42,802 nucleotides of DNA from a virus. The DNA lies in IMG/VR virus record IMGVR_UViG_3300036715_001482, positions 1 through 42,802 of that record; one strand, given 5' to 3'. This document shows, one piece after another, positions 1-42,802 of the stretch. A program made the position numbers and the translations under genes. The first letter of the stretch is position 1. The number at the start of each line of letters is the position of its first letter. Below the pieces are notes generated by a model. It was given only the letters and a program-made list of their open reading frames with translations, searched no databases and had not been told where the DNA came from.

Positions 1-28
1 AGGAGGGATTGATGCAACAGCGCATCCA

Positions 29-54
29 CTAGAGGCCTAGGGGAGAGCCTCTAG
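29..54 (-). terminator. Hairpin after the last leftward gene at the left edge
   Basis: An 8-bp perfect inverted repeat (CTAGAGGC at 29-36 and GCCTCTAG at 47-54) with a 10-base loop lies just downstream of the stop codon at 66. The place suits a transcript end, but there is no run of T after the stem on the minus strand, so it may instead be an mRNA-stabilising or attenuating hairpin. Seen directly; the role is inferred. Confidence 0.3.
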
Positions 55-65
55 GGGCGGAACTG

Positions 66-422
66 TCAGTCGCCGGAGTCCATATCGGCCTCGACGATTT
101 GGCGAGCAATCTCCTCGCACTGGTAGACGCAGAAAGCGCGCGTCTCGAGCTTTCGGAAACTGGCTGTGTCGAACCCGAGAAACCAGCCGTTATGGGGGTT
201 GTACTCTGGCTTGTCGGACAGCCTGCCGGAGTAGGTCAGGTTAACGCCCGCCCTGATGCCCGCCTCGGTGTACTCCTTCTCGTAGAGAGAGGAATCCGAC
301 GGCACCTCCACATACCCGAGCCAGTAGGAAAAGAAGCCCGCACTGGCAACTCGGAAGAGAAGCGCCGTGGGGCCTGCGTCAGTTTGCCACTGCCGGTCTA
401 AGGTGAGGCTGAATGAACTCAT
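66..422 (-). CDS. Hypothetical phage protein, 118 aa
   Basis: I do not recognise a family. The start at 422 is chosen because its ATG overlaps the TGA of the exonuclease gene (ATGA), which implies translational coupling; a longer reading from 455 would overlap that gene further. The protein has no membrane segment. The centre carries aromatic residues (GFFSYWLGYVEV) and the C-terminus is acidic (EADMDSGD). It is the last gene of the left-hand leftward block and is followed by a hairpin. By position in the exonuclease operon it may help recombination or DNA processing, but nothing in the sequence shows this. Confidence 0.7.
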   Translation of the reverse strand: MSSFSLTLDRQWQTDAGPTALLFRVASAGFFSYWLGYVEVPSDSSLYEKEYTEAGIRAGVNLTYSGRLSDKPEYNPHNGWFLGFDTASFRKLETRAFCVYQCEEIARQIVEADMDSGD

Positions 423-1327
423 GCTGCTTCCTCCTCGCGGGTAACGGGATTCCATCTCCGGCGCTCGAACTCGGTCTCAAGCCAGGGTGTAGGGTCTTGG
501 GAGAGACAGACTTTTCGGAAGGTGCAGCCGCCATAGTGGTTGCAACTCTCGTCAAGGTTGTAGTCCCAGTAGCCCTCGAGCCAGGCGGCCTTCATTCGAT
601 TGAGGTCCCGGGTGAGCTGCGCGCGCCAGCGATCAATCATCCATTGGGGACGGTAGGTGATGGCTTGCTGGGTATCATACTTCGTCTTGAGGATGGAAAC
701 GCCCCTGACGAGGAAACCAGAGAGGGGGATACCCGCTTGCTGCGCTCCCCAGCAATAGCCGGTGAACTGGGAGCGGAGGTCCCACTGCTTCGACCACGAG
801 GCTCCGAGGGAAGATGTCGTCTTGTCGTCCTCCCCGTAGCGAGCGCCTGCGAAGTCGACGACTTGGTCCATCCGGCCGCAGTAGATTAGGGGATTGCCCG
901 TCTCAGGGTGAAGGACGTCGAGAAGGGGCTCCGCGAAGGAGAACTCTATGCCGTGCCGCTCGGTGGAGATCAGGGAGGGCTTCGCCGCTTCGGTTTCGAG
1001 AGGATATTGGTCGAAGGTATATTCGAGTGCGCCGAGCATTCGCTCGAGGGATTTGGCTGAGTCGGGAGGGCACTCGAACTCTCCGTAGAACTCGAGGAGA
1101 GCGTGGAGGCCCTGCGCCAAGGCGATCTCGGGAGAAGCGCCCTCGGTAAAGTAGGCCAGCCGGGCTTTCTCGAGACCGTGCGCGTAGGCTCCGCCAGCGT
1201 GAAGGTGGACATTCGGGATTTTGGATTTCCAATGCTGGATGTACGCGAGCTCGGCGTAGCGCGGGCAGGTGACAAATGCGCTTCGGATGGTGTTGTCGAT
1301 GACTTCGGGGAAGGGATAGCGTGGCAT
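419..1327 (-). CDS. PD-(D/E)XK exonuclease with Fe-S cysteines (RecB/Cas4-like)
   Basis: A 302-residue protein with the layout of phage RecB/Cas4-type exonucleases. Nuclease-core candidates are D154 in GRMD, the D167-D168-K169 of GEDDKT (the D-x-K half of the motif) and Q187...Y191 (motif IV, QFTGY). One cysteine near the N-terminus (C21 in CPRYAE) and three near the C-terminus (C262, C268, C274) match the spacing of the [4Fe-4S] site seen in AddB and Cas4 families. Such enzymes resect DNA 5' ends to make single strands for annealing. The likely partner is the Sak4-like ATPase at 41665-42516, which lies just upstream in transcription order if the genome is circular. Family assignment rests on motif reading only. 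Confidence 0.8.
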   Translation of the reverse strand: MPRYPFPEVIDNTIRSAFVTCPRYAELAYIQHWKSKIPNVHLHAGGAYAHGLEKARLAYFTEGASPEIALAQGLHALLEFYGEFECPPDSAKSLERMLGALEYTFDQYPLETEAAKPSLISTERHGIEFSFAEPLLDVLHPETGNPLIYCGRMDQVVDFAGARYGEDDKTTSSLGASWSKQWDLRSQFTGYCWGAQQAGIPLSGFLVRGVSILKTKYDTQQAITYRPQWMIDRWRAQLTRDLNRMKAAWLEGYWDYNLDESCNHYGGCTFRKVCLSQDPTPWLETEFERRRWNPVTREEEAA

Positions 1328-1345
1328 GGTGGGGACCTCGAGAGG

Positions 1346-1567
1346 TTAGGATAGAGTGGCGATAGATGGGGTGTGCTTGGCGCACCAGGTGGAGAAGGTG
1401 ACTTGGGGAAATCCGCAGGCGGGCGTTGGGACGAGCTCCCTTCCTTTGAGAGTTTCCTGCGGGAGGACAATCCACTGGAGCACAGGGGGATTTGCGCGGC
1501 ACTCTCCCAGGTTTGGTTCATGCTGGTAGGGGGAGAAGGAGGCGCAGGTTCGGCAGGTCTTGGACAT
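1346..1567 (-). CDS. Small cysteine-rich protein, 73 aa
   Basis: Unrecognised. Five cysteines (C5, C8, C23, C51, C62), with the first pair as CRTC, suggest a small zinc-binding fold of the kind common in phage early regions. It ends 18 bases before the start of the exonuclease gene and begins 3 bases after the stop of the gene upstream, so all are one leftward transcript. No catalytic motif is visible. Confidence 0.6.
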   Translation of the reverse strand: MSKTCRTCASFSPYQHEPNLGECRANPPVLQWIVLPQETLKGRELVPTPACGFPQVTFSTWCAKHTPSIATLS

Positions 1568-1570
1568 GGT

Positions 1571-1774
1571 CTACTTCATTTCCGTAAGGAGGTCTGCGGC
1601 CGAGGGAACCTCAACCTTGGCTTTCTTGGCGCGAGAGGTGGCGGATGCGATGCCTGCCGAGACGCGGCCTTGGCGCAGCGCGCTAATGGCCTCTTTCATT
1701 TCCTCGAGGGCGAGGGTTCCATCGAGGGCTTTTTGCCTCCAGATGGCTATCTTGGCGTTAAGCTCGGGTGTCAT
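1571..1774 (-). CDS. Small helical protein with SAADLLTEM tail, 67 aa
   Basis: Unrecognised, mostly helical and charged. Its start ATG overlaps the stop of the 55-aa gene upstream (ATGA). The last residues (PSAADLLTEMK) closely match the ends of two other proteins in this early region (those starting at 3212 and 5317), following a low-complexity basic linker (RAKKAKVEV). The shared tail hints that all three dock to one partner, by analogy with the acidic tail of SSB. The tail match is seen; its role is inferred. Confidence 0.6.
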   Translation of the reverse strand: MTPELNAKIAIWRQKALDGTLALEEMKEAISALRQGRVSAGIASATSRAKKAKVEVPSAADLLTEMK

Positions 1775-1938
1775 GGTGATTCCTTAGGAGAAGTGGGTGA
1801 AGTAAGGGCTTTAATGGCCTCTCGCGTGAAGTTGAGGAGGTGGTTAAGGCGGTAGGCGAGTTCCTGATTCTCGAGGATTTTCCTAACCGTGTCGTCCTCG
1901 ATCTCGTGAAGTGCCTTGAGGGCTTCTTCGGGGCTCAT
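1771..1938 (-). CDS. Small hypothetical protein, 55 aa
   Basis: A short leftward frame that fills the gap between two coupled genes: its ATG overlaps the upstream stop (positions 1935-1938, ATGA) and its TGA overlaps the downstream start (1771-1774). It begins MSPEEALKALHEIEDD and is predicted to be one or two amphipathic helices (about residues 3-45) with a proline/serine tail. The perfect end-to-end coupling is the main evidence that it is expressed. No family is recognised. Confidence 0.6.
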   Translation of the reverse strand: MSPEEALKALHEIEDDTVRKILENQELAYRLNHLLNFTREAIKALTSPTSPKESP

Positions 1939-2213
1939 TTGATCGCTCCTTTCGAGAGTCTTCGCTCGAGTGCCTCGACCATCTCCGCCGGACCCTGGAC
2001 GTAATACCCAGGGGGGAAGCCGTGCGCCTCGAGGGGAAGTGTGCGGGAGTGGAAGAATGCGCGAATTAGACCCTCAAGGAACGCCTTGTGCGCTCCTTTC
2101 GGAACACGCTCCTCAAGGGGGGAGTAAAGGTGAAGGTCCATCTGAGCCCGAATCGGGGCTTCGAGCTTTACATGGAGGTGCTCGGTTGGAACAAGGGCTC
2201 TTGGCGCAGGCAT
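1935..2213 (-). CDS. Hypothetical protein, 92 aa
   Basis: Unrecognised leftward gene, 3 bases after the stop of its upstream neighbour and overlapping the next gene by 4 bases. It has an alternating hydrophobic/charged N-terminal half (HVKLEAPIRAQMDLHLYSP) that suggests beta strands, then a helical stretch (GAHKAFLEGLIRAFFHSR). No signal peptide or membrane segment. Tight packing in the operon supports expression. Confidence 0.6.
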   Translation of the reverse strand: MPAPRALVPTEHLHVKLEAPIRAQMDLHLYSPLEERVPKGAHKAFLEGLIRAFFHSRTLPLEAHGFPPGYYVQGPAEMVEALERRLSKGAIK

Positions 2214-2216
2214 GGC

Positions 2217-2435
2217 TCAGGCCTCCGAGGGAAGGGTGAGCTCGAGAAAGTGGAGCTCGGTGAGGGCCTGCGCGGCCCGCCGGGCCTCGTCATCCGCGAA
2301 GAGGGTGGAAGGCCCGAACCAAGCTCCAGCGCGACCGGCCAGCCGAACGTCGGTTTCATGCCAGGGGCGCTCGCCAAACTTTCCAGGGGAGGTGGGATAA
2401 GCACAGCGAGAGGGGACTGGGTAGGAGAGGGACAT
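2217..2435 (-). CDS. Hypothetical protein, 72 aa
   Basis: Unrecognised small leftward gene. The frame is chosen over two competing frames on both strands because its stop lies 3 bases before the next start and its ATG follows the leader sequence AGGAACCTATC, which contains a Shine-Dalgarno AGGA. The same leader recurs before the gene starting at 36894. N-terminal half rich in proline and glycine; C-terminal half helical (DDEARRAAQALTELHFLEL). Confidence 0.55.
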   Translation of the reverse strand: MSLSYPVPSRCAYPTSPGKFGERPWHETDVRLAGRAGAWFGPSTLFADDEARRAAQALTELHFLELTLPSEA

Positions 2436-2460
2436 GATAGGTTCCTATAATGTTGTGGTT
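2433..2460 (-). promoter_or_regulatory. Leader motif shared with 36892-36912
   Basis: On the minus strand the sequence before the start at 2435 reads CATTATAGGAACCTATCATG, containing the inverted repeat ATAGG-AA-CCTAT. Seventeen of 20 bases match the sequence directly before the start at 36894 (CATTATGTGAACCTATCATG). A repeat over two start codons 34 kb apart suggests a shared early promoter, operator or translational signal. The match is seen; the role is inferred. Confidence 0.4.
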
Positions 2461-2507
2461 ACGTGCTCACTCTTCTATCCTGCAAAGAGGGGCGTGAATC
2501 CTTACCT

Positions 2508-3212
2508 TCAGCCCATTTCGGCCATCAGGTCTGCTGCACTTACCACGGGCGCGTCTTTGGCCGGAGCCTTGGCCGGAGCCTTGGCCGCGCGCTCGGCTTC
2601 GAGACGCTCGATAACAGCCGCCGTCGGGGTGCCCGGCTGTTTGAACAAGTCATAAAGCATTTTCCGGGTGAGCTTCTGGCCGACTGCAGCAGCGGTCGCC
2701 ATCTTCTTATCCAGGAAGGCTTTGACAGTGGCAATGTCCTTTCCGCTGACCTCGGCAATCGCCCGTAGGACAATCACCGCGCCAGAGACTTCGGAGTCCT
2801 CGCCAGCGGTTCGAACACTGTTCCAGCTATCCGAGTTCGTTAGGCGATTGTGCAGAGCCTCGACCGCTCGGAACATATCCTCGGCGGATGCGGGGTTGCC
2901 CGCCCCGTCCTTCGCACCGGCAACCTCGCCTCCGAGTTTCTGCGCATAGCCGTAGCCTGCCGCGTAAGACAGATGCTGCTGGGGAACAACGGCCAGCAGC
3001 GTGTTTCCGTCCAGGAAGTCAAAGCACACCGCAACACCCTCGGGAGTCTGAATAACCTCCTTCAGCATTTTGCGCTTGCCTACGAATTCGACCACGCGTC
3101 CGTCTGTCATGGTTACATGGGTGACTGTGCGAGGAGCTTTTGCCTCCTGTGCTGTCCCCTCTTGTTTACCCTCGATACCTTCTGTTTGTTTAACTTGCTT
3201 GACGTCTGACAT
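2508..3212 (-). CDS. Early-region protein with SAADLMAEM tail, 234 aa
   Basis: No named family is recognised. The start at 3212 is preferred over the upstream start at 3389 because it has a good ribosome site (TTTTAGGAG, 8 bases upstream) and the upstream part would overlap the small membrane-protein gene. The N-terminus is polar and low-complexity (VKQVKQTEGIEGKQEG); a compact middle domain follows (from about residue 30, VTHVTMTDGRVVEFVGK); then a helical domain, an Ala/Pro/Lys linker (KAPAKAPAKDAP) and the tail VVSAADLMAEMG. The linker-plus-tail design resembles proteins that recruit a partner through their last residues, as SSB does. It may be a replication or recombination accessory factor. 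Confidence 0.65.
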   Translation of the reverse strand: MSDVKQVKQTEGIEGKQEGTAQEAKAPRTVTHVTMTDGRVVEFVGKRKMLKEVIQTPEGVAVCFDFLDGNTLLAVVPQQHLSYAAGYGYAQKLGGEVAGAKDGAGNPASAEDMFRAVEALHNRLTNSDSWNSVRTAGEDSEVSGAVIVLRAIAEVSGKDIATVKAFLDKKMATAAAVGQKLTRKMLYDLFKQPGTPTAAVIERLEAERAAKAPAKAPAKDAPVVSAADLMAEMG

Positions 3213-3309
3213 GGCTAAAACTCCTAAAACTGGCGAGCCTTTAAACGGGCGACTCGCCATTACCCGTTGCGGAGAGGGCTCGAGCCGAGACCCTCTCGAC
3301 ACCGGAGGC

Positions 3310-3474
3310 CTAGCCGGCCAGCGCCAGGCCCAGCCCGAGCCCGAGGAGGAACATTGCAAGAAGCCCGAGGCCGATTGCGACAACCGCATCCGGGTCCCGT
3401 CCGAAATGCGCGTCCATCCCGGTCGCCTCTCGGTAGGTGCGGGGAAAGCGGAGGGTTTGATTAGAGTTCATCAT
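3310..3474 (-). CDS. Small single-pass membrane protein, 54 aa
   Basis: A short gene with a clear ribosome site (AAAGGAG, 6 bases before ATG-ATG). The first 30 residues are polar and cytosol-like (MMNSNQTLRFPRTYREATGM); the last 24 form one very hydrophobic segment (AVVAIGLGLLAMFLLGLGLG) that ends at the stop codon. This is a tail-anchored or N-in topology. Function unknown; small early phage membrane proteins often act on host envelope or superinfection, but this is only a possibility. Confidence 0.6.
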   Translation of the reverse strand: MMNSNQTLRFPRTYREATGMDAHFGRDPDAVVAIGLGLLAMFLLGLGLGLALAG

Positions 3475-3485
3475 TTGGGGCTCCT

Positions 3486-3656
3486 TTAGGCGAGAAGATC
3501 GTATAGATAATCGGGCTCGAGGCCAAACCAGTCCGCGAGCACTTCCTCTGGGTCTGCTCCTTCACGTACCTCCTCCCTCGCTTCCTCAATCTGCCGGAGG
3601 GCTTGAGCCCGTGAAAGACCGTCCCGTTCCATCAACACTTCGAGTAAACTTTCCAT
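3486..3656 (-). CDS. Small acidic protein, 56 aa
   Basis: Begins MESLLEVLMERDGLSRAQAL and ends in PDYLYDLLA. This pattern (helix, DGLSR turn, helix, acidic LEPDYLYDLL end) is a recurrent small phage and plasmid protein type that I recognise only as conserved hypothetical. It has a strong ribosome site (AAAGGAG, 8 bases upstream) and lies 11 bases before the membrane-protein gene. Net negative charge is high. Confidence 0.65.
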   Translation of the reverse strand: MESLLEVLMERDGLSRAQALRQIEEAREEVREGADPEEVLADWFGLEPDYLYDLLA

Positions 3657-3695
3657 TTCCTTGCTCCTTTGTGCCGCGTCTGAGGTGCGGCGAAC

Positions 3696-4076
3696 CTATT
3701 GTTTGTCCGAGAAGTAGGCTGCCGTTTCCTCCGGCAGTTCCTTCCCGCTAACCACCAGTCCTCGGTCGAGCACCGCATTAGCTGCTGCGCGCTCGGGAGA
3801 GACCGCCTCGGGTTCGCGCAGGCTTTTGTGCAGCCTCTCGAGGCTTCCCGCGAGATTGAACCCTGCAAGGGGGGCTGGCTGCTCCCGCGCCGTCTCCCTC
3901 TCAACCCATGCGTATGTCCGCCCTTTCAGCAAATCCCGCATGGTGCGAATTCCGCAGCAGGCCATTTCCGCCAGTTCCCGCGCCGGAAGGGATGATGCCC
4001 GGAACCCGCGCACCTCGGCATCGGTGAAGATGGCCGCTGCGCGCTGCTTCCTTTCGAGCGCTTCCTTATCCCGCAT
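3696..4076 (-). CDS. Hypothetical early protein, possible HTH, 126 aa
   Basis: Unrecognised. A central stretch (residues about 28-50, LPARELAEMACCGIRTMRDL) has the spacing of a helix-turn-helix, which would suit a DNA-binding early regulator, but the match is weak. The start at 4076 overlaps the end of the upstream 65-aa gene by 11 bases, suggesting coupling. The C-terminal third is polar (SKSLREPEAVSPERAAAN region). A longer alternative frame at 3632-3904 is in a different phase and is treated as a shadow. Confidence 0.6.
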   Translation of the reverse strand: MRDKEALERKQRAAAIFTDAEVRGFRASSLPARELAEMACCGIRTMRDLLKGRTYAWVERETAREQPAPLAGFNLAGSLERLHKSLREPEAVSPERAAANAVLDRGLVVSGKELPEETAAYFSDKQ

Positions 4077-4263
4077 TGCGCTTTGTCCGGTAGAGGGAGA
4101 CTATTCCCCAAGCCAGCTGCACGGCCTTCTCAAGCTCGAGCGGTGTGAGTGCGGGAAGCTCGAGCGTCAGCCGGCCGTCGCGCAGCGACGCCCAGCGCTC
4201 GCCGTCTACGAACAGGATTGTCTCGGCGGGGAATTCTAGGGTTTTCCAGCGTTTTAGCGTCAT
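4066..4263 (-). CDS. Small hypothetical protein, 65 aa
   Basis: Start taken at 4263 (MTLKRWKTLEFPAET). An in-frame upstream extension to 4551 would translate the tandem-repeat DNA of the control region into Pro/His-rich low-complexity sequence and is judged spurious. The protein has a beta-like first half (ILFVDGERWASLRDGRLTLE) and a helical second half. It is the first gene left of the repeat-rich block and so may be transcribed from there. Family unknown. Confidence 0.5.
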   Translation of the reverse strand: MTLKRWKTLEFPAETILFVDGERWASLRDGRLTLELPALTPLELEKAVQLAWGIVSLYRTKRNAG

Positions 4264-4340
4264 GGTGGTGGTGGGTGGATGGATTGCGATGTGGGTAGTA
4301 TAGGGTATGGATGGGGTATTGCTATGGTAAATTCGTACTG

Positions 4341-4364
4341 GATTTGGCCGGATTTGGCCGGATT
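4341..4364. repeat. Tandem 10-mer GATTTGGCCG
   Basis: Two perfect head-to-tail copies of GATTTGGCCG plus a third partial copy (GATT). One copy per helical turn would place any bound protein on one face of the DNA. Confidence 0.7.
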
Positions 4365-4368
4365 GTGC

Positions 4369-4406
4369 ATGAACGGGATGCGGATGCGTATGAACGGGAT
4401 GCGGAT
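4369..4406. repeat. Direct repeat, 17-mer, 21-base period
   Basis: Two perfect copies of ATGAACGGGATGCGGAT begin at 4369 and 4390. The 21-base period equals two helical turns, like replication iterons or paired operators. Confidence 0.75.
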
Positions 4407-4460
4407 TTGTAAGAACAATCGGCGCGATGGTATGTTTGGCGGGTGTGGCCTTCGCGCAAC

Positions 4461-4500
4461 ATTGCCTAAAAAAGTGGCGATAATTGCCTAAAAAAGCGGC
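4461..4500. repeat. Direct repeat ATTGCCTAAAAAAG(T/C)GGC, 22-base period
   Basis: Two copies (4461-4478 and 4483-4500) differ by one base (GTGGC versus GCGGC). Each contains an A6 tract, which bends DNA; phased A-tracts are usual near origins and strong promoters. Confidence 0.75.
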
Positions 4501-4530
4501 AAGGGACGTTGCGCGAACGCAACATCGGGT

Positions 4531-4773
4531 GTGCGGTAGTAGTAGCATCATGATCTCAAAATGCCCATTTCCTCAATGAAATCAACGGGTTACGTCAATG
4601 TGCTGTAGTAGTAGTAGCATCATCATCATGCCATACCCTCTCGCCCTGGTTTTGTAAAATGTGTAAGAAGAAAAAAAAAAAGTTCATACACTACCTATTA
4701 TAACCCGCCCTATTTTGGTGCAAGGGGAAAAAGGGGGGGGGTCATGATGATGATGCTACTGCTACTACCGCAC
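4531..4773. repeat. Three copies of a TAG/CAT triplet motif, one inverted
   Basis: Copies at 4531-4554 and 4600-4630 read on the plus strand as GTGC(G/T)GTAGTAGTAG then repeated CAT; the copy at 4741-4773 is the same motif on the minus strand. The outer two can pair as a long stem enclosing the A-tract and the TATAAT. The triplet number differs between copies (3-4 TAG-type, 2-4 CAT), as expected from replication slippage. Confidence 0.7.
4697..4728 (-). promoter_or_regulatory. Possible sigma-70 promoter facing left
   Basis: The minus strand has a perfect -10 box TATAAT (plus positions 4697-4702). The best -35 candidate is a poor TTGCAC about 15 bases upstream, so the promoter is weak or needs an activator. 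It would drive the early genes from 4263 leftward. Confidence 0.35.
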
Positions 4774-4897
4774 TCGATAAGGGGCCAAATCGGGACGCAA
4801 AAGGGGCGGACATAGGGTAATGTGCCTTAATGCCCGCCCGCCCCAATTTGGGCCGTTATAGCTCGTTTATGGGCCCGTTTACGGCCCGCCCGGCGGC

Positions 4898-5317
4898 CTA
4901 GTCGTCGGCGTCCATTTCCGCCATTAGACTATCCGCCGACACGCCAGCCGTTTCGGCCCGGATCGCCGCCTTCACGTCGCCAGCTTCCGCCCAGACCTTG
5001 CGCGTGTCCTCGCTCGAAATGCCCCATCTCACGGCCATTCCGGTCACCAGGCTGTCCGCTTTCGCGAACCCGACGCCCAGGGCGCGTTGCATCGCCTCGA
5101 CCAGCATCGCATGGTTGACGCTACGCGGGCCGGCGGCGTTGCGCGGAAGTTCCCAAGCGCCGCCGCTATTGTAATGTTCGACAAGTTCGCGCACGGCCTC
5201 GGCCTTCTCGGCCAGCGTCGAGCCTTTCGCCAGCGCGGCTTTGTCACCGCACCGTTGCTTGAGGCCATGGTACACGGCGTAATCGCGCACGCTTTCCGCA
5301 AGGCTGGGCAGGCGCAA
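4898..5317 (-). CDS. Conserved phage protein with SADSLMAEM tail, 139 aa
   Basis: First gene left of the divergent control region, hence probably among the earliest expressed. The start is uncertain: a TTG at 5317 gives RLPSLAESVRDYAVYHGLKQ, which I recall as the usual opening of a conserved phage protein of unknown function, while an in-frame stop lies 5 codons further upstream; a GTG at 5290 is the alternative. The middle holds a gap-prone segment (NSGGAWELPRNAAGP) and the C-terminus ends VSADSLMAEMDADD, sharing the tail seen in the proteins starting at 1774 and 3212. No enzyme motif is visible. Confidence 0.6.
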   Translation of the reverse strand: MRLPSLAESVRDYAVYHGLKQRCGDKAALAKGSTLAEKAEAVRELVEHYNSGGAWELPRNAAGPRSVNHAMLVEAMQRALGVGFAKADSLVTGMAVRWGISSEDTRKVWAEAGDVKAAIRAETAGVSADSLMAEMDADD

Positions 5318-5361
5318 CGCAATCGGGTCTTAGCCGGTTCGTCAATCGTTACGACCAGGTC

Positions 5362-5377
5362 TGGCACGTTTCTTGCC
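5362..5377 (+). promoter_or_regulatory. Sigma-54 (RpoN) promoter, distal copy
   Basis: TGGCACG-TTTC-TTGCC: the -24 GG (5363-5364) and -12 GC (5375-5376) are exactly 10 bases apart, and the whole element fits the RpoN consensus TGGCACG-N4-TTGC. It faces right, toward the terminase and the late genes. RpoN promoters need a bacterial enhancer-binding protein; none is encoded here, so a host activator is implied. Confidence 0.75.
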
Positions 5378-5423
5378 CAATCCATCGGGTGTCGAAATCC
5401 CATCGCACATGACGAGATATCGT

Positions 5424-5439
5424 TGGCACGATTCTTGCT
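5424..5439 (+). promoter_or_regulatory. Sigma-54 (RpoN) promoter, proximal copy
   Basis: TGGCACG-ATTC-TTGCT, again a full consensus match with GG at 5425-5426 and GC at 5437-5438. It lies 62 bases downstream of the first copy, same orientation. Transcription would start near 5450, about 295 bases before the small terminase gene, giving a long leader. Confidence 0.8.
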
Positions 5440-5450
5440 ATGCCAGATCA

Positions 5451-5626
5451 CGCCCGTCCGCCCGTCCACCTGGTCCGTCCACCGTTGCCCGTCCGTTGCC
5501 CGCCCGGCGTCCGACCGCCCGTTGCCCGTTGCCCGTCGATCCGCCCGTCCGTCCGACCACCGCCCGCCCGCCCTGGTCGTTGTCCGCCTCGCCCATCGCC
5601 CGAGCGGCTTGCCCGTCCCGCCGTCT
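5451..5626 (+). promoter_or_regulatory. C-rich, A-poor leader after the sigma-54 promoters; possible Rho-loading (rut) tract
   Basis: The stretch is built from short variants of GCCCGTCC and GCCCGTTG. In 5461-5520 there are 32 C, 15 G, 10 T and 3 A. A long C-over-G bubble in untranslated RNA is the classical feature of a Rho utilisation site. It lies immediately after the promoters and before the first gene, so it could act as a conditional stop in the late transcript. The composition is counted; the role is inferred. From 5627 to 5743 I see only G-rich sequence and a short AT-rich stretch. Confidence 0.4.
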
Positions 5627-5743
5627 AGGTCCCCGGTCGAGGTCGAGGCCCAGGGCCGAGGGCCCCCAAATCCGAGGCCGGTGGGGGGCAAACGCCTCGC
5701 GCTCGCGCGCGACATATCCCCTCGAAATATTTTTTAGCGGGAA

Positions 5744-6328
5744 ATGAACTGTGAACACGTTATGAGTTTGTTATCAGTTCCCAGCTCGTCCATTCCCCCC
5801 ATCCCATTGACACCGCCCCCGCCCTGGTCTATCCTTCCTGCATACCCATCCACCACCCCGCCGGGAAGAATGCCGCCTCCTCGCCTTCGCTACACTCACG
5901 ACGCTCTTGTCGATATGGTCATTGCGGAACCGTATCTGGCGCAGAGCGAGCTTGCGGCGCGCTTCGGGTATACGCAAAGCTGGATTTCGATCATCATGAC
6001 GAGCGATGCGTTTCGGGCGAAGCTCGCGGAGAGGCGGGAAGACCTGGTCGATCCGATTCTGAAGGTGACGCTCGAGGACAGGTTCCGGGCGATGACGCAG
6101 CGATCGCTCGAGATACTTCAGGAAAAGCTCTCCGCCCCTGCGAGCGTAGTCCCGGACGGGCTGGTGCTCAAGGCGATGGAGCTGGGGGCGAAGAGCCTCG
6201 GGCTGGGCGGGAATGCTCCTCCGCAGGCTCTCCCTCCCGATCACCTTGATAGGCTGGCTGAGCGGCTCCTCACGCTCCAGCGCGGAATCTCGGGGCGCGT
6301 GATTGAAGGGGAGGTCACAGATTGCTAA
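5744..6328 (+). CDS. Terminase small subunit
   Basis: 194 residues from the first ATG; the true start could be at 5759 or at an ATG near 5870, since the first 40 residues are low-complexity proline-rich and no start has a clear ribosome site. The core (from about LRYTHDALVDMV) contains a helix-turn-helix, QSELAARFGYTQSWISIIM, then a helical oligomerisation region (RREDLVDPILKVTLEDRF). This is the usual layout of phage small terminases, which bind the packaging start site and hand DNA to the large subunit encoded two genes on. First gene of the late operon. Confidence 0.75.
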   Translation: MNCEHVMSLLSVPSSSIPPIPLTPPPPWSILPAYPSTTPPGRMPPPRLRYTHDALVDMVIAEPYLAQSELAARFGYTQSWISIIMTSDAFRAKLAERREDLVDPILKVTLEDRFRAMTQRSLEILQEKLSAPASVVPDGLVLKAMELGAKSLGLGGNAPPQALPPDHLDRLAERLLTLQRGISGRVIEGEVTDC

Positions 6329-6510
6329 TGCGCGAAGTTCCCCTGGCGACCCTCACCCTCGAGATTGGGCGGCTGATGGTGCAGGTCGATGGCGCGTTCG
6401 AGGATTCCTTGTTTAATGCAGGGGCTATTGCGGCCCTTCTGTGGCTGCGCGACGGGGGAGCGGCTCCCTCTGAGGTGGGGCTTAGGGCCCTCGAGGAGCC
6501 GCCCGAATGA
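6328..6510 (+). CDS. Small hypothetical protein between terminase subunits, 60 aa
   Basis: The start ATG at 6328 overlaps the stop of the small terminase gene (TAATG), and the stop overlaps the start of the large terminase gene (ATGA), so the three genes are translationally coupled. The protein has two amphipathic helices with a hydrophobic stretch (FNAGAIAALLWL). No family recognised; by place it may help packaging. Confidence 0.65.
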   Translation: MREVPLATLTLEIGRLMVQVDGAFEDSLFNAGAIAALLWLRDGGAAPSEVGLRALEEPPE

Positions 6511-7964
6511 CAGTCCGGCTCAGCGCTCCCTTGATCGAGAGTTTCGCGGGAATGTTCCTGTCGCAGATGTACGATGATCCGCAGGTAACTCCGGACTGTC
6601 ATCGGGAGTGGTGGGAGATGTACTGCCAGGACGACGCGCAGGTTGCGATCGCCGCTCCTCGGGGGCACGCGAAGTCCACCGCGCTCACGCACGACTTCGC
6701 CCTGGCGAATGCGCTCTTTCAGGTCGAGTCTCACATCCTGATCGTGAGTGCGACGGAGGAGCTGAGCATCGGGCATCTCGGGGATATTGCGAAAGAGCTT
6801 CGAGACAACGACGACCTCATCCGGCATTTCGGCGTGGAGAAGTTCCTCACCGACTCGAAGGGCGAGATTGTTATTCGCTGCCGTGGCGGGTATGAGTTCC
6901 GGATCATTGCACGGGGAAGTGGGCAGAAACTCCGGGGGCTGAAGTGGAATGGCAGGCGGCCCGGCCTTATCATCTGCGATGATATGGAAGAGGATGAGCA
7001 GGTCGAGAACATCGACAGGCGGCGGAAGTTTCGCCAGTGGGTTATGCGCGCACTCCTGCCGCTCGGGCGGAGGAACTGCAAGATTCGGTGGCACGGGACG
7101 ATCCTCCACGAGGCCGCAATGCTCGCGCGGATTATGAAGGATGACACCTGGGTGAGCGCTCTCTACAAAGCTCACGAGGGGTTCGATGACTTCTCCTCCA
7201 TCCTCTGGCCCGAGATGTGGAGTGAGGAGCGGCTGCGTAGCAAGCGCGAAGGGTACATTGCCCAGCACGATCCGGCGGGCTACTCCCAGGAGTACCTCAA
7301 CGACCCCTTCGACAACAGCGACGCCTATCTGCGGCGAGACGACTTCCTCCCCATGACGCCGGCAGACTACGAGGCCCCTGGCTACGTGAAGGTGGGCGTG
7401 GACTTCGCGGTCTCGAAGGCTGATAGAGCTAATCGCACCTCCTTCACCGTTGGGTCGAGGGGCGCTGCGAACACCATCTGCATCCGGGACGAGCGGGTGG
7501 GGAGGTGGGAGCCTCTCGAGTGGATTGAAGTGTTCTTCGAGCTGGAGGAGCGCTGGCATCCCGACGAGTTCATTGTTGAGGGTGGCGTGATCTGGAAAGC
7601 GATTTCTCGGACAATCTTCAACGAGATGGCGGCAAGGGATGTTTTTTTCTCTATCCGGGTTCTCAACCCTGTGAAGGATAAGGGAGTGCGGGGACGGCCG
7701 CTGCAAAAGCGCCATCGTGCAGGAGCCATGCGGTACGACAAAGCGGCCTCTTGGTATGCGGCCTACGAGGCTGAGCTTCTGCGCTTCACGGGCACCTCCG
7801 ACGCGCTTGCCGACGACCAGTTTGACTCCACTGCCCTTCTGGTGAGGGGGTTCGACGAATCCGCCGCAGTGGAAGAAGAAGACTTCCTCCCAGAGGATGA
7901 GTTAGAAGTTCGGCGCGCTCCTCGCGGCGGGTCTGCGGGACGCAGTATGACAACTGGATATTGA
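6507..7964 (+). CDS. Terminase large subunit (packaging ATPase/nuclease)
   Basis: 485 residues, normal for the family. The N-terminal ATPase has a Walker A variant APRGHAKST (residues 50-58) and a Walker B/glutamate region LIICDDMEEDE (154-164). The C-terminal RNase-H-like nuclease begins with VGVDFAVS (D299) and has a late acidic pair in DDQFDS. It pumps DNA into the prohead through the portal and cuts the concatemer. The C-terminal tail is acidic then basic (EEEDFLPEDELEVRR), likely the portal-docking end. The AxRGHAKS form of Walker A is usual in this terminase group. Confidence 0.95.
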   Translation: MTVRLSAPLIESFAGMFLSQMYDDPQVTPDCHREWWEMYCQDDAQVAIAAPRGHAKSTALTHDFALANALFQVESHILIVSATEELSIGHLGDIAKELRDNDDLIRHFGVEKFLTDSKGEIVIRCRGGYEFRIIARGSGQKLRGLKWNGRRPGLIICDDMEEDEQVENIDRRRKFRQWVMRALLPLGRRNCKIRWHGTILHEAAMLARIMKDDTWVSALYKAHEGFDDFSSILWPEMWSEERLRSKREGYIAQHDPAGYSQEYLNDPFDNSDAYLRRDDFLPMTPADYEAPGYVKVGVDFAVSKADRANRTSFTVGSRGAANTICIRDERVGRWEPLEWIEVFFELEERWHPDEFIVEGGVIWKAISRTIFNEMAARDVFFSIRVLNPVKDKGVRGRPLQKRHRAGAMRYDKAASWYAAYEAELLRFTGTSDALADDQFDSTALLVRGFDESAAVEEEDFLPEDELEVRRAPRGGSAGRSMTTGY

Positions 7965-7976
7965 AAAGGAATCACA

Positions 7977-8120
7977 ATGGCTCTTGACGTAACCCTTACC
8001 ACCTTCGCGCAGGCCCTCGTCGCACGAAACTCTGAGGATGAGATTCAAGCCGCTACGGCTGCGCTGCTCGCTGACCTCCAGGCTCTCGTGCCGGCTCCTG
8101 CTCCGGCTCCTGCACCATGA
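7977..8120 (+). CDS. Small protein with Pro-Ala tail, 47 aa
   Basis: A 47-residue frame with ribosome site AAAAGGA (6 bases upstream). Most of the chain is one helix (TFAQALVARNSEDEIQAATA), ending in repeated PA units (VPAPAPAPAP). Its stop overlaps the next start (ATGA). Family unknown; small helical proteins at this place in podoviruses are often minor virion parts. Confidence 0.5.
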   Translation: MALDVTLTTFAQALVARNSEDEIQAATAALLADLQALVPAPAPAPAP

Positions 8121-8221
8121 AAAAAGCCAAGACCCCCAAGGCGGTAAAGACGCCTGAGCAGCAACGCCCCCCGACCGAAGCCAAGCCTATTCCCCAGCGC
8201 AAACAGCTGGCGGGCTACTGA
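8117..8221 (+). CDS. Very small basic protein, 34 aa
   Basis: A lysine- and proline-rich 34-residue frame (MKKAKTPKAVKTPEQQRPPT) coupled by a 4-base overlap to the gene before. It is too short and disordered to assign. Phage-encoded basic peptides of this type may bind DNA or RNA, but nothing here proves it is a stable product. Confidence 0.4.
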   Translation: MKKAKTPKAVKTPEQQRPPTEAKPIPQRKQLAGY

Positions 8222-8235
8222 AAAGGAACTGAAAA

Positions 8236-8433
8236 ATGTCTTCTGTAAAACGTCCTACCAAGCACACTGAGCATGCTAGCAAGGGTGAGCATGTCACTGT
8301 TGTAACCCATCATCGACTCGCCGAGACCCACTCGAGTGCTGTGTTTCCGGAGCACGCAGGCGAGTCTACCTGGCACAGTGGCCCGCGTAACGGGCATCCG
8401 GGCAAGGGTGACGGGAAAGCGCGCGGTCGATGA
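8236..8433 (+). CDS. Small histidine-rich protein, 65 aa
   Basis: A good ribosome site (AAAAGGAA) lies 8 bases upstream. The chain is rich in His, Lys and Gly (KRPTKHTEHASKGEHVTVV and a GHPGKGDGKARGR end) with few hydrophobic residues, so it is probably disordered or metal-binding. The stop overlaps the next start. Family unknown. Confidence 0.55.
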   Translation: MSSVKRPTKHTEHASKGEHVTVVTHHRLAETHSSAVFPEHAGESTWHSGPRNGHPGKGDGKARGR

Positions 8434-8741
8434 GTCGGATCGTCCTCGCGCCTAAGCCCCTCGGGGAGACCCGGCGGGAAACTTTCGACTTCTCGTCGCG
8501 TCTGGCCTCCGGGGAAACTCTGACCGGGGCGTCGGGTAGCGCGTCAGTCTACAGCGGCACCGACGCCTCACCCTCTGCGCTGCTCCAGGGCTCTGCGAGT
8601 GTGAGCGGAGCGCTTGCATACGTGACTCTGACCGGCGGGGTTGTCGGAGTGCTCTATGAGATTCTCTGCACTGCTACCACCTCTGCCGGACAGGTCCTTA
8701 CGCTGTCTGCCTACTTAGCTCTTACCCCGGACCTGCAATGA
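8430..8741 (+). CDS. Putative fibre/tail adaptor-type virion protein, 103 aa
   Basis: An all-beta protein of Ig-like appearance: alternating Ser/Thr/Gly/Val strands, and the order F-SRLASGETLTGASGSASV ... GVLYEILCTATTSAGQV. This order (deviation from a set value, then a time/space derivative-like strand) is what I know from small phage proteins annotated as fibre-tail adaptors. It sits between terminase and portal, 4-base overlap with both neighbours. The virion role is likely; the exact place is not certain. Confidence 0.5.
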   Translation: MSRIVLAPKPLGETRRETFDFSSRLASGETLTGASGSASVYSGTDASPSALLQGSASVSGALAYVTLTGGVVGVLYEILCTATTSAGQVLTLSAYLALTPDLQ

Positions 8742-10843
8742 TTAAGCTTGAGACTCTCCTGACCCTCGACGACAGTGCGATGCTTTCGCCAAACCTGTGC
8801 GATCGTTTCTCGGAGAGAGACCTTGGGGCCCTGGGCCGCTTGGTGGTTGACGGGTATAAGAGAGACTTGCAATCCCGCGCGAAGTGGGAGAAGCGGATGC
8901 AGAGCGCCATGAACCTAGCGCTTCAGGTTCAGCAAGATAAGAGTTTCCCGTGGCCGAATTGCTCTAACATTGCTTTCCCGCTTGTGACTATTGCGGCCCT
9001 CCAGTGGCAGGCGCGCGCATACCCCGCGCTGGTTGAGGGGAACCAGGTTGTGAAGTGCCGCGTGGTGGGCAGCGACCCAAACGGGATGAAGCAGGCTGCG
9101 GCTTCGCGCGTCTCCACCCACATGAGCTATCAGGTCATGGAGGAGGATGAGGCTTGGGAAGAGCAGCACGATCGGATGCTGATTAGTGTTCCAATCGTCG
9201 GAACGGCCTTTAAGAAGTCCTACTACTCCGGTCGAAAGGGCTGCAACATCTCGGAGCTGGTGCTGGCGCAGGACCTCGTCCTGGACTACTACGCTACGTC
9301 GGTTAATGACTGCGCGCGCAAGACTCACCGCATTCCGCTCTCTCGGAACGAGATTCACGAGAAGTCCGTCAGGGGTGTTTTCCGCGACGTGACGGGAGAG
9401 AGCTGGCTGGAGGGGATGCCGCAGCCAGTGGCGGCGCAGAAGTCGGATTTGCGAAGGGGGATGAGTGAACCCACGCCCGATGACACCACGCCCTTCCGTG
9501 GGCTCGAGCAGCATGTTTCCCTCGACCTGGACGGCGATGGCTATGCGGAACCCTACATCATCACAGTCGAAGAAACCACCGAGACGGTTCTCCGCATTGT
9601 CACTCGGTTTGAGCCGGTTGATATTGAGCGAGTTGGCGGGCGGATTGTTGCGATTCGCTCCATAGAGTATTTCACGAAGTACGGCTTCATACCCGCTCCC
9701 GATGGCGGCATCTATGATATTGGTTTCGGGATATTGCTCGGGCCCCTGAACGAGAGTGTCAATACGATTATCAATCAGATGGTGGATGCCGGGACGATGG
9801 CGAACACAGCGGGAGGCTTTCTCTCGCGCGGAGTGAAGATCAGAGGCGGAAGCTATACCTTTGCGCCCCTCGAGTGGAAGCGCGTGGACTCGACTGGAGA
9901 AGACCTCCAGAAGGGTATTGTTCCGTTGCCTGTGCGGGAGCCCTCGGCGGTGTTGCTCCAGCTTCTCCCCCTCCTGATCAACTACACAAACCGGATCAGC
10001 GGATCGACAGATGCTGCGACTGGCGAGAACCCTGGGCAGAACACCCCGGCAGAGACGCAGCGGTCGATGGTCGAGCAGGGTACGAAAATCTACAATGCGA
10101 TCTTCAAGCGCATCTGGCGCTCGATGAAGGAGGAGTTCAAGAAACTCTTTATTCTCAATGCGCGGTATCTCCCGGTGGAGTCCCGCTACGGAGATGGCCC
10201 GGATAGCGTAGTGCTGCGGGCTGACTACATGCAAGACACGCGCGCGGTGGTTCCGGCGGCTGATCCAAATCTCGCCAGCGATACCATTAGATTCCAGCAG
10301 GCGACTCTAGTGAAGCAGGCAGCCGCTGCCACAGGTGGCTACGACCGGGATGCGGTGGAGCGGATGTGGCTGCGCTCGCTGAAGGTCGATGGGTATGAGG
10401 CTCTATTCAAGGGTTCCGACAAAGTTCCGCCGCTCCCGAATCCGAAGATGATGCTTGAAGAGGCGAAAGCCAAAGTCAAAGAAATGCAAATCAAGGCGCA
10501 CCTCCAAGAGGTCGCCCTCAAGATTCAGTCTGACCAAGAAAAGGTCAAGGCGCAAGTTGATCTCCTCAAAGCCCAGGCCGCCAAAGCGCTGGTCGAGGCT
10601 GGCGGGAATCAGGCTGCACAGCGAGTTCGTGAATTCGAGGTGCAGGTCGCTGCCAAGGAGAGCGAGCATAAAACTCTCCAAGGCTATCTAGAGCTAGCAA
10701 TGAAAGGAATGCAAGATGATAAGTCAGGAGGAGTTTCTGGATTGGAAAGCCCACCGAGTCACCAAGGCGGTGCTGGCGGTGCTGACGGCCAAGATGGAGG
10801 AGGGCAAGGCGGAATGGGCGGAGGGGCGTTTTATGGGGGATGA
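8738..10843 (+). CDS. Portal protein (P22 gp1-like size)
   Basis: 701 residues, directly downstream of the terminase group. The N-terminal part (MNLALQVQQDKSFPWPNCSN) and the middle (SVNTIINQMVDAGTMANTAG) match large podoviral portals. It would form the dodecameric DNA gate at one capsid vertex and bind the gp4-like factor at 19514-20221. The C-terminus has a long coiled coil (from EEAKAKVKEMQIKAHLQEV to KESEHKTLQGYL), like the P22 barrel, then a Gly-rich end (GGQGGMGGGAFYGG) whose DNA is shared with the next gene in another frame. Confidence 0.85.
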   Translation: MIKLETLLTLDDSAMLSPNLCDRFSERDLGALGRLVVDGYKRDLQSRAKWEKRMQSAMNLALQVQQDKSFPWPNCSNIAFPLVTIAALQWQARAYPALVEGNQVVKCRVVGSDPNGMKQAAASRVSTHMSYQVMEEDEAWEEQHDRMLISVPIVGTAFKKSYYSGRKGCNISELVLAQDLVLDYYATSVNDCARKTHRIPLSRNEIHEKSVRGVFRDVTGESWLEGMPQPVAAQKSDLRRGMSEPTPDDTTPFRGLEQHVSLDLDGDGYAEPYIITVEETTETVLRIVTRFEPVDIERVGGRIVAIRSIEYFTKYGFIPAPDGGIYDIGFGILLGPLNESVNTIINQMVDAGTMANTAGGFLSRGVKIRGGSYTFAPLEWKRVDSTGEDLQKGIVPLPVREPSAVLLQLLPLLINYTNRISGSTDAATGENPGQNTPAETQRSMVEQGTKIYNAIFKRIWRSMKEEFKKLFILNARYLPVESRYGDGPDSVVLRADYMQDTRAVVPAADPNLASDTIRFQQATLVKQAAAATGGYDRDAVERMWLRSLKVDGYEALFKGSDKVPPLPNPKMMLEEAKAKVKEMQIKAHLQEVALKIQSDQEKVKAQVDLLKAQAAKALVEAGGNQAAQRVREFEVQVAAKESEHKTLQGYLELAMKGMQDDKSGGVSGLESPPSHQGGAGGADGQDGGGQGGMGGGAFYGG

Positions 10844-10955
10844 CCTTGCGCGCACAGCTATTCGAAATGCTGCGGCTATCGGAAAGATGCAAGCCCTTCA
10901 GGGCCTGGTGGAGTTTGATTACGATACCCTTCTGGCGGAGACCGCAAATGAATAA
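10716..10955 (+). CDS. Small helical protein overlapping the portal end, 79 aa
   Basis: Begins MISQEEFLDWKAHRVTKAVL, an opening I recall from a common small phage protein placed beside portals. It overlaps the last 128 bases of the portal gene in another frame; the portal end there is low-complexity glycine, as expected when one frame is constrained by the other. Ends in LVEFDYDTLLAET, and its stop overlaps the co-chaperonin start. Function unknown. Confidence 0.65.
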   Translation: MISQEEFLDWKAHRVTKAVLAVLTAKMEEGKAEWAEGRFMGDDLARTAIRNAAAIGKMQALQGLVEFDYDTLLAETANE

Positions 10956-11271
10956 GAGCGGACTGAAGCCTTTAGGGCGCGCCGTGCTGCTGCGGCCCTA
11001 CGCTGTCGAGGAGATGACAAAGGGCGGGCTTATCCTGCCGTCTCAAATCCGAGAGCGAGATCAGATGGCCGAGCAGCGGGCGGTGGTGGTTGAGGTTGGG
11101 GCCGCCGCTTGGGAGGATGAACGGGTTCCGCGCTGCGCCCCCGGCGATAAGGTTATGTTCTCGAAGTTTGCTGGCTACGCCACAGTTGGCCCGGCTGACG
11201 GGCAGGCTTACCGAGTGGTAAACGACCGGGATATCTTCCTGGCCATCGTGAAGGAGAAAGAAGATGAGTGA
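10948..11271 (+). CDS. GroES-like co-chaperonin (Cpn10 family)
   Basis: 107 residues from the ATG at 10948, which lies inside the end of the upstream gene (8-base overlap); a longer frame from 10840 is rejected. The Cpn10 pattern is clear: PLGRAVLLRPYAVEEMTKGG, ILPSQ, then VVEVGAAAW, the GDKVMFSKFAG loop and YRVVNDRDIFLAIV at the end. Phage T4 Gp31 is the known precedent: it replaces GroES so that GroEL can fold the phage capsid protein. The place here, between portal and scaffold/capsid genes, suits the same job. The mobile loop (GGLILPS) includes the usual GroEL-binding hydrophobic triad. Confidence 0.8.
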   Translation: MNKSGLKPLGRAVLLRPYAVEEMTKGGLILPSQIRERDQMAEQRAVVVEVGAAAWEDERVPRCAPGDKVMFSKFAGYATVGPADGQAYRVVNDRDIFLAIVKEKEDE

Positions 11272-12079
11272 AGACATCGAGAGAGAGGCAACTGGCTTAG
11301 GCTGGGTGCCTGCTGAGAAGTTCAAGGGCGACCCCGAGCGGTGGGTTGATGCAGCGACCTTCGTTCAGCGCGGGCATGACATTATGCCGATTCTGAAGAA
11401 GAACAACGAGGGGCTGCGCGAAGAGGTATCCGTCCTCCGCTCGGAGATGACAAAGACTCAGCAGCTTCTCATGGATGCGCAGGCCTCTCTGACCGAGTTC
11501 CAGGAGTACCACAAAGAGGACTCGAAGCGGCAGTATGAACGGGCTCTCGAAAAGCTGAAGGGTGACAAGAAGGAAGCGCTGCGGGAAAATGACGTTGACG
11601 CTGTTGTGGAGATTGACGAGGCGATTCGCCTGCTGGACAAGCAGGAAACTGCTAAGCCGGTTAAGCAGCCCGTTGCTCTGGAGCGTCCCGATCCGACGCA
11701 AGCGCCTGATTTTCAAGCCTGGCTGCGAGATAACCAGGACTGGTACGGGGCTGATAAGGCCAAGACCGCCTACGCGAATAGTGTTGCGCAGTACCTGCGG
11801 GCAATGGAACCGGCGCTCACAGGGCGCGGCTTCCTTGATAGGGTTAAAGATGAGGTGGCGGAGAAGTTCGGAACCTCTGAGGCTCGAGTCGACCGTGTCG
11901 AGGGCTCGAGGGGTGGAGCAGCTAATTCGCGCGGCGGGCGCTCCTACGCTGATCTTCCTCCGGAAGCTAAGGCCTCTTGCGATAAGTTCGGGGCGCGGCT
12001 GGTGGGAGAGGGCAAGGCGTATAAGGATCAAGCAAGCTGGCGTAAACAATACGTTAATGATTATTTTGGAGATGAGTAA
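11264..12079 (+). CDS. Capsid scaffolding protein
   Basis: 271 residues, acidic and mostly helical, with a coiled coil in the first half (LRSEMTKTQQLLMDAQASL and following). The C-terminus (YADLPPEAKASCDKFGARLV ... YVNDYFGDE) resembles the conserved end of phage scaffolds that lie just before the capsid gene. Scaffolds guide coat assembly and leave the prohead before or during packaging. The 8-base overlap with the co-chaperonin gene and 1-base overlap with the next imply coupling. Confidence 0.7.
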   Translation: MSEDIEREATGLGWVPAEKFKGDPERWVDAATFVQRGHDIMPILKKNNEGLREEVSVLRSEMTKTQQLLMDAQASLTEFQEYHKEDSKRQYERALEKLKGDKKEALRENDVDAVVEIDEAIRLLDKQETAKPVKQPVALERPDPTQAPDFQAWLRDNQDWYGADKAKTAYANSVAQYLRAMEPALTGRGFLDRVKDEVAEKFGTSEARVDRVEGSRGGAANSRGGRSYADLPPEAKASCDKFGARLVGEGKAYKDQASWRKQYVNDYFGDE

Positions 12080-12579
12080 TGGCTGATACCCTGGCAGCAA
12101 GTAAGGCGCAGCAAACAGCAGTTGTGCGGGCTGAGCGCAAGCGCATTCCCATGAGCATTCCGAAAGCCAAGCTGGCGGTTCCCGAGATTGAGGGCTACCA
12201 TCTTCACTGGATCAACGACTACGCTGGGCGCGTTGCACAGGCTGTTCAGGGGGGTTATGATTTTGTAACTGAGGAAGAAGGCATGGTCAATAGTTTTTCC
12301 CTCGGGACAGCTAGCGACCTATCGGGCAATACAGACCTTGGGTCTCGGGTAAGCGTGGTAGTCGGAAAGAATGAAGATGGCTCTCCGCTGCGCGCCTACC
12401 TGATGAAGATCAGGAATGAGTGGTTTACGGAAGATCAGGCAGTGGGTCAAGACAGAGTTAACGCTGTTGATCAACAGATCAGGCGTGGGCAGGTGGGTGC
12501 GGAGAAGGATGGCGCTTCTGACAGGGCTAATCGCTACGTGCGTACCGCAGATATAACAGCCAACTCTAGGAGAACCTAA
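12079..12579 (+). CDS. Head-region structural protein, 166 aa
   Basis: Recognised only as a conserved phage protein between scaffold and capsid. Key features are YHLHWINDYAGRVAQAVQGG, SGNTDLGSRVSVVVG and YLMKIRNEWFTEDQAV. Start and stop each abut neighbours (TAATGG joints). The first 25 residues are basic. A role in the capsid or its assembly is inferred from place alone. Confidence 0.6.
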   Translation: MADTLAASKAQQTAVVRAERKRIPMSIPKAKLAVPEIEGYHLHWINDYAGRVAQAVQGGYDFVTEEEGMVNSFSLGTASDLSGNTDLGSRVSVVVGKNEDGSPLRAYLMKIRNEWFTEDQAVGQDRVNAVDQQIRRGQVGAEKDGASDRANRYVRTADITANSRRT

Positions 12580-13208
12580 TGGCTAACTTAAACGCTCCGT
12601 CCGGCCTTTCGCCTGTGATGTACCGGAACGGCAATTTTTGGAATGGACAGGCTCGACTCTATACTATCCTTGCGGCTAACACTAACGCTTTTGCGGTCGG
12701 TGACTTGGTGGCGTCGGATGCTTCTGGCTGCGACCCGAATGGCCTGAGTGCTGTTACTCTGGCTTCGGCAGGTGCCGCCGCTCGCGGGGTTATCGTTGCC
12801 GTCGGTAGTGCAATTCCGATGGGCGGGATGCTGCAGGGTGGCCCGATGATTAACCCGGCCAACTTGACCCAGCTCTCCCGTCCGGCAGCAGCGCAGGCGA
12901 CGAACTGGTTTGCGATGGTGGTTGATGATCCTGACGTGATTTTCGAGATTCAGGAGCGCTACACCGGCTCTGCGGTCTCTGCTACGCAGATGGCCAAGAA
13001 CGCCAACATCATCTACGCAGCTCCCGCATCGGGTGCCGTCTACTCGGGAACGTTGCTCGACCAGACGACCATTGCCACTACAGCTACCCTCAATCTCCGT
13101 ATCCTCGGAGCTGCGCAGCGCGTAGACAATACTCCCTTTACCCTCGGCCAGCGCCTCTGGGTTTGTATCAACAACCATGAGTTCAGCGGCGGCGTAGCTG
13201 GCGTTTAA
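12579..13208 (+). CDS. Putative head decoration/structural protein, 209 aa
   Basis: All-beta, Ala/Gly/Thr-rich protein beginning MANLNAPSGLSPVMYRNG, an opening common among phage structural proteins encoded just before the capsid gene. Contains a compact segment (GDLVASDASGCDPNG) and a later LLDQTTIATTATLNLRILG strand pair. Preceded by a ribosome site (AGGAGAACC). A capsid cement or minor head role is likely but not shown. Confidence 0.6.
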   Translation: MANLNAPSGLSPVMYRNGNFWNGQARLYTILAANTNAFAVGDLVASDASGCDPNGLSAVTLASAGAAARGVIVAVGSAIPMGGMLQGGPMINPANLTQLSRPAAAQATNWFAMVVDDPDVIFEIQERYTGSAVSATQMAKNANIIYAAPASGAVYSGTLLDQTTIATTATLNLRILGAAQRVDNTPFTLGQRLWVCINNHEFSGGVAGV

Positions 13209-13223
13209 CGAGGAGAATCGATC

Positions 13224-14144
13224 ATGGCAGTCGGCGGCATCATCAACACGGGCTCACACCCCAAGGCACTATGGCCTGGCATCCACGCATTCTGGGGCCA
13301 GATATTCAACGAGCATCCCCCCGAGTACCCGGACCTCTTCGACATTGAAGAGTCCGATATGGCGTATGAGGAGGACGTGCAGGTTACCGGTTTTGGCCTG
13401 GCTCCGGTCAAGGCCGAGGGCGCGCCTATCGCGTATGACTCTGAGATTCAAGGCCCGGTCTCTCGCTATATCCATGTGGCGTATGCCCTCGGGTATATCT
13501 GCACCTACGAGGAACTGCGCGACAATCTTTACGAGACAGTCTCCATGCGGCGCGCGAAGGCCAACGCTTTCTCCATTGTGCAGACAATCGAGAACATTGC
13601 GGCTACCTTCTACAATCGCGGCTTCAATTCTTCCTACGCGCTTGCAGACGGGCAGCCCCTGCTTTCGAGCGCCCATCCGTTCACGACCGGCGGCACTTTC
13701 AGCAACGTCCTGAGCCCGGCCGCCGATTTGAGCGAGGCTTCTCTGGAAGACATTTGCATCCAGATTATGGGCATCACGACTGATCGTGGGCTGCTGGTAA
13801 ACTTCATGCCGATGAGTTTGCATGTGCCTCGCCAGGAGTGGTACAACGCTAATCGTATTCTGAAGAGTGTCCTTCAAAACGACACGGCTAATAATGCGAT
13901 CAATGCGCTGAAGGCCACTAATGCTTTCCCGAAAGGCATTAAGCTGAACCACTACCTGACCGCTCCGCATGCCTGGTTCGTCCGCACAAATGCGATGAAT
14001 GGTTTGCAGTTCTTCTGGCGCGATAAGCCGTCGTTCGATCAGGACAATGACTTCGACACCAAGAATGCGAAGGCAGCAACCTACATGCGCTTCTCGCTGG
14101 GCTGTACTGACCCCCGCGCTATCTTCGGAAGTAATGGGCCGTAA
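13224..14144 (+). CDS. Major capsid protein (HK97 fold, Mu gpT-like)
   Basis: 306 residues with a strong ribosome site (AACGAGGAGAA). Begins MAVGGIINTGSHPKALWPGI and contains DVQVTGFGLAPVKAEGAPI, YALGYICTYEELRDNLY, SSAHPFTTGGTFSNVL and LNHYLTAPHAWFVRT. These match the Mu-type (gpT-like) major head subunit as found in many podovirus-like phages. There is no long N-terminal delta domain, in line with the separate scaffold gene. Two hairpins follow the gene, as is usual for highly expressed coat genes. Confidence 0.9.
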   Translation: MAVGGIINTGSHPKALWPGIHAFWGQIFNEHPPEYPDLFDIEESDMAYEEDVQVTGFGLAPVKAEGAPIAYDSEIQGPVSRYIHVAYALGYICTYEELRDNLYETVSMRRAKANAFSIVQTIENIAATFYNRGFNSSYALADGQPLLSSAHPFTTGGTFSNVLSPAADLSEASLEDICIQIMGITTDRGLLVNFMPMSLHVPRQEWYNANRILKSVLQNDTANNAINALKATNAFPKGIKLNHYLTAPHAWFVRTNAMNGLQFFWRDKPSFDQDNDFDTKNAKAATYMRFSLGCTDPRAIFGSNGP

Positions 14145-14159
14145 GAGTTAGGTTATAGT

Positions 14160-14191
14160 GGGTTCACGTAACAATCCCGTTATGTGAGCCC
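14160..14191 (+). terminator. Long stem-loop after the capsid gene
   Basis: GGGTTCACGTAAC and GTTATGTGAGCCC pair over 13 positions (two G-U pairs in RNA) around a 6-base loop. No T run follows. It probably stabilises the capsid mRNA or partly ends transcription. Confidence 0.55.
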
Positions 14192-14203
14192 ATCTCCGGT
14201 CGG

Positions 14204-14221
14204 CGGGAGGTTTCCCTCCCG
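14204..14221 (+). terminator. Second GC-rich hairpin after the capsid gene
   Basis: CGGGAGG and CCTCCCG form a 7-bp stem with a TTTC tetraloop, 12 bases after the first hairpin. No clear U-tract follows. Tandem hairpins here would lower expression of the fibre genes relative to capsid. Confidence 0.5.
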
Positions 14222-14253
14222 TTACCATCGTGTAACGCCACTAGGAGATTCAA

Positions 14254-15393
14254 ATGGCTAATGCAGTACGCTTTCCTCGGGGACTCACTACCTTTCCCCC
14301 TCGTTCCGTCATGGCGACGTATCCTATCGCTACGTCCCCTTCTCAGATTGTCCTCACCGAGGACTTCATCCCTTATCGGGCTGGTGACTACACCGTAAGT
14401 CAGACTAACGGCACCGCTGCAAGTTTTGGCTTCCCCGGCGGGATGCTCAAGCTTTCTACAGCCGGCTCAACCGCTGCGGATGTGATTTCACTCCAGCGCT
14501 TGGGGGCCGCTTTCCAGGCACTTCCGCTCAATCAAATCTGGTGCAATACGAAGCTAGCCTACCCCGCGACGGTCGGCAATGCTAACGACACGAATATTTA
14601 TGCAGGCTTGTTTGATAACGCCGTTCCCTCCTCCGCATCTAACGGCATTTACTTCATCAAGCCCGCCGGTGGAACTGCCGTCCACTTTGTTATCAAGAAG
14701 GCTGGCACCACCACCACCTTCCAGAACATTGCCGATCTAGCACGGCCCAGCGGTCTCTACGGGGACACAAACAGTATCGCAGGCACTCTCTCGGCCACTG
14801 TCGCGGGTAACGTCTTTACAGCTGTCACGGTTGCCACTCCGGGTGCGGGTTATCAGGCCAGCCCGCTGGTGCTCTCGACCTCGACTTCCGGCAGTGCGGG
14901 CAATGTTCCGATCCTCGTCGGGATAGGCTCTACCGCAAACAGTAACCCCGCTGTTCCAATCGGTACTTCGGGACTATCCTACGGTTCTCTCTACGCACCT
15001 TTCGTCAGTGTGCCTGGCTCTGGCTACACTAACGCTGGCCCAGTTACCACCTACCTAGAGGTTGAGCCCCTCATTGACCTGGCTTTCTACTACAACGGAA
15101 AAGATACGCTCTACGCTGGGGTTAATGGTCGACAGGTTCTAAGCATTGGCGCGAGTGGTGTTGTGGGTGTAGCAGCCGGCGCGACGGTCAACGTCGCCAC
15201 GGGTATCTCCCCCGCCTATCTATCCGCAACCCAGCTCACAACTTCTGTTGCCCCAGTCCAGCCGAGTATCGGAAGTGCCTTTAACCTACTTCCCCTGCTT
15301 CCGCTGACATACGGGGTCAGCGTTGCCAACACCACTGCTAATGCTCGAGCCTTGTACCTGAACGAGTATTCTGTCGGCGTGGAGCTCAACTAA
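14254..15393 (+). CDS. Virion structural protein, beta-rich, 379 aa
   Basis: Ser/Thr/Gly/Ala-rich, predicted all-beta, with a segment of repeated short strands (FTAVTVATPGAGYQASPLVL; VPGSGYTNAGPVTTYLEV) resembling the GxGYxxxPxV repeats in phage fibre proteins. Ribosome site ACTAGGAG at 14240. It follows the capsid gene, so it could be a head fibre, decoration or tail-fibre part. No catalytic motif is visible. Confidence 0.6.
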   Translation: MANAVRFPRGLTTFPPRSVMATYPIATSPSQIVLTEDFIPYRAGDYTVSQTNGTAASFGFPGGMLKLSTAGSTAADVISLQRLGAAFQALPLNQIWCNTKLAYPATVGNANDTNIYAGLFDNAVPSSASNGIYFIKPAGGTAVHFVIKKAGTTTTFQNIADLARPSGLYGDTNSIAGTLSATVAGNVFTAVTVATPGAGYQASPLVLSTSTSGSAGNVPILVGIGSTANSNPAVPIGTSGLSYGSLYAPFVSVPGSGYTNAGPVTTYLEVEPLIDLAFYYNGKDTLYAGVNGRQVLSIGASGVVGVAAGATVNVATGISPAYLSATQLTTSVAPVQPSIGSAFNLLPLLPLTYGVSVANTTANARALYLNEYSVGVELN

Positions 15394-15394
15394 C

Positions 15395-15736
15395 ATGCTA
15401 CTTGCCCATGCCGGAACTCGGGACGGCCATAAGAATGTGGTGGCTATGGCCTCTGGCAGAGGCCCGGGCAAAGTGCAGCTCACTGACCTTGCGAAACTTG
15501 AGCCGAGGCCCCTTGCGCTGCGGTTTGAGTCCGTCACCTTCTCGGTTGAGGCGGGGACAAAGGTTATCCTGCAGTGGGCGAACGGCTTTCCCCTTATGCC
15601 GCTGGAGGGCAGGGGGATGTTGAGTGTTGAAGCCTTTGAAGGTCTCAAGGGCGAGGAGGGCCAAGACCTTATCGCGATTGTCGATGGTAAGGGCTTGGTC
15701 TTTCTCGCGCTGGACCTCACGAAACTAGGAGTATAG
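15395..15736 (+). CDS. Small structural protein, 113 aa
   Basis: Unrecognised, predicted beta-rich (LRFESVTFSVEAGTKVILQW). It starts one base after the stop of the previous gene, with GGAG 10 bases upstream. Placement in the run of structural genes suggests a virion part. Confidence 0.55.
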   Translation: MLLAHAGTRDGHKNVVAMASGRGPGKVQLTDLAKLEPRPLALRFESVTFSVEAGTKVILQWANGFPLMPLEGRGMLSVEAFEGLKGEEGQDLIAIVDGKGLVFLALDLTKLGV

Positions 15737-15737
15737 C

Positions 15738-16385
15738 ATGGCTGGAAATGTTGTTAAGATTTACAGCGGGGAGTCTCCGAAATACTTTAACTTCGGAACT
15801 CCTACGCTTCCCGCACTCACCACTCTGGTCAATGGTAATAGTCAGCCATTGTTTAAGGAGAGCCCGTTCGCTACGCTTCAGGCTATCTTGAACTCCGCTA
15901 TCGGCAATGCGGTAACAGCTACTGTCACCGTTCAGGGAACAAACGATTACTACAGCGGCTCTGGTATGCAGATCGGGGGGATCGCAACCTCCAACAGCTC
16001 CGCCACTATTACCAGTGCCTCGGGAAACTTTGGGGGCGGCGTGGCGCAGAACCAAGAGATAGCCCCTATCCCGGTTGTGGTCGGGATGCTGGTCAGCGGT
16101 CCTGGTGTTCCGGCGGGAACGACTGTCCAGACTGTTACAAGCAACACGTCGATTGTTCTGAGCCAGAACTGCACCGCAACCTCTCTTAACACCGGACTGG
16201 TGTTTTTTGCCAATAACTGGTGTGCAACTGCCCTTGGTGTGATTACTCTCTCCGGCACGACCGCGCAGGCAACCCCATCCTTCTCTGATGGTTTTACCAC
16301 CCAGTCTACCTGGCGTTACCTTCGGGCAGTGGTCAGCAACGTGACTGGCACCGGAGCGGCGGTTCAAGTGCTGCTAGGAGTCTGA
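15738..16385 (+). CDS. Virion structural protein, beta-rich, 215 aa
   Basis: Gly/Ser/Thr/Asn-rich with repeated strands (ATVTVQGTNDYYSGSGMQIG; GMLVSGPGVPAGTTVQTVTS). The last is a turn-rich motif found in fibre and adhesin proteins. Strong ribosome site CTAGGAG 6 bases upstream. Likely a fibre or decoration subunit; family not named. Confidence 0.55.
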   Translation: MAGNVVKIYSGESPKYFNFGTPTLPALTTLVNGNSQPLFKESPFATLQAILNSAIGNAVTATVTVQGTNDYYSGSGMQIGGIATSNSSATITSASGNFGGGVAQNQEIAPIPVVVGMLVSGPGVPAGTTVQTVTSNTSIVLSQNCTATSLNTGLVFFANNWCATALGVITLSGTTAQATPSFSDGFTTQSTWRYLRAVVSNVTGTGAAVQVLLGV

Positions 16386-16386
16386 T

Positions 16387-17133
16387 ATGGGTATTTTTAC
16401 TAATCCGAGTGTCAGTGGCGTTTTAGCGGCGCAGGGGCAAGTTCCGCAGATCCTCGCCCAATCCGCCATACCAGTCGGCATTGCACAAAGCGGAACAGTC
16501 GCCACAAACGGAACGATCACATTCACTAATGCGCTGCCGGCGGCCTACGCAGGAATCTGGCTGTATTTCCCAGCTACCGCGATGGCGGATGGCCTGGCGG
16601 GATTTCGCTGGTGTACGAGCGTTGCAGCCAGCACGACCAATTTCCAGGTAACGACTGCCTACCTTGCGGCGATGAGCATCCCGGCTATCCCAACGGGATA
16701 CAGTAATGGCGTTGGCAGCAACTCGGCCTATACCGGGAGTACGGCAGAAATTACGCTGTCGAATGTCACCGTTCCTGGCGGTATGATGGGGCCGAACGGG
16801 AGGCTCAGAATCCGCCGAAAAGGTACGGCAAACAATACAGCAGGAGCCAAAATCTCGGGTACAAGATTCGGCGGAACTCAGTTCTTTTCAGCAGGGATGG
16901 CGAACTATCTTTCCTATACGCACGATGTAGAGATTTTCAACGCAGGCGTTACCAATGTTCAGGTCGGCTCACCGACTAACGTGGGTGTGGACTGGAACGT
17001 TAGTACGCAACCTTACAGTAGGAGCGCGATAGACACCAGTATTGCACAGACGATTGCACTAAACTATCAACTCGCGACGGCAACCGACTATGCCATTTCG
17101 GAAGCCTTCTCCATTGAAGTCCTCCCCGGCTAA
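16387..17133 (+). CDS. Virion structural protein, beta-rich, 248 aa
   Basis: Preceded by CTAGGAGTC. The sequence is almost all beta and turn residues. The pattern from SSVAASTTNFQVTT-like to VTVPGGMMGPNGRLRIRRKG and SYTHDVEIFNAGVTNVQV is typical of jelly-roll-like phage surface domains. Probably part of the same fibre or baseplate-like assembly as its neighbours; the receptor, if any, is unknown. Confidence 0.55.
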   Translation: MGIFTNPSVSGVLAAQGQVPQILAQSAIPVGIAQSGTVATNGTITFTNALPAAYAGIWLYFPATAMADGLAGFRWCTSVAASTTNFQVTTAYLAAMSIPAIPTGYSNGVGSNSAYTGSTAEITLSNVTVPGGMMGPNGRLRIRRKGTANNTAGAKISGTRFGGTQFFSAGMANYLSYTHDVEIFNAGVTNVQVGSPTNVGVDWNVSTQPYSRSAIDTSIAQTIALNYQLATATDYAISEAFSIEVLPG

Positions 17134-17142
17134 GGAGCCGCC

Positions 17143-17457
17143 ATGACCATCCAACACTTCCCCGCCACACTTGCCGGAGAGACTGCCGCGCTGGCTGTCG
17201 CTGACCCCAAGAATGTCACCTTCAGCAATGGATTCATCGTTGCCACTGGTAGCGATTACGTTGCACCACCAGCGCCTTCTGCTGATGACCTCGACCGCGC
17301 GGCCGCGCGAGCTCACGTCAAACTCACCGCGCTCAAAGCCATGACCCCTGCGCAGGTACAAACTTGGGTTGCGGCAAACGTCACTACGCTCGCCCAGGCC
17401 CAGGACGCCATTGCTACGCTTGCCATTGCTGTCGGAATTCTTTCCCGCTCCTTGTGA
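17143..17457 (+). CDS. Small virion-region protein, 104 aa
   Basis: Ribosome site TAAGGAG 6 bases upstream. The first half is beta-like and the second half helical (LTALKAMTPAQVQTWVAANV, then AQAQDAIATLAIAVGILSRSL). The helical part resembles tail-fibre-associated proteins that end in an Ala-rich helix. Its stop overlaps the next start (TGATGA). Family unknown. Confidence 0.55.
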   Translation: MTIQHFPATLAGETAALAVADPKNVTFSNGFIVATGSDYVAPPAPSADDLDRAAARAHVKLTALKAMTPAQVQTWVAANVTTLAQAQDAIATLAIAVGILSRSL

Positions 17458-17756
17458 TGAGTGGCGCTGACTTCCTCTCCCTCGGCGACTGGAATGCCGT
17501 ATGCTTTCGCTGCGGTAAGAAGGCCAAGGCCTCCACTCTGCGCCGAGAGTGGGAGGGTTTCTACGTCTGCGAGAGCTGCTGGGAGCCGCGCCATCCGCAG
17601 GAGTTTGTGCGTGGGGTACAAGACGTTCAGACGGTTCCGTGGAGTCAGCCAGAAAACTGGACTGCAATTCCCCTTCCAGGGCTGGCGTGTTTCTTTCATA
17701 TCAGTATTGCAGGGCTTGCTTTAGCGGGCTGTGCCTATGCCGGGGTAGTTCTTTAA
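17457..17756 (+). CDS. Zinc-ribbon protein with C-terminal membrane segment, 99 aa
   Basis: Start at 17457 overlaps the previous stop; a longer frame from 17364 is rejected. Two CxxC pairs (C16-C19 in CFRCG, C38-C41 in CESCW) form a zinc ribbon, followed by the motif WEPRHPQEFVRGVQD, which I recall as a conserved phage zinc protein found among tail genes. Residues about 72-98 (PGLACFFHISIAGLALAG) are hydrophobic enough for one membrane segment. This tail is not usual in the family as I know it and might help inner-membrane contact. Confidence 0.65.
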   Translation: MSGADFLSLGDWNAVCFRCGKKAKASTLRREWEGFYVCESCWEPRHPQEFVRGVQDVQTVPWSQPENWTAIPLPGLACFFHISIAGLALAGCAYAGVVL

Positions 17757-17765
17757 GAGGCCCAT

Positions 17766-18881
17766 ATGACAAGTACCGTTTTTGTAGATCAAGTAACTCC
17801 TATTGTCGCCAGTTGGCTAAACGACGTAAACGCCGGGGTGTACACGACACTCCCGCTGAAAGCTGCGGCGGGGGCTAATGCCGATATTACCAGTCTGGCG
17901 GCGCTGGCGAGCCTGAATGGCGGGCCGCTCGCCGGCTTCAGGAATCGTCTGCGCAACGGCGGGATGCAGATAGCGCAGCGGGGCGTGTCGGCTAATGATG
18001 TGAATGGATACTTCGTTGACGGCTGGTACACAAGCCGAACCGGCAGCGTTAACCATATGAACGTGCAGGTCGCTACTGGCTTTTTCGGGATTAACAAGTT
18101 TGGGATGAAAATTTCCCGAACTGCTGGTGATACGCAAACAAACGCGCTCAATCTGTACCAGCCCATCGAGCAGACAATCTCGCAGAGCTTGTCAAACGGT
18201 AACGCGACGCTATCCTTCATCCTTGGGACTGGCGGGAATATCAGTTCGCTGACCGGGCACTCGGTTAATGTTTATTACCAGACCAGCCTAACAGATCAGG
18301 GTGTTGGCGGAACCTGGACCGCAATCGGTGCGCAGACGTTCTCCGTCACTGCGAATACAAGCTATGGCGCGCGACAGGGGTACACCTTCGCAATCCCGCC
18401 GAACGCCACGCAGTTAATGGTACAGATCAGTTTCGCCGTCACCGGCACTGCGGGGGCTGATGAAAGTTTCTATATCACAGAAATCCAGCTTGAGCCTGGC
18501 TCAGTCGCCACGCCTTTCGAGCGCCGTCCGATTGGAACCGAGCTTGCACTGTGCCAGAGGTACTTTGAGAAGTCCTACAACCAAGCGGATGCCCCTGGAA
18601 CTGCGGGCTATCTAACACACGGCGGCGTTTTCTATGCTTTAGACACCGCCAGCGCAATCGGCAACACGCAGTTCAGCGTCCTGAAGCGGACGACTCCGAC
18701 TGTGGTTATTTACCAGCCAGTCACGGGGGCTTCTGGCAATGCGCGAGATAACTCGGGAGGTGGTGCGTCGGTCCCAATGACAGTTGCGGATATTAGCCAG
18801 GTTGGCTTCAACCGACTGACCGGGACGCTAACAGCGGGTCATCAATTTTCAGCAATGTGGACAGCTAACGCGGAGCTCTAA
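17766..18881 (+). CDS. Tail fibre / receptor-binding protein
   Basis: 371 residues. The N-terminal part (VTPIVASWLNDVNAGVYTTL) is a common virion-attachment opening, followed by FRNRLRNGGMQIAQRG and a sugar-binding-like beta domain. Its end is marked by ITEIQLEPGSVATPFERRPI and ELALCQRYFEKSY, a signature of phage fibre carbohydrate-binding modules. Role: host-surface recognition. A short C-terminal domain follows (from about 290) and is the most likely host-range part. Confidence 0.75.
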   Translation: MTSTVFVDQVTPIVASWLNDVNAGVYTTLPLKAAAGANADITSLAALASLNGGPLAGFRNRLRNGGMQIAQRGVSANDVNGYFVDGWYTSRTGSVNHMNVQVATGFFGINKFGMKISRTAGDTQTNALNLYQPIEQTISQSLSNGNATLSFILGTGGNISSLTGHSVNVYYQTSLTDQGVGGTWTAIGAQTFSVTANTSYGARQGYTFAIPPNATQLMVQISFAVTGTAGADESFYITEIQLEPGSVATPFERRPIGTELALCQRYFEKSYNQADAPGTAGYLTHGGVFYALDTASAIGNTQFSVLKRTTPTVVIYQPVTGASGNARDNSGGGASVPMTVADISQVGFNRLTGTLTAGHQFSAMWTANAEL

Positions 18882-18884
18882 GCC

Positions 18885-19241
18885 ATGTACAAACTTACCC
18901 AGCAAAGTGACTCCGTTACTCGTTCCTCCGACAACGCCTGCATCCCGTTCGCGGAGGGTAACTCCGACTACGCCGCCTACCAGGCGTGGCTTGCGGCGGG
19001 AAATGTCCCCGTACCCTACACTCCCACGCAGGCCGAGCTCGACGCTGCTGCGCAACATCTTCAAGATCAGACCGACCTTGACGACGTGAAGGGGCTTCCC
19101 TTCATAACCTTTTTGGTAAATCACCGCCCAGCTCAGATAGCAACTCGTATCACAGCTGATCTGGCATCTGACGGAGTCGAGGCCGTAATAACACGCATTG
19201 CCAAAGCACTTTCTATTCTGGCCAAATCCACTTTTCGCTGA
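18885..19241 (+). CDS. Hypothetical protein after the fibre gene, 118 aa
   Basis: Begins MYKLTQQSDSVTRSSDNACI and contains YAAYQAWLAAGNVPVPYTPT, which matches short phage proteins that sit after tail-fibre genes (fibre-associated or assembly type). The second half is helical. It starts 3 bases after the fibre stop. A fibre-assembly or attachment role is plausible. Confidence 0.55.
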   Translation: MYKLTQQSDSVTRSSDNACIPFAEGNSDYAAYQAWLAAGNVPVPYTPTQAELDAAAQHLQDQTDLDDVKGLPFITFLVNHRPAQIATRITADLASDGVEAVITRIAKALSILAKSTFR

Positions 19242-19250
19242 AAGGCTTTT

Positions 19251-19517
19251 ATGTTTCAGGATGCCGAGGTCACTATCATCCTATGGGTTCTCGGAGGGCT
19301 GTTGTGTGTTATAGCGGCTCTTCTCGCATGGGGTGTTCATCAAATGCAGAATCAAGTTGCCGAGATTTCAGAGCGCCTGTCGCAAATTAACAGAACGCTC
19401 GGCGGGATTGAACGAGACTTGCGCGGGGAACTCGCCGGGCTGGATCGCAGGGTATCGCAACTCTATACAGCGGTTCGCTCGCTTCACCCCGACTACCATG
19501 GACTGGACGGACAATGA
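19251..19517 (+). CDS. Membrane-anchored coiled-coil protein, 88 aa
   Basis: One strong membrane segment (residues about 8-29, TIILWVLGGLLCVIAALLAW) followed by a heptad-type coiled coil (VAEISERLSQINRTLGGIER). This layout resembles phage holin-like or inner-membrane proteins, but the gene is far from the lysis cluster. It overlaps the next gene by 4 bases. Function unknown. Confidence 0.55.
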   Translation: MFQDAEVTIILWVLGGLLCVIAALLAWGVHQMQNQVAEISERLSQINRTLGGIERDLRGELAGLDRRVSQLYTAVRSLHPDYHGLDGQ

Positions 19518-20221
19518 CAACGCCAGCAACCTTTAACAGCGCCTATCGCCTCATAGCAATGGCGATGCAGAATGCAGGGAAACTCCAGGAGGGCGATGAG
19601 CCGAACTCGGAGCAGCTTGCCTCTGGCATGAACCGTCTTAACGATCTGATCAATATCTGGCAGACCAGCGGTCTTAAGCTCTGGCAGACAGTCGATCTTC
19701 CGGTCACTCTTACAGCTGGACTCGCCTGCTACACTGGCGCGAGTCTCGGGGCGGTGCGCAACCTTCGCGTGCTACAGGCTTACTACCTAGACGCCAGCGG
19801 GGTCAGAAGGCCGCTTCTCCCCCTTTCCTGGGACGAGTACAATAGGCTTTCTGCTCCGGGTGATCAAGGCCCAATCAATTCATACTTTGTCGATAAACAG
19901 TTAGCTCAGCTCCGAGTGTGCTTTTGGCTTACGCCAGATGCGACAGCCGCGACTGGAACCGCGCATCTCATCGCGCAGCAGCAAATTCCCAATGTCTCTG
20001 GCCTTCTTGACACGATCAACTTCCCGTCGGAGTGGTTCCTTGCCCTGCAGTGGGGGCTTGCCGCAGAGATATGCACCGGGCAACCTGACAGCATTATCAA
20101 CCGGTGCGAGACAAAAGCTCTAACCTATAAACTCGGCCTTGAGTCTTGGGACGTAGAGGACGCTTCAACCTCCTTTTCCCCTGATCAGAGAAGCGGACAA
20201 CTCGCTGGAGGCTTTAGATAA
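19514..20221 (+). CDS. P22 gp4-like tail accessory factor (portal-tail joint)
   Basis: 235 residues. Begins TFNSAYRLIAMAMQNAGKLQ and has NSEQLASGMNRLNDLINIWQ, the helical core of the P22 gp4 family that binds the portal after packaging and extends the DNA channel. The middle holds a typical WDEYNRLS and a FPSEWFLALQWGLAAEIC helix. It lies directly before the gp10-like gene (1-base overlap), as in P22. Confidence 0.8.
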   Translation: MTTPATFNSAYRLIAMAMQNAGKLQEGDEPNSEQLASGMNRLNDLINIWQTSGLKLWQTVDLPVTLTAGLACYTGASLGAVRNLRVLQAYYLDASGVRRPLLPLSWDEYNRLSAPGDQGPINSYFVDKQLAQLRVCFWLTPDATAATGTAHLIAQQQIPNVSGLLDTINFPSEWFLALQWGLAAEICTGQPDSIINRCETKALTYKLGLESWDVEDASTSFSPDQRSGQLAGGFR

Positions 20222-21609
20222 TGGCTGATGCTGGGCTACTTCCTCAGAGACTTCCTCTCGTCATTGTTCCGGGCAATCGAGACACTACAGCTGGAAAAGA
20301 TGCGAAGCTGGTTAATGGCTACGTAGAGAAAGTCGACGAGTCTTCTTTCCAGCTTTACAAGCGCCCAGGGTATGTCTCGACAGGCATTAGTCACGGGGCA
20401 GGCGCTGCCGCAGGTCTGTATAACTGGAAAGGAGATTTGTACGGAGTCTGGGGAACGGCGCTGTACAAAAACGGGAGTGTAATCGGGACTGTTGATTCTT
20501 CCAACGGAAGATACCAGTTCAACCAAACTGCCGGTCTTAACATCAGCGTAGATCGTCTCTATCTCTCGAACGGTGTTCACGGCTACACCTGGGATGGCAC
20601 AACCTTCGCGCAGATTATAGACGCGAATTACCCAGCCACCACGGTTAAGGGCAGTGCTTATCTCGACGGCACTCTCTACGTGATGGACGCGACAGGAGCT
20701 ATTTGGGGCTCCTCCCTCAACAACCCGACGACTTGGTCAGCTCTCAATAAGATTGTTGCGCAGATTGAGCCTGATTTGGGCGTAACAATTTCCAAGCAGC
20801 TTATCTACGTTGTGGCCTTCAAGCAGTGGTCTGTCGAGTTCTTCTACGACGCAGCAGCATCTTCCGGGAGCCCGCTCTTACCAGTTCCAGCTTCGCGACT
20901 TAACTATGGTTGTGCAAGCGCAGGCACCCTCGCGGAGTTCGATGGCACCCTAATCTGGGTGGCAACAAATCGCGTTGGAGGGAGGCAAGTCGTCTCTGTC
21001 ACTGATATGCGGGCTAAGCCTGTGTCCAGCAAACCCGTAGAAAGACTTCTTAACTCCGCCGATCTCACCGGAGCTTTAGCCTCCGTCTACAAGGGGATGG
21101 GACATGAGTTCTACATTCTGACAATGCCGTCCGCAAACCTAACTCTAGTCTACGACATGGGCGAGGGAGCGTGGGCTCAGTGGACAACGGCTGCCGGCGA
21201 CTATGTCCCCTTGGTGGATACGGCCACCCTCGGGGCAACTACAGTCGGGCAGACCTCTACCAGCTCCCTTACTTACACCATGAGCACTGATTATCCAACT
21301 GACGACGGAATTGTTTTTCCCGTTGATCTGGTTACTCCCAATTTCGACGGAGGGACGCGCCAGTTAAAGCTTCTTACCTCGATGGAGTTCTCGGCTGACC
21401 AGACTCCCGGGAGTCTACTCCAGGTCAGAGTCTCGGATGACGACTACCAGACCTGGACAAACTTCCGCCCCGTCAACCTGGGGCTTAAGCGTCCAATGCT
21501 CTGGGATTGTGGGAGTTTTCGCCGACGGGCTTTTCACTTTCGGCATCAGTGCCCAGTGCCTCTGCGCATTCAGTCAGTTGATCTTCAACTTGTTCCGGGC
21601 TCGCTATGA
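20221..21609 (+). CDS. P22 gp10-like tail hub / DNA stabilisation protein
   Basis: 462 residues. Begins with the family pattern LPQRLPLVIVPGNRDTTAGK, followed by LVNGYVEK and a beta-propeller-like middle (YQFNQTAGLNISVDRLYLSN; GYTWDGTTFAQI). In P22, gp10 closes the tail below gp4 and carries the tail needle. The order gp4-gp10-small fibre-like protein here is that of a P22-type tail machine. Confidence 0.8.
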   Translation: MADAGLLPQRLPLVIVPGNRDTTAGKDAKLVNGYVEKVDESSFQLYKRPGYVSTGISHGAGAAAGLYNWKGDLYGVWGTALYKNGSVIGTVDSSNGRYQFNQTAGLNISVDRLYLSNGVHGYTWDGTTFAQIIDANYPATTVKGSAYLDGTLYVMDATGAIWGSSLNNPTTWSALNKIVAQIEPDLGVTISKQLIYVVAFKQWSVEFFYDAAASSGSPLLPVPASRLNYGCASAGTLAEFDGTLIWVATNRVGGRQVVSVTDMRAKPVSSKPVERLLNSADLTGALASVYKGMGHEFYILTMPSANLTLVYDMGEGAWAQWTTAAGDYVPLVDTATLGATTVGQTSTSSLTYTMSTDYPTDDGIVFPVDLVTPNFDGGTRQLKLLTSMEFSADQTPGSLLQVRVSDDDYQTWTNFRPVNLGLKRPMLWDCGSFRRRAFHFRHQCPVPLRIQSVDLQLVPGSL

Positions 21610-22118
21610 GCGCTAATATTCCGCCTCCTCCGACCTGGGCAGCTCCAGTTGATCCGTTGACGGGTACTTTTGCGCCAGTCTGGATTCAGTGGTTCCTTAC
21701 GATTGCACAGCTTATTAACCAAGCTGGCGGTTCCTCTGGGGTGCAGCACAATCTACTTTCTGGCTTGCAGGGAGGCGGAGCCAATGAGTTTTACCACTTG
21801 ACGGCTGCGGAGTCTGTCGGGATGGCTGCCCAGTCTCCGGCGAACGTCGCCATCACAGGAGGGTCGATCACTGGCATAACTGACCTAGCAATCGCGGACG
21901 GCGGAACGGCAGCTTCGACGGCGAGCGGAGCTCGGACAAACCTTGGACTTGGCGACGTGGCCGTCCAGTCGGCAGCTGCCGTTAACCTGACGGGAGGGTC
22001 GATCATCGGGCTTACAACCCTCGGCTTTGGCACCTATACAGCAGGTGTGGTAGCCCAGGCTGGTTACATAACCGTAAAGGACTCAGGCGGAACAACAAGA
22101 CGCCTGCTGGTGGGATGA
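21606..22118 (+). CDS. Fibre-like or needle-like tail protein, 170 aa
   Basis: N-terminus Pro-rich (PPPPTWAAPVDPLTG) with a hydrophobic helix (WIQWFLTIAQLI). The rest carries two near-repeats, NVAITGGSITGITDLAIADG and VNLTGGSIIGLTTLGFG, and the fibre motif GGTAASTASGARTNLGLGDV. By position after gp10 it could replace the P22 needle gp26; by sequence it is fibre-like. The role is inferred. Confidence 0.6.
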   Translation: MSANIPPPPTWAAPVDPLTGTFAPVWIQWFLTIAQLINQAGGSSGVQHNLLSGLQGGGANEFYHLTAAESVGMAAQSPANVAITGGSITGITDLAIADGGTAASTASGARTNLGLGDVAVQSAAAVNLTGGSIIGLTTLGFGTYTAGVVAQAGYITVKDSGGTTRRLLVG

Positions 22119-22573
22119 TGAAAATTTATCTGGAAACCTGGGCGAGCCTGCGAAAAGATTGCGAGGAGCTTGCGCAACTTCACTGGGATGAAATAGCCTG
22201 GGATAAAGATAAAGTGCCGCTGGACCCTAACTGGGAACTCTACGCAGCGCTCGAGCACGCTGGTAAGCTCGTCTGCGTGACGGCGCGCGAAGACAGCAAG
22301 CTCTGGGGTTATTCGGTGTTCATCGTGCAGGGGGCTTTGCACTATCGCACAACTCTCACGGCGATTAACGATGTTCTTTTTCTGCACCCGGACAAACGCC
22401 ACAGTCGAGTTGGACTGAGCCTGATAAATAAGTCAGAGGAGTTTCTTCAAGCAATGGGCGTGCGCAGAGTATTCTGGCATGTCAAGCCAGGCGTGCACGA
22501 CTTCTCCCCGGTGCTGCTGCATAAGGGGTATCGGCTGGATGAGACTGTTTATTCAAAAGTTTTAGGAGACTGA
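22115..22573 (+). CDS. GNAT-family acetyltransferase-like protein
   Basis: 152 residues with GNAT layout: beta strand VIQGALHYRTTLTAINDVLF-type core (VLFLHPDKRHSRVGLSLI gives the acetyl-CoA loop) and a final strand RRVFWHVKPG. The RHSRVGLSL stretch stands where R/Q-x-x-G-x-G/A is expected. Such proteins are common between the tail and ejection genes of podoviruses. The substrate is unknown. Starts within the previous stop (ATGATGA). Confidence 0.7.
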   Translation: MMKIYLETWASLRKDCEELAQLHWDEIAWDKDKVPLDPNWELYAALEHAGKLVCVTAREDSKLWGYSVFIVQGALHYRTTLTAINDVLFLHPDKRHSRVGLSLINKSEEFLQAMGVRRVFWHVKPGVHDFSPVLLHKGYRLDETVYSKVLGD

Positions 22574-22574
22574 C

Positions 22575-23441
22575 ATGGGCGGAATGGTTGCAGTTGTTAC
22601 AGATTTTCTTGCTACTGATGCTGGGGTCGGTGCGATGGTTGGGGCGGGAGTTGGCATAGCATCAGGCGGCGGAATTACAGGAGCGCTGGAGGGCGGGCTT
22701 CTCGGTGGAGTAGGCGGGTCTCTAGTCGGAGCTGCAAGTGGAACTGGCGGCCTAACCTCAGAGGGTATGTTCGCGGCCCAAGAGACCGGGGGTGGCCTGC
22801 TGGCTGAAGACCTAGCCGGCTGGGGCGGTACAGCTAGCCAAGTTGGGCAGGTTGGAAGTGCTGTGGCCGAGGCGGGCTTCGGGGACATGTCAATGCAAAG
22901 CTTCGCCTCAACTGCCCTCGGCGGCGGAGAAGCTTGGCTCGGCGGAGCAGCTGCTGCCTCGGCTGGAGCTGGTGGAGGTCTTGCACAGACCTGGAATACC
23001 TTCAAGGGCACTGGCCTTGGAAAAGCTCTCAGCGTAGGCTCGGACATTAACACACTGATGCAGGCTGAGCAGCTGAAAAAACAGGGTAAGGCTGCGCAAG
23101 CGGCTAGCGATCCGTTCTCTCCCTACCGAGCTCAGTACGCACAGCAGCTTGCGCAGCTCCAGGCGAATCCTGGAAGCATTACCTCACTACCTGGGTACGA
23201 GGCGGGCCAACAAGCTCTCATGCGCGCACTCTCGGCCCGAGGCCTACAGGGCTCCGGGAATGCTATGGTGGAGCTCCAGAAGTATGGACAGGATTTCTAT
23301 ACGCAACAGGTTAATCAACTGTCTAATCTAGCTGGAGCTGGCGCAACCCCGGGAGCTGGGTCTGGCACTGCAATTAACGCCAACATAGTGGCGAACAAAG
23401 CTCAGTCCTCTGCCTTCGCAGACTTTGCCAAGATGTTCTAA
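22575..23441 (+). CDS. DNA ejection / internal virion protein, Gly-rich
   Basis: 288 residues; ribosome site TAGGAGA. The N-terminal third is a low-complexity Gly/Ala stretch with hydrophobic runs (GAMVGAGVGIASGGGITGAL) and could insert in a membrane. The C-terminal part is helical (PYRAQYAQQLAQLQANPGSI; LPGYEAGQQALMRALSARGL). The combination matches gp7/gp20-type ejection proteins of P22-like phages, delivered ahead of DNA. First of three ejection-type genes. Confidence 0.65.
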   Translation: MGGMVAVVTDFLATDAGVGAMVGAGVGIASGGGITGALEGGLLGGVGGSLVGAASGTGGLTSEGMFAAQETGGGLLAEDLAGWGGTASQVGQVGSAVAEAGFGDMSMQSFASTALGGGEAWLGGAAAASAGAGGGLAQTWNTFKGTGLGKALSVGSDINTLMQAEQLKKQGKAAQAASDPFSPYRAQYAQQLAQLQANPGSITSLPGYEAGQQALMRALSARGLQGSGNAMVELQKYGQDFYTQQVNQLSNLAGAGATPGAGSGTAINANIVANKAQSSAFADFAKMF

Positions 23442-23455
23442 AAAGGAGCGATCTG

Positions 23456-24541
23456 ATGGCTGGCATTGACACTGAAATGTACACTAGCCCGGTTGATGCG
23501 GCGCTGAGCTATAAGCAAGGACTTGCGAACCTTGCCGCTACGCAGGCAGCTACCCAGGGACAGCAATACAGCAACCAAGCGGAGGAACTGAAGCTCAAGA
23601 ACCAGCAAGCAATGCAGGAGCGCCTGGCTAAGATGGCACAGGCTCAAGAGCAGATGGCCTTGCGACCGTTCGCGGAAGCGGCGCAGGGAAACCAAATAAC
23701 GAATGAATCCAATTTCATGCTGGAGCTGGGGCATATCGCATTCTCGGCTGACCCGAAGCTTGGCGCAGAGCTTATCAATCACGGTTTAACGGGGCTTGAG
23801 AAGGCTTCTGCTATCGCCAATGCGGAGCAATCCCGGCAGGTCACCAGACTGGAGGGCGTAGTCAAACTCCAGGAAGATGCTTTCAAACAGCTTAGTCGCT
23901 TTGAAGGCCAGTCCCAGGAAGAGGTTGACCGAAGCTGGCCCGAGACCTTGCAGTCATTTGACAAGCAACTCCGGGCGGTCGGCTCAAGCCTCCCTCCGCT
24001 CCTTCGCAACATGAAGCCAACGCCGGAGAATATTCGCAAGCTTCGCGACGCTATGCTTCCTGTGAACTCCGAGACGAAGCTCGCACTGATGAACCTCCAG
24101 GCGTCTCTCAACCAGCAGAAGCTTGACTTGGAGCGGCAGAGGACCGCCTCAACCATCGAGGTAAATAAAAAGACAATCGAACAAAAAGACCTGGATGTTG
24201 CTAAGAGGGAGCGTGAAGTTGGTGATGCGGTGAGCTACGATATGGCTCCGGACATTGCAGAGCAGATTCCCGCGCTGGCGAAAAACAAAAAAGAGCTTCG
24301 GAGGATTTCTCGAGAGGCCTCTGAGCGCTACATGCAACTGCGGAAGACTCGGCCTGGGGTTTCAGAGGGCCAGCTTAAAGCTATGGCAACAGCGGAAGCT
24401 GCCGCAAAGTGGCACAAGATTAATCGACTGCGCCCGGCAGAGCAGGACTGGGTGACGAAGGCGCTGCAGGCTAATCCACAATACCGCGATCGAGTGGATG
24501 AGGTAATTCAAGAGGGTAAACGGCTCGGGAGAATTAAATAA
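23456..24541 (+). CDS. Internal virion / DNA ejection protein, coiled coil
   Basis: 361 residues, highly helical, Gln/Ala/Lys-rich. Long coiled-coil stretches are seen (YSNQAEELKLKNQQAMQERL and LNQQKLDLERQRTASTIEVN). Strong ribosome site AAAAGGAG. By place and style it is a second ejection protein that would form part of a channel or sheath across the periplasm. Its stop overlaps the next start (TAATGG). Confidence 0.65.
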   Translation: MAGIDTEMYTSPVDAALSYKQGLANLAATQAATQGQQYSNQAEELKLKNQQAMQERLAKMAQAQEQMALRPFAEAAQGNQITNESNFMLELGHIAFSADPKLGAELINHGLTGLEKASAIANAEQSRQVTRLEGVVKLQEDAFKQLSRFEGQSQEEVDRSWPETLQSFDKQLRAVGSSLPPLLRNMKPTPENIRKLRDAMLPVNSETKLALMNLQASLNQQKLDLERQRTASTIEVNKKTIEQKDLDVAKREREVGDAVSYDMAPDIAEQIPALAKNKKELRRISREASERYMQLRKTRPGVSEGQLKAMATAEAAAKWHKINRLRPAEQDWVTKALQANPQYRDRVDEVIQEGKRLGRIK

Positions 24542-27500
24542 TGGCACAAGGACTTGAAGGGTTTGTTGATCCGGCCGCAGGGCCCTCACTGCCGGCTCCT
24601 CTGGCTTTAGCGCCGGCCAAGAAGATTGCAGCACCTCAAAGGCCCCAACCTCTCACAGGGTTTAAAGACCCCTATGCGATAGCTCCGCCCACTGCCCCCG
24701 TCGAGGAGCTGGGATGGAAAGAGAAGATGAACGAGTGGGGGAAGAGCGCAACTGAAGGCATACTGGAAACCTCTAAGGTTATCCGCAGCTTCGACTTTCG
24801 CGAGGGTTATCAGGGGCGCTTTGCCGCAGGTATTGGAGAGAAAGTTGGTGAATGGACGACTGGCGTTTCCCGTGAAAAGCTAGCGGCAATGGGTTACAAG
24901 GAATACGCAGCCCGGCCGATTACTCCTCCGACACCCGATGCCATTAAGAAGTTTTATGAGGCTGCTCGAGACCACCCAGCCACCACGCTCGGGGAATTTA
25001 TCAAAGGTGCAGGAGAGGACTTCTGGGTGTTCTTCCTGCCGGAGTTTGGAGTGGCCGGGAAGCTCGGGGAAGTGGCCGCAAAGGTTTCGGCAAAGTACGC
25101 TGCGCAAGCTGGACGAGTTGGCGCGACTGTCGGGAAGGCGGCGGAACTGGGGGTTGCTGGTGGCGCGGCAGCCACACTAGCGCAGTCGGTAGAGCCGGGG
25201 AAGTTCGACCCGAATGAGATTCAGACTCAAGCAGCTATCTGGGGTACGTTCGGCGGGTTCTCCAGACTGGTGGAACGTGCGCCTACTCGTTTCAAGGTTA
25301 AGTACCTTGACCCGAAAACGCCACTGACGGATGCTCATGCCGTGGAGATGGCGAAGGAGATTAACGCGGCTCATCCGAAGGAAAGGCCCCTCAGTCCGAA
25401 GGAAGTTAAGAAGCTGGCGCAAGAGTGGAAAGAGCATCAGAAGAAGGTTCAGAAGAAACTGTCCGATGAGCCATTCAATCAATACAAGAAGACGGTTGCT
25501 GATATAAAGAAGAGGGGGAAGAGCGGAGAGAGCCCCTCTGTAGATGAGGTGTTTGCGAGGGCAAAGCGGAAGGCTGATGCTCCTCCCCCGGCAGGGGGAC
25601 TTTCGGTTGAAACCTACGTTGATAACTATATTGCAGGGTTGGGAAGGGACTCTCCCGACCACACTCAATTTGCACTCAATCACCCGGAAGAGATTAATGC
25701 AGAGTTTGCGCGCCGAGGGGCGGATGAGCGCAACCAAAGGGCTGAGTTCACTGAGGAGCCCTCTGCCGAGTCTCGAAGCATTGACGAAATCTGGGAACGT
25801 CACGAGCGAGAGACCGAAGCTCGAAAGATCGCGGAAATGCAGCAGTCACCGCGAGAGGCTATTGCTCTTAACCCTGGAAGGCCGGCGGGTCCGTACACAG
25901 ATATCTCAAGTGGAAAGGAACACCCAGGGGGAGGTGAGCCCCCAACGGCAATGGAGCAGGCCTTCGCGCGGGCCAAACAGAAAACAAGGCCACAACCCGC
26001 TGCGCAGAGACTGGAAGAAGCACGAACGCATAACCCCGATGTTACGAGAACACAAGCATCGCCCGCTCGAGAGCCCGTTTCACACTCCGCGATCCTCCGC
26101 AGGAGAACACCCGAAGGAGCCAAGGCCGCTGAAGTTCGAGCTAGCGAGCGCCAGGCGAAGCTGGAGCAGCAAGCTGCCTCAGGCGACCTGGTTCAGTCCC
26201 TTCACGCTCTTGTCGAATTGTCCGTGATTCCGGAGGTTGACCTGCGCAGCGGGCTTCCCCTTGAGGTTAAGGGAGGAGGGGCGCAGCCGAGCGAGAGTCC
26301 CAAGGGCTATCTGTCGTTTGCCCAGGGCCTCAAGGACAATGCAGGAAAGATTGGCGGAGTAGCAGCCGCGCTAACTGCGGCCGAGCTCTTCCAGGCGGAG
26401 GAGGACAAGCGGAAGATGTGGGGGTTGAACCCGGCTCCCGGACACGGACAGCAAGTTCAGCTCCTCGACACCCTAGGGATGAGCGCGCTTGGAGCTGCCT
26501 TAATTGTAGCCGGTCACGGGAGAGATGAGATTTCCATGGCAGGACTTCTCAAGGACACCGCGACTCTGGCTGAGACGAAGAAATCCCTCAGCGTTACTTC
26601 CCCGATTATGGAGAGCCTAAATCCTTTTGCAACCGATCACACGCCTCAAGAGATCAGGGAGATTATCAACCGTAAAGGGATTAAGGAGGAAGACAAGAAA
26701 GTCTTTCTAGCGATTCTTCAGGCCCACGAGACCGGCAACCAGGCGCGGATTGCTCGGGGCGAACCCCCTAAGCCAGCCATATCGTCTCATGATTTGACTG
26801 TTGGGTTTAAGCTTCAGACCCAGGATATTGTGCTGACTCCTCAAGACACGCAGACGCTAAACGACCGGAAGCTTGTGAATGTCGGGATTGTAGACTCGAA
26901 GGGAGGAAGTGACTATAAGAACGGCCTTGTGAAGCCAGCCGAAGGGCAGTCCGACCTTCCCTCCACAACTACAAGCTGGCAACTTCCGCAGGAGCTCTCC
27001 GATAAGAACCACTTGAAGGATGGGAGAAGTTTTGGCACTACCCGCTCGATCCAGCTGGAGAACGGCATCGAGGGAGTGCACGAGGTTCAGTCCGACCTGG
27101 CGCAGCATCAGCGGGTGCTGACAGATGAAAAGGCCGAAGAGCTGAAAGCTCGGGGAAAGGAACTTGAGGAGGAGATTAAAAAATCCTCGAAAGAAGTTCA
27201 AGAGGCCAGAACGCCGGAGGAGCGGGCAGCGGCTCAAGAGCACTGGAATAGAATCGGGCGACTGCGCGACGAGCTTCGAGAGGGGCAGAGCAGACTGGCT
27301 ACGGACGAGGTGAACAAGCCTATTAGAACAGCCACTGATGCCGCAGGCTTAACGCCGCTGACAAAAGCCGCTCAACCGCGACTGGTGCAGCAGGTCCTGG
27401 AACGGGCTGGTAATCGCGGAGACCCGGTGGTGTGGTTTGCGAACCCGGACACTGTGGCGAAGATTCAAGGCTTCGAGCCGGTTGATTTCAAAGCCCGTCT

Positions 27501-30336
27501 GGAGATGCTGAAAGCCGAAGAAGCCGCCAGGAAAGAGCGAGGAGACTCGACAATAAAGGACGATGATCTCAAGCGAGCTATTGCGCGGGTTGAGGACGCT
27601 ATTAAGAAGGGGCACAAGTATGAGCCGAGCGAGCAGGGGATTTACGACAAGTATGCGAAGGAGCTGCAGCTATACCTAAACTCTCTTGGCGGGAAAGCTC
27701 GCAAAGACGCTCGCGGGCTGGACTGGACAGAAGTCCCAACTCGTCCCGGAAAGCCTCCGTTAGCGTGGGGAGCTGCCGACCCGGAGCTAGTCAAATGGCT
27801 TGGACTGGGCGGGTTGATTGCGGGTATGGGGGTTTACTCCTACAACCACCCGAAGGACTTTAACGCAGCACTCGCGACCGGACTGCTCAGCGCCTGGGCG
27901 GCTCGGAAGATTCTCCCTGGCGGAGAGCGCGTAGGCAAGATGCTTGACGACTCTTGGAATAGAGTCTTTCCCGAGCACGCTTCGAGGGGAAGCGAGAAGG
28001 CTGCCGCGCATATGGGCCATCGACTGGCGGAGGCAGCTCGTTCAGCCTCTACCTTTAAGTGGGCACAGGAAAAGCTCGAAGACTTTTTCAGCACGCGGAA
28101 AGAGGAGGGCTTGCCCTTTATTCTCAATTACGAGAAGGGAAAAAAGCAAGCTAACCCAATGCTGGACGCTGTGGCAAAGAGCGTGCGTGAGTGGGGGGAT
28201 AGGATATTTGAACAAGATGCTGCAAACGGGATTCAGTATGACCCGAGGGATAACTATATCGTCCACCAGTTCGAGGGAGACCCGTCGGCTATTGCAAAAC
28301 TTCTTGACTCAAAGTACGGGACTCGCTGGGGAGACCCGTCCTTCTCCAAGGAGAGGCAGTTCAAGTACCTCGAAGATGCGCTGGAGTACATAGACCCGGC
28401 AACTGGCGAGCATCCATTTAAGCTTAAAACCGATAACCCTATAACTCTAATGCGGATGCGACAGGCTGCTTCTGATATGGCTGCTGCAAAGGTCTCGATC
28501 CTTAAAGACTTCGAGGGTGATGGGCTTGCGCGAAAGCTCGGGAAGGGGGATAAGCTCGAGCCGGGAGAGTTCGATTGGCGCAGTCCGAACGGGGATGTGT
28601 TTGCAGTCGGCCAGGATGTTAATCAAGTTCTGCACAACGCTTTCAAGGACTTCTCACTCTGGCTCGACCCCACGGCCCTCGGAGCTTCTTTCCGCATTGG
28701 CATGGCGCTGAAGAGTGCAACTATTCCAATTAAACTGTTGAGTGCCTTTCACTTCGCTCACTTAACGCTGGCGATGCCCTCCGCCACGACAATCTCCACG
28801 GCGGTGCAGTCACTTCTCGCGCACAACTACTCTCCGAAGAATTTTTTCGACCTAGCGAGTGGCGCAACGGTGGTAGGCCCGGCAGCTCAAATGTCTTACA
28901 TGGGGCACCGCTCTATGGCAATGTACGAAGGCCGCCTGAAGAACCCCACGGTCCTCGACAAGGCAAGACTGCAGCGTCAGATCGAGGGAGGAATGATTCC
29001 GTCGAGGGCGCAGGAGGAGGGGCACGGCGTAGGAAACTGGGGGCATGCGGCGCAGCGCAAGTTTGTTCTTGCGGTGCAGGATCAGAAGTGGATGCGGGCG
29101 GGAGCATTTGCAGTGCCAGCGGCTGTTGGGCTAGTTACCCACGGCTTCCTCGGGGCTTTTGTCCCGCGCCTCAAGCTCGGGGCCTATGACCTGATGGCTG
29201 ATGCGGCGATCAGGAATGATCCCAGACTCGCGGCGGACGACACTGCCCGCGTGGAACGCTTGCGGCAAATCACGAAGGTCGTGGAAAGTCGCTTTGGGCA
29301 AATGCAATACAGCCAGAGGTTCTGGAACAAGCTCACGAAGGATGCGCTGGTACTCTCGTTTCTTTCGGCAGGGTGGCAGGCTGGGTTGCTCGACATGACA
29401 GTTGGGGCAGGAAAAGATATCGGGAAGGCTATTAAAGCGGGAGGCATTGGGGAATCCGCAAGGCTTGGCCTGCTTGAGCGCCCGCTGTTTCTTCCCGCCT
29501 ACGCAGGGCAAACGGCTATTGTGGCTGGCCTCATTACCTACATGATGACAGGAGAAGAGCCCGAGGGCATGGACTATCTCGCTCCGAGGTCTGGGACAGA
29601 TATTGATGGAAAGCCTGTGCGGCTTAACACTCCATTTTATACGCTAGAGGGAGCGAAAATATACAAGCACCTTGAGGCGGAAGGGCTTGCTAAAACCGCC
29701 CGAGACACCGTGGCAAATAAAATGTACGACTCGTATGAGGTACTTCGGATTCTTCTCCTTAACAAAGACTCGCAGGGACTGGAGATGTCGAACCCCGAAT
29801 CATCGGCCATGCAGCAACTGGTCCAGCGCGGCTCGAGCGTGCTTCAGACTCTCACACCAATGGCGCTGGAAGCCGTAGAGCGCAAGGGCCTTGATAGCCT
29901 GGGGTGGCAGATGACGGCTATGGCAGGTTTCTCTCCAGCCCCGAACTACCTGGATAACACCGCGACAGAAAACAAGATCGATCAAGCCTACAGGAAAGAG
30001 GTCGGCTCGCACGAAATATCCTACGTGAAGGGAAAAGAGATCAGGGCCAGAGGAGACTATAAGGCGGCTCTTCGCGCAGGGAATGACGACAAAGCCGAGG
30101 CCAAGGCCGATGTTCTGCGAGATGACTTCGGGCTTCCGGAAAAAGACCTTGCAAAAATGCGGAAGAGTCTTCGAGACCCTCAAGCAATAACCCGATTCAA
30201 GAGTCTTTCCCCGGAGACACAAGCCCAGCTACTGGACAAGATGCCGGGCGAGGAACTGATCGACTACCTTCGAGTTGCTTCTCCGAAGGCTCGTAAACTG
30301 TATTTGGAGAGTGAAGATGAAAGTTCTGATCGTTGA
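24541..30336 (+). CDS. Giant polyvalent internal virion protein, 1931 aa
   Basis: One frame of 5.8 kb. Residues 1-300 are a Pro-rich lead and helical Ala/Gly stretches (AAKVSAKYAAQAGRVGATVG). Near 337 and 474 are related units FARAKRK and FARAKQK in disordered linkers. Near 846, GIEGVHEVQSDLAQH, and near 1032, GIYDKYAKELQLYLNSLG, match the two signatures of the 'EVQSDW' type domain of large polyvalent phage proteins. Several hydrophobic segments lie at about 600-660, 1085-1120 and 1515-1535. A C-terminal helical domain (DAAIRNDPRLAADDTARVER) follows. Polyvalent proteins are injected with phage DNA and carry counter-defence or host-directed domains; here it is the last ejection gene. Confidence 0.75.
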   Translation: MAQGLEGFVDPAAGPSLPAPLALAPAKKIAAPQRPQPLTGFKDPYAIAPPTAPVEELGWKEKMNEWGKSATEGILETSKVIRSFDFREGYQGRFAAGIGEKVGEWTTGVSREKLAAMGYKEYAARPITPPTPDAIKKFYEAARDHPATTLGEFIKGAGEDFWVFFLPEFGVAGKLGEVAAKVSAKYAAQAGRVGATVGKAAELGVAGGAAATLAQSVEPGKFDPNEIQTQAAIWGTFGGFSRLVERAPTRFKVKYLDPKTPLTDAHAVEMAKEINAAHPKERPLSPKEVKKLAQEWKEHQKKVQKKLSDEPFNQYKKTVADIKKRGKSGESPSVDEVFARAKRKADAPPPAGGLSVETYVDNYIAGLGRDSPDHTQFALNHPEEINAEFARRGADERNQRAEFTEEPSAESRSIDEIWERHERETEARKIAEMQQSPREAIALNPGRPAGPYTDISSGKEHPGGGEPPTAMEQAFARAKQKTRPQPAAQRLEEARTHNPDVTRTQASPAREPVSHSAILRRRTPEGAKAAEVRASERQAKLEQQAASGDLVQSLHALVELSVIPEVDLRSGLPLEVKGGGAQPSESPKGYLSFAQGLKDNAGKIGGVAAALTAAELFQAEEDKRKMWGLNPAPGHGQQVQLLDTLGMSALGAALIVAGHGRDEISMAGLLKDTATLAETKKSLSVTSPIMESLNPFATDHTPQEIREIINRKGIKEEDKKVFLAILQAHETGNQARIARGEPPKPAISSHDLTVGFKLQTQDIVLTPQDTQTLNDRKLVNVGIVDSKGGSDYKNGLVKPAEGQSDLPSTTTSWQLPQELSDKNHLKDGRSFGTTRSIQLENGIEGVHEVQSDLAQHQRVLTDEKAEELKARGKELEEEIKKSSKEVQEARTPEERAAAQEHWNRIGRLRDELREGQSRLATDEVNKPIRTATDAAGLTPLTKAAQPRLVQQVLERAGNRGDPVVWFANPDTVAKIQGFEPVDFKARLEMLKAEEAARKERGDSTIKDDDLKRAIARVEDAIKKGHKYEPSEQGIYDKYAKELQLYLNSLGGKARKDARGLDWTEVPTRPGKPPLAWGAADPELVKWLGLGGLIAGMGVYSYNHPKDFNAALATGLLSAWAARKILPGGERVGKMLDDSWNRVFPEHASRGSEKAAAHMGHRLAEAARSASTFKWAQEKLEDFFSTRKEEGLPFILNYEKGKKQANPMLDAVAKSVREWGDRIFEQDAANGIQYDPRDNYIVHQFEGDPSAIAKLLDSKYGTRWGDPSFSKERQFKYLEDALEYIDPATGEHPFKLKTDNPITLMRMRQAASDMAAAKVSILKDFEGDGLARKLGKGDKLEPGEFDWRSPNGDVFAVGQDVNQVLHNAFKDFSLWLDPTALGASFRIGMALKSATIPIKLLSAFHFAHLTLAMPSATTISTAVQSLLAHNYSPKNFFDLASGATVVGPAAQMSYMGHRSMAMYEGRLKNPTVLDKARLQRQIEGGMIPSRAQEEGHGVGNWGHAAQRKFVLAVQDQKWMRAGAFAVPAAVGLVTHGFLGAFVPRLKLGAYDLMADAAIRNDPRLAADDTARVERLRQITKVVESRFGQMQYSQRFWNKLTKDALVLSFLSAGWQAGLLDMTVGAGKDIGKAIKAGGIGESARLGLLERPLFLPAYAGQTAIVAGLITYMMTGEEPEGMDYLAPRSGTDIDGKPVRLNTPFYTLEGAKIYKHLEAEGLAKTARDTVANKMYDSYEVLRILLLNKDSQGLEMSNPESSAMQQLVQRGSSVLQTLTPMALEAVERKGLDSLGWQMTAMAGFSPAPNYLDNTATENKIDQAYRKEVGSHEISYVKGKEIRARGDYKAALRAGNDDKAEAKADVLRDDFGLPEKDLAKMRKSLRDPQAITRFKSLSPETQAQLLDKMPGEELIDYLRVASPKARKLYLESEDESSDR

Positions 30337-31633
30337 TCCTATTGGCTGCGGGCTTGACCTCGCGCTGCGCGCGAAGCTCGCGGGGCATGATGTTAAGCTC
30401 GCCTGTGGCCCTCGCGCCGACAAGAAACCTTCGCGCATCGGAGATGGGCTGGTGACTCTCACAGGCGACTGGAAGAAGCACATGGGATGGGCAGACCTCG
30501 TGTTCATGACGGACAATGCTCGATGGATGGGAGACCTCGACTGGTATCACCAGAAAGGCTATCCCATTTTCGGGCCTACGAAGGCGGCAGCGGAATGGGA
30601 ACTCGACCGGAAAGTGGGGATGAAGGTAATGCGGCAGTGCGGGATGGATATGATCCCCTCGATAGAGTTCTCGAACTACGACGAGGCGGAAGCGCTTGTC
30701 AGGGAAACCCTCAAGCGATATGTGTCAAAGCCTAATGGAGATAAAGATAAAGCATTATCGTATGTCTCGAAGTCTCCTGCGGATATGTGCTACATGTTTG
30801 AGAGATGGAAAAAAGTGGGTGCTGCGCAGGGAGCGTTTCTTCTCCAGGAATTTGTGGGCGGAGTTGAAGTGGCTGTGGGTGGGTGGATGGGGAGTGAGGG
30901 ATGGATTGGCCCTTGGTGCGAAAACTTTGAGCACAAGAAACTCGGGAATGACAACACAGGTCCGAACACAGGGGAGATGGGGACGGTGCTGAAGTACACG
31001 GGGAAGAGTCAGCTGGCGGAAGAGCTTCTCGTTCCGGCGACGGAGATGCTGCTGGCCCTCGGGTATATTGGGTATGTGGATATATCTGTGATTATGGATA
31101 AGAAAGGGGGCCTTCGTCCGATGGAATGGACAATGCGGCCGGGCTGGCCTCTCTTCAACATCCAGCAAGCTGTGCATCAGGGAGACCCGGTGGAGTGGAT
31201 GGCGGACGCGCTTGAGGGAAGGGATACCCTGAAGGTGAAAGGGGATGTGGCCTGCGGGGTGGTGGTGGCAATCCCGGATTTTCCCTACTCGCATGTGACG
31301 CAGCAAGAGGTACATGGAATCCCGGTCTATGGGTTTGAGGACCTGGAGCACATCCACCCAGTCTCGATGATGGCGGGAAAAGCTCCTGCTATGCAGGACG
31401 GGAAAATTGTTGAGCAGGAATTGTTTGTTTCAGCCGGTGATTACCTGCTAGTGGCTAGTGGAACTGGGTCAACGGTAGACAGAGCGGTTTCGCGGGCTTA
31501 CGCGCAGGTAAAGGAATTGGAAATTCCAAATTCTCCTATCTATCGAACAGACATTGGGAAAAGGCTGGAGGAGGACCTTCCGCTGCTGCAAGCAAAGGGT
31601 TTTGCAACGAGTGTTGTTTATGAGAGGAGCTGA
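30317..31633 (+). CDS. PurD-like ATP-grasp ligase
   Basis: 438 residues from the ATG at 30317 (20 bases inside the previous gene; a longer frame from 30275 is rejected). The Rossmann start MKVLIVDPIGCGLDLALRAK is followed by an ATP-grasp domain: FLLQEFVGGVEVAVGGW stands for the PurD EEFLxGxE motif, and EHKKLGNDNTGPNTGEMG for DHKRxxDGDxGPNTGGMG. The metal-binding loop, EFNxRxGDPE in PurD, is EWTMRPGWP here, so the Asn and acidic ligands are changed. True PurD joins glycine to phosphoribosylamine. In this late position, before lysis genes, the substrate may be different (a carboxylate-amine ligation on another molecule). Confidence 0.8.
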   Translation: MKVLIVDPIGCGLDLALRAKLAGHDVKLACGPRADKKPSRIGDGLVTLTGDWKKHMGWADLVFMTDNARWMGDLDWYHQKGYPIFGPTKAAAEWELDRKVGMKVMRQCGMDMIPSIEFSNYDEAEALVRETLKRYVSKPNGDKDKALSYVSKSPADMCYMFERWKKVGAAQGAFLLQEFVGGVEVAVGGWMGSEGWIGPWCENFEHKKLGNDNTGPNTGEMGTVLKYTGKSQLAEELLVPATEMLLALGYIGYVDISVIMDKKGGLRPMEWTMRPGWPLFNIQQAVHQGDPVEWMADALEGRDTLKVKGDVACGVVVAIPDFPYSHVTQQEVHGIPVYGFEDLEHIHPVSMMAGKAPAMQDGKIVEQELFVSAGDYLLVASGTGSTVDRAVSRAYAQVKELEIPNSPIYRTDIGKRLEEDLPLLQAKGFATSVVYERS

Positions 31634-31634
31634 C

Positions 31635-32057
31635 GTGAAAATCACTGTGGATAGGATTCATAAAGAGCCCGAGTACACTGTAGGGAAAATTAGCATTGAC
31701 GGGGAGCCGGCTGGATTCACCCTCGAGGACGCGGTGAGAGAAGTGCCTGGGCAGGCTGTTGAGACGTGGAAAATCGCAGGGGAGACCGCCATTCCGGCCG
31801 GAACCTACCGGGTGATTATGAACTGGTCTCAGCGATTCGGAAAAGTTATGCCCTTGCTGGTGGATGTACCAGGCTTCTCGGGGATTAGGATTCATCCAGG
31901 GAATACGGATGTGGACACCGAGGGCTGTCTGCTGGTGGGCCAGCATTGGGGAGGGGGAGATTGGATTGATGGAAGCAGACTGGCCTTTGGCCCGATTTAC
32001 GGAAGGATTGAAGCGGCCGTTAATCGCGGGGAAACTGTGATGATTGAGGTGATGTAA
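31635..32057 (+). CDS. DUF5675 protein, candidate lysis enzyme
   Basis: 140 residues with GTG start at 31635 (ribosome site GAGGAGC, 5-6 bases upstream); an ATG at 31620 is the alternative. The DUF5675 pattern is clear: residues 47-58 IAGETAIPAGTY, and 82-101 SGIRIHPGNTDVDTEGCLLV with H87, E96 and C98. The His...Gly-Cys order looks like L,D-transpeptidase (YkuD) folds, which act on peptidoglycan. It lies directly before holin genes, and no other endolysin is seen, so it may be the cell-wall enzyme. Activity is not proven for the family as far as I know. Confidence 0.7.
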   Translation: MKITVDRIHKEPEYTVGKISIDGEPAGFTLEDAVREVPGQAVETWKIAGETAIPAGTYRVIMNWSQRFGKVMPLLVDVPGFSGIRIHPGNTDVDTEGCLLVGQHWGGGDWIDGSRLAFGPIYGRIEAAVNRGETVMIEVM

Positions 32058-32287
32058 TGAAACTCATGGATATGCTTACAGAGAGTGATAACAGCACGGT
32101 TGATGCCGTTCGCGTGCTGGCGCTGGTCGCGGTGGTTATTGGTCTGGCGCTGCAAATCTGGGTGGTGGTGCGCTGGTTTGGGCCCGCGCCGCAGCCGTTC
32201 GACTTTCAAAACTTTGGCATTGGCGTCGGCGCGCTCTTCGGCGGCGTGGGCGTTGCGCTCAAGCTCAAGCCGGAGAGTCAAGCATGA
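32057..32287 (+). CDS. Holin-like membrane protein, 76 aa
   Basis: Two membrane segments: about residues 17-41 (VRVLALVAVVIGLALQIWVV) and 53-68 (FGIGVGALFGGVGVALKL). The opening MKLMDMLTESDNSTVDAVRV is typical of small phage holins that follow a cell-wall enzyme gene. It overlaps the upstream stop (TAATGA). Holins open the inner membrane at the set time. Confidence 0.7.
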   Translation: MKLMDMLTESDNSTVDAVRVLALVAVVIGLALQIWVVVRWFGPAPQPFDFQNFGIGVGALFGGVGVALKLKPESQA

Positions 32288-32379
32288 ACACAGCCGAGTT
32301 GGTGATGTTTGCTCTCGGAGCTGGGATTGGCGCTCCTATTGCGGCTATCTTTATTGTTTTGTTCTGGTTCAGGGGGTAG
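32284..32379 (+). CDS. Very small membrane protein, 31 aa
   Basis: MNTAELVMFALGAGIGAPIA continues to a single membrane segment ending in FWFRG. It overlaps the end of the holin gene by 4 bases and lies 6 bases before the spanin gene. Size, topology and place suit a second holin, antiholin or pinholin partner. It is too short for a family call, but the coupling supports expression. Confidence 0.5.
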   Translation: MNTAELVMFALGAGIGAPIAAIFIVLFWFRG

Positions 32380-32385
32380 GATGAA

Positions 32386-32835
32386 ATGGAGCAATTTGCT
32401 ATCTATGTCCTTGTGGCCCTGCTTGTTTGTGGTTCTGTTGGCGCTGCTGGCTACGCTCGTGGCCACGCTAATGCTACGCGCACTTGTGCTCTGGATCGCG
32501 CGGCGGCTGTTAAACGCGCGACAAGCCAAGCTCAAGAAATTGCAAGACAGGATGCGGAGGTATCCGCCGGATTTGAAGTCACCCGCACTCGAGTCCAGAC
32601 CGTTTATCGCGAAAAAGCCGTGGAGGTAGTTCATGAAATCCCCCAAGATTGTGCTCGCTGCGCTGTTACCCCTGCTGGCCTTGGGCTGCTCAACCGAGCC
32701 ATATCCGGCGCAAGTGCAGCGCCCGCCGATCCCAGCAAACCTTCTGAGCCCCTGCGAACGCCCGAGTCCACTTCTAACCGGGACATTCCCAGAGGTGGCC
32801 GCGAAGTTGGTGGAGTCGAGCGGCAAGCTCTCTGA
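32386..32835 (+). CDS. Rz-like inner-membrane spanin
   Basis: 149 residues: N-terminal membrane anchor (FAIYVLVALLVCGSVGAAGY), then a periplasmic helix (RATSQAQEIARQDAEVSAGF; VQTVYREKAVEVVHEIP) and a Cys-bearing end (PQDCARCAVTPAGLGLLNRA). This follows the Rz pattern. With the outer-membrane partner encoded inside its 3' half, it fuses inner and outer membranes at lysis. A competing hydrophobic frame at 32381-32629 lacks this pattern. Confidence 0.7.
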   Translation: MEQFAIYVLVALLVCGSVGAAGYARGHANATRTCALDRAAAVKRATSQAQEIARQDAEVSAGFEVTRTRVQTVYREKAVEVVHEIPQDCARCAVTPAGLGLLNRAISGASAAPADPSKPSEPLRTPESTSNRDIPRGGREVGGVERQAL

Positions 32836-32902
32836 GTGCGCGGAGAAACATGCGGCGCTGGTGAAGGCTGTAGCTCCGAGCCAGCCCGCGAAATCGGACT
32901 AA
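32633..32902 (+). CDS. Rz1-like outer-membrane spanin lipoprotein
   Basis: 89 residues in another frame; the first 203 bases lie inside the Rz-like gene. A lipoprotein signal (MKSPKIVLAALLPLLALGCS) ends at C19, the predicted lipidated cysteine; the -3 residue is Ala rather than Leu. The mature part is Pro-rich (AQVQRPPIPANLLSP). An overlapped Rz/Rz1 arrangement is classical. This is the last rightward gene before the convergent junction. Confidence 0.75.
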   Translation: MKSPKIVLAALLPLLALGCSTEPYPAQVQRPPIPANLLSPCERPSPLLTGTFPEVAAKLVESSGKLSECAEKHAALVKAVAPSQPAKSD

Positions 32903-32916
32903 TCTGCATAGCGCAA

Positions 32917-32964
32917 CCCCTAACCCTGCGGGGGAACGGACGCTTCGCCGCTCACCTTAGGCCG
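32917..32964. other. attC-like site A (diverged)
   Basis: CCCTAAC (32918-32924) and CTTAGGC (32956-32962) stand as outer boxes, with inner GAACGGAC and GCCGCTCA as the L boxes. The G that begins the normal GTTRRRY box is C here, so the site may be dead. It marks the left end of the cassette-like array, just past the late operon. As it contains a stem, it may also help end transcription from both sides. Confidence 0.4.
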
Positions 32965-33220
32965 CCTTTTTCATAACCGCTGCCAGTTGTGCCCGCAGCT
33001 TCTTTTCAAATTCCGCCGCAACCTTTTCGCGCAAAGTTTTACTGTCACCAAGCACTTCCAGCACCAGCGCGTCAATCGCGGAACCCCAATGAGCCTTTAC
33101 CCGATCCTTGATAAATTGGTCGGCATTCCACTGGTTTGTCTGGTCAGCAATCGCGGCCCTCACCTTGCGCTCAACCGCGCTCTTAATTTCTTCTTCGGTA
33201 ATCTCAATTTCGAGTTTCAT
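32957..33220 (-). CDS. Cassette gene 1: hypothetical helical protein, 87 aa
   Basis: Unrecognised. Begins MKLEIEITEEEIKSAVERKV and is nearly all helical and charged (SKTLREKVAAEFEKKLRAQL). The ribosome site GGAGTAACAGG directly precedes the ATG, following the site-B box. Its stop lies in the end box of site A, so the gene fills one cassette-like unit. It resembles small phage proteins with an N-terminal beta strand and a helix pair, but no function can be stated. Confidence 0.6.
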   Translation of the reverse strand: MKLEIEITEEEIKSAVERKVRAAIADQTNQWNADQFIKDRVKAHWGSAIDALVLEVLGDSKTLREKVAAEFEKKLRAQLAAVMKKAA

Positions 33221-33233
33221 CCTGTTACTCCAG

Positions 33234-33296
33234 GTCTAATAAAAGTTTCAAGCGGAGCGCGCGAAAAGCCGCACGCCCCTTAGATATGCGTTAGAC
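33234..33296 (+). repeat. attC-like recombination site B
   Basis: 63 bases from GTCTAAT (33234-33240) to GTTAGAC (33290-33296), i.e. imperfect RYYYAAC...GTTRRRY boxes. The left inner part (TTTCAAGCGGA) agrees well with the R''-L'' consensus of integron attC sites, and the right part (CCCCTTAG then GCGTTAG) with the L'-R' side. The middle can form a partial stem. The site fills the gap between the genes at 32957-33220 and 33291-33485. Confidence 0.65.
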
Positions 33297-33485
33297 ATTC
33301 TGTTCCTTGATCGTCTTCAGTAGCTTTTCAGCCAGTTTCACTGCGCCGTTTTCTGGCCGGTGGTGAATCTTGCTGCCGTCATCAACCGAGTACACCACGC
33401 AACCATCAACAAGCGTCTTGCCGGTATTCACCGCACTCCGCGCCATAATCGGATGTCCGTTTATCAGTATTGCCACCGTTAGCAT
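33291..33485 (-). CDS. Cassette gene 2: hypothetical protein, 64 aa
   Basis: Begins MLTVAILINGHPIMARSAVN, a beta-strand-rich small protein, and ends AVKLAEKLLKTIKEQNV. Its ATG lies inside the end box of site C (GTTAGATG on the minus strand) with GGAGAG as the ribosome site, and its TAA lies inside the box of site B (GTCTAAC). A gene that fits its cassette so tightly is typical of integron cassettes. Family unknown. Confidence 0.6.
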   Translation of the reverse strand: MLTVAILINGHPIMARSAVNTGKTLVDGCVVYSVDDGSKIHHRPENGAVKLAEKLLKTIKEQNV

Positions 33486-33552
33486 CTAACTCTCCAATCG
33501 AGCGGGACTGGCCAATAAAGCGCCGTCCAGCCCCTAATTTTTAGCGTTAGGG
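33484..33552 (+). repeat. attC-like recombination site C
   Basis: 69 bases from ATCTAAC (33484-33490) to GTTAGGG (33546-33552). Inner arms GGGACTGG and CCAGCCCC pair at 7 of 8 positions around an 18-base centre. CGAGCGGGA on the left and TAGCGTTAG on the right fit the attC plan. The ATCTAAC box is complementary at 6 of 7 positions to the GTTAGAC of site B, as expected for the two ends of one cassette. Confidence 0.65.
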
Positions 33553-34289
33553 GGCAAAAGCATGTCGCCCTGCACCGCCGTCTTGCCAGCGCCGACTTTT
33601 ACATCCTCGAACAGCCGGGGCTGTGCATACGCCTGTTCGATCCTCCGACACGCGATGTCAAAGTATTTCCGCTCTCTCTCGATGCCGACGAACGCCTTGC
33701 CCAAGTTCACGCAAGCCACTCCCGTGGTTCCTGTTCCCATGAACGGATCACAAACAGTCGCCGCCTTCGGGTGCATGTTAAGGCACCAGATCATCAGCCG
33801 CAGCGGTTTCTGTGTCGGGTGTTCCTTGCCGTCTTGCAGCGCCTCGCCTCGTGGCAAAGTCAAAACCCGCGCCGCTTGTTGCTGGCTGCTCCACGCGAAT
33901 TCGCAATCCGCCAGCGAGAAATTCCGTTGGCCCTTGTCCCACACCAGCCAGCGCATGCTGGGCGGCAGCAGGTCGGTGAAGTAGTTGCCGCCCCAGATAA
34001 CGCATTCCTTGCCCTTCTCCTGCATCAAGCCAAAGAGCCAAGGCGCGGGGCGTTCCTTGTCCCATCCTTCAATTCCGTAGTTCTTCCAGCCTCTCCCGCT
34101 TTTGTTCCCTGCGCTACCCATTGCTATTTGCTTCTCCGCAAGTTCACCGCTTCTGTTGGCCGCAGCGTCCGCGCCTATCCCATACGGCGGGTCGGTCAAA
34201 ATCAGATCGACGGGCGGCAGCAGCGGCAGAACTTCGCGGCAGTCTCCAAGGATCAACCTGCATTCACCAATGGTCACTTCTTCAAACAT
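33534..34289 (-). CDS. Cassette gene 3: DNA methyltransferase (N6-adenine/N4-cytosine type)
   Basis: 251 residues from the ATG at 34289, chosen for its ribosome site (ATAGGAG, 5 bases upstream); a GTG 6 bases earlier would overlap that site. Motif IV LTDPPYG is at residues 31-37 and motif I DPFMGTGTTG at 181-190, with HPTQKP (157-162) between, the beta-class order (catalytic motif first). It would methylate A or C in the phage or host DNA and could block restriction. The specificity cannot be read. Its last codons (PPNAKN) and stop lie inside site C, another sign of a cassette gene. The next cassette gene upstream ends 25 bases before the operon start codon. Confidence 0.9.
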   Translation of the reverse strand: MFEEVTIGECRLILGDCREVLPLLPPVDLILTDPPYGIGADAAANRSGELAEKQIAMGSAGNKSGRGWKNYGIEGWDKERPAPWLFGLMQEKGKECVIWGGNYFTDLLPPSMRWLVWDKGQRNFSLADCEFAWSSQQQAARVLTLPRGEALQDGKEHPTQKPLRLMIWCLNMHPKAATVCDPFMGTGTTGVACVNLGKAFVGIERERKYFDIACRRIEQAYAQPRLFEDVKVGAGKTAVQGDMLLPPNAKN

Positions 34290-34313
34290 AGTCACTCCTA
34301 TTTACCGTTTTCC

Positions 34314-34332
34314 TGCTAACTAGGCGTTGGGC
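34314..34332 (+). repeat. Collapsed attC-like site D
   Basis: TGCTAACTAGGCGTTGGGC: the two end boxes are only 5 bases apart, so the central hairpin is missing. The right box GTTGGGC is a perfect complement of the GCCCAAC that opens site E. The left box is complementary to the site-C box at 5 of 7 positions. Confidence 0.6.
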
Positions 34333-34571
34333 GTCACCAGCTGCTTGCAAATGAACGCGCCGTCCTTCACAAATCCATTGAAAGATTCCCCGCTGATCGC
34401 CGCTTGTGCTGGAATCGTGTATGGCATCAGCGCCTCGGCGACCTTCTGGAATTGTTCCACCGAAATATCGAACTTGTCGTACACCGCCTGCTCAATGGCA
34501 TCACTATCTGCCGTCTCTTCGTCCATCCCTAGTACAACCACCGCGAGTGCTTCAGCGTCCAACCAGTGCAT
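34320..34571 (-). CDS. Cassette gene 4: hypothetical protein, 83 aa
   Basis: Start at 34571 (MHWLDAEALAVVVLGMDEET) has an excellent ribosome site, CAGGAG, 8 bases upstream; the longer reading from 34646 would translate through site E and is rejected. Helical, acidic first half; C-terminus FVKDGAFICKQLVTPNA, the last three residues being encoded by the site-D box (CCCAACGCC). Family unknown; the size and ends are cassette-like. Confidence 0.6.
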   Translation of the reverse strand: MHWLDAEALAVVVLGMDEETADSDAIEQAVYDKFDISVEQFQKVAEALMPYTIPAQAAISGESFNGFVKDGAFICKQLVTPNA

Positions 34572-34594
34572 TTCAATCTCCTGTAAAAAGTGCT

Positions 34595-34670
34595 GCCCAA
34601 CCCAGCGGTCAACGCGGACGCCTACCGGAGATAAAGCTGCCGTCATGAACCGGGTACCTCAGCGTTAGCC
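34595..34670 (+). repeat. attC-like recombination site E
   Basis: 76 bases from GCCCAAC (34595-34601, a full RYYYAAC) to GTTAGCC (34664-34670). The part after the first box (CCAGCGGTCAACGCGGACGC) follows the attC R''-L'' layout, and the right end (TACCTCAGCGTTAGCC) follows L'-R'. GCCCAAC is a 7 of 7 complement to GTTGGGC in site D, which begins the same cassette. Confidence 0.7.
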
Positions 34671-34671
34671 A

Positions 34672-34998
34672 TCAAATGCGCCACCGCTCGTACTGCGGCA
34701 GCACGCTGTCAAAAATCGCCCGGTCGCGGTGCGCTTCTTCTCGTCCGGTGTATTCCTCGCTGCTCAGAAACTCGTCGCCCATCGGGTCAATCGTCTGCCC
34801 GTCCTTCTCCACCCACCAGTGCGCGCGCCGGCATGAGCCGCCGTACCACGTCAGTTCGCCTGCAACCACTTCACCACCTACCGTGTCGGAAATTTCGTCC
34901 GCAATCAGAAGGCAACACCCTTGCAGGTTTGCTCCGTATGCGGCCTTGTACTTTTCGTGGATCATTTCCGCCGTGAAATCTTGTTCCGCTTTGTGCAT
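34672..34998 (-). CDS. Cassette gene 5: possible papain/transglutaminase-like protein, 108 aa
   Basis: Ribosome site AAGGGGAA before MHKAEQDFTAEMIHEKYKAA. The order of QGCCLLIADEISD (Cys), RRAHWWVEKDGQTIDPMGDE (His, then Asp) resembles a Cys-His-Asp triad of papain-like or transglutaminase-like folds, in which the His-containing strand is followed by G-x-x-IDP. This is a weak structural guess; no enzymatic role is claimed. Gene and flanks are cassette-like: its stop is 1 base from site E, and its ATG lies 15 bases after the site-F box. Confidence 0.6.
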   Translation of the reverse strand: MHKAEQDFTAEMIHEKYKAAYGANLQGCCLLIADEISDTVGGEVVAGELTWYGGSCRRAHWWVEKDGQTIDPMGDEFLSSEEYTGREEAHRDRAIFDSVLPQYERWRI

Positions 34999-35013
34999 AT
35001 CGTTCCCCTTGAT

Positions 35014-35033
35014 GGCTAATTCAGGCGTTAGAA
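35014..35033 (+). repeat. Collapsed attC-like site F
   Basis: GGCTAATTCAGGCGTTAGAA: boxes GGCTAAT and GTTAGAA are 6 bases apart with no hairpin between. GGCTAAT is complementary to the site-E box GTTAGCC at 6 of 7 positions; GTTAGAA is a perfect complement to TTCTAAC of site G. The layout is the same as that of site D. Confidence 0.6.
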
Positions 35034-35224
35034 GGTGTTCCCCAATGCTTACGCATCAGTGCTTCGAGCTTTTCCAATGCATCTTGCGAGTTCTTGGCCT
35101 TTACTATGAGATTGGTCGGGAGATTCCAAGCTGGCATAACCGCAACCAGTTCGTCGCCTTCCCACTGTGTTTTGATCTTCATGGGCATCAGTACAACATG
35201 CTCAATAACTGCACTTCGTTTCAT
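35021..35224 (-). CDS. Cassette gene 6: small HicB-like protein, 67 aa
   Basis: Start at 35224 with ribosome site GTGAGGAA; a start 21 bases earlier is less likely. The chain has a strand (HVVLMPMKIKTQWEGDELVA), a PxWNLPT turn, then VKAKNSQDALEKLEALMRKH. This strand-then-helix order recalls the HicB antitoxin fold, but the match is weak and no HicA partner is seen. The last residues (TPSNA) are encoded by the site-F box. Small toxin-antitoxin parts are common integron cargo. Confidence 0.55.
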   Translation of the reverse strand: MKRSAVIEHVVLMPMKIKTQWEGDELVAVMPAWNLPTNLIVKAKNSQDALEKLEALMRKHWGTPSNA

Positions 35225-35393
35225 GTCGTTCCTCACTTCTAACATTGCGCATCAATTTACTGCGCTCTCCAGAATTCCCCATCCCCGGTCGCCAGTTGGT
35301 ATTGCCGTCTGGCTTTGCAATGCACCCCATGCAGCGCAGCACGCGCTCGACCGTGTTCTTGTGGCTGGCATTGCAGGTAGCGCACGTTCTCAT
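35202..35393 (-). CDS. Small zinc-finger-like protein with altered C-terminus, 63 aa
   Basis: The start at 35393 overlaps the stop of the upstream gene (ATGA). Two Cys pairs (C4-C7 in CATC, C21-C24 in CMGC) form a zinc ribbon, then KPDGNTNWRPGMGNSGERSK. The last about 13 codons (from VRSEERHETK) run through the site-G box and into the start of cassette gene 6, so the natural end appears to have been replaced when the cassette arrived. Function unknown. Confidence 0.55.
   Translation of the reverse strand: MRTCATCNASHKNTVERVLRCMGCIAKPDGNTNWRPGMGNSGERSKLMRNVRSEERHETKCSY
35237..35272 (+). repeat. attC-like site G (left half only)
   Basis: TTCTAAC (35237-35243), a 7 of 7 complement to the GTTAGAA box of site F, closes the last cassette. 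The sequence after it (ATTGCGCATCAATTTACTGC) is only loosely like an attC arm and no matching right box is found within about 150 bases. The right edge of the array is therefore probably truncated here. Confidence 0.45.
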
Positions 35394-35683
35394 CGCGCTG
35401 CGTCCATTGCCAGATAGATACACTCCAGCAGCTCAGCCGACAAAACAAAATCCCCACGCGCCAGCATGATGTCGTGCGCCGCTCCGAGCATTTTCCGCGT
35501 TACCGCCGTCTCGCCAGCGCCGTCTTCTCCATCTTCCTCGCCGCCAATAACCGCTTCAATGGCTTCGCATCCTTCGTTCCACAGGGCCAGATCAACGACC
35601 ATCACAGCGCCGTCTTCGCCCTCCATTTCTTCGCCGTTGTGAAACACCTTTGCCAGCGTGTTCAGTGCTTCGTCTTTGTCCAT
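35390..35683 (-). CDS. Hypothetical acidic protein, 97 aa
   Basis: Start at 35683 (MDKDEALNTLAKVFHNGEEM) with ribosome site AAAGGA about 6 bases upstream. Very acidic, with a Gly/Glu/Asp-rich loop (GGEEDGEDGAGETA) and a helical end (LLECIYLAMDAAR). Its stop overlaps the next start. No family is recognised. Confidence 0.6.
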   Translation of the reverse strand: MDKDEALNTLAKVFHNGEEMEGEDGAVMVVDLALWNEGCEAIEAVIGGEEDGEDGAGETAVTRKMLGAAHDIMLARGDFVLSAELLECIYLAMDAAR

Positions 35684-35706
35684 TTCTCGTCCTTTCGTTG
35701 TTAATG

Positions 35707-35756
35707 GCATAACCCAGCGCTCACCACGCCCGCAGCGCTTGCCACCATTATTGACA
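35707..35756 (+). repeat. Possible left half of another attC-like site (H)
   Basis: GCATAAC followed by CCAGCGCTCACCACGCCCGC aligns with the start of site E at about 20 of 27 positions. AGCGCT occurs twice and could form a short stem. No right-hand GTTRRRY is found, so this is at best a decayed site in the gap between the genes starting at 35683 and ending at 35761. Confidence 0.3.
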
Positions 35757-35760
35757 GTTC

Positions 35761-36210
35761 CTATCCACCGCGCGCCAGGCGCAGCCAGTATTTATAGCTG
35801 CCGGTATTGCTGCCAAACGCGTGGGCCTTGTTGTCCACCAGCCACCGCGCCAGTTCCTCGGGCGTCTCGAAGGCGGGACTGATCGGCGTGCCTTCGCTGG
35901 TGTCCTCGTACATCATCAGGTGCGTGCGCTGCTCGGCGGGCCAGTCGGGCATGTAGTCGTCCTTGTGCGGGCGCTGGCCGCTGTACTGCTCGTAAGTCAT
36001 GGCGCGGGTTTCGGGGTCGGTGCAGTAGTCGGGACGCCAGCCGGTCTTCCACTTCGCGCATTCCTCGTCCCACTCGTCCACGCTCGCCTGGTATAGGTCG
36101 CCTGAATACAGCGGCTTGTACTGCTCCACCACGATGCCGGTGTAGTAGTTGTGCACCTGTTGCTTCGGGTGTTGCCAGTCGGCCGGTACACGCCTTACTT
36201 CTCGTCCCAT
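35761..36210 (-). CDS. Conserved phage protein, 149 aa
   Basis: Start at 36210 (MGREVRRVPADWQHPKQQVH), with ribosome site CAGGAG about 8 bases upstream. Contains WDEECAKWKTGWRPDYCTDP, RPHKDDYMPDWPAEQRTHLM and TSEGTPISPAFETPEELARW, which I recall as one well-conserved phage and prophage protein of unknown function. High Trp/Tyr/Pro content, no membrane segment. It overlaps the coiled-coil gene upstream by 16 bases. Confidence 0.75.
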   Translation of the reverse strand: MGREVRRVPADWQHPKQQVHNYYTGIVVEQYKPLYSGDLYQASVDEWDEECAKWKTGWRPDYCTDPETRAMTYEQYSGQRPHKDDYMPDWPAEQRTHLMMYEDTSEGTPISPAFETPEELARWLVDNKAHAFGSNTGSYKYWLRLARGG

Positions 36211-36404
36211 GTCGTCTCTCCTGTGGCGCACGGATGCGCTTTACCCTCAATCGAACCTTGCGCCTGCATTGCTTCGAGCTCTCTAATTTTTCTCACAGCA
36301 GCAGTTAGTTCAACCTGAAGCGCCTGGTTTCGGACTTCCAGGGCGCGATTAACTTCCTGAACGCGGCGAAGTTTTTCTCCGGTAGACTCATATGCAAAGT
36401 TCAT
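36195..36404 (-). CDS. Small coiled-coil protein, 69 aa
   Basis: Ribosome site AAGGAAC before MNFAYESTGEKLRRVQEVNR. Residues about 10-48 form a heptad coiled coil (VNRALEVRNQALQVELTAAV); the end is polar (GKAHPCATGETTWDEK). Coupled to both neighbours by overlaps. Function unknown. Confidence 0.6.
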   Translation of the reverse strand: MNFAYESTGEKLRRVQEVNRALEVRNQALQVELTAAVRKIRELEAMQAQGSIEGKAHPCATGETTWDEK

Positions 36405-36646
36405 ACTTGTTCCTTCGGTGGAAGTTTGAAATAAAGTTTAGTCTTTCTGAACCCGCTGGACTTTAACAGTCCCTGGGACTCGGCCACTCGTAGCATGTCA
36501 TAGAGGTTTAGGGGCTGCGGCTTAAGAGTCGCTATGGCCTCTTGCGCGGTGAACTGTGGAGGGAGCTGCGCCAGCCAAGCTTTATTTCGCTTGATGGACT
36601 CCGCGCGCTTCCGGGCATTTTGTCTTGAAGCTTGGGGTAGGATCAT
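36401..36646 (-). CDS. Small basic protein, possible winged-helix, 81 aa
   Basis: Starts MILPQASRQNARKRAESIKR with GGAGAAAC upstream and a 4-base overlap with the gene before. The part FTAQEAIATLKPQPLNLYDM...RVAESQGLLKSSGF, then a short strand pair (RKTKLYFKL), suits a small winged-helix fold, which would make it a DNA-binding protein or regulator. The assignment is structural and tentative. Confidence 0.55.
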   Translation of the reverse strand: MILPQASRQNARKRAESIKRNKAWLAQLPPQFTAQEAIATLKPQPLNLYDMLRVAESQGLLKSSGFRKTKLYFKLPPKEQV

Positions 36647-36894
36647 TTAAGTTTCTCCAGTACAGGTTTAAGACAGTTGCACTTGCCTTCGCATTCATAA
36701 TCCCCGTTACGCCAGCGGGCTTTATGAAAACGAACAGCTCGTTCGGTTACTCCCAGCCGAAGCGCGATCAAGCCCGTCCGGCGGTTGCGCTGAAAGAAAG
36801 CCCAGAGGCAGCAATACCCTAGGCCGTCCGTGATGAGGTGCTTGAGAGAGGGGGAAGTGTTGGAGTAGCCGAGGAGGTGGCGGTAGCTTGGCAT
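36643..36894 (-). CDS. HTH DNA-binding protein with Cys cluster, 83 aa
   Basis: A helix-turn-helix of the Trp-repressor or phage early-regulator type is visible at about residues 38-58 (RRTGLIALRLGVTERAVRFH), followed by a short Cys-rich end (CEGKCNCLKPVLEKLK) with three closely spaced cysteines. Placed just after the helicase gene and preceded by the 20-base leader also found before 2435. It may regulate early genes. Confidence 0.65.
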   Translation of the reverse strand: MPSYRHLLGYSNTSPSLKHLITDGLGYCCLWAFFQRNRRTGLIALRLGVTERAVRFHKARWRNGDYECEGKCNCLKPVLEKLK

Positions 36895-36912
36895 GATAGG
36901 TTCACATAATGG
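36892..36912 (-). promoter_or_regulatory. Leader motif shared with 2433-2460
   Basis: Minus-strand CATTATGTGAACCTATCATG directly before the start codon at 36894, matching 17 of 20 bases with the leader before 2435. The ATTATG core resembles a -10 element and the GAACCTATC part sits where a ribosome site is expected. Confidence 0.4.
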
Positions 36913-36930
36913 ATGGGTTATAAGAACGCA

Positions 36931-38124
36931 CTAATCTTTTCCAGCATACGCCAGCACCATTTTACCGCTTCGCTGCACCAGCTCGAGATACCCCGCCTTA
37001 ATGGCTCCGCTCACGATTCCCTCGAAGTCTCGCGCATCCGGAAAAGCAGTATGAAGATTTCGGTAGCACTGCTCGTAAGGGGCCTCTCCCGCTCGCTTAA
37101 TGTAGGCAATGAGGCGATCAGCCTGCATAGATGTTTCACTCTTCCCGATGCGGGAAAAGACCTGAGCAAAGTCGGCCTCCGTTGCTTTGAGCATAATCTC
37201 CGCGAGAATCAGATCGTCGACTGTGATGATTAGGGCGTCGCGCTGGGAGGCGGCAAGGATCATAGCAAGTTTGTGGAGGTGAGTTTGCTTGCGCGCAACA
37301 TAACCCTCGAAGCGTTCGTCAGGGTAGTCAGTGGAAGAGGTTTTCCAGTGTCTCAAATACCACGCCTCGCCCCATGCGCGAGCTTCCGGGGACAGCAGGT
37401 ACTCCCCGCAAAGGGAGGTTGCGATGTGTTCGAGGTCCTGGATTAGTTTCTTGCGCGTCTCCTCGGTGTCTTCCGGAAAGTTATACTTGGGGTAAGCTAC
37501 GAAGTGTTCCTTAGCCTCCGCGTAGACAAAGATGCAGCGAGATGTTAGGCCCCCTCCTACGGTCGAGGCAGGCATGTTCTCTGCAATCCAGTGGGGGGTT
37601 GTGCAACCGAGGAGATTGATCCACGGCCCTTCCACCACATCGTTCCCCGAGGTCTTAGTTTGCTTCTCCAGTTTCTTCCGGCCGTCCCAGAGGTCGATGA
37701 AAAGATTCACCATCTCCTTGTTGTGCGGATCGATGAGGTTGCCGAGCTCAGAGGCGATGAGATTAAGCGGGCTCATCGGGTAGTACTCTCCCTCGAACTC
37801 GAAACTCTCACACGAGGCTGCGAAGGAAGTGACCAGGGATTGCCAAGTCACCACATCTGGTCCGAAACGAATGCCGGGGATTTCCCGGAGAAAGGACTCA
37901 GCCATTCCGGCTGTAGTGGACTTGGAGACAATCCCAGGCGGTGCAACGAAGATAATGAAGAAGTTGGGAATCCAGCGAAAGGCTATCTGATCCATCCAGA
38001 CTTTTTTCCGGAGAACCCCGGCGATAGCCCACACAGCCGCCCAGAAGTGCATTAACTTCGGAGCTTCGGTGTGAGCCGCCAGTGCCACATAGGTATCAAT
38101 CCAGGAGGGGCAATGGCGGGCCAT
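36931..38124 (-). CDS. DUF3987-type replicative helicase-like ATPase
   Basis: 397 residues. The P-loop region is VAPPGIVSKST (residues 60-70), where the usual G-K pair is S-K, a form I recall in this phage family. It is followed by FGPDVVTWQSLVTSFA, then LNLIASELGNLIDPH (Walker-B-like E), WDGRKKLEKQTKT and WINLLGCTTPHWIAENMP. These match DUF3987-type phage ATPases that lie beside a PolA-type polymerase and act as helicase or helicase-primase. Stop is one base from the polymerase start, same strand. Confidence 0.7.
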   Translation of the reverse strand: MARHCPSWIDTYVALAAHTEAPKLMHFWAAVWAIAGVLRKKVWMDQIAFRWIPNFFIIFVAPPGIVSKSTTAGMAESFLREIPGIRFGPDVVTWQSLVTSFAASCESFEFEGEYYPMSPLNLIASELGNLIDPHNKEMVNLFIDLWDGRKKLEKQTKTSGNDVVEGPWINLLGCTTPHWIAENMPASTVGGGLTSRCIFVYAEAKEHFVAYPKYNFPEDTEETRKKLIQDLEHIATSLCGEYLLSPEARAWGEAWYLRHWKTSSTDYPDERFEGYVARKQTHLHKLAMILAASQRDALIITVDDLILAEIMLKATEADFAQVFSRIGKSETSMQADRLIAYIKRAGEAPYEQCYRNLHTAFPDARDFEGIVSGAIKAGYLELVQRSGKMVLAYAGKD

Positions 38125-38125
38125 C

Positions 38126-40591
38126 TCAGCAATCTCCCCAGGACGCGTCCGAGGTGTTGATGCCGACGGGAATGATGAGAGGATCGTCGTAGGGAATGAC
38201 TACTCGAGAGACTCCTTTAATCCGCTCTATCATCTCGGCTTTGCGGTGGGAGGGGAACTGCCCGGCGAGCGAGTCATGAACTTGGATTAGAACCTGGACC
38301 TCGGGAATCTGCTCATAGATATTCATCCAGATTCGGTTGATGTAACAGCCGACTGTGGATTGTGGAACCCAGGCAAGGGCTTCTGGGAGCACTCCATCGA
38401 GGCGGTCAAAGATGTGCCAGCGATAGCCAAACTTATTGGAGACGAAGTGGTAGCGAGTAATTTGATCGAGAGTTCGATCGTGCCATCTCTTGATACCTGG
38501 ATGCGCAGCAAACCAGGCTTTCTGAGCGCGGTCGATTTCGTGAATTCCTCTGCCAGTGTTTGCAGCAACTGTTCGCGCGCCTCCTCCGTAGTTAGTGGCA
38601 TGACAAAAGACCTTGGCGAACTCCCGCTTGTGCTTTCGCGGGCCTCGGTGGTCAGGGTACTTAGGATGCGTTTCAACCAGTTCTTCATATGGAGGCGGCT
38701 CCTGTCCGTCAATCGAGTAGACATTTAAAAGGTGGATATCAACGCCCATGCGCAGGGCGGCTTTTAGTTCCTCGTCCTCGGATTCCCAAACGACAACCTG
38801 AAGGTCTGCGCGGTCAAGGTCCATATCGAAGAAGGTAAAGCCGGGGTCTGGGACATACATGGAGCGCATGTTGGGAAGGTTGAAGGTCATCCCGCGAGCT
38901 TTGGCCTTGCCTATTGATTTTGATTTCTCGGAGGGGATGTTCTGGAGGTTGGCTCCGCCGCCGAAGGCGTTTTCGCTCGACGAAAGACGATAGGAGTAAG
39001 GTGCGCTTTTACCGCCAGCATTGCCTCCGATGTTATAAGAACAGCGCATACGCTGGTCAACATCAAGACGAGCAAGAATAAAAGTAGACAGAAACACCCC
39101 AAGAGTTCGCAGATCGGAAATTGCAGTAATGATGGGGGCAAGGAGAGGTTCCTTCTTCTTAATTGCTTGGAGGGCTTCGTCGTCACAGGTCAGGTGCCCA
39201 GGGATACCTTTTTTCGCGCGAGTCATCTGGCGCGGAGCTCCCAGATCGTCGTAGAAGAGTTTGACCATCTGGACTGGAGATTTCGGATTAATGGGATGGC
39301 CGAGGACTTCGGTGAGGAAATCCATGCGCGAGTCGATGGCCTCCTGGATTTCCATAGCAAGGGCATTCCGGCGAGCTCGGTCAACGCGAATGCCTCTGGT
39401 CATGGCCTGCAGGACGGGCCAGAACAGGCGCTGCTGGAATGCCTCAACCTCCTCCAGGCCAAGAGAGCCGATGGTTTTGTGGAGGGCTTCGCCAACCTCT
39501 CGGGTGCGCACACAGTCGGTACAGTTATAGGCCCACAGCACGTCTTCGGATTGCTTAATCCCCCAGGTTTTTCCGTCGTCTTTCCAGAACACTGGGTGCG
39601 GGGAATAGAGAGAGGAGAGAAAGCCAAGACCCTTGGGAAGTGCGACGAAGGCGGTGTGCTGGGAGATCATAGTATCCTGCGCGCCTCTGGGGATGAAGTG
39701 CCAGTGGCGATAGGTGTACTGCGCGTCGTAGAGGCCATTTTGCCACCTTACCCTGGCGTTGGCGTGAGTGAGGAGGCGGTAGAGGGCGTACACGATCTCC
39801 GCCTCTTCCTCAATTTCCCAATACCCATTACGGCGCTCGACGCACATGAACGGAATGCAAAGGGCTTGACTGGTCGACCACGAGAGGCCGGCGCAAGCGA
39901 TCTGGCCTGCGCGAGTCTCGAGGTCGAAGTCAATCCACATCGGGCCGCGCTCGACCTCAGCCTGTAGGGCCCAGAGTTGATTCATAACCTGCTGAAATCC
40001 TGGGCGAACCTGGAAATGCCAGTCGGGGAGATTGGAGTATTCCGGGCTTTCACGCTCCCGCGCGGCTCTCCGCAGGTCATTGAGCACGAGGGCGCGCGAG
40101 TCCCACTGCGCCAGCACCGCGTGAGGAGACAGGGTTGGAATTAGCTTAGGCTGCGTGGGGTTGCCGTTGACCGAGAGGCAAGAGCCCCGCCACTTCGCCA
40201 CACTCGTTGCGCCGGTAAGAGCCCACATGGGGGCATTTCCCAGCGTTACGATGACATTAGGCTTGACAATGGAGATTTCCCTGAGGAGCCTCTCGTAGGA
40301 GGCCATGAAAGCTTTCGTAACATAGGCATCCCGGAAGGGGAGGAGATCAGCTCGCCAGTCCTTTTTCTTGGTAACGATCCAGGAGGACAGGTCTCTGCCA
40401 GCCGGGCGGGTGTTGGCGAGATTGGTGAGGTAGCACTCTGATCGCATCAGGCCCGCTTCGTGAAGAAGGCGGTTGAGCTCCTGCCCGGAGGCTCCGTTGA
40501 AGGGGGTTTGAGAACGCTCGTCTTCGTGACCAAAACACTCCCCGATTAGCATAATGCGCGCGGGAACTGGACCTTCGCCAAATCTAGGCAT
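38126..40591 (-). CDS. Family-A DNA polymerase with N-terminal uracil-DNA-glycosylase-like domain
   Basis: 821 residues. Residues 1-185 resemble family-4 UDG: GECFGHEDERSQTPFNGASG at 17-36 and SPHAVLAQW at 155-163, but the N-terminal Fe-S cysteine pair of that family is absent. A 3'-5' exonuclease follows (D223-x-E225 in DFDLET). The polymerase has motif A FFDMDLDRADLQVVVWE (587-603, D589/D591), motif B KVFCHATNYGG (660-670) and motif C VHDSLAG (771-777). It replicates phage DNA. UDG-like fusion at the front of a phage PolA is known from phage SPO1. Whether the glycosylase part is active is unclear. Confidence 0.9.
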   Translation of the reverse strand: MPRFGEGPVPARIMLIGECFGHEDERSQTPFNGASGQELNRLLHEAGLMRSECYLTNLANTRPAGRDLSSWIVTKKKDWRADLLPFRDAYVTKAFMASYERLLREISIVKPNVIVTLGNAPMWALTGATSVAKWRGSCLSVNGNPTQPKLIPTLSPHAVLAQWDSRALVLNDLRRAARERESPEYSNLPDWHFQVRPGFQQVMNQLWALQAEVERGPMWIDFDLETRAGQIACAGLSWSTSQALCIPFMCVERRNGYWEIEEEAEIVYALYRLLTHANARVRWQNGLYDAQYTYRHWHFIPRGAQDTMISQHTAFVALPKGLGFLSSLYSPHPVFWKDDGKTWGIKQSEDVLWAYNCTDCVRTREVGEALHKTIGSLGLEEVEAFQQRLFWPVLQAMTRGIRVDRARRNALAMEIQEAIDSRMDFLTEVLGHPINPKSPVQMVKLFYDDLGAPRQMTRAKKGIPGHLTCDDEALQAIKKKEPLLAPIITAISDLRTLGVFLSTFILARLDVDQRMRCSYNIGGNAGGKSAPYSYRLSSSENAFGGGANLQNIPSEKSKSIGKAKARGMTFNLPNMRSMYVPDPGFTFFDMDLDRADLQVVVWESEDEELKAALRMGVDIHLLNVYSIDGQEPPPYEELVETHPKYPDHRGPRKHKREFAKVFCHATNYGGGARTVAANTGRGIHEIDRAQKAWFAAHPGIKRWHDRTLDQITRYHFVSNKFGYRWHIFDRLDGVLPEALAWVPQSTVGCYINRIWMNIYEQIPEVQVLIQVHDSLAGQFPSHRKAEMIERIKGVSRVVIPYDDPLIIPVGINTSDASWGDC

Positions 40592-40596
40592 GGAGA

Positions 40597-40917
40597 TTAA
40601 CCTTTCAGGGAGTTTATAGTTTCTAGCGAAGTGCCGTAGAACTCAGGGGAAAGCTCAATGCCCGTGGCTGCGCACTTTAGGGAATGGGCTGCGCCGAAGA
40701 CCGGGCCTGTGCCGCAGAAAGCGTCGAGAACCTTATCACCAGGTTTGGCGGAACGGCGCAGGAGTTCGTAGAAATCCCCGACAAGCTCGAGAACAGGGGC
40801 CTGGAGAAGCCCGACGCTCTGACTGGAAGACTGGAGTGTTTGATTGGCCGCTTCGGGGAATTCTCGCCGCTGGCGATCCTCGACGATAATGGACTTGAGA
40901 GAGATGAAGCGTTTCAT
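40597..40917 (-). CDS. Shrunken ParB-methyltransferase remnant, 106 aa
   Basis: Start at 40917 (MKRFISLKSIIVEDRQRREF). The first 40 residues match the opening of a ParB-like domain as found in phage ParB-methyltransferase fusions (ISIDSIIVPDRQRRE type, then SVGLLQAPVLE). Directly after it comes the end of a DNA methyltransferase: KPGDKVLDAFCGTGPVFGAA and ATGIELSPEFYGTS. The middle, with the rest of ParB and the DPPY catalytic motif, is missing without loss of frame. An internal deletion is the simplest reading. It probably cannot methylate but may bind SAM or act as a dominant form. The flanking overlaps still look like a live gene. Confidence 0.6.
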   Translation of the reverse strand: MKRFISLKSIIVEDRQRREFPEAANQTLQSSSQSVGLLQAPVLELVGDFYELLRRSAKPGDKVLDAFCGTGPVFGAAHSLKCAATGIELSPEFYGTSLETINSLKG

Positions 40918-40964
40918 GCTTTTATTCCCTGGGAAAAGGTGGAGGGGCCGAAGCCCCTCGGTGG

Positions 40965-41423
40965 TTAGGCGAGACGTGCGACGGACGTTACGCGCTCGAC
41001 CGGCTGACCTTCCCACAGCTCATGGCTAACCTTCACGAGCACCGTACGGCCTTGCATGACGCGAGCGGAGAACTTATCGCCTGCGTTGTTAAGGTCGACG
41101 GCCTCTCGGTAAAGGCGCAGTCGACGGTTTCTACCTACTCCGTTGTCGATCATTCCGTCGGGAGTGAGATCGAGCATTACGCTGTCCTTTAGGGTGATGG
41201 TTGGGGGAAGGCCCATCGAGGCTTGAAGCTCGGCGGGAACTTCGATCAGGAGGGGAACGTCCCAGGCAATGCCGGACTTTGTCGGGTCGGCTTTGCCCTG
41301 CCATGCGCGAGCGGTTACTTCACCGATAACGCCGGTGTAGTCTCCGATAGGCAGCGGAGGGCGCTTCTCGGTCGGGGTGTCAAGAGTGGCGTCGAGGAAC
41401 AGAGAGGGATCGAAAGATGACAT
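40965..41423 (-). CDS. Conserved phage protein beside the annealing ATPase (possible SSB-type), 152 aa
   Basis: Ribosome site AAGGAA. Begins MSSFDPSLFLDATLDTPTEK and has KRPPLPIGDYTGVIGEVTAR, SVMLDLTPDGMIDNG and DKFSARVMQGRTVLVKVSHE. I recall this as a conserved protein next to Sak4-type ATPases and polymerases in phages; the beta-rich middle could be an OB fold. A single-strand-binding role is inferred from the neighbours. Confidence 0.6.
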   Translation of the reverse strand: MSSFDPSLFLDATLDTPTEKRPPLPIGDYTGVIGEVTARAWQGKADPTKSGIAWDVPLLIEVPAELQASMGLPPTITLKDSVMLDLTPDGMIDNGVGRNRRLRLYREAVDLNNAGDKFSARVMQGRTVLVKVSHELWEGQPVERVTSVARLA

Positions 41424-41468
41424 GATGTTTCCTTGAAGGTTAGGTTAAGGTCAAGTTGAGCGGGGTTA

Positions 41469-41663
41469 CTAGGGGAACAGGTGCTCGGGCTGTTCGACAC
41501 AGCGGGAAGAGGGGGAGAGGGCTAAGCGCACGAACTGGTCGATTAGCTCCTCGCTAACACAATAAGCGACTATGAGGCGAGAGTAGTCGTCGGAGAGGTG
41601 TGACATTTCGTGAAGCTCCTCCTCGTAACACCATTCTCCGGAGGGCCAGTAGTAGATTAGCAT
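41469..41663 (-). CDS. Small hypothetical protein, 64 aa
   Basis: Unrecognised. Acidic and Tyr/Trp-rich at the start (MLIYYWPSGEWCYEEELHEM), helical after that, with a basic end. Its ATG begins one base after the stop of the ATPase gene (TAACATG), so it is co-translated with it. Confidence 0.55.
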   Translation of the reverse strand: MLIYYWPSGEWCYEEELHEMSHLSDDYSRLIVAYCVSEELIDQFVRLALSPSSRCVEQPEHLFP

Positions 41664-41664
41664 G

Positions 41665-42516
41665 TTAGACTCCTCCGCGACCGGTCCACTTCGCCATGAT
41701 TTGGCCGAAGTCGGGAGACTGGCGGGCCTTGATGGGGAGGTTCCGGGACTTCACGTCAACGTTGGCTGCGGCAGTATCCCAGTAGAACTTATCCCCCTCG
41801 CGCACGGTGTAAATGACGTCGCTGAAGAGCTGGGGAATTTCATTCGCGAGGGCCTTGCCGATGCTCTTGGTCATGAGCTTGACGCCGCCTGTGATCTCGT
41901 CGGTCTCGCGAGTGACGTGCGCGGTAATGGCGAAAGTGCAGGGGATGCCTTGGGTGCAGAGGCGCAGGAAGTTCATCAAGTTGTTCTGCGCAACGCCGTA
42001 GTCGGGCATGGAGGCAGTGGGCTTTGACCCAATCACCATCTTGAAGGCGGCGTTTGAGAGTTCGCTGAGCGTATCGATGGCGAAAATTCGATCGACACCC
42101 CAGGAATCGACAGCCCCAAACTTCTCTCCGGTGCGGTCGTCGGGAAAATCGGCGCAGGCACTCAGGATAGCGTGAAAGGCGTTATTGATGCCGCCTCGAT
42201 TCGGGTCAATCATCTTCGTTATGGCCTCGTAGGATAGGCGGCCAACGGAATCCGCTGCGGTCATGAGGGACTTGAGCGATAGGGGCTTCGTTATGGTGGA
42301 GTGGTAGTGGAGGGACTTCGGGACCTCAAGACCTCGATCAAGCCAGTAGCCGAGAAGGGATTCGAGGCCGTTTTCGGTGAATAGGACAAACATCTGCTTG
42401 CCGTTGGCCTCGGCCCAGTCGGCCAGTGTGCCGAGCGCGTAGGTCTTGCCGGTGCCTGCAGGGCCTTCGAGAAGAATCTTCGGGCCCATTAGGGAGGAGG
42501 GGGATGGAATTGTCAT
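41665..42516 (-). CDS. Sak4-like RecA-fold recombination ATPase
   Basis: 283 residues. Walker A GPAGTGKT at 18-25, Walker-B-like RIFAIDTLSE in the middle and a C-terminal segment (TKSIGKALANEIPQLFSDVI). The RecA-like core with TPWEN-type FTENGLESLLGYW suits Sak4-like phage ssDNA annealing/recombination ATPases. It likely works with the exonuclease at 419-1327 and the SSB-like protein downstream. Ribosome site AAGGAA 6-7 bases before ATG. Confidence 0.75.
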   Translation of the reverse strand: MTIPSPSSLMGPKILLEGPAGTGKTYALGTLADWAEANGKQMFVLFTENGLESLLGYWLDRGLEVPKSLHYHSTITKPLSLKSLMTAADSVGRLSYEAITKMIDPNRGGINNAFHAILSACADFPDDRTGEKFGAVDSWGVDRIFAIDTLSELSNAAFKMVIGSKPTASMPDYGVAQNNLMNFLRLCTQGIPCTFAITAHVTRETDEITGGVKLMTKSIGKALANEIPQLFSDVIYTVREGDKFYWDTAAANVDVKSRNLPIKARQSPDFGQIMAKWTGRGGV

Positions 42517-42536
42517 GAGAGTTCCTTGGATTTGAC

Positions 42537-42791
42537 TCAGTGAGCGAGAGGCCGCGCGTCGGCATCCTGAAGGCCGAAGGTTGTGAATTCACTAACAAAG
42601 CGATCAAACACCGCCTGCGCGAGGAATTGCATGAACGGCTCGGATAGGACTTGGTGAAGGGATGGAAGGGGGCGTGTGCACTCGTACCCGTGCTGGGAGA
42701 CGTGGGCGATTGCGATCTGGGCGGAGTTCTCGTCAAAAGTAAACTGAACGTCCCAGTCTTGGCCGGCGGCCTTAATTATCAGTAGGTTCAT
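42537..42791 (-). CDS. Hypothetical protein at the right edge, 84 aa
   Basis: Begins MNLLIIKAAGQDWDVQFTFD with a beta-rich first half, then a helical half (VLSEPFMQFLAQAVFDRFVS). It lies 20 bases before the Sak4-like gene in the same direction. Only 11 bases of sequence remain upstream, so the start cannot be checked for a ribosome site. Family unknown. Confidence 0.55.
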   Translation of the reverse strand: MNLLIIKAAGQDWDVQFTFDENSAQIAIAHVSQHGYECTRPLPSLHQVLSEPFMQFLAQAVFDRFVSEFTTFGLQDADARPLAH

Positions 42792-42802
42792 GGCAGGGGC
42801 TC

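Follow-up and report, generated by a model that had tools for sequence, protein, structure and literature searches.

An integrase-less array of integron-type cassettes in a phage genome, with genes antisense to their attC sites

Introduction

A 42.8-kb tailed phage genome (IMG/VR record IMGVR_UViG_3300036715_001482; the whole 42,802-nt stretch is referred to here as the window) contains six small minus-strand genes separated by short sites with integron-like boxes. Does this locus represent a genuine array of integron gene cassettes, and if so, how did such cassettes come to be carried and exchanged by a phage without an integrase? The initial annotation, made from the sequence alone, proposed an integron-type cassette array lacking an integrase, with genes placed as in integron cassettes, complementary boxes at the two ends of each unit, a DNA methyltransferase cargo, and an arrangement at most rarely described in phages. 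We examined each of these claims using attC models, comparison with close relatives and two censuses of IMG/VR viral contigs.

Results

The locus contains genuine attC sites

The six minus-strand open reading frames were found at or near the positions first assigned to them; the methyltransferase frame can start at 34295 and the gene at 34320-34571 can start at 34646. The locus lies at the 3' end of the leftward replication-gene block, and its features are as follows.

32918-32962 (+): site A, a degenerate attC-like end of the array (CCCTAAC ... CTTAGGC); the relative L030 has GCGTCAGGC at the same place
32957-33220 (-): cassette gene g1, 87 aa, unknown function; kept in L030 (9302-9565), replaced in the relatives L031 and L024
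33234-33296 (+): site B, full-length attC, antisense to the genes; covariance model 20.0 bits, E 0.007; profile 30.2 bits
33291-33485 (-): cassette gene g2, 64 aa, start codon overlapping the R'' box of site C; kept in L030, with a homologue that is a reversed cassette in the viral locus L244
33484-33552 (+): site C, full-length attC; covariance model 11.3 bits, E 1.2; profile 20.0 bits
33534-34289 (-): cassette gene (MTase) for an N6/N4 DNA methyltransferase, 251 aa; phrog_67 1.5e-45, PF01555 6.7e-19
34314-34332 (+): site D, R-box remnant (TGCTAAC-TAGGC-GTTGGGC) without L hairpin; the same short site precedes the methyltransferase in L024 behind a different box
34320-34571 (-): cassette gene g4, 83 aa, phrog_10957, function unknown
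34595-34670 (+): site E, attC (GCCCAAC ... GCGTTAGCC); profile 22.5 bits, not found by the covariance model at E<=5
34672-34998 (-): cassette gene g5, 108 aa, YunG-like but below the Pfam cut-off (PF24585, 6e-5)
35014-35033 (+): site F, R-box remnant without L hairpin
35021-35224 (-): cassette gene g6, 67 aa; kept in L031 at 95.6% nucleotide identity
35237-35276 (+): site G, degenerate attC-like left end with a small hairpin (fold z -3.0)
35395-35753 (-): segment (most of gene 35390-35710) present only in the window among the four close relatives; a possible further unit, with no attC score

All four plus-strand GCGTTAG motifs of the window lie in the array (33288, 33544, 34662 and 35025), together with a GCGTTGG at 34324. 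To test for attC without circularity, attC sites of class 1 integrons were taken from plasmids, together with one proven site of Tetrasphaera phage TJE1, and used to build a two-part profile and a covariance model (R1; 18 sites with R and L pairs). The three best-scoring places of the profile on either strand of the window were sites B, E and C (28.4, 21.4 and 19.0 bits without the R-box bonus). In 60 dinucleotide shuffles the best score averaged 14.1 bits (maximum 20.6) and the third best never exceeded 14.6, so that the three sites score above all shuffles as a set. R1 identified sites B and C and nothing else, although C is weak in this model and E is missed by it. Sites D (19 bp) and F (20 bp) have R boxes only 5-6 bp apart and no L arms, and A and G are degenerate. 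An Rfam scan at gathering thresholds returned nothing in the window. When the sites were folded as single strands they did not fold significantly better than shuffles, except for G, and thus folding alone does not prove attC here; intact sites in relatives fold strongly.

The boxes at the two ends of each unit were complementary as first described. At the four variable positions the units g6, g5, g4, MTase, g2 and g1 scored 4, 4, 4, 2, 3 and 3 of 4, compared with 2, 2, 1, 2 and 4 within the single sites F, E, D, C and B. No tyrosine recombinase domain (PF00589) was found in the window, and neither intI nor attI lies next to the array. The observation made in the initial annotation was therefore confirmed, with the qualification that only B, C and E have full-length attC anatomy; its assumption of attC-like character does not hold for D and F, which are only R-box remnants.

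The cassette genes are antisense to their attC sites

Hits to both models in the window were on the plus strand, whereas all six genes are on the minus strand. In bacterial integrons, including those of class 1, gene and attC agree in direction, which is usual for cassette arrays but not strictly defining. R1 read this normal polarity correctly in sites outside its training set: in Shewanella phage M16-3, which carries intI, attC sites and genes are both on the minus strand, and the same agreement was found in a Vibrio phage integron. TJE1, which contributed one site to the training set, was plus and plus. The genes in the window are thus reversed: each gene ends at the crossover box (coding-strand RYYYAA|C) and carries its attC upstream. 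For g2, the start codon overlaps the box and the GGAG ahead of it lies inside site C. The claim that the genes sit as integron cassettes do was not supported.

Near-identical phages carry different cassettes

To examine whether the array is a stable block, we searched for close relatives. A scan with the DNA polymerase gave two contigs of the same phage, L030 (mean 96.4% identity over 9.4 kb) and L031 (93.6% over 17.5 kb), and a third, L024 (96.7% over 3.0 kb), was found through the methyltransferase. Between the same flanks, each phage held a different set of cassettes: g6-g5-g4-MTase-g2-g1 in the window; an MTase variant, g2, two new genes (n1, n2) and g1 in L030; d1-g6-p1-k1 in L031; and d1, further units, a second methyltransferase, m1, an RNA ligase, MTase, h1, k1 and a Mom-family gene in L024. 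The outcome that had been set beforehand as refuting the array, namely no attC hit and the same genes recurring as a stable block, was not observed. Many similarities stop at the box (g1 on its upstream side, g6 and k1 on their downstream side), but some stop inside the attC loop (d1 in L031 and L024) or within the methyltransferase gene (window and L030), so homologous recombination has also acted. L030 contains an extra segment with an attC (6497-6939), but its ends do not follow the G|TT rule; a textbook insertion into an empty site at window position 36242 was considered and rejected for this reason. No integrase was found in the contigs of L024, L030 or L031.

The 80 retained relatives by DNA polymerase (mostly 44-62% identical) nearly all lacked attC hits, and thus the array is a local acquisition and not an old family trait. 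A scan of bacterial genomes for the methyltransferase gave only one remote hit (Sporosarcina), and plasmids gave only distant methyltransferases; the cassette was not found in a bacterial integron.

Reversed cassettes are found in many other viral contigs

To determine whether reverse polarity occurs elsewhere, we first analyzed viral contigs found through this methyltransferase family. R1 identified arrays of up to 11 sites, scoring up to 59.7 bits, with attC opposite to the methyltransferase. When the gene of each inter-attC interval was called by codon score, 59 intervals carried an antisense gene, 2 a same-sense gene and 11 were undecided. To remove the bias of choosing by one gene, IMG/VR was searched with an attC motif and the count repeated, giving 59 antisense, 12 same-sense and 29 undecided intervals. 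Together the two censuses comprise 118 antisense, 14 same-sense and 40 undecided intervals. In the motif census, all but one of the same-sense calls were in contigs whose IMG numbers begin with 2 (isolate genomes), two of which carry a full intI; metagenomic viral contigs were 56:1 antisense to same-sense compared with 3:11 for isolates (P = 1.6e-9, near-duplicate contigs not removed, with L215/L235 and L222/L255 counting twice). Gene direction in these counts rests on codon scores for genes without homologues. Portal, terminase, tail, primase or DNA polymerase genes were present in many of the reversed contigs.

The unit ends again carried the cassette signature. At the four variable box positions the two ends of a unit matched 3.68 of 4 (57 of 72 perfect) in the methyltransferase census and 3.58 of 4 (74 of 100 perfect) in the motif census, while the two boxes of one attC matched 2.32 and 2.36 of 4. 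This is expected if units pass through a circular form.

A complete example was identified on the contig of L168 (3300048930_000381), which has a large terminase subunit, tail and head-tail genes. A truncated intI lies at its end, 52% identical to IntI1 over 244 residues, and just before intI is an attI with two direct GGTTAGCGGACAGGT repeats and a crossover box AAGTTGGGCC. The first cassette is a methyltransferase whose stop codon abuts that box and whose gene points towards intI, and the GGCCCAAC boxes of this unit match perfectly. The contig of L152 shows the same layout with a broken intI. The attC-attI-intI geometry is thus the normal one, with attI at the 5' end of intI, and the genes are the reversed part.

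Discussion

The interpretation given in the initial annotation is supported in part: these are integron-type cassettes in a phage without an integrase, with a DNA methyltransferase cargo, but the gene direction, the uniform attC character of the sites and the rarity did not hold. Phage attC clusters without integrase, some with DNA methyltransferases, were described by Qi et al. 2023 (PMC9892861) in phages including TJE1, Pseudoalteromonas phage PH101, Polaribacter phage P12002L and MW202573, and five of six tested phage attC sites recombined with attI1 under IntI1. The complete phage MW202573 carries a relative of the methyltransferase studied here and, in our scan, four R1 hits on the minus strand amid genes annotated on the plus strand, the same reverse polarity; TJE1 is in normal polarity, and P12002L and Rctr41k gave no convincing hits with this model. 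That study does not comment on gene polarity relative to attC and compares no near-identical phages. In the literature we searched, which did not extend to subscription papers or preprints, no paper described systematic reverse polarity in phage arrays or cassette turnover among near-identical phages.

Comparison with other systems places the array as follows. Class 1 mobile integron arrays share the R and L boxes, the attC sequence (some phage sites being nearly identical to the aadB/qac type) and the matching of unit ends, but here the genes are antisense to attC, the window has no intI or Pc, and upstream phage transcription would read the genes. Sedentary chromosomal integrons of Vibrio and Shewanella share attC-bounded single-gene units with accessory functions; the present array is small, lies in a phage with no detected integrase, and has reversed genes and cargo related to DNA modification. 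In the 'reverse integron' of Treponema denticola (PMC4909258, PMC7691350) the integrase gene is the part that is turned round, relative to attI, and the cassettes are normal to attC, whereas in the phage contig of L168 intI, attI and attC keep the usual geometry and the cassette genes are reversed.

We consider the stretch to be a partly decayed integron cassette array without integrase (a CALIN), with a probability of about 0.8. The cassettes, their polarity and their turnover between near-identical phages are established by sequence, and related cassettes turn up in unrelated phages in the same reverse polarity, which looks like a phage pool of reversed cassettes. That the sites are substrates of an integron integrase acting in trans is inferred, and no integrase could be tied to this phage. 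In this view, an integrase from the host, a co-infecting element or a phage that carries one (as on the contig of L168) would fold and recombine the attC bottom strand, which here is the coding strand, and so excise and insert single cassettes. Sites B, C and E may still be substrates, and D and F should be dead. Phage transcription coming from the far end would read the genes. Several cargo genes modify DNA (methyltransferases, Mom), so counter-restriction is their likely use.

Other explanations were weighed against this reading. It is possible, but unlikely, that the array was taken from a bacterial integron as a block, is now dead, and differs between relatives through homologous recombination between similar attC repeats and deletion. 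The lost hairpins of D and F, the degenerate ends, the breakpoints inside attC or the methyltransferase and the lack of an integrase in the window and in the contigs of L024, L030 and L031 fit this view; however, new genes arrive with their own intact attC and perfectly matching unit boxes (n1 and n2 in L030, k1 and others in L024), many similarities end at the box, and reversed polarity is not what a bacterial block would show. An assignment of polarity in error, with sites of a different attC type whose asymmetry is mirrored, could be entertained because the training set is small and mostly class 1. This is very unlikely, as the attC after the L004 methyltransferase is, reversed, nearly the classic aadB/qac attC (GTCTAACAATTCATTCAAGCCGAC...), scoring 59.7 bits on the minus strand, attC polarity agrees with the intI-attI geometry in L168, and other phage integrons come out normal. 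That the boxes are phage intergenic repeats, such as terminators or regulatory elements, that merely resemble attC is largely refuted. Short sites such as D and F do recur before different genes and hairpins between genes are common in phages, but a model from class 1 attC scores up to 66.8 bits in viral contigs with the asymmetry of L'' and L', unit ends match each other rather than the ends of one site, and L168 has intI and attI in the proper place. An ordinary phage operon with terminators was rejected on the same unit-box matching and attC scores.

A broader reading, which we regard as about as likely as not, is that phages of many lineages share an integron cassette pool of their own, kept apart from the bacterial one by gene polarity. 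The genes would be read by phage transcription and be unreadable from a host Pc promoter, and the recombining attC strand would be the coding strand, exposed during transcription and, if replication runs with the genes, on the lagging-strand template, which would favour shuffling inside the phage; some phages bring their own integrase. In Vibrio cholerae, inverting the array relative to replication, which placed that strand on the lagging-strand template, raised cassette excision (PMC11023631), so polarity is likely to matter for turnover. Whether this is why phages use this polarity is a guess; the simpler reason may be that arrays happen to lie opposite to phage transcription and only reversed genes are read.

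Integron polarity is taken as fixed because the integrase uses one strand of attC so that the gene ends up readable from Pc (PMC11023631). A phage pool in which polarity is turned round would make it possible to ask sharply which strand recombines and in which direction cassettes can cross between host integrons and phages. Such a pool would mean a second, separate cassette economy that carries anti-restriction genes, and would explain how phages swap single genes without large homology.

Comparison of the window with L030 and L031, two contigs of the same phage, also revealed differences outside the main array. In L030, an extra segment of 444 bp (6497-6939, compared with window position 36242) carried a gene and an attC site scoring 43.9 bits. 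The ends of this segment did not follow the usual crossover rule, and thus it may reflect either an insertion or a loss in the others. Further insertions of about 980 bp (7836-8819) and 330 bp (5729-6058) relative to the window were identified in L031, and neither contained an attC hit. A short hypervariable gene segment was also observed at window 41428-41621, where the window differed from L030 and L031, which agreed with each other; this segment was located between well conserved flanks and contained no attC. Among the late genes of the window, a 1931-residue open frame (24541-30336) had no PHROGs match at 0.001.

Examination of cassette content revealed units shared between different phages. 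The RNA ligase cassette (77%) and the second methyltransferase cassette (93% over 190 bp) were present in both L175 (8388-9238) and L024 (845-2568), the latter a near relative of the window phage, but in a different order. The last cassette of L024 (4031-4807) encodes a Mom-family DNA modification protein (PF25680, 2e-37), and a gene with a similar N-terminus was found in a reversed cassette of the contig L152. We also compared window 33662-34216, within the methyltransferase gene, with L030 7709-8287. The gene retained about 93-96% identity at both ends; in contrast, its middle was replaced by a very different version, and the L030 version was 78% identical to one in the phage contig L168. 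This pattern appears as if target-recognition parts of the methyltransferase were swapped.
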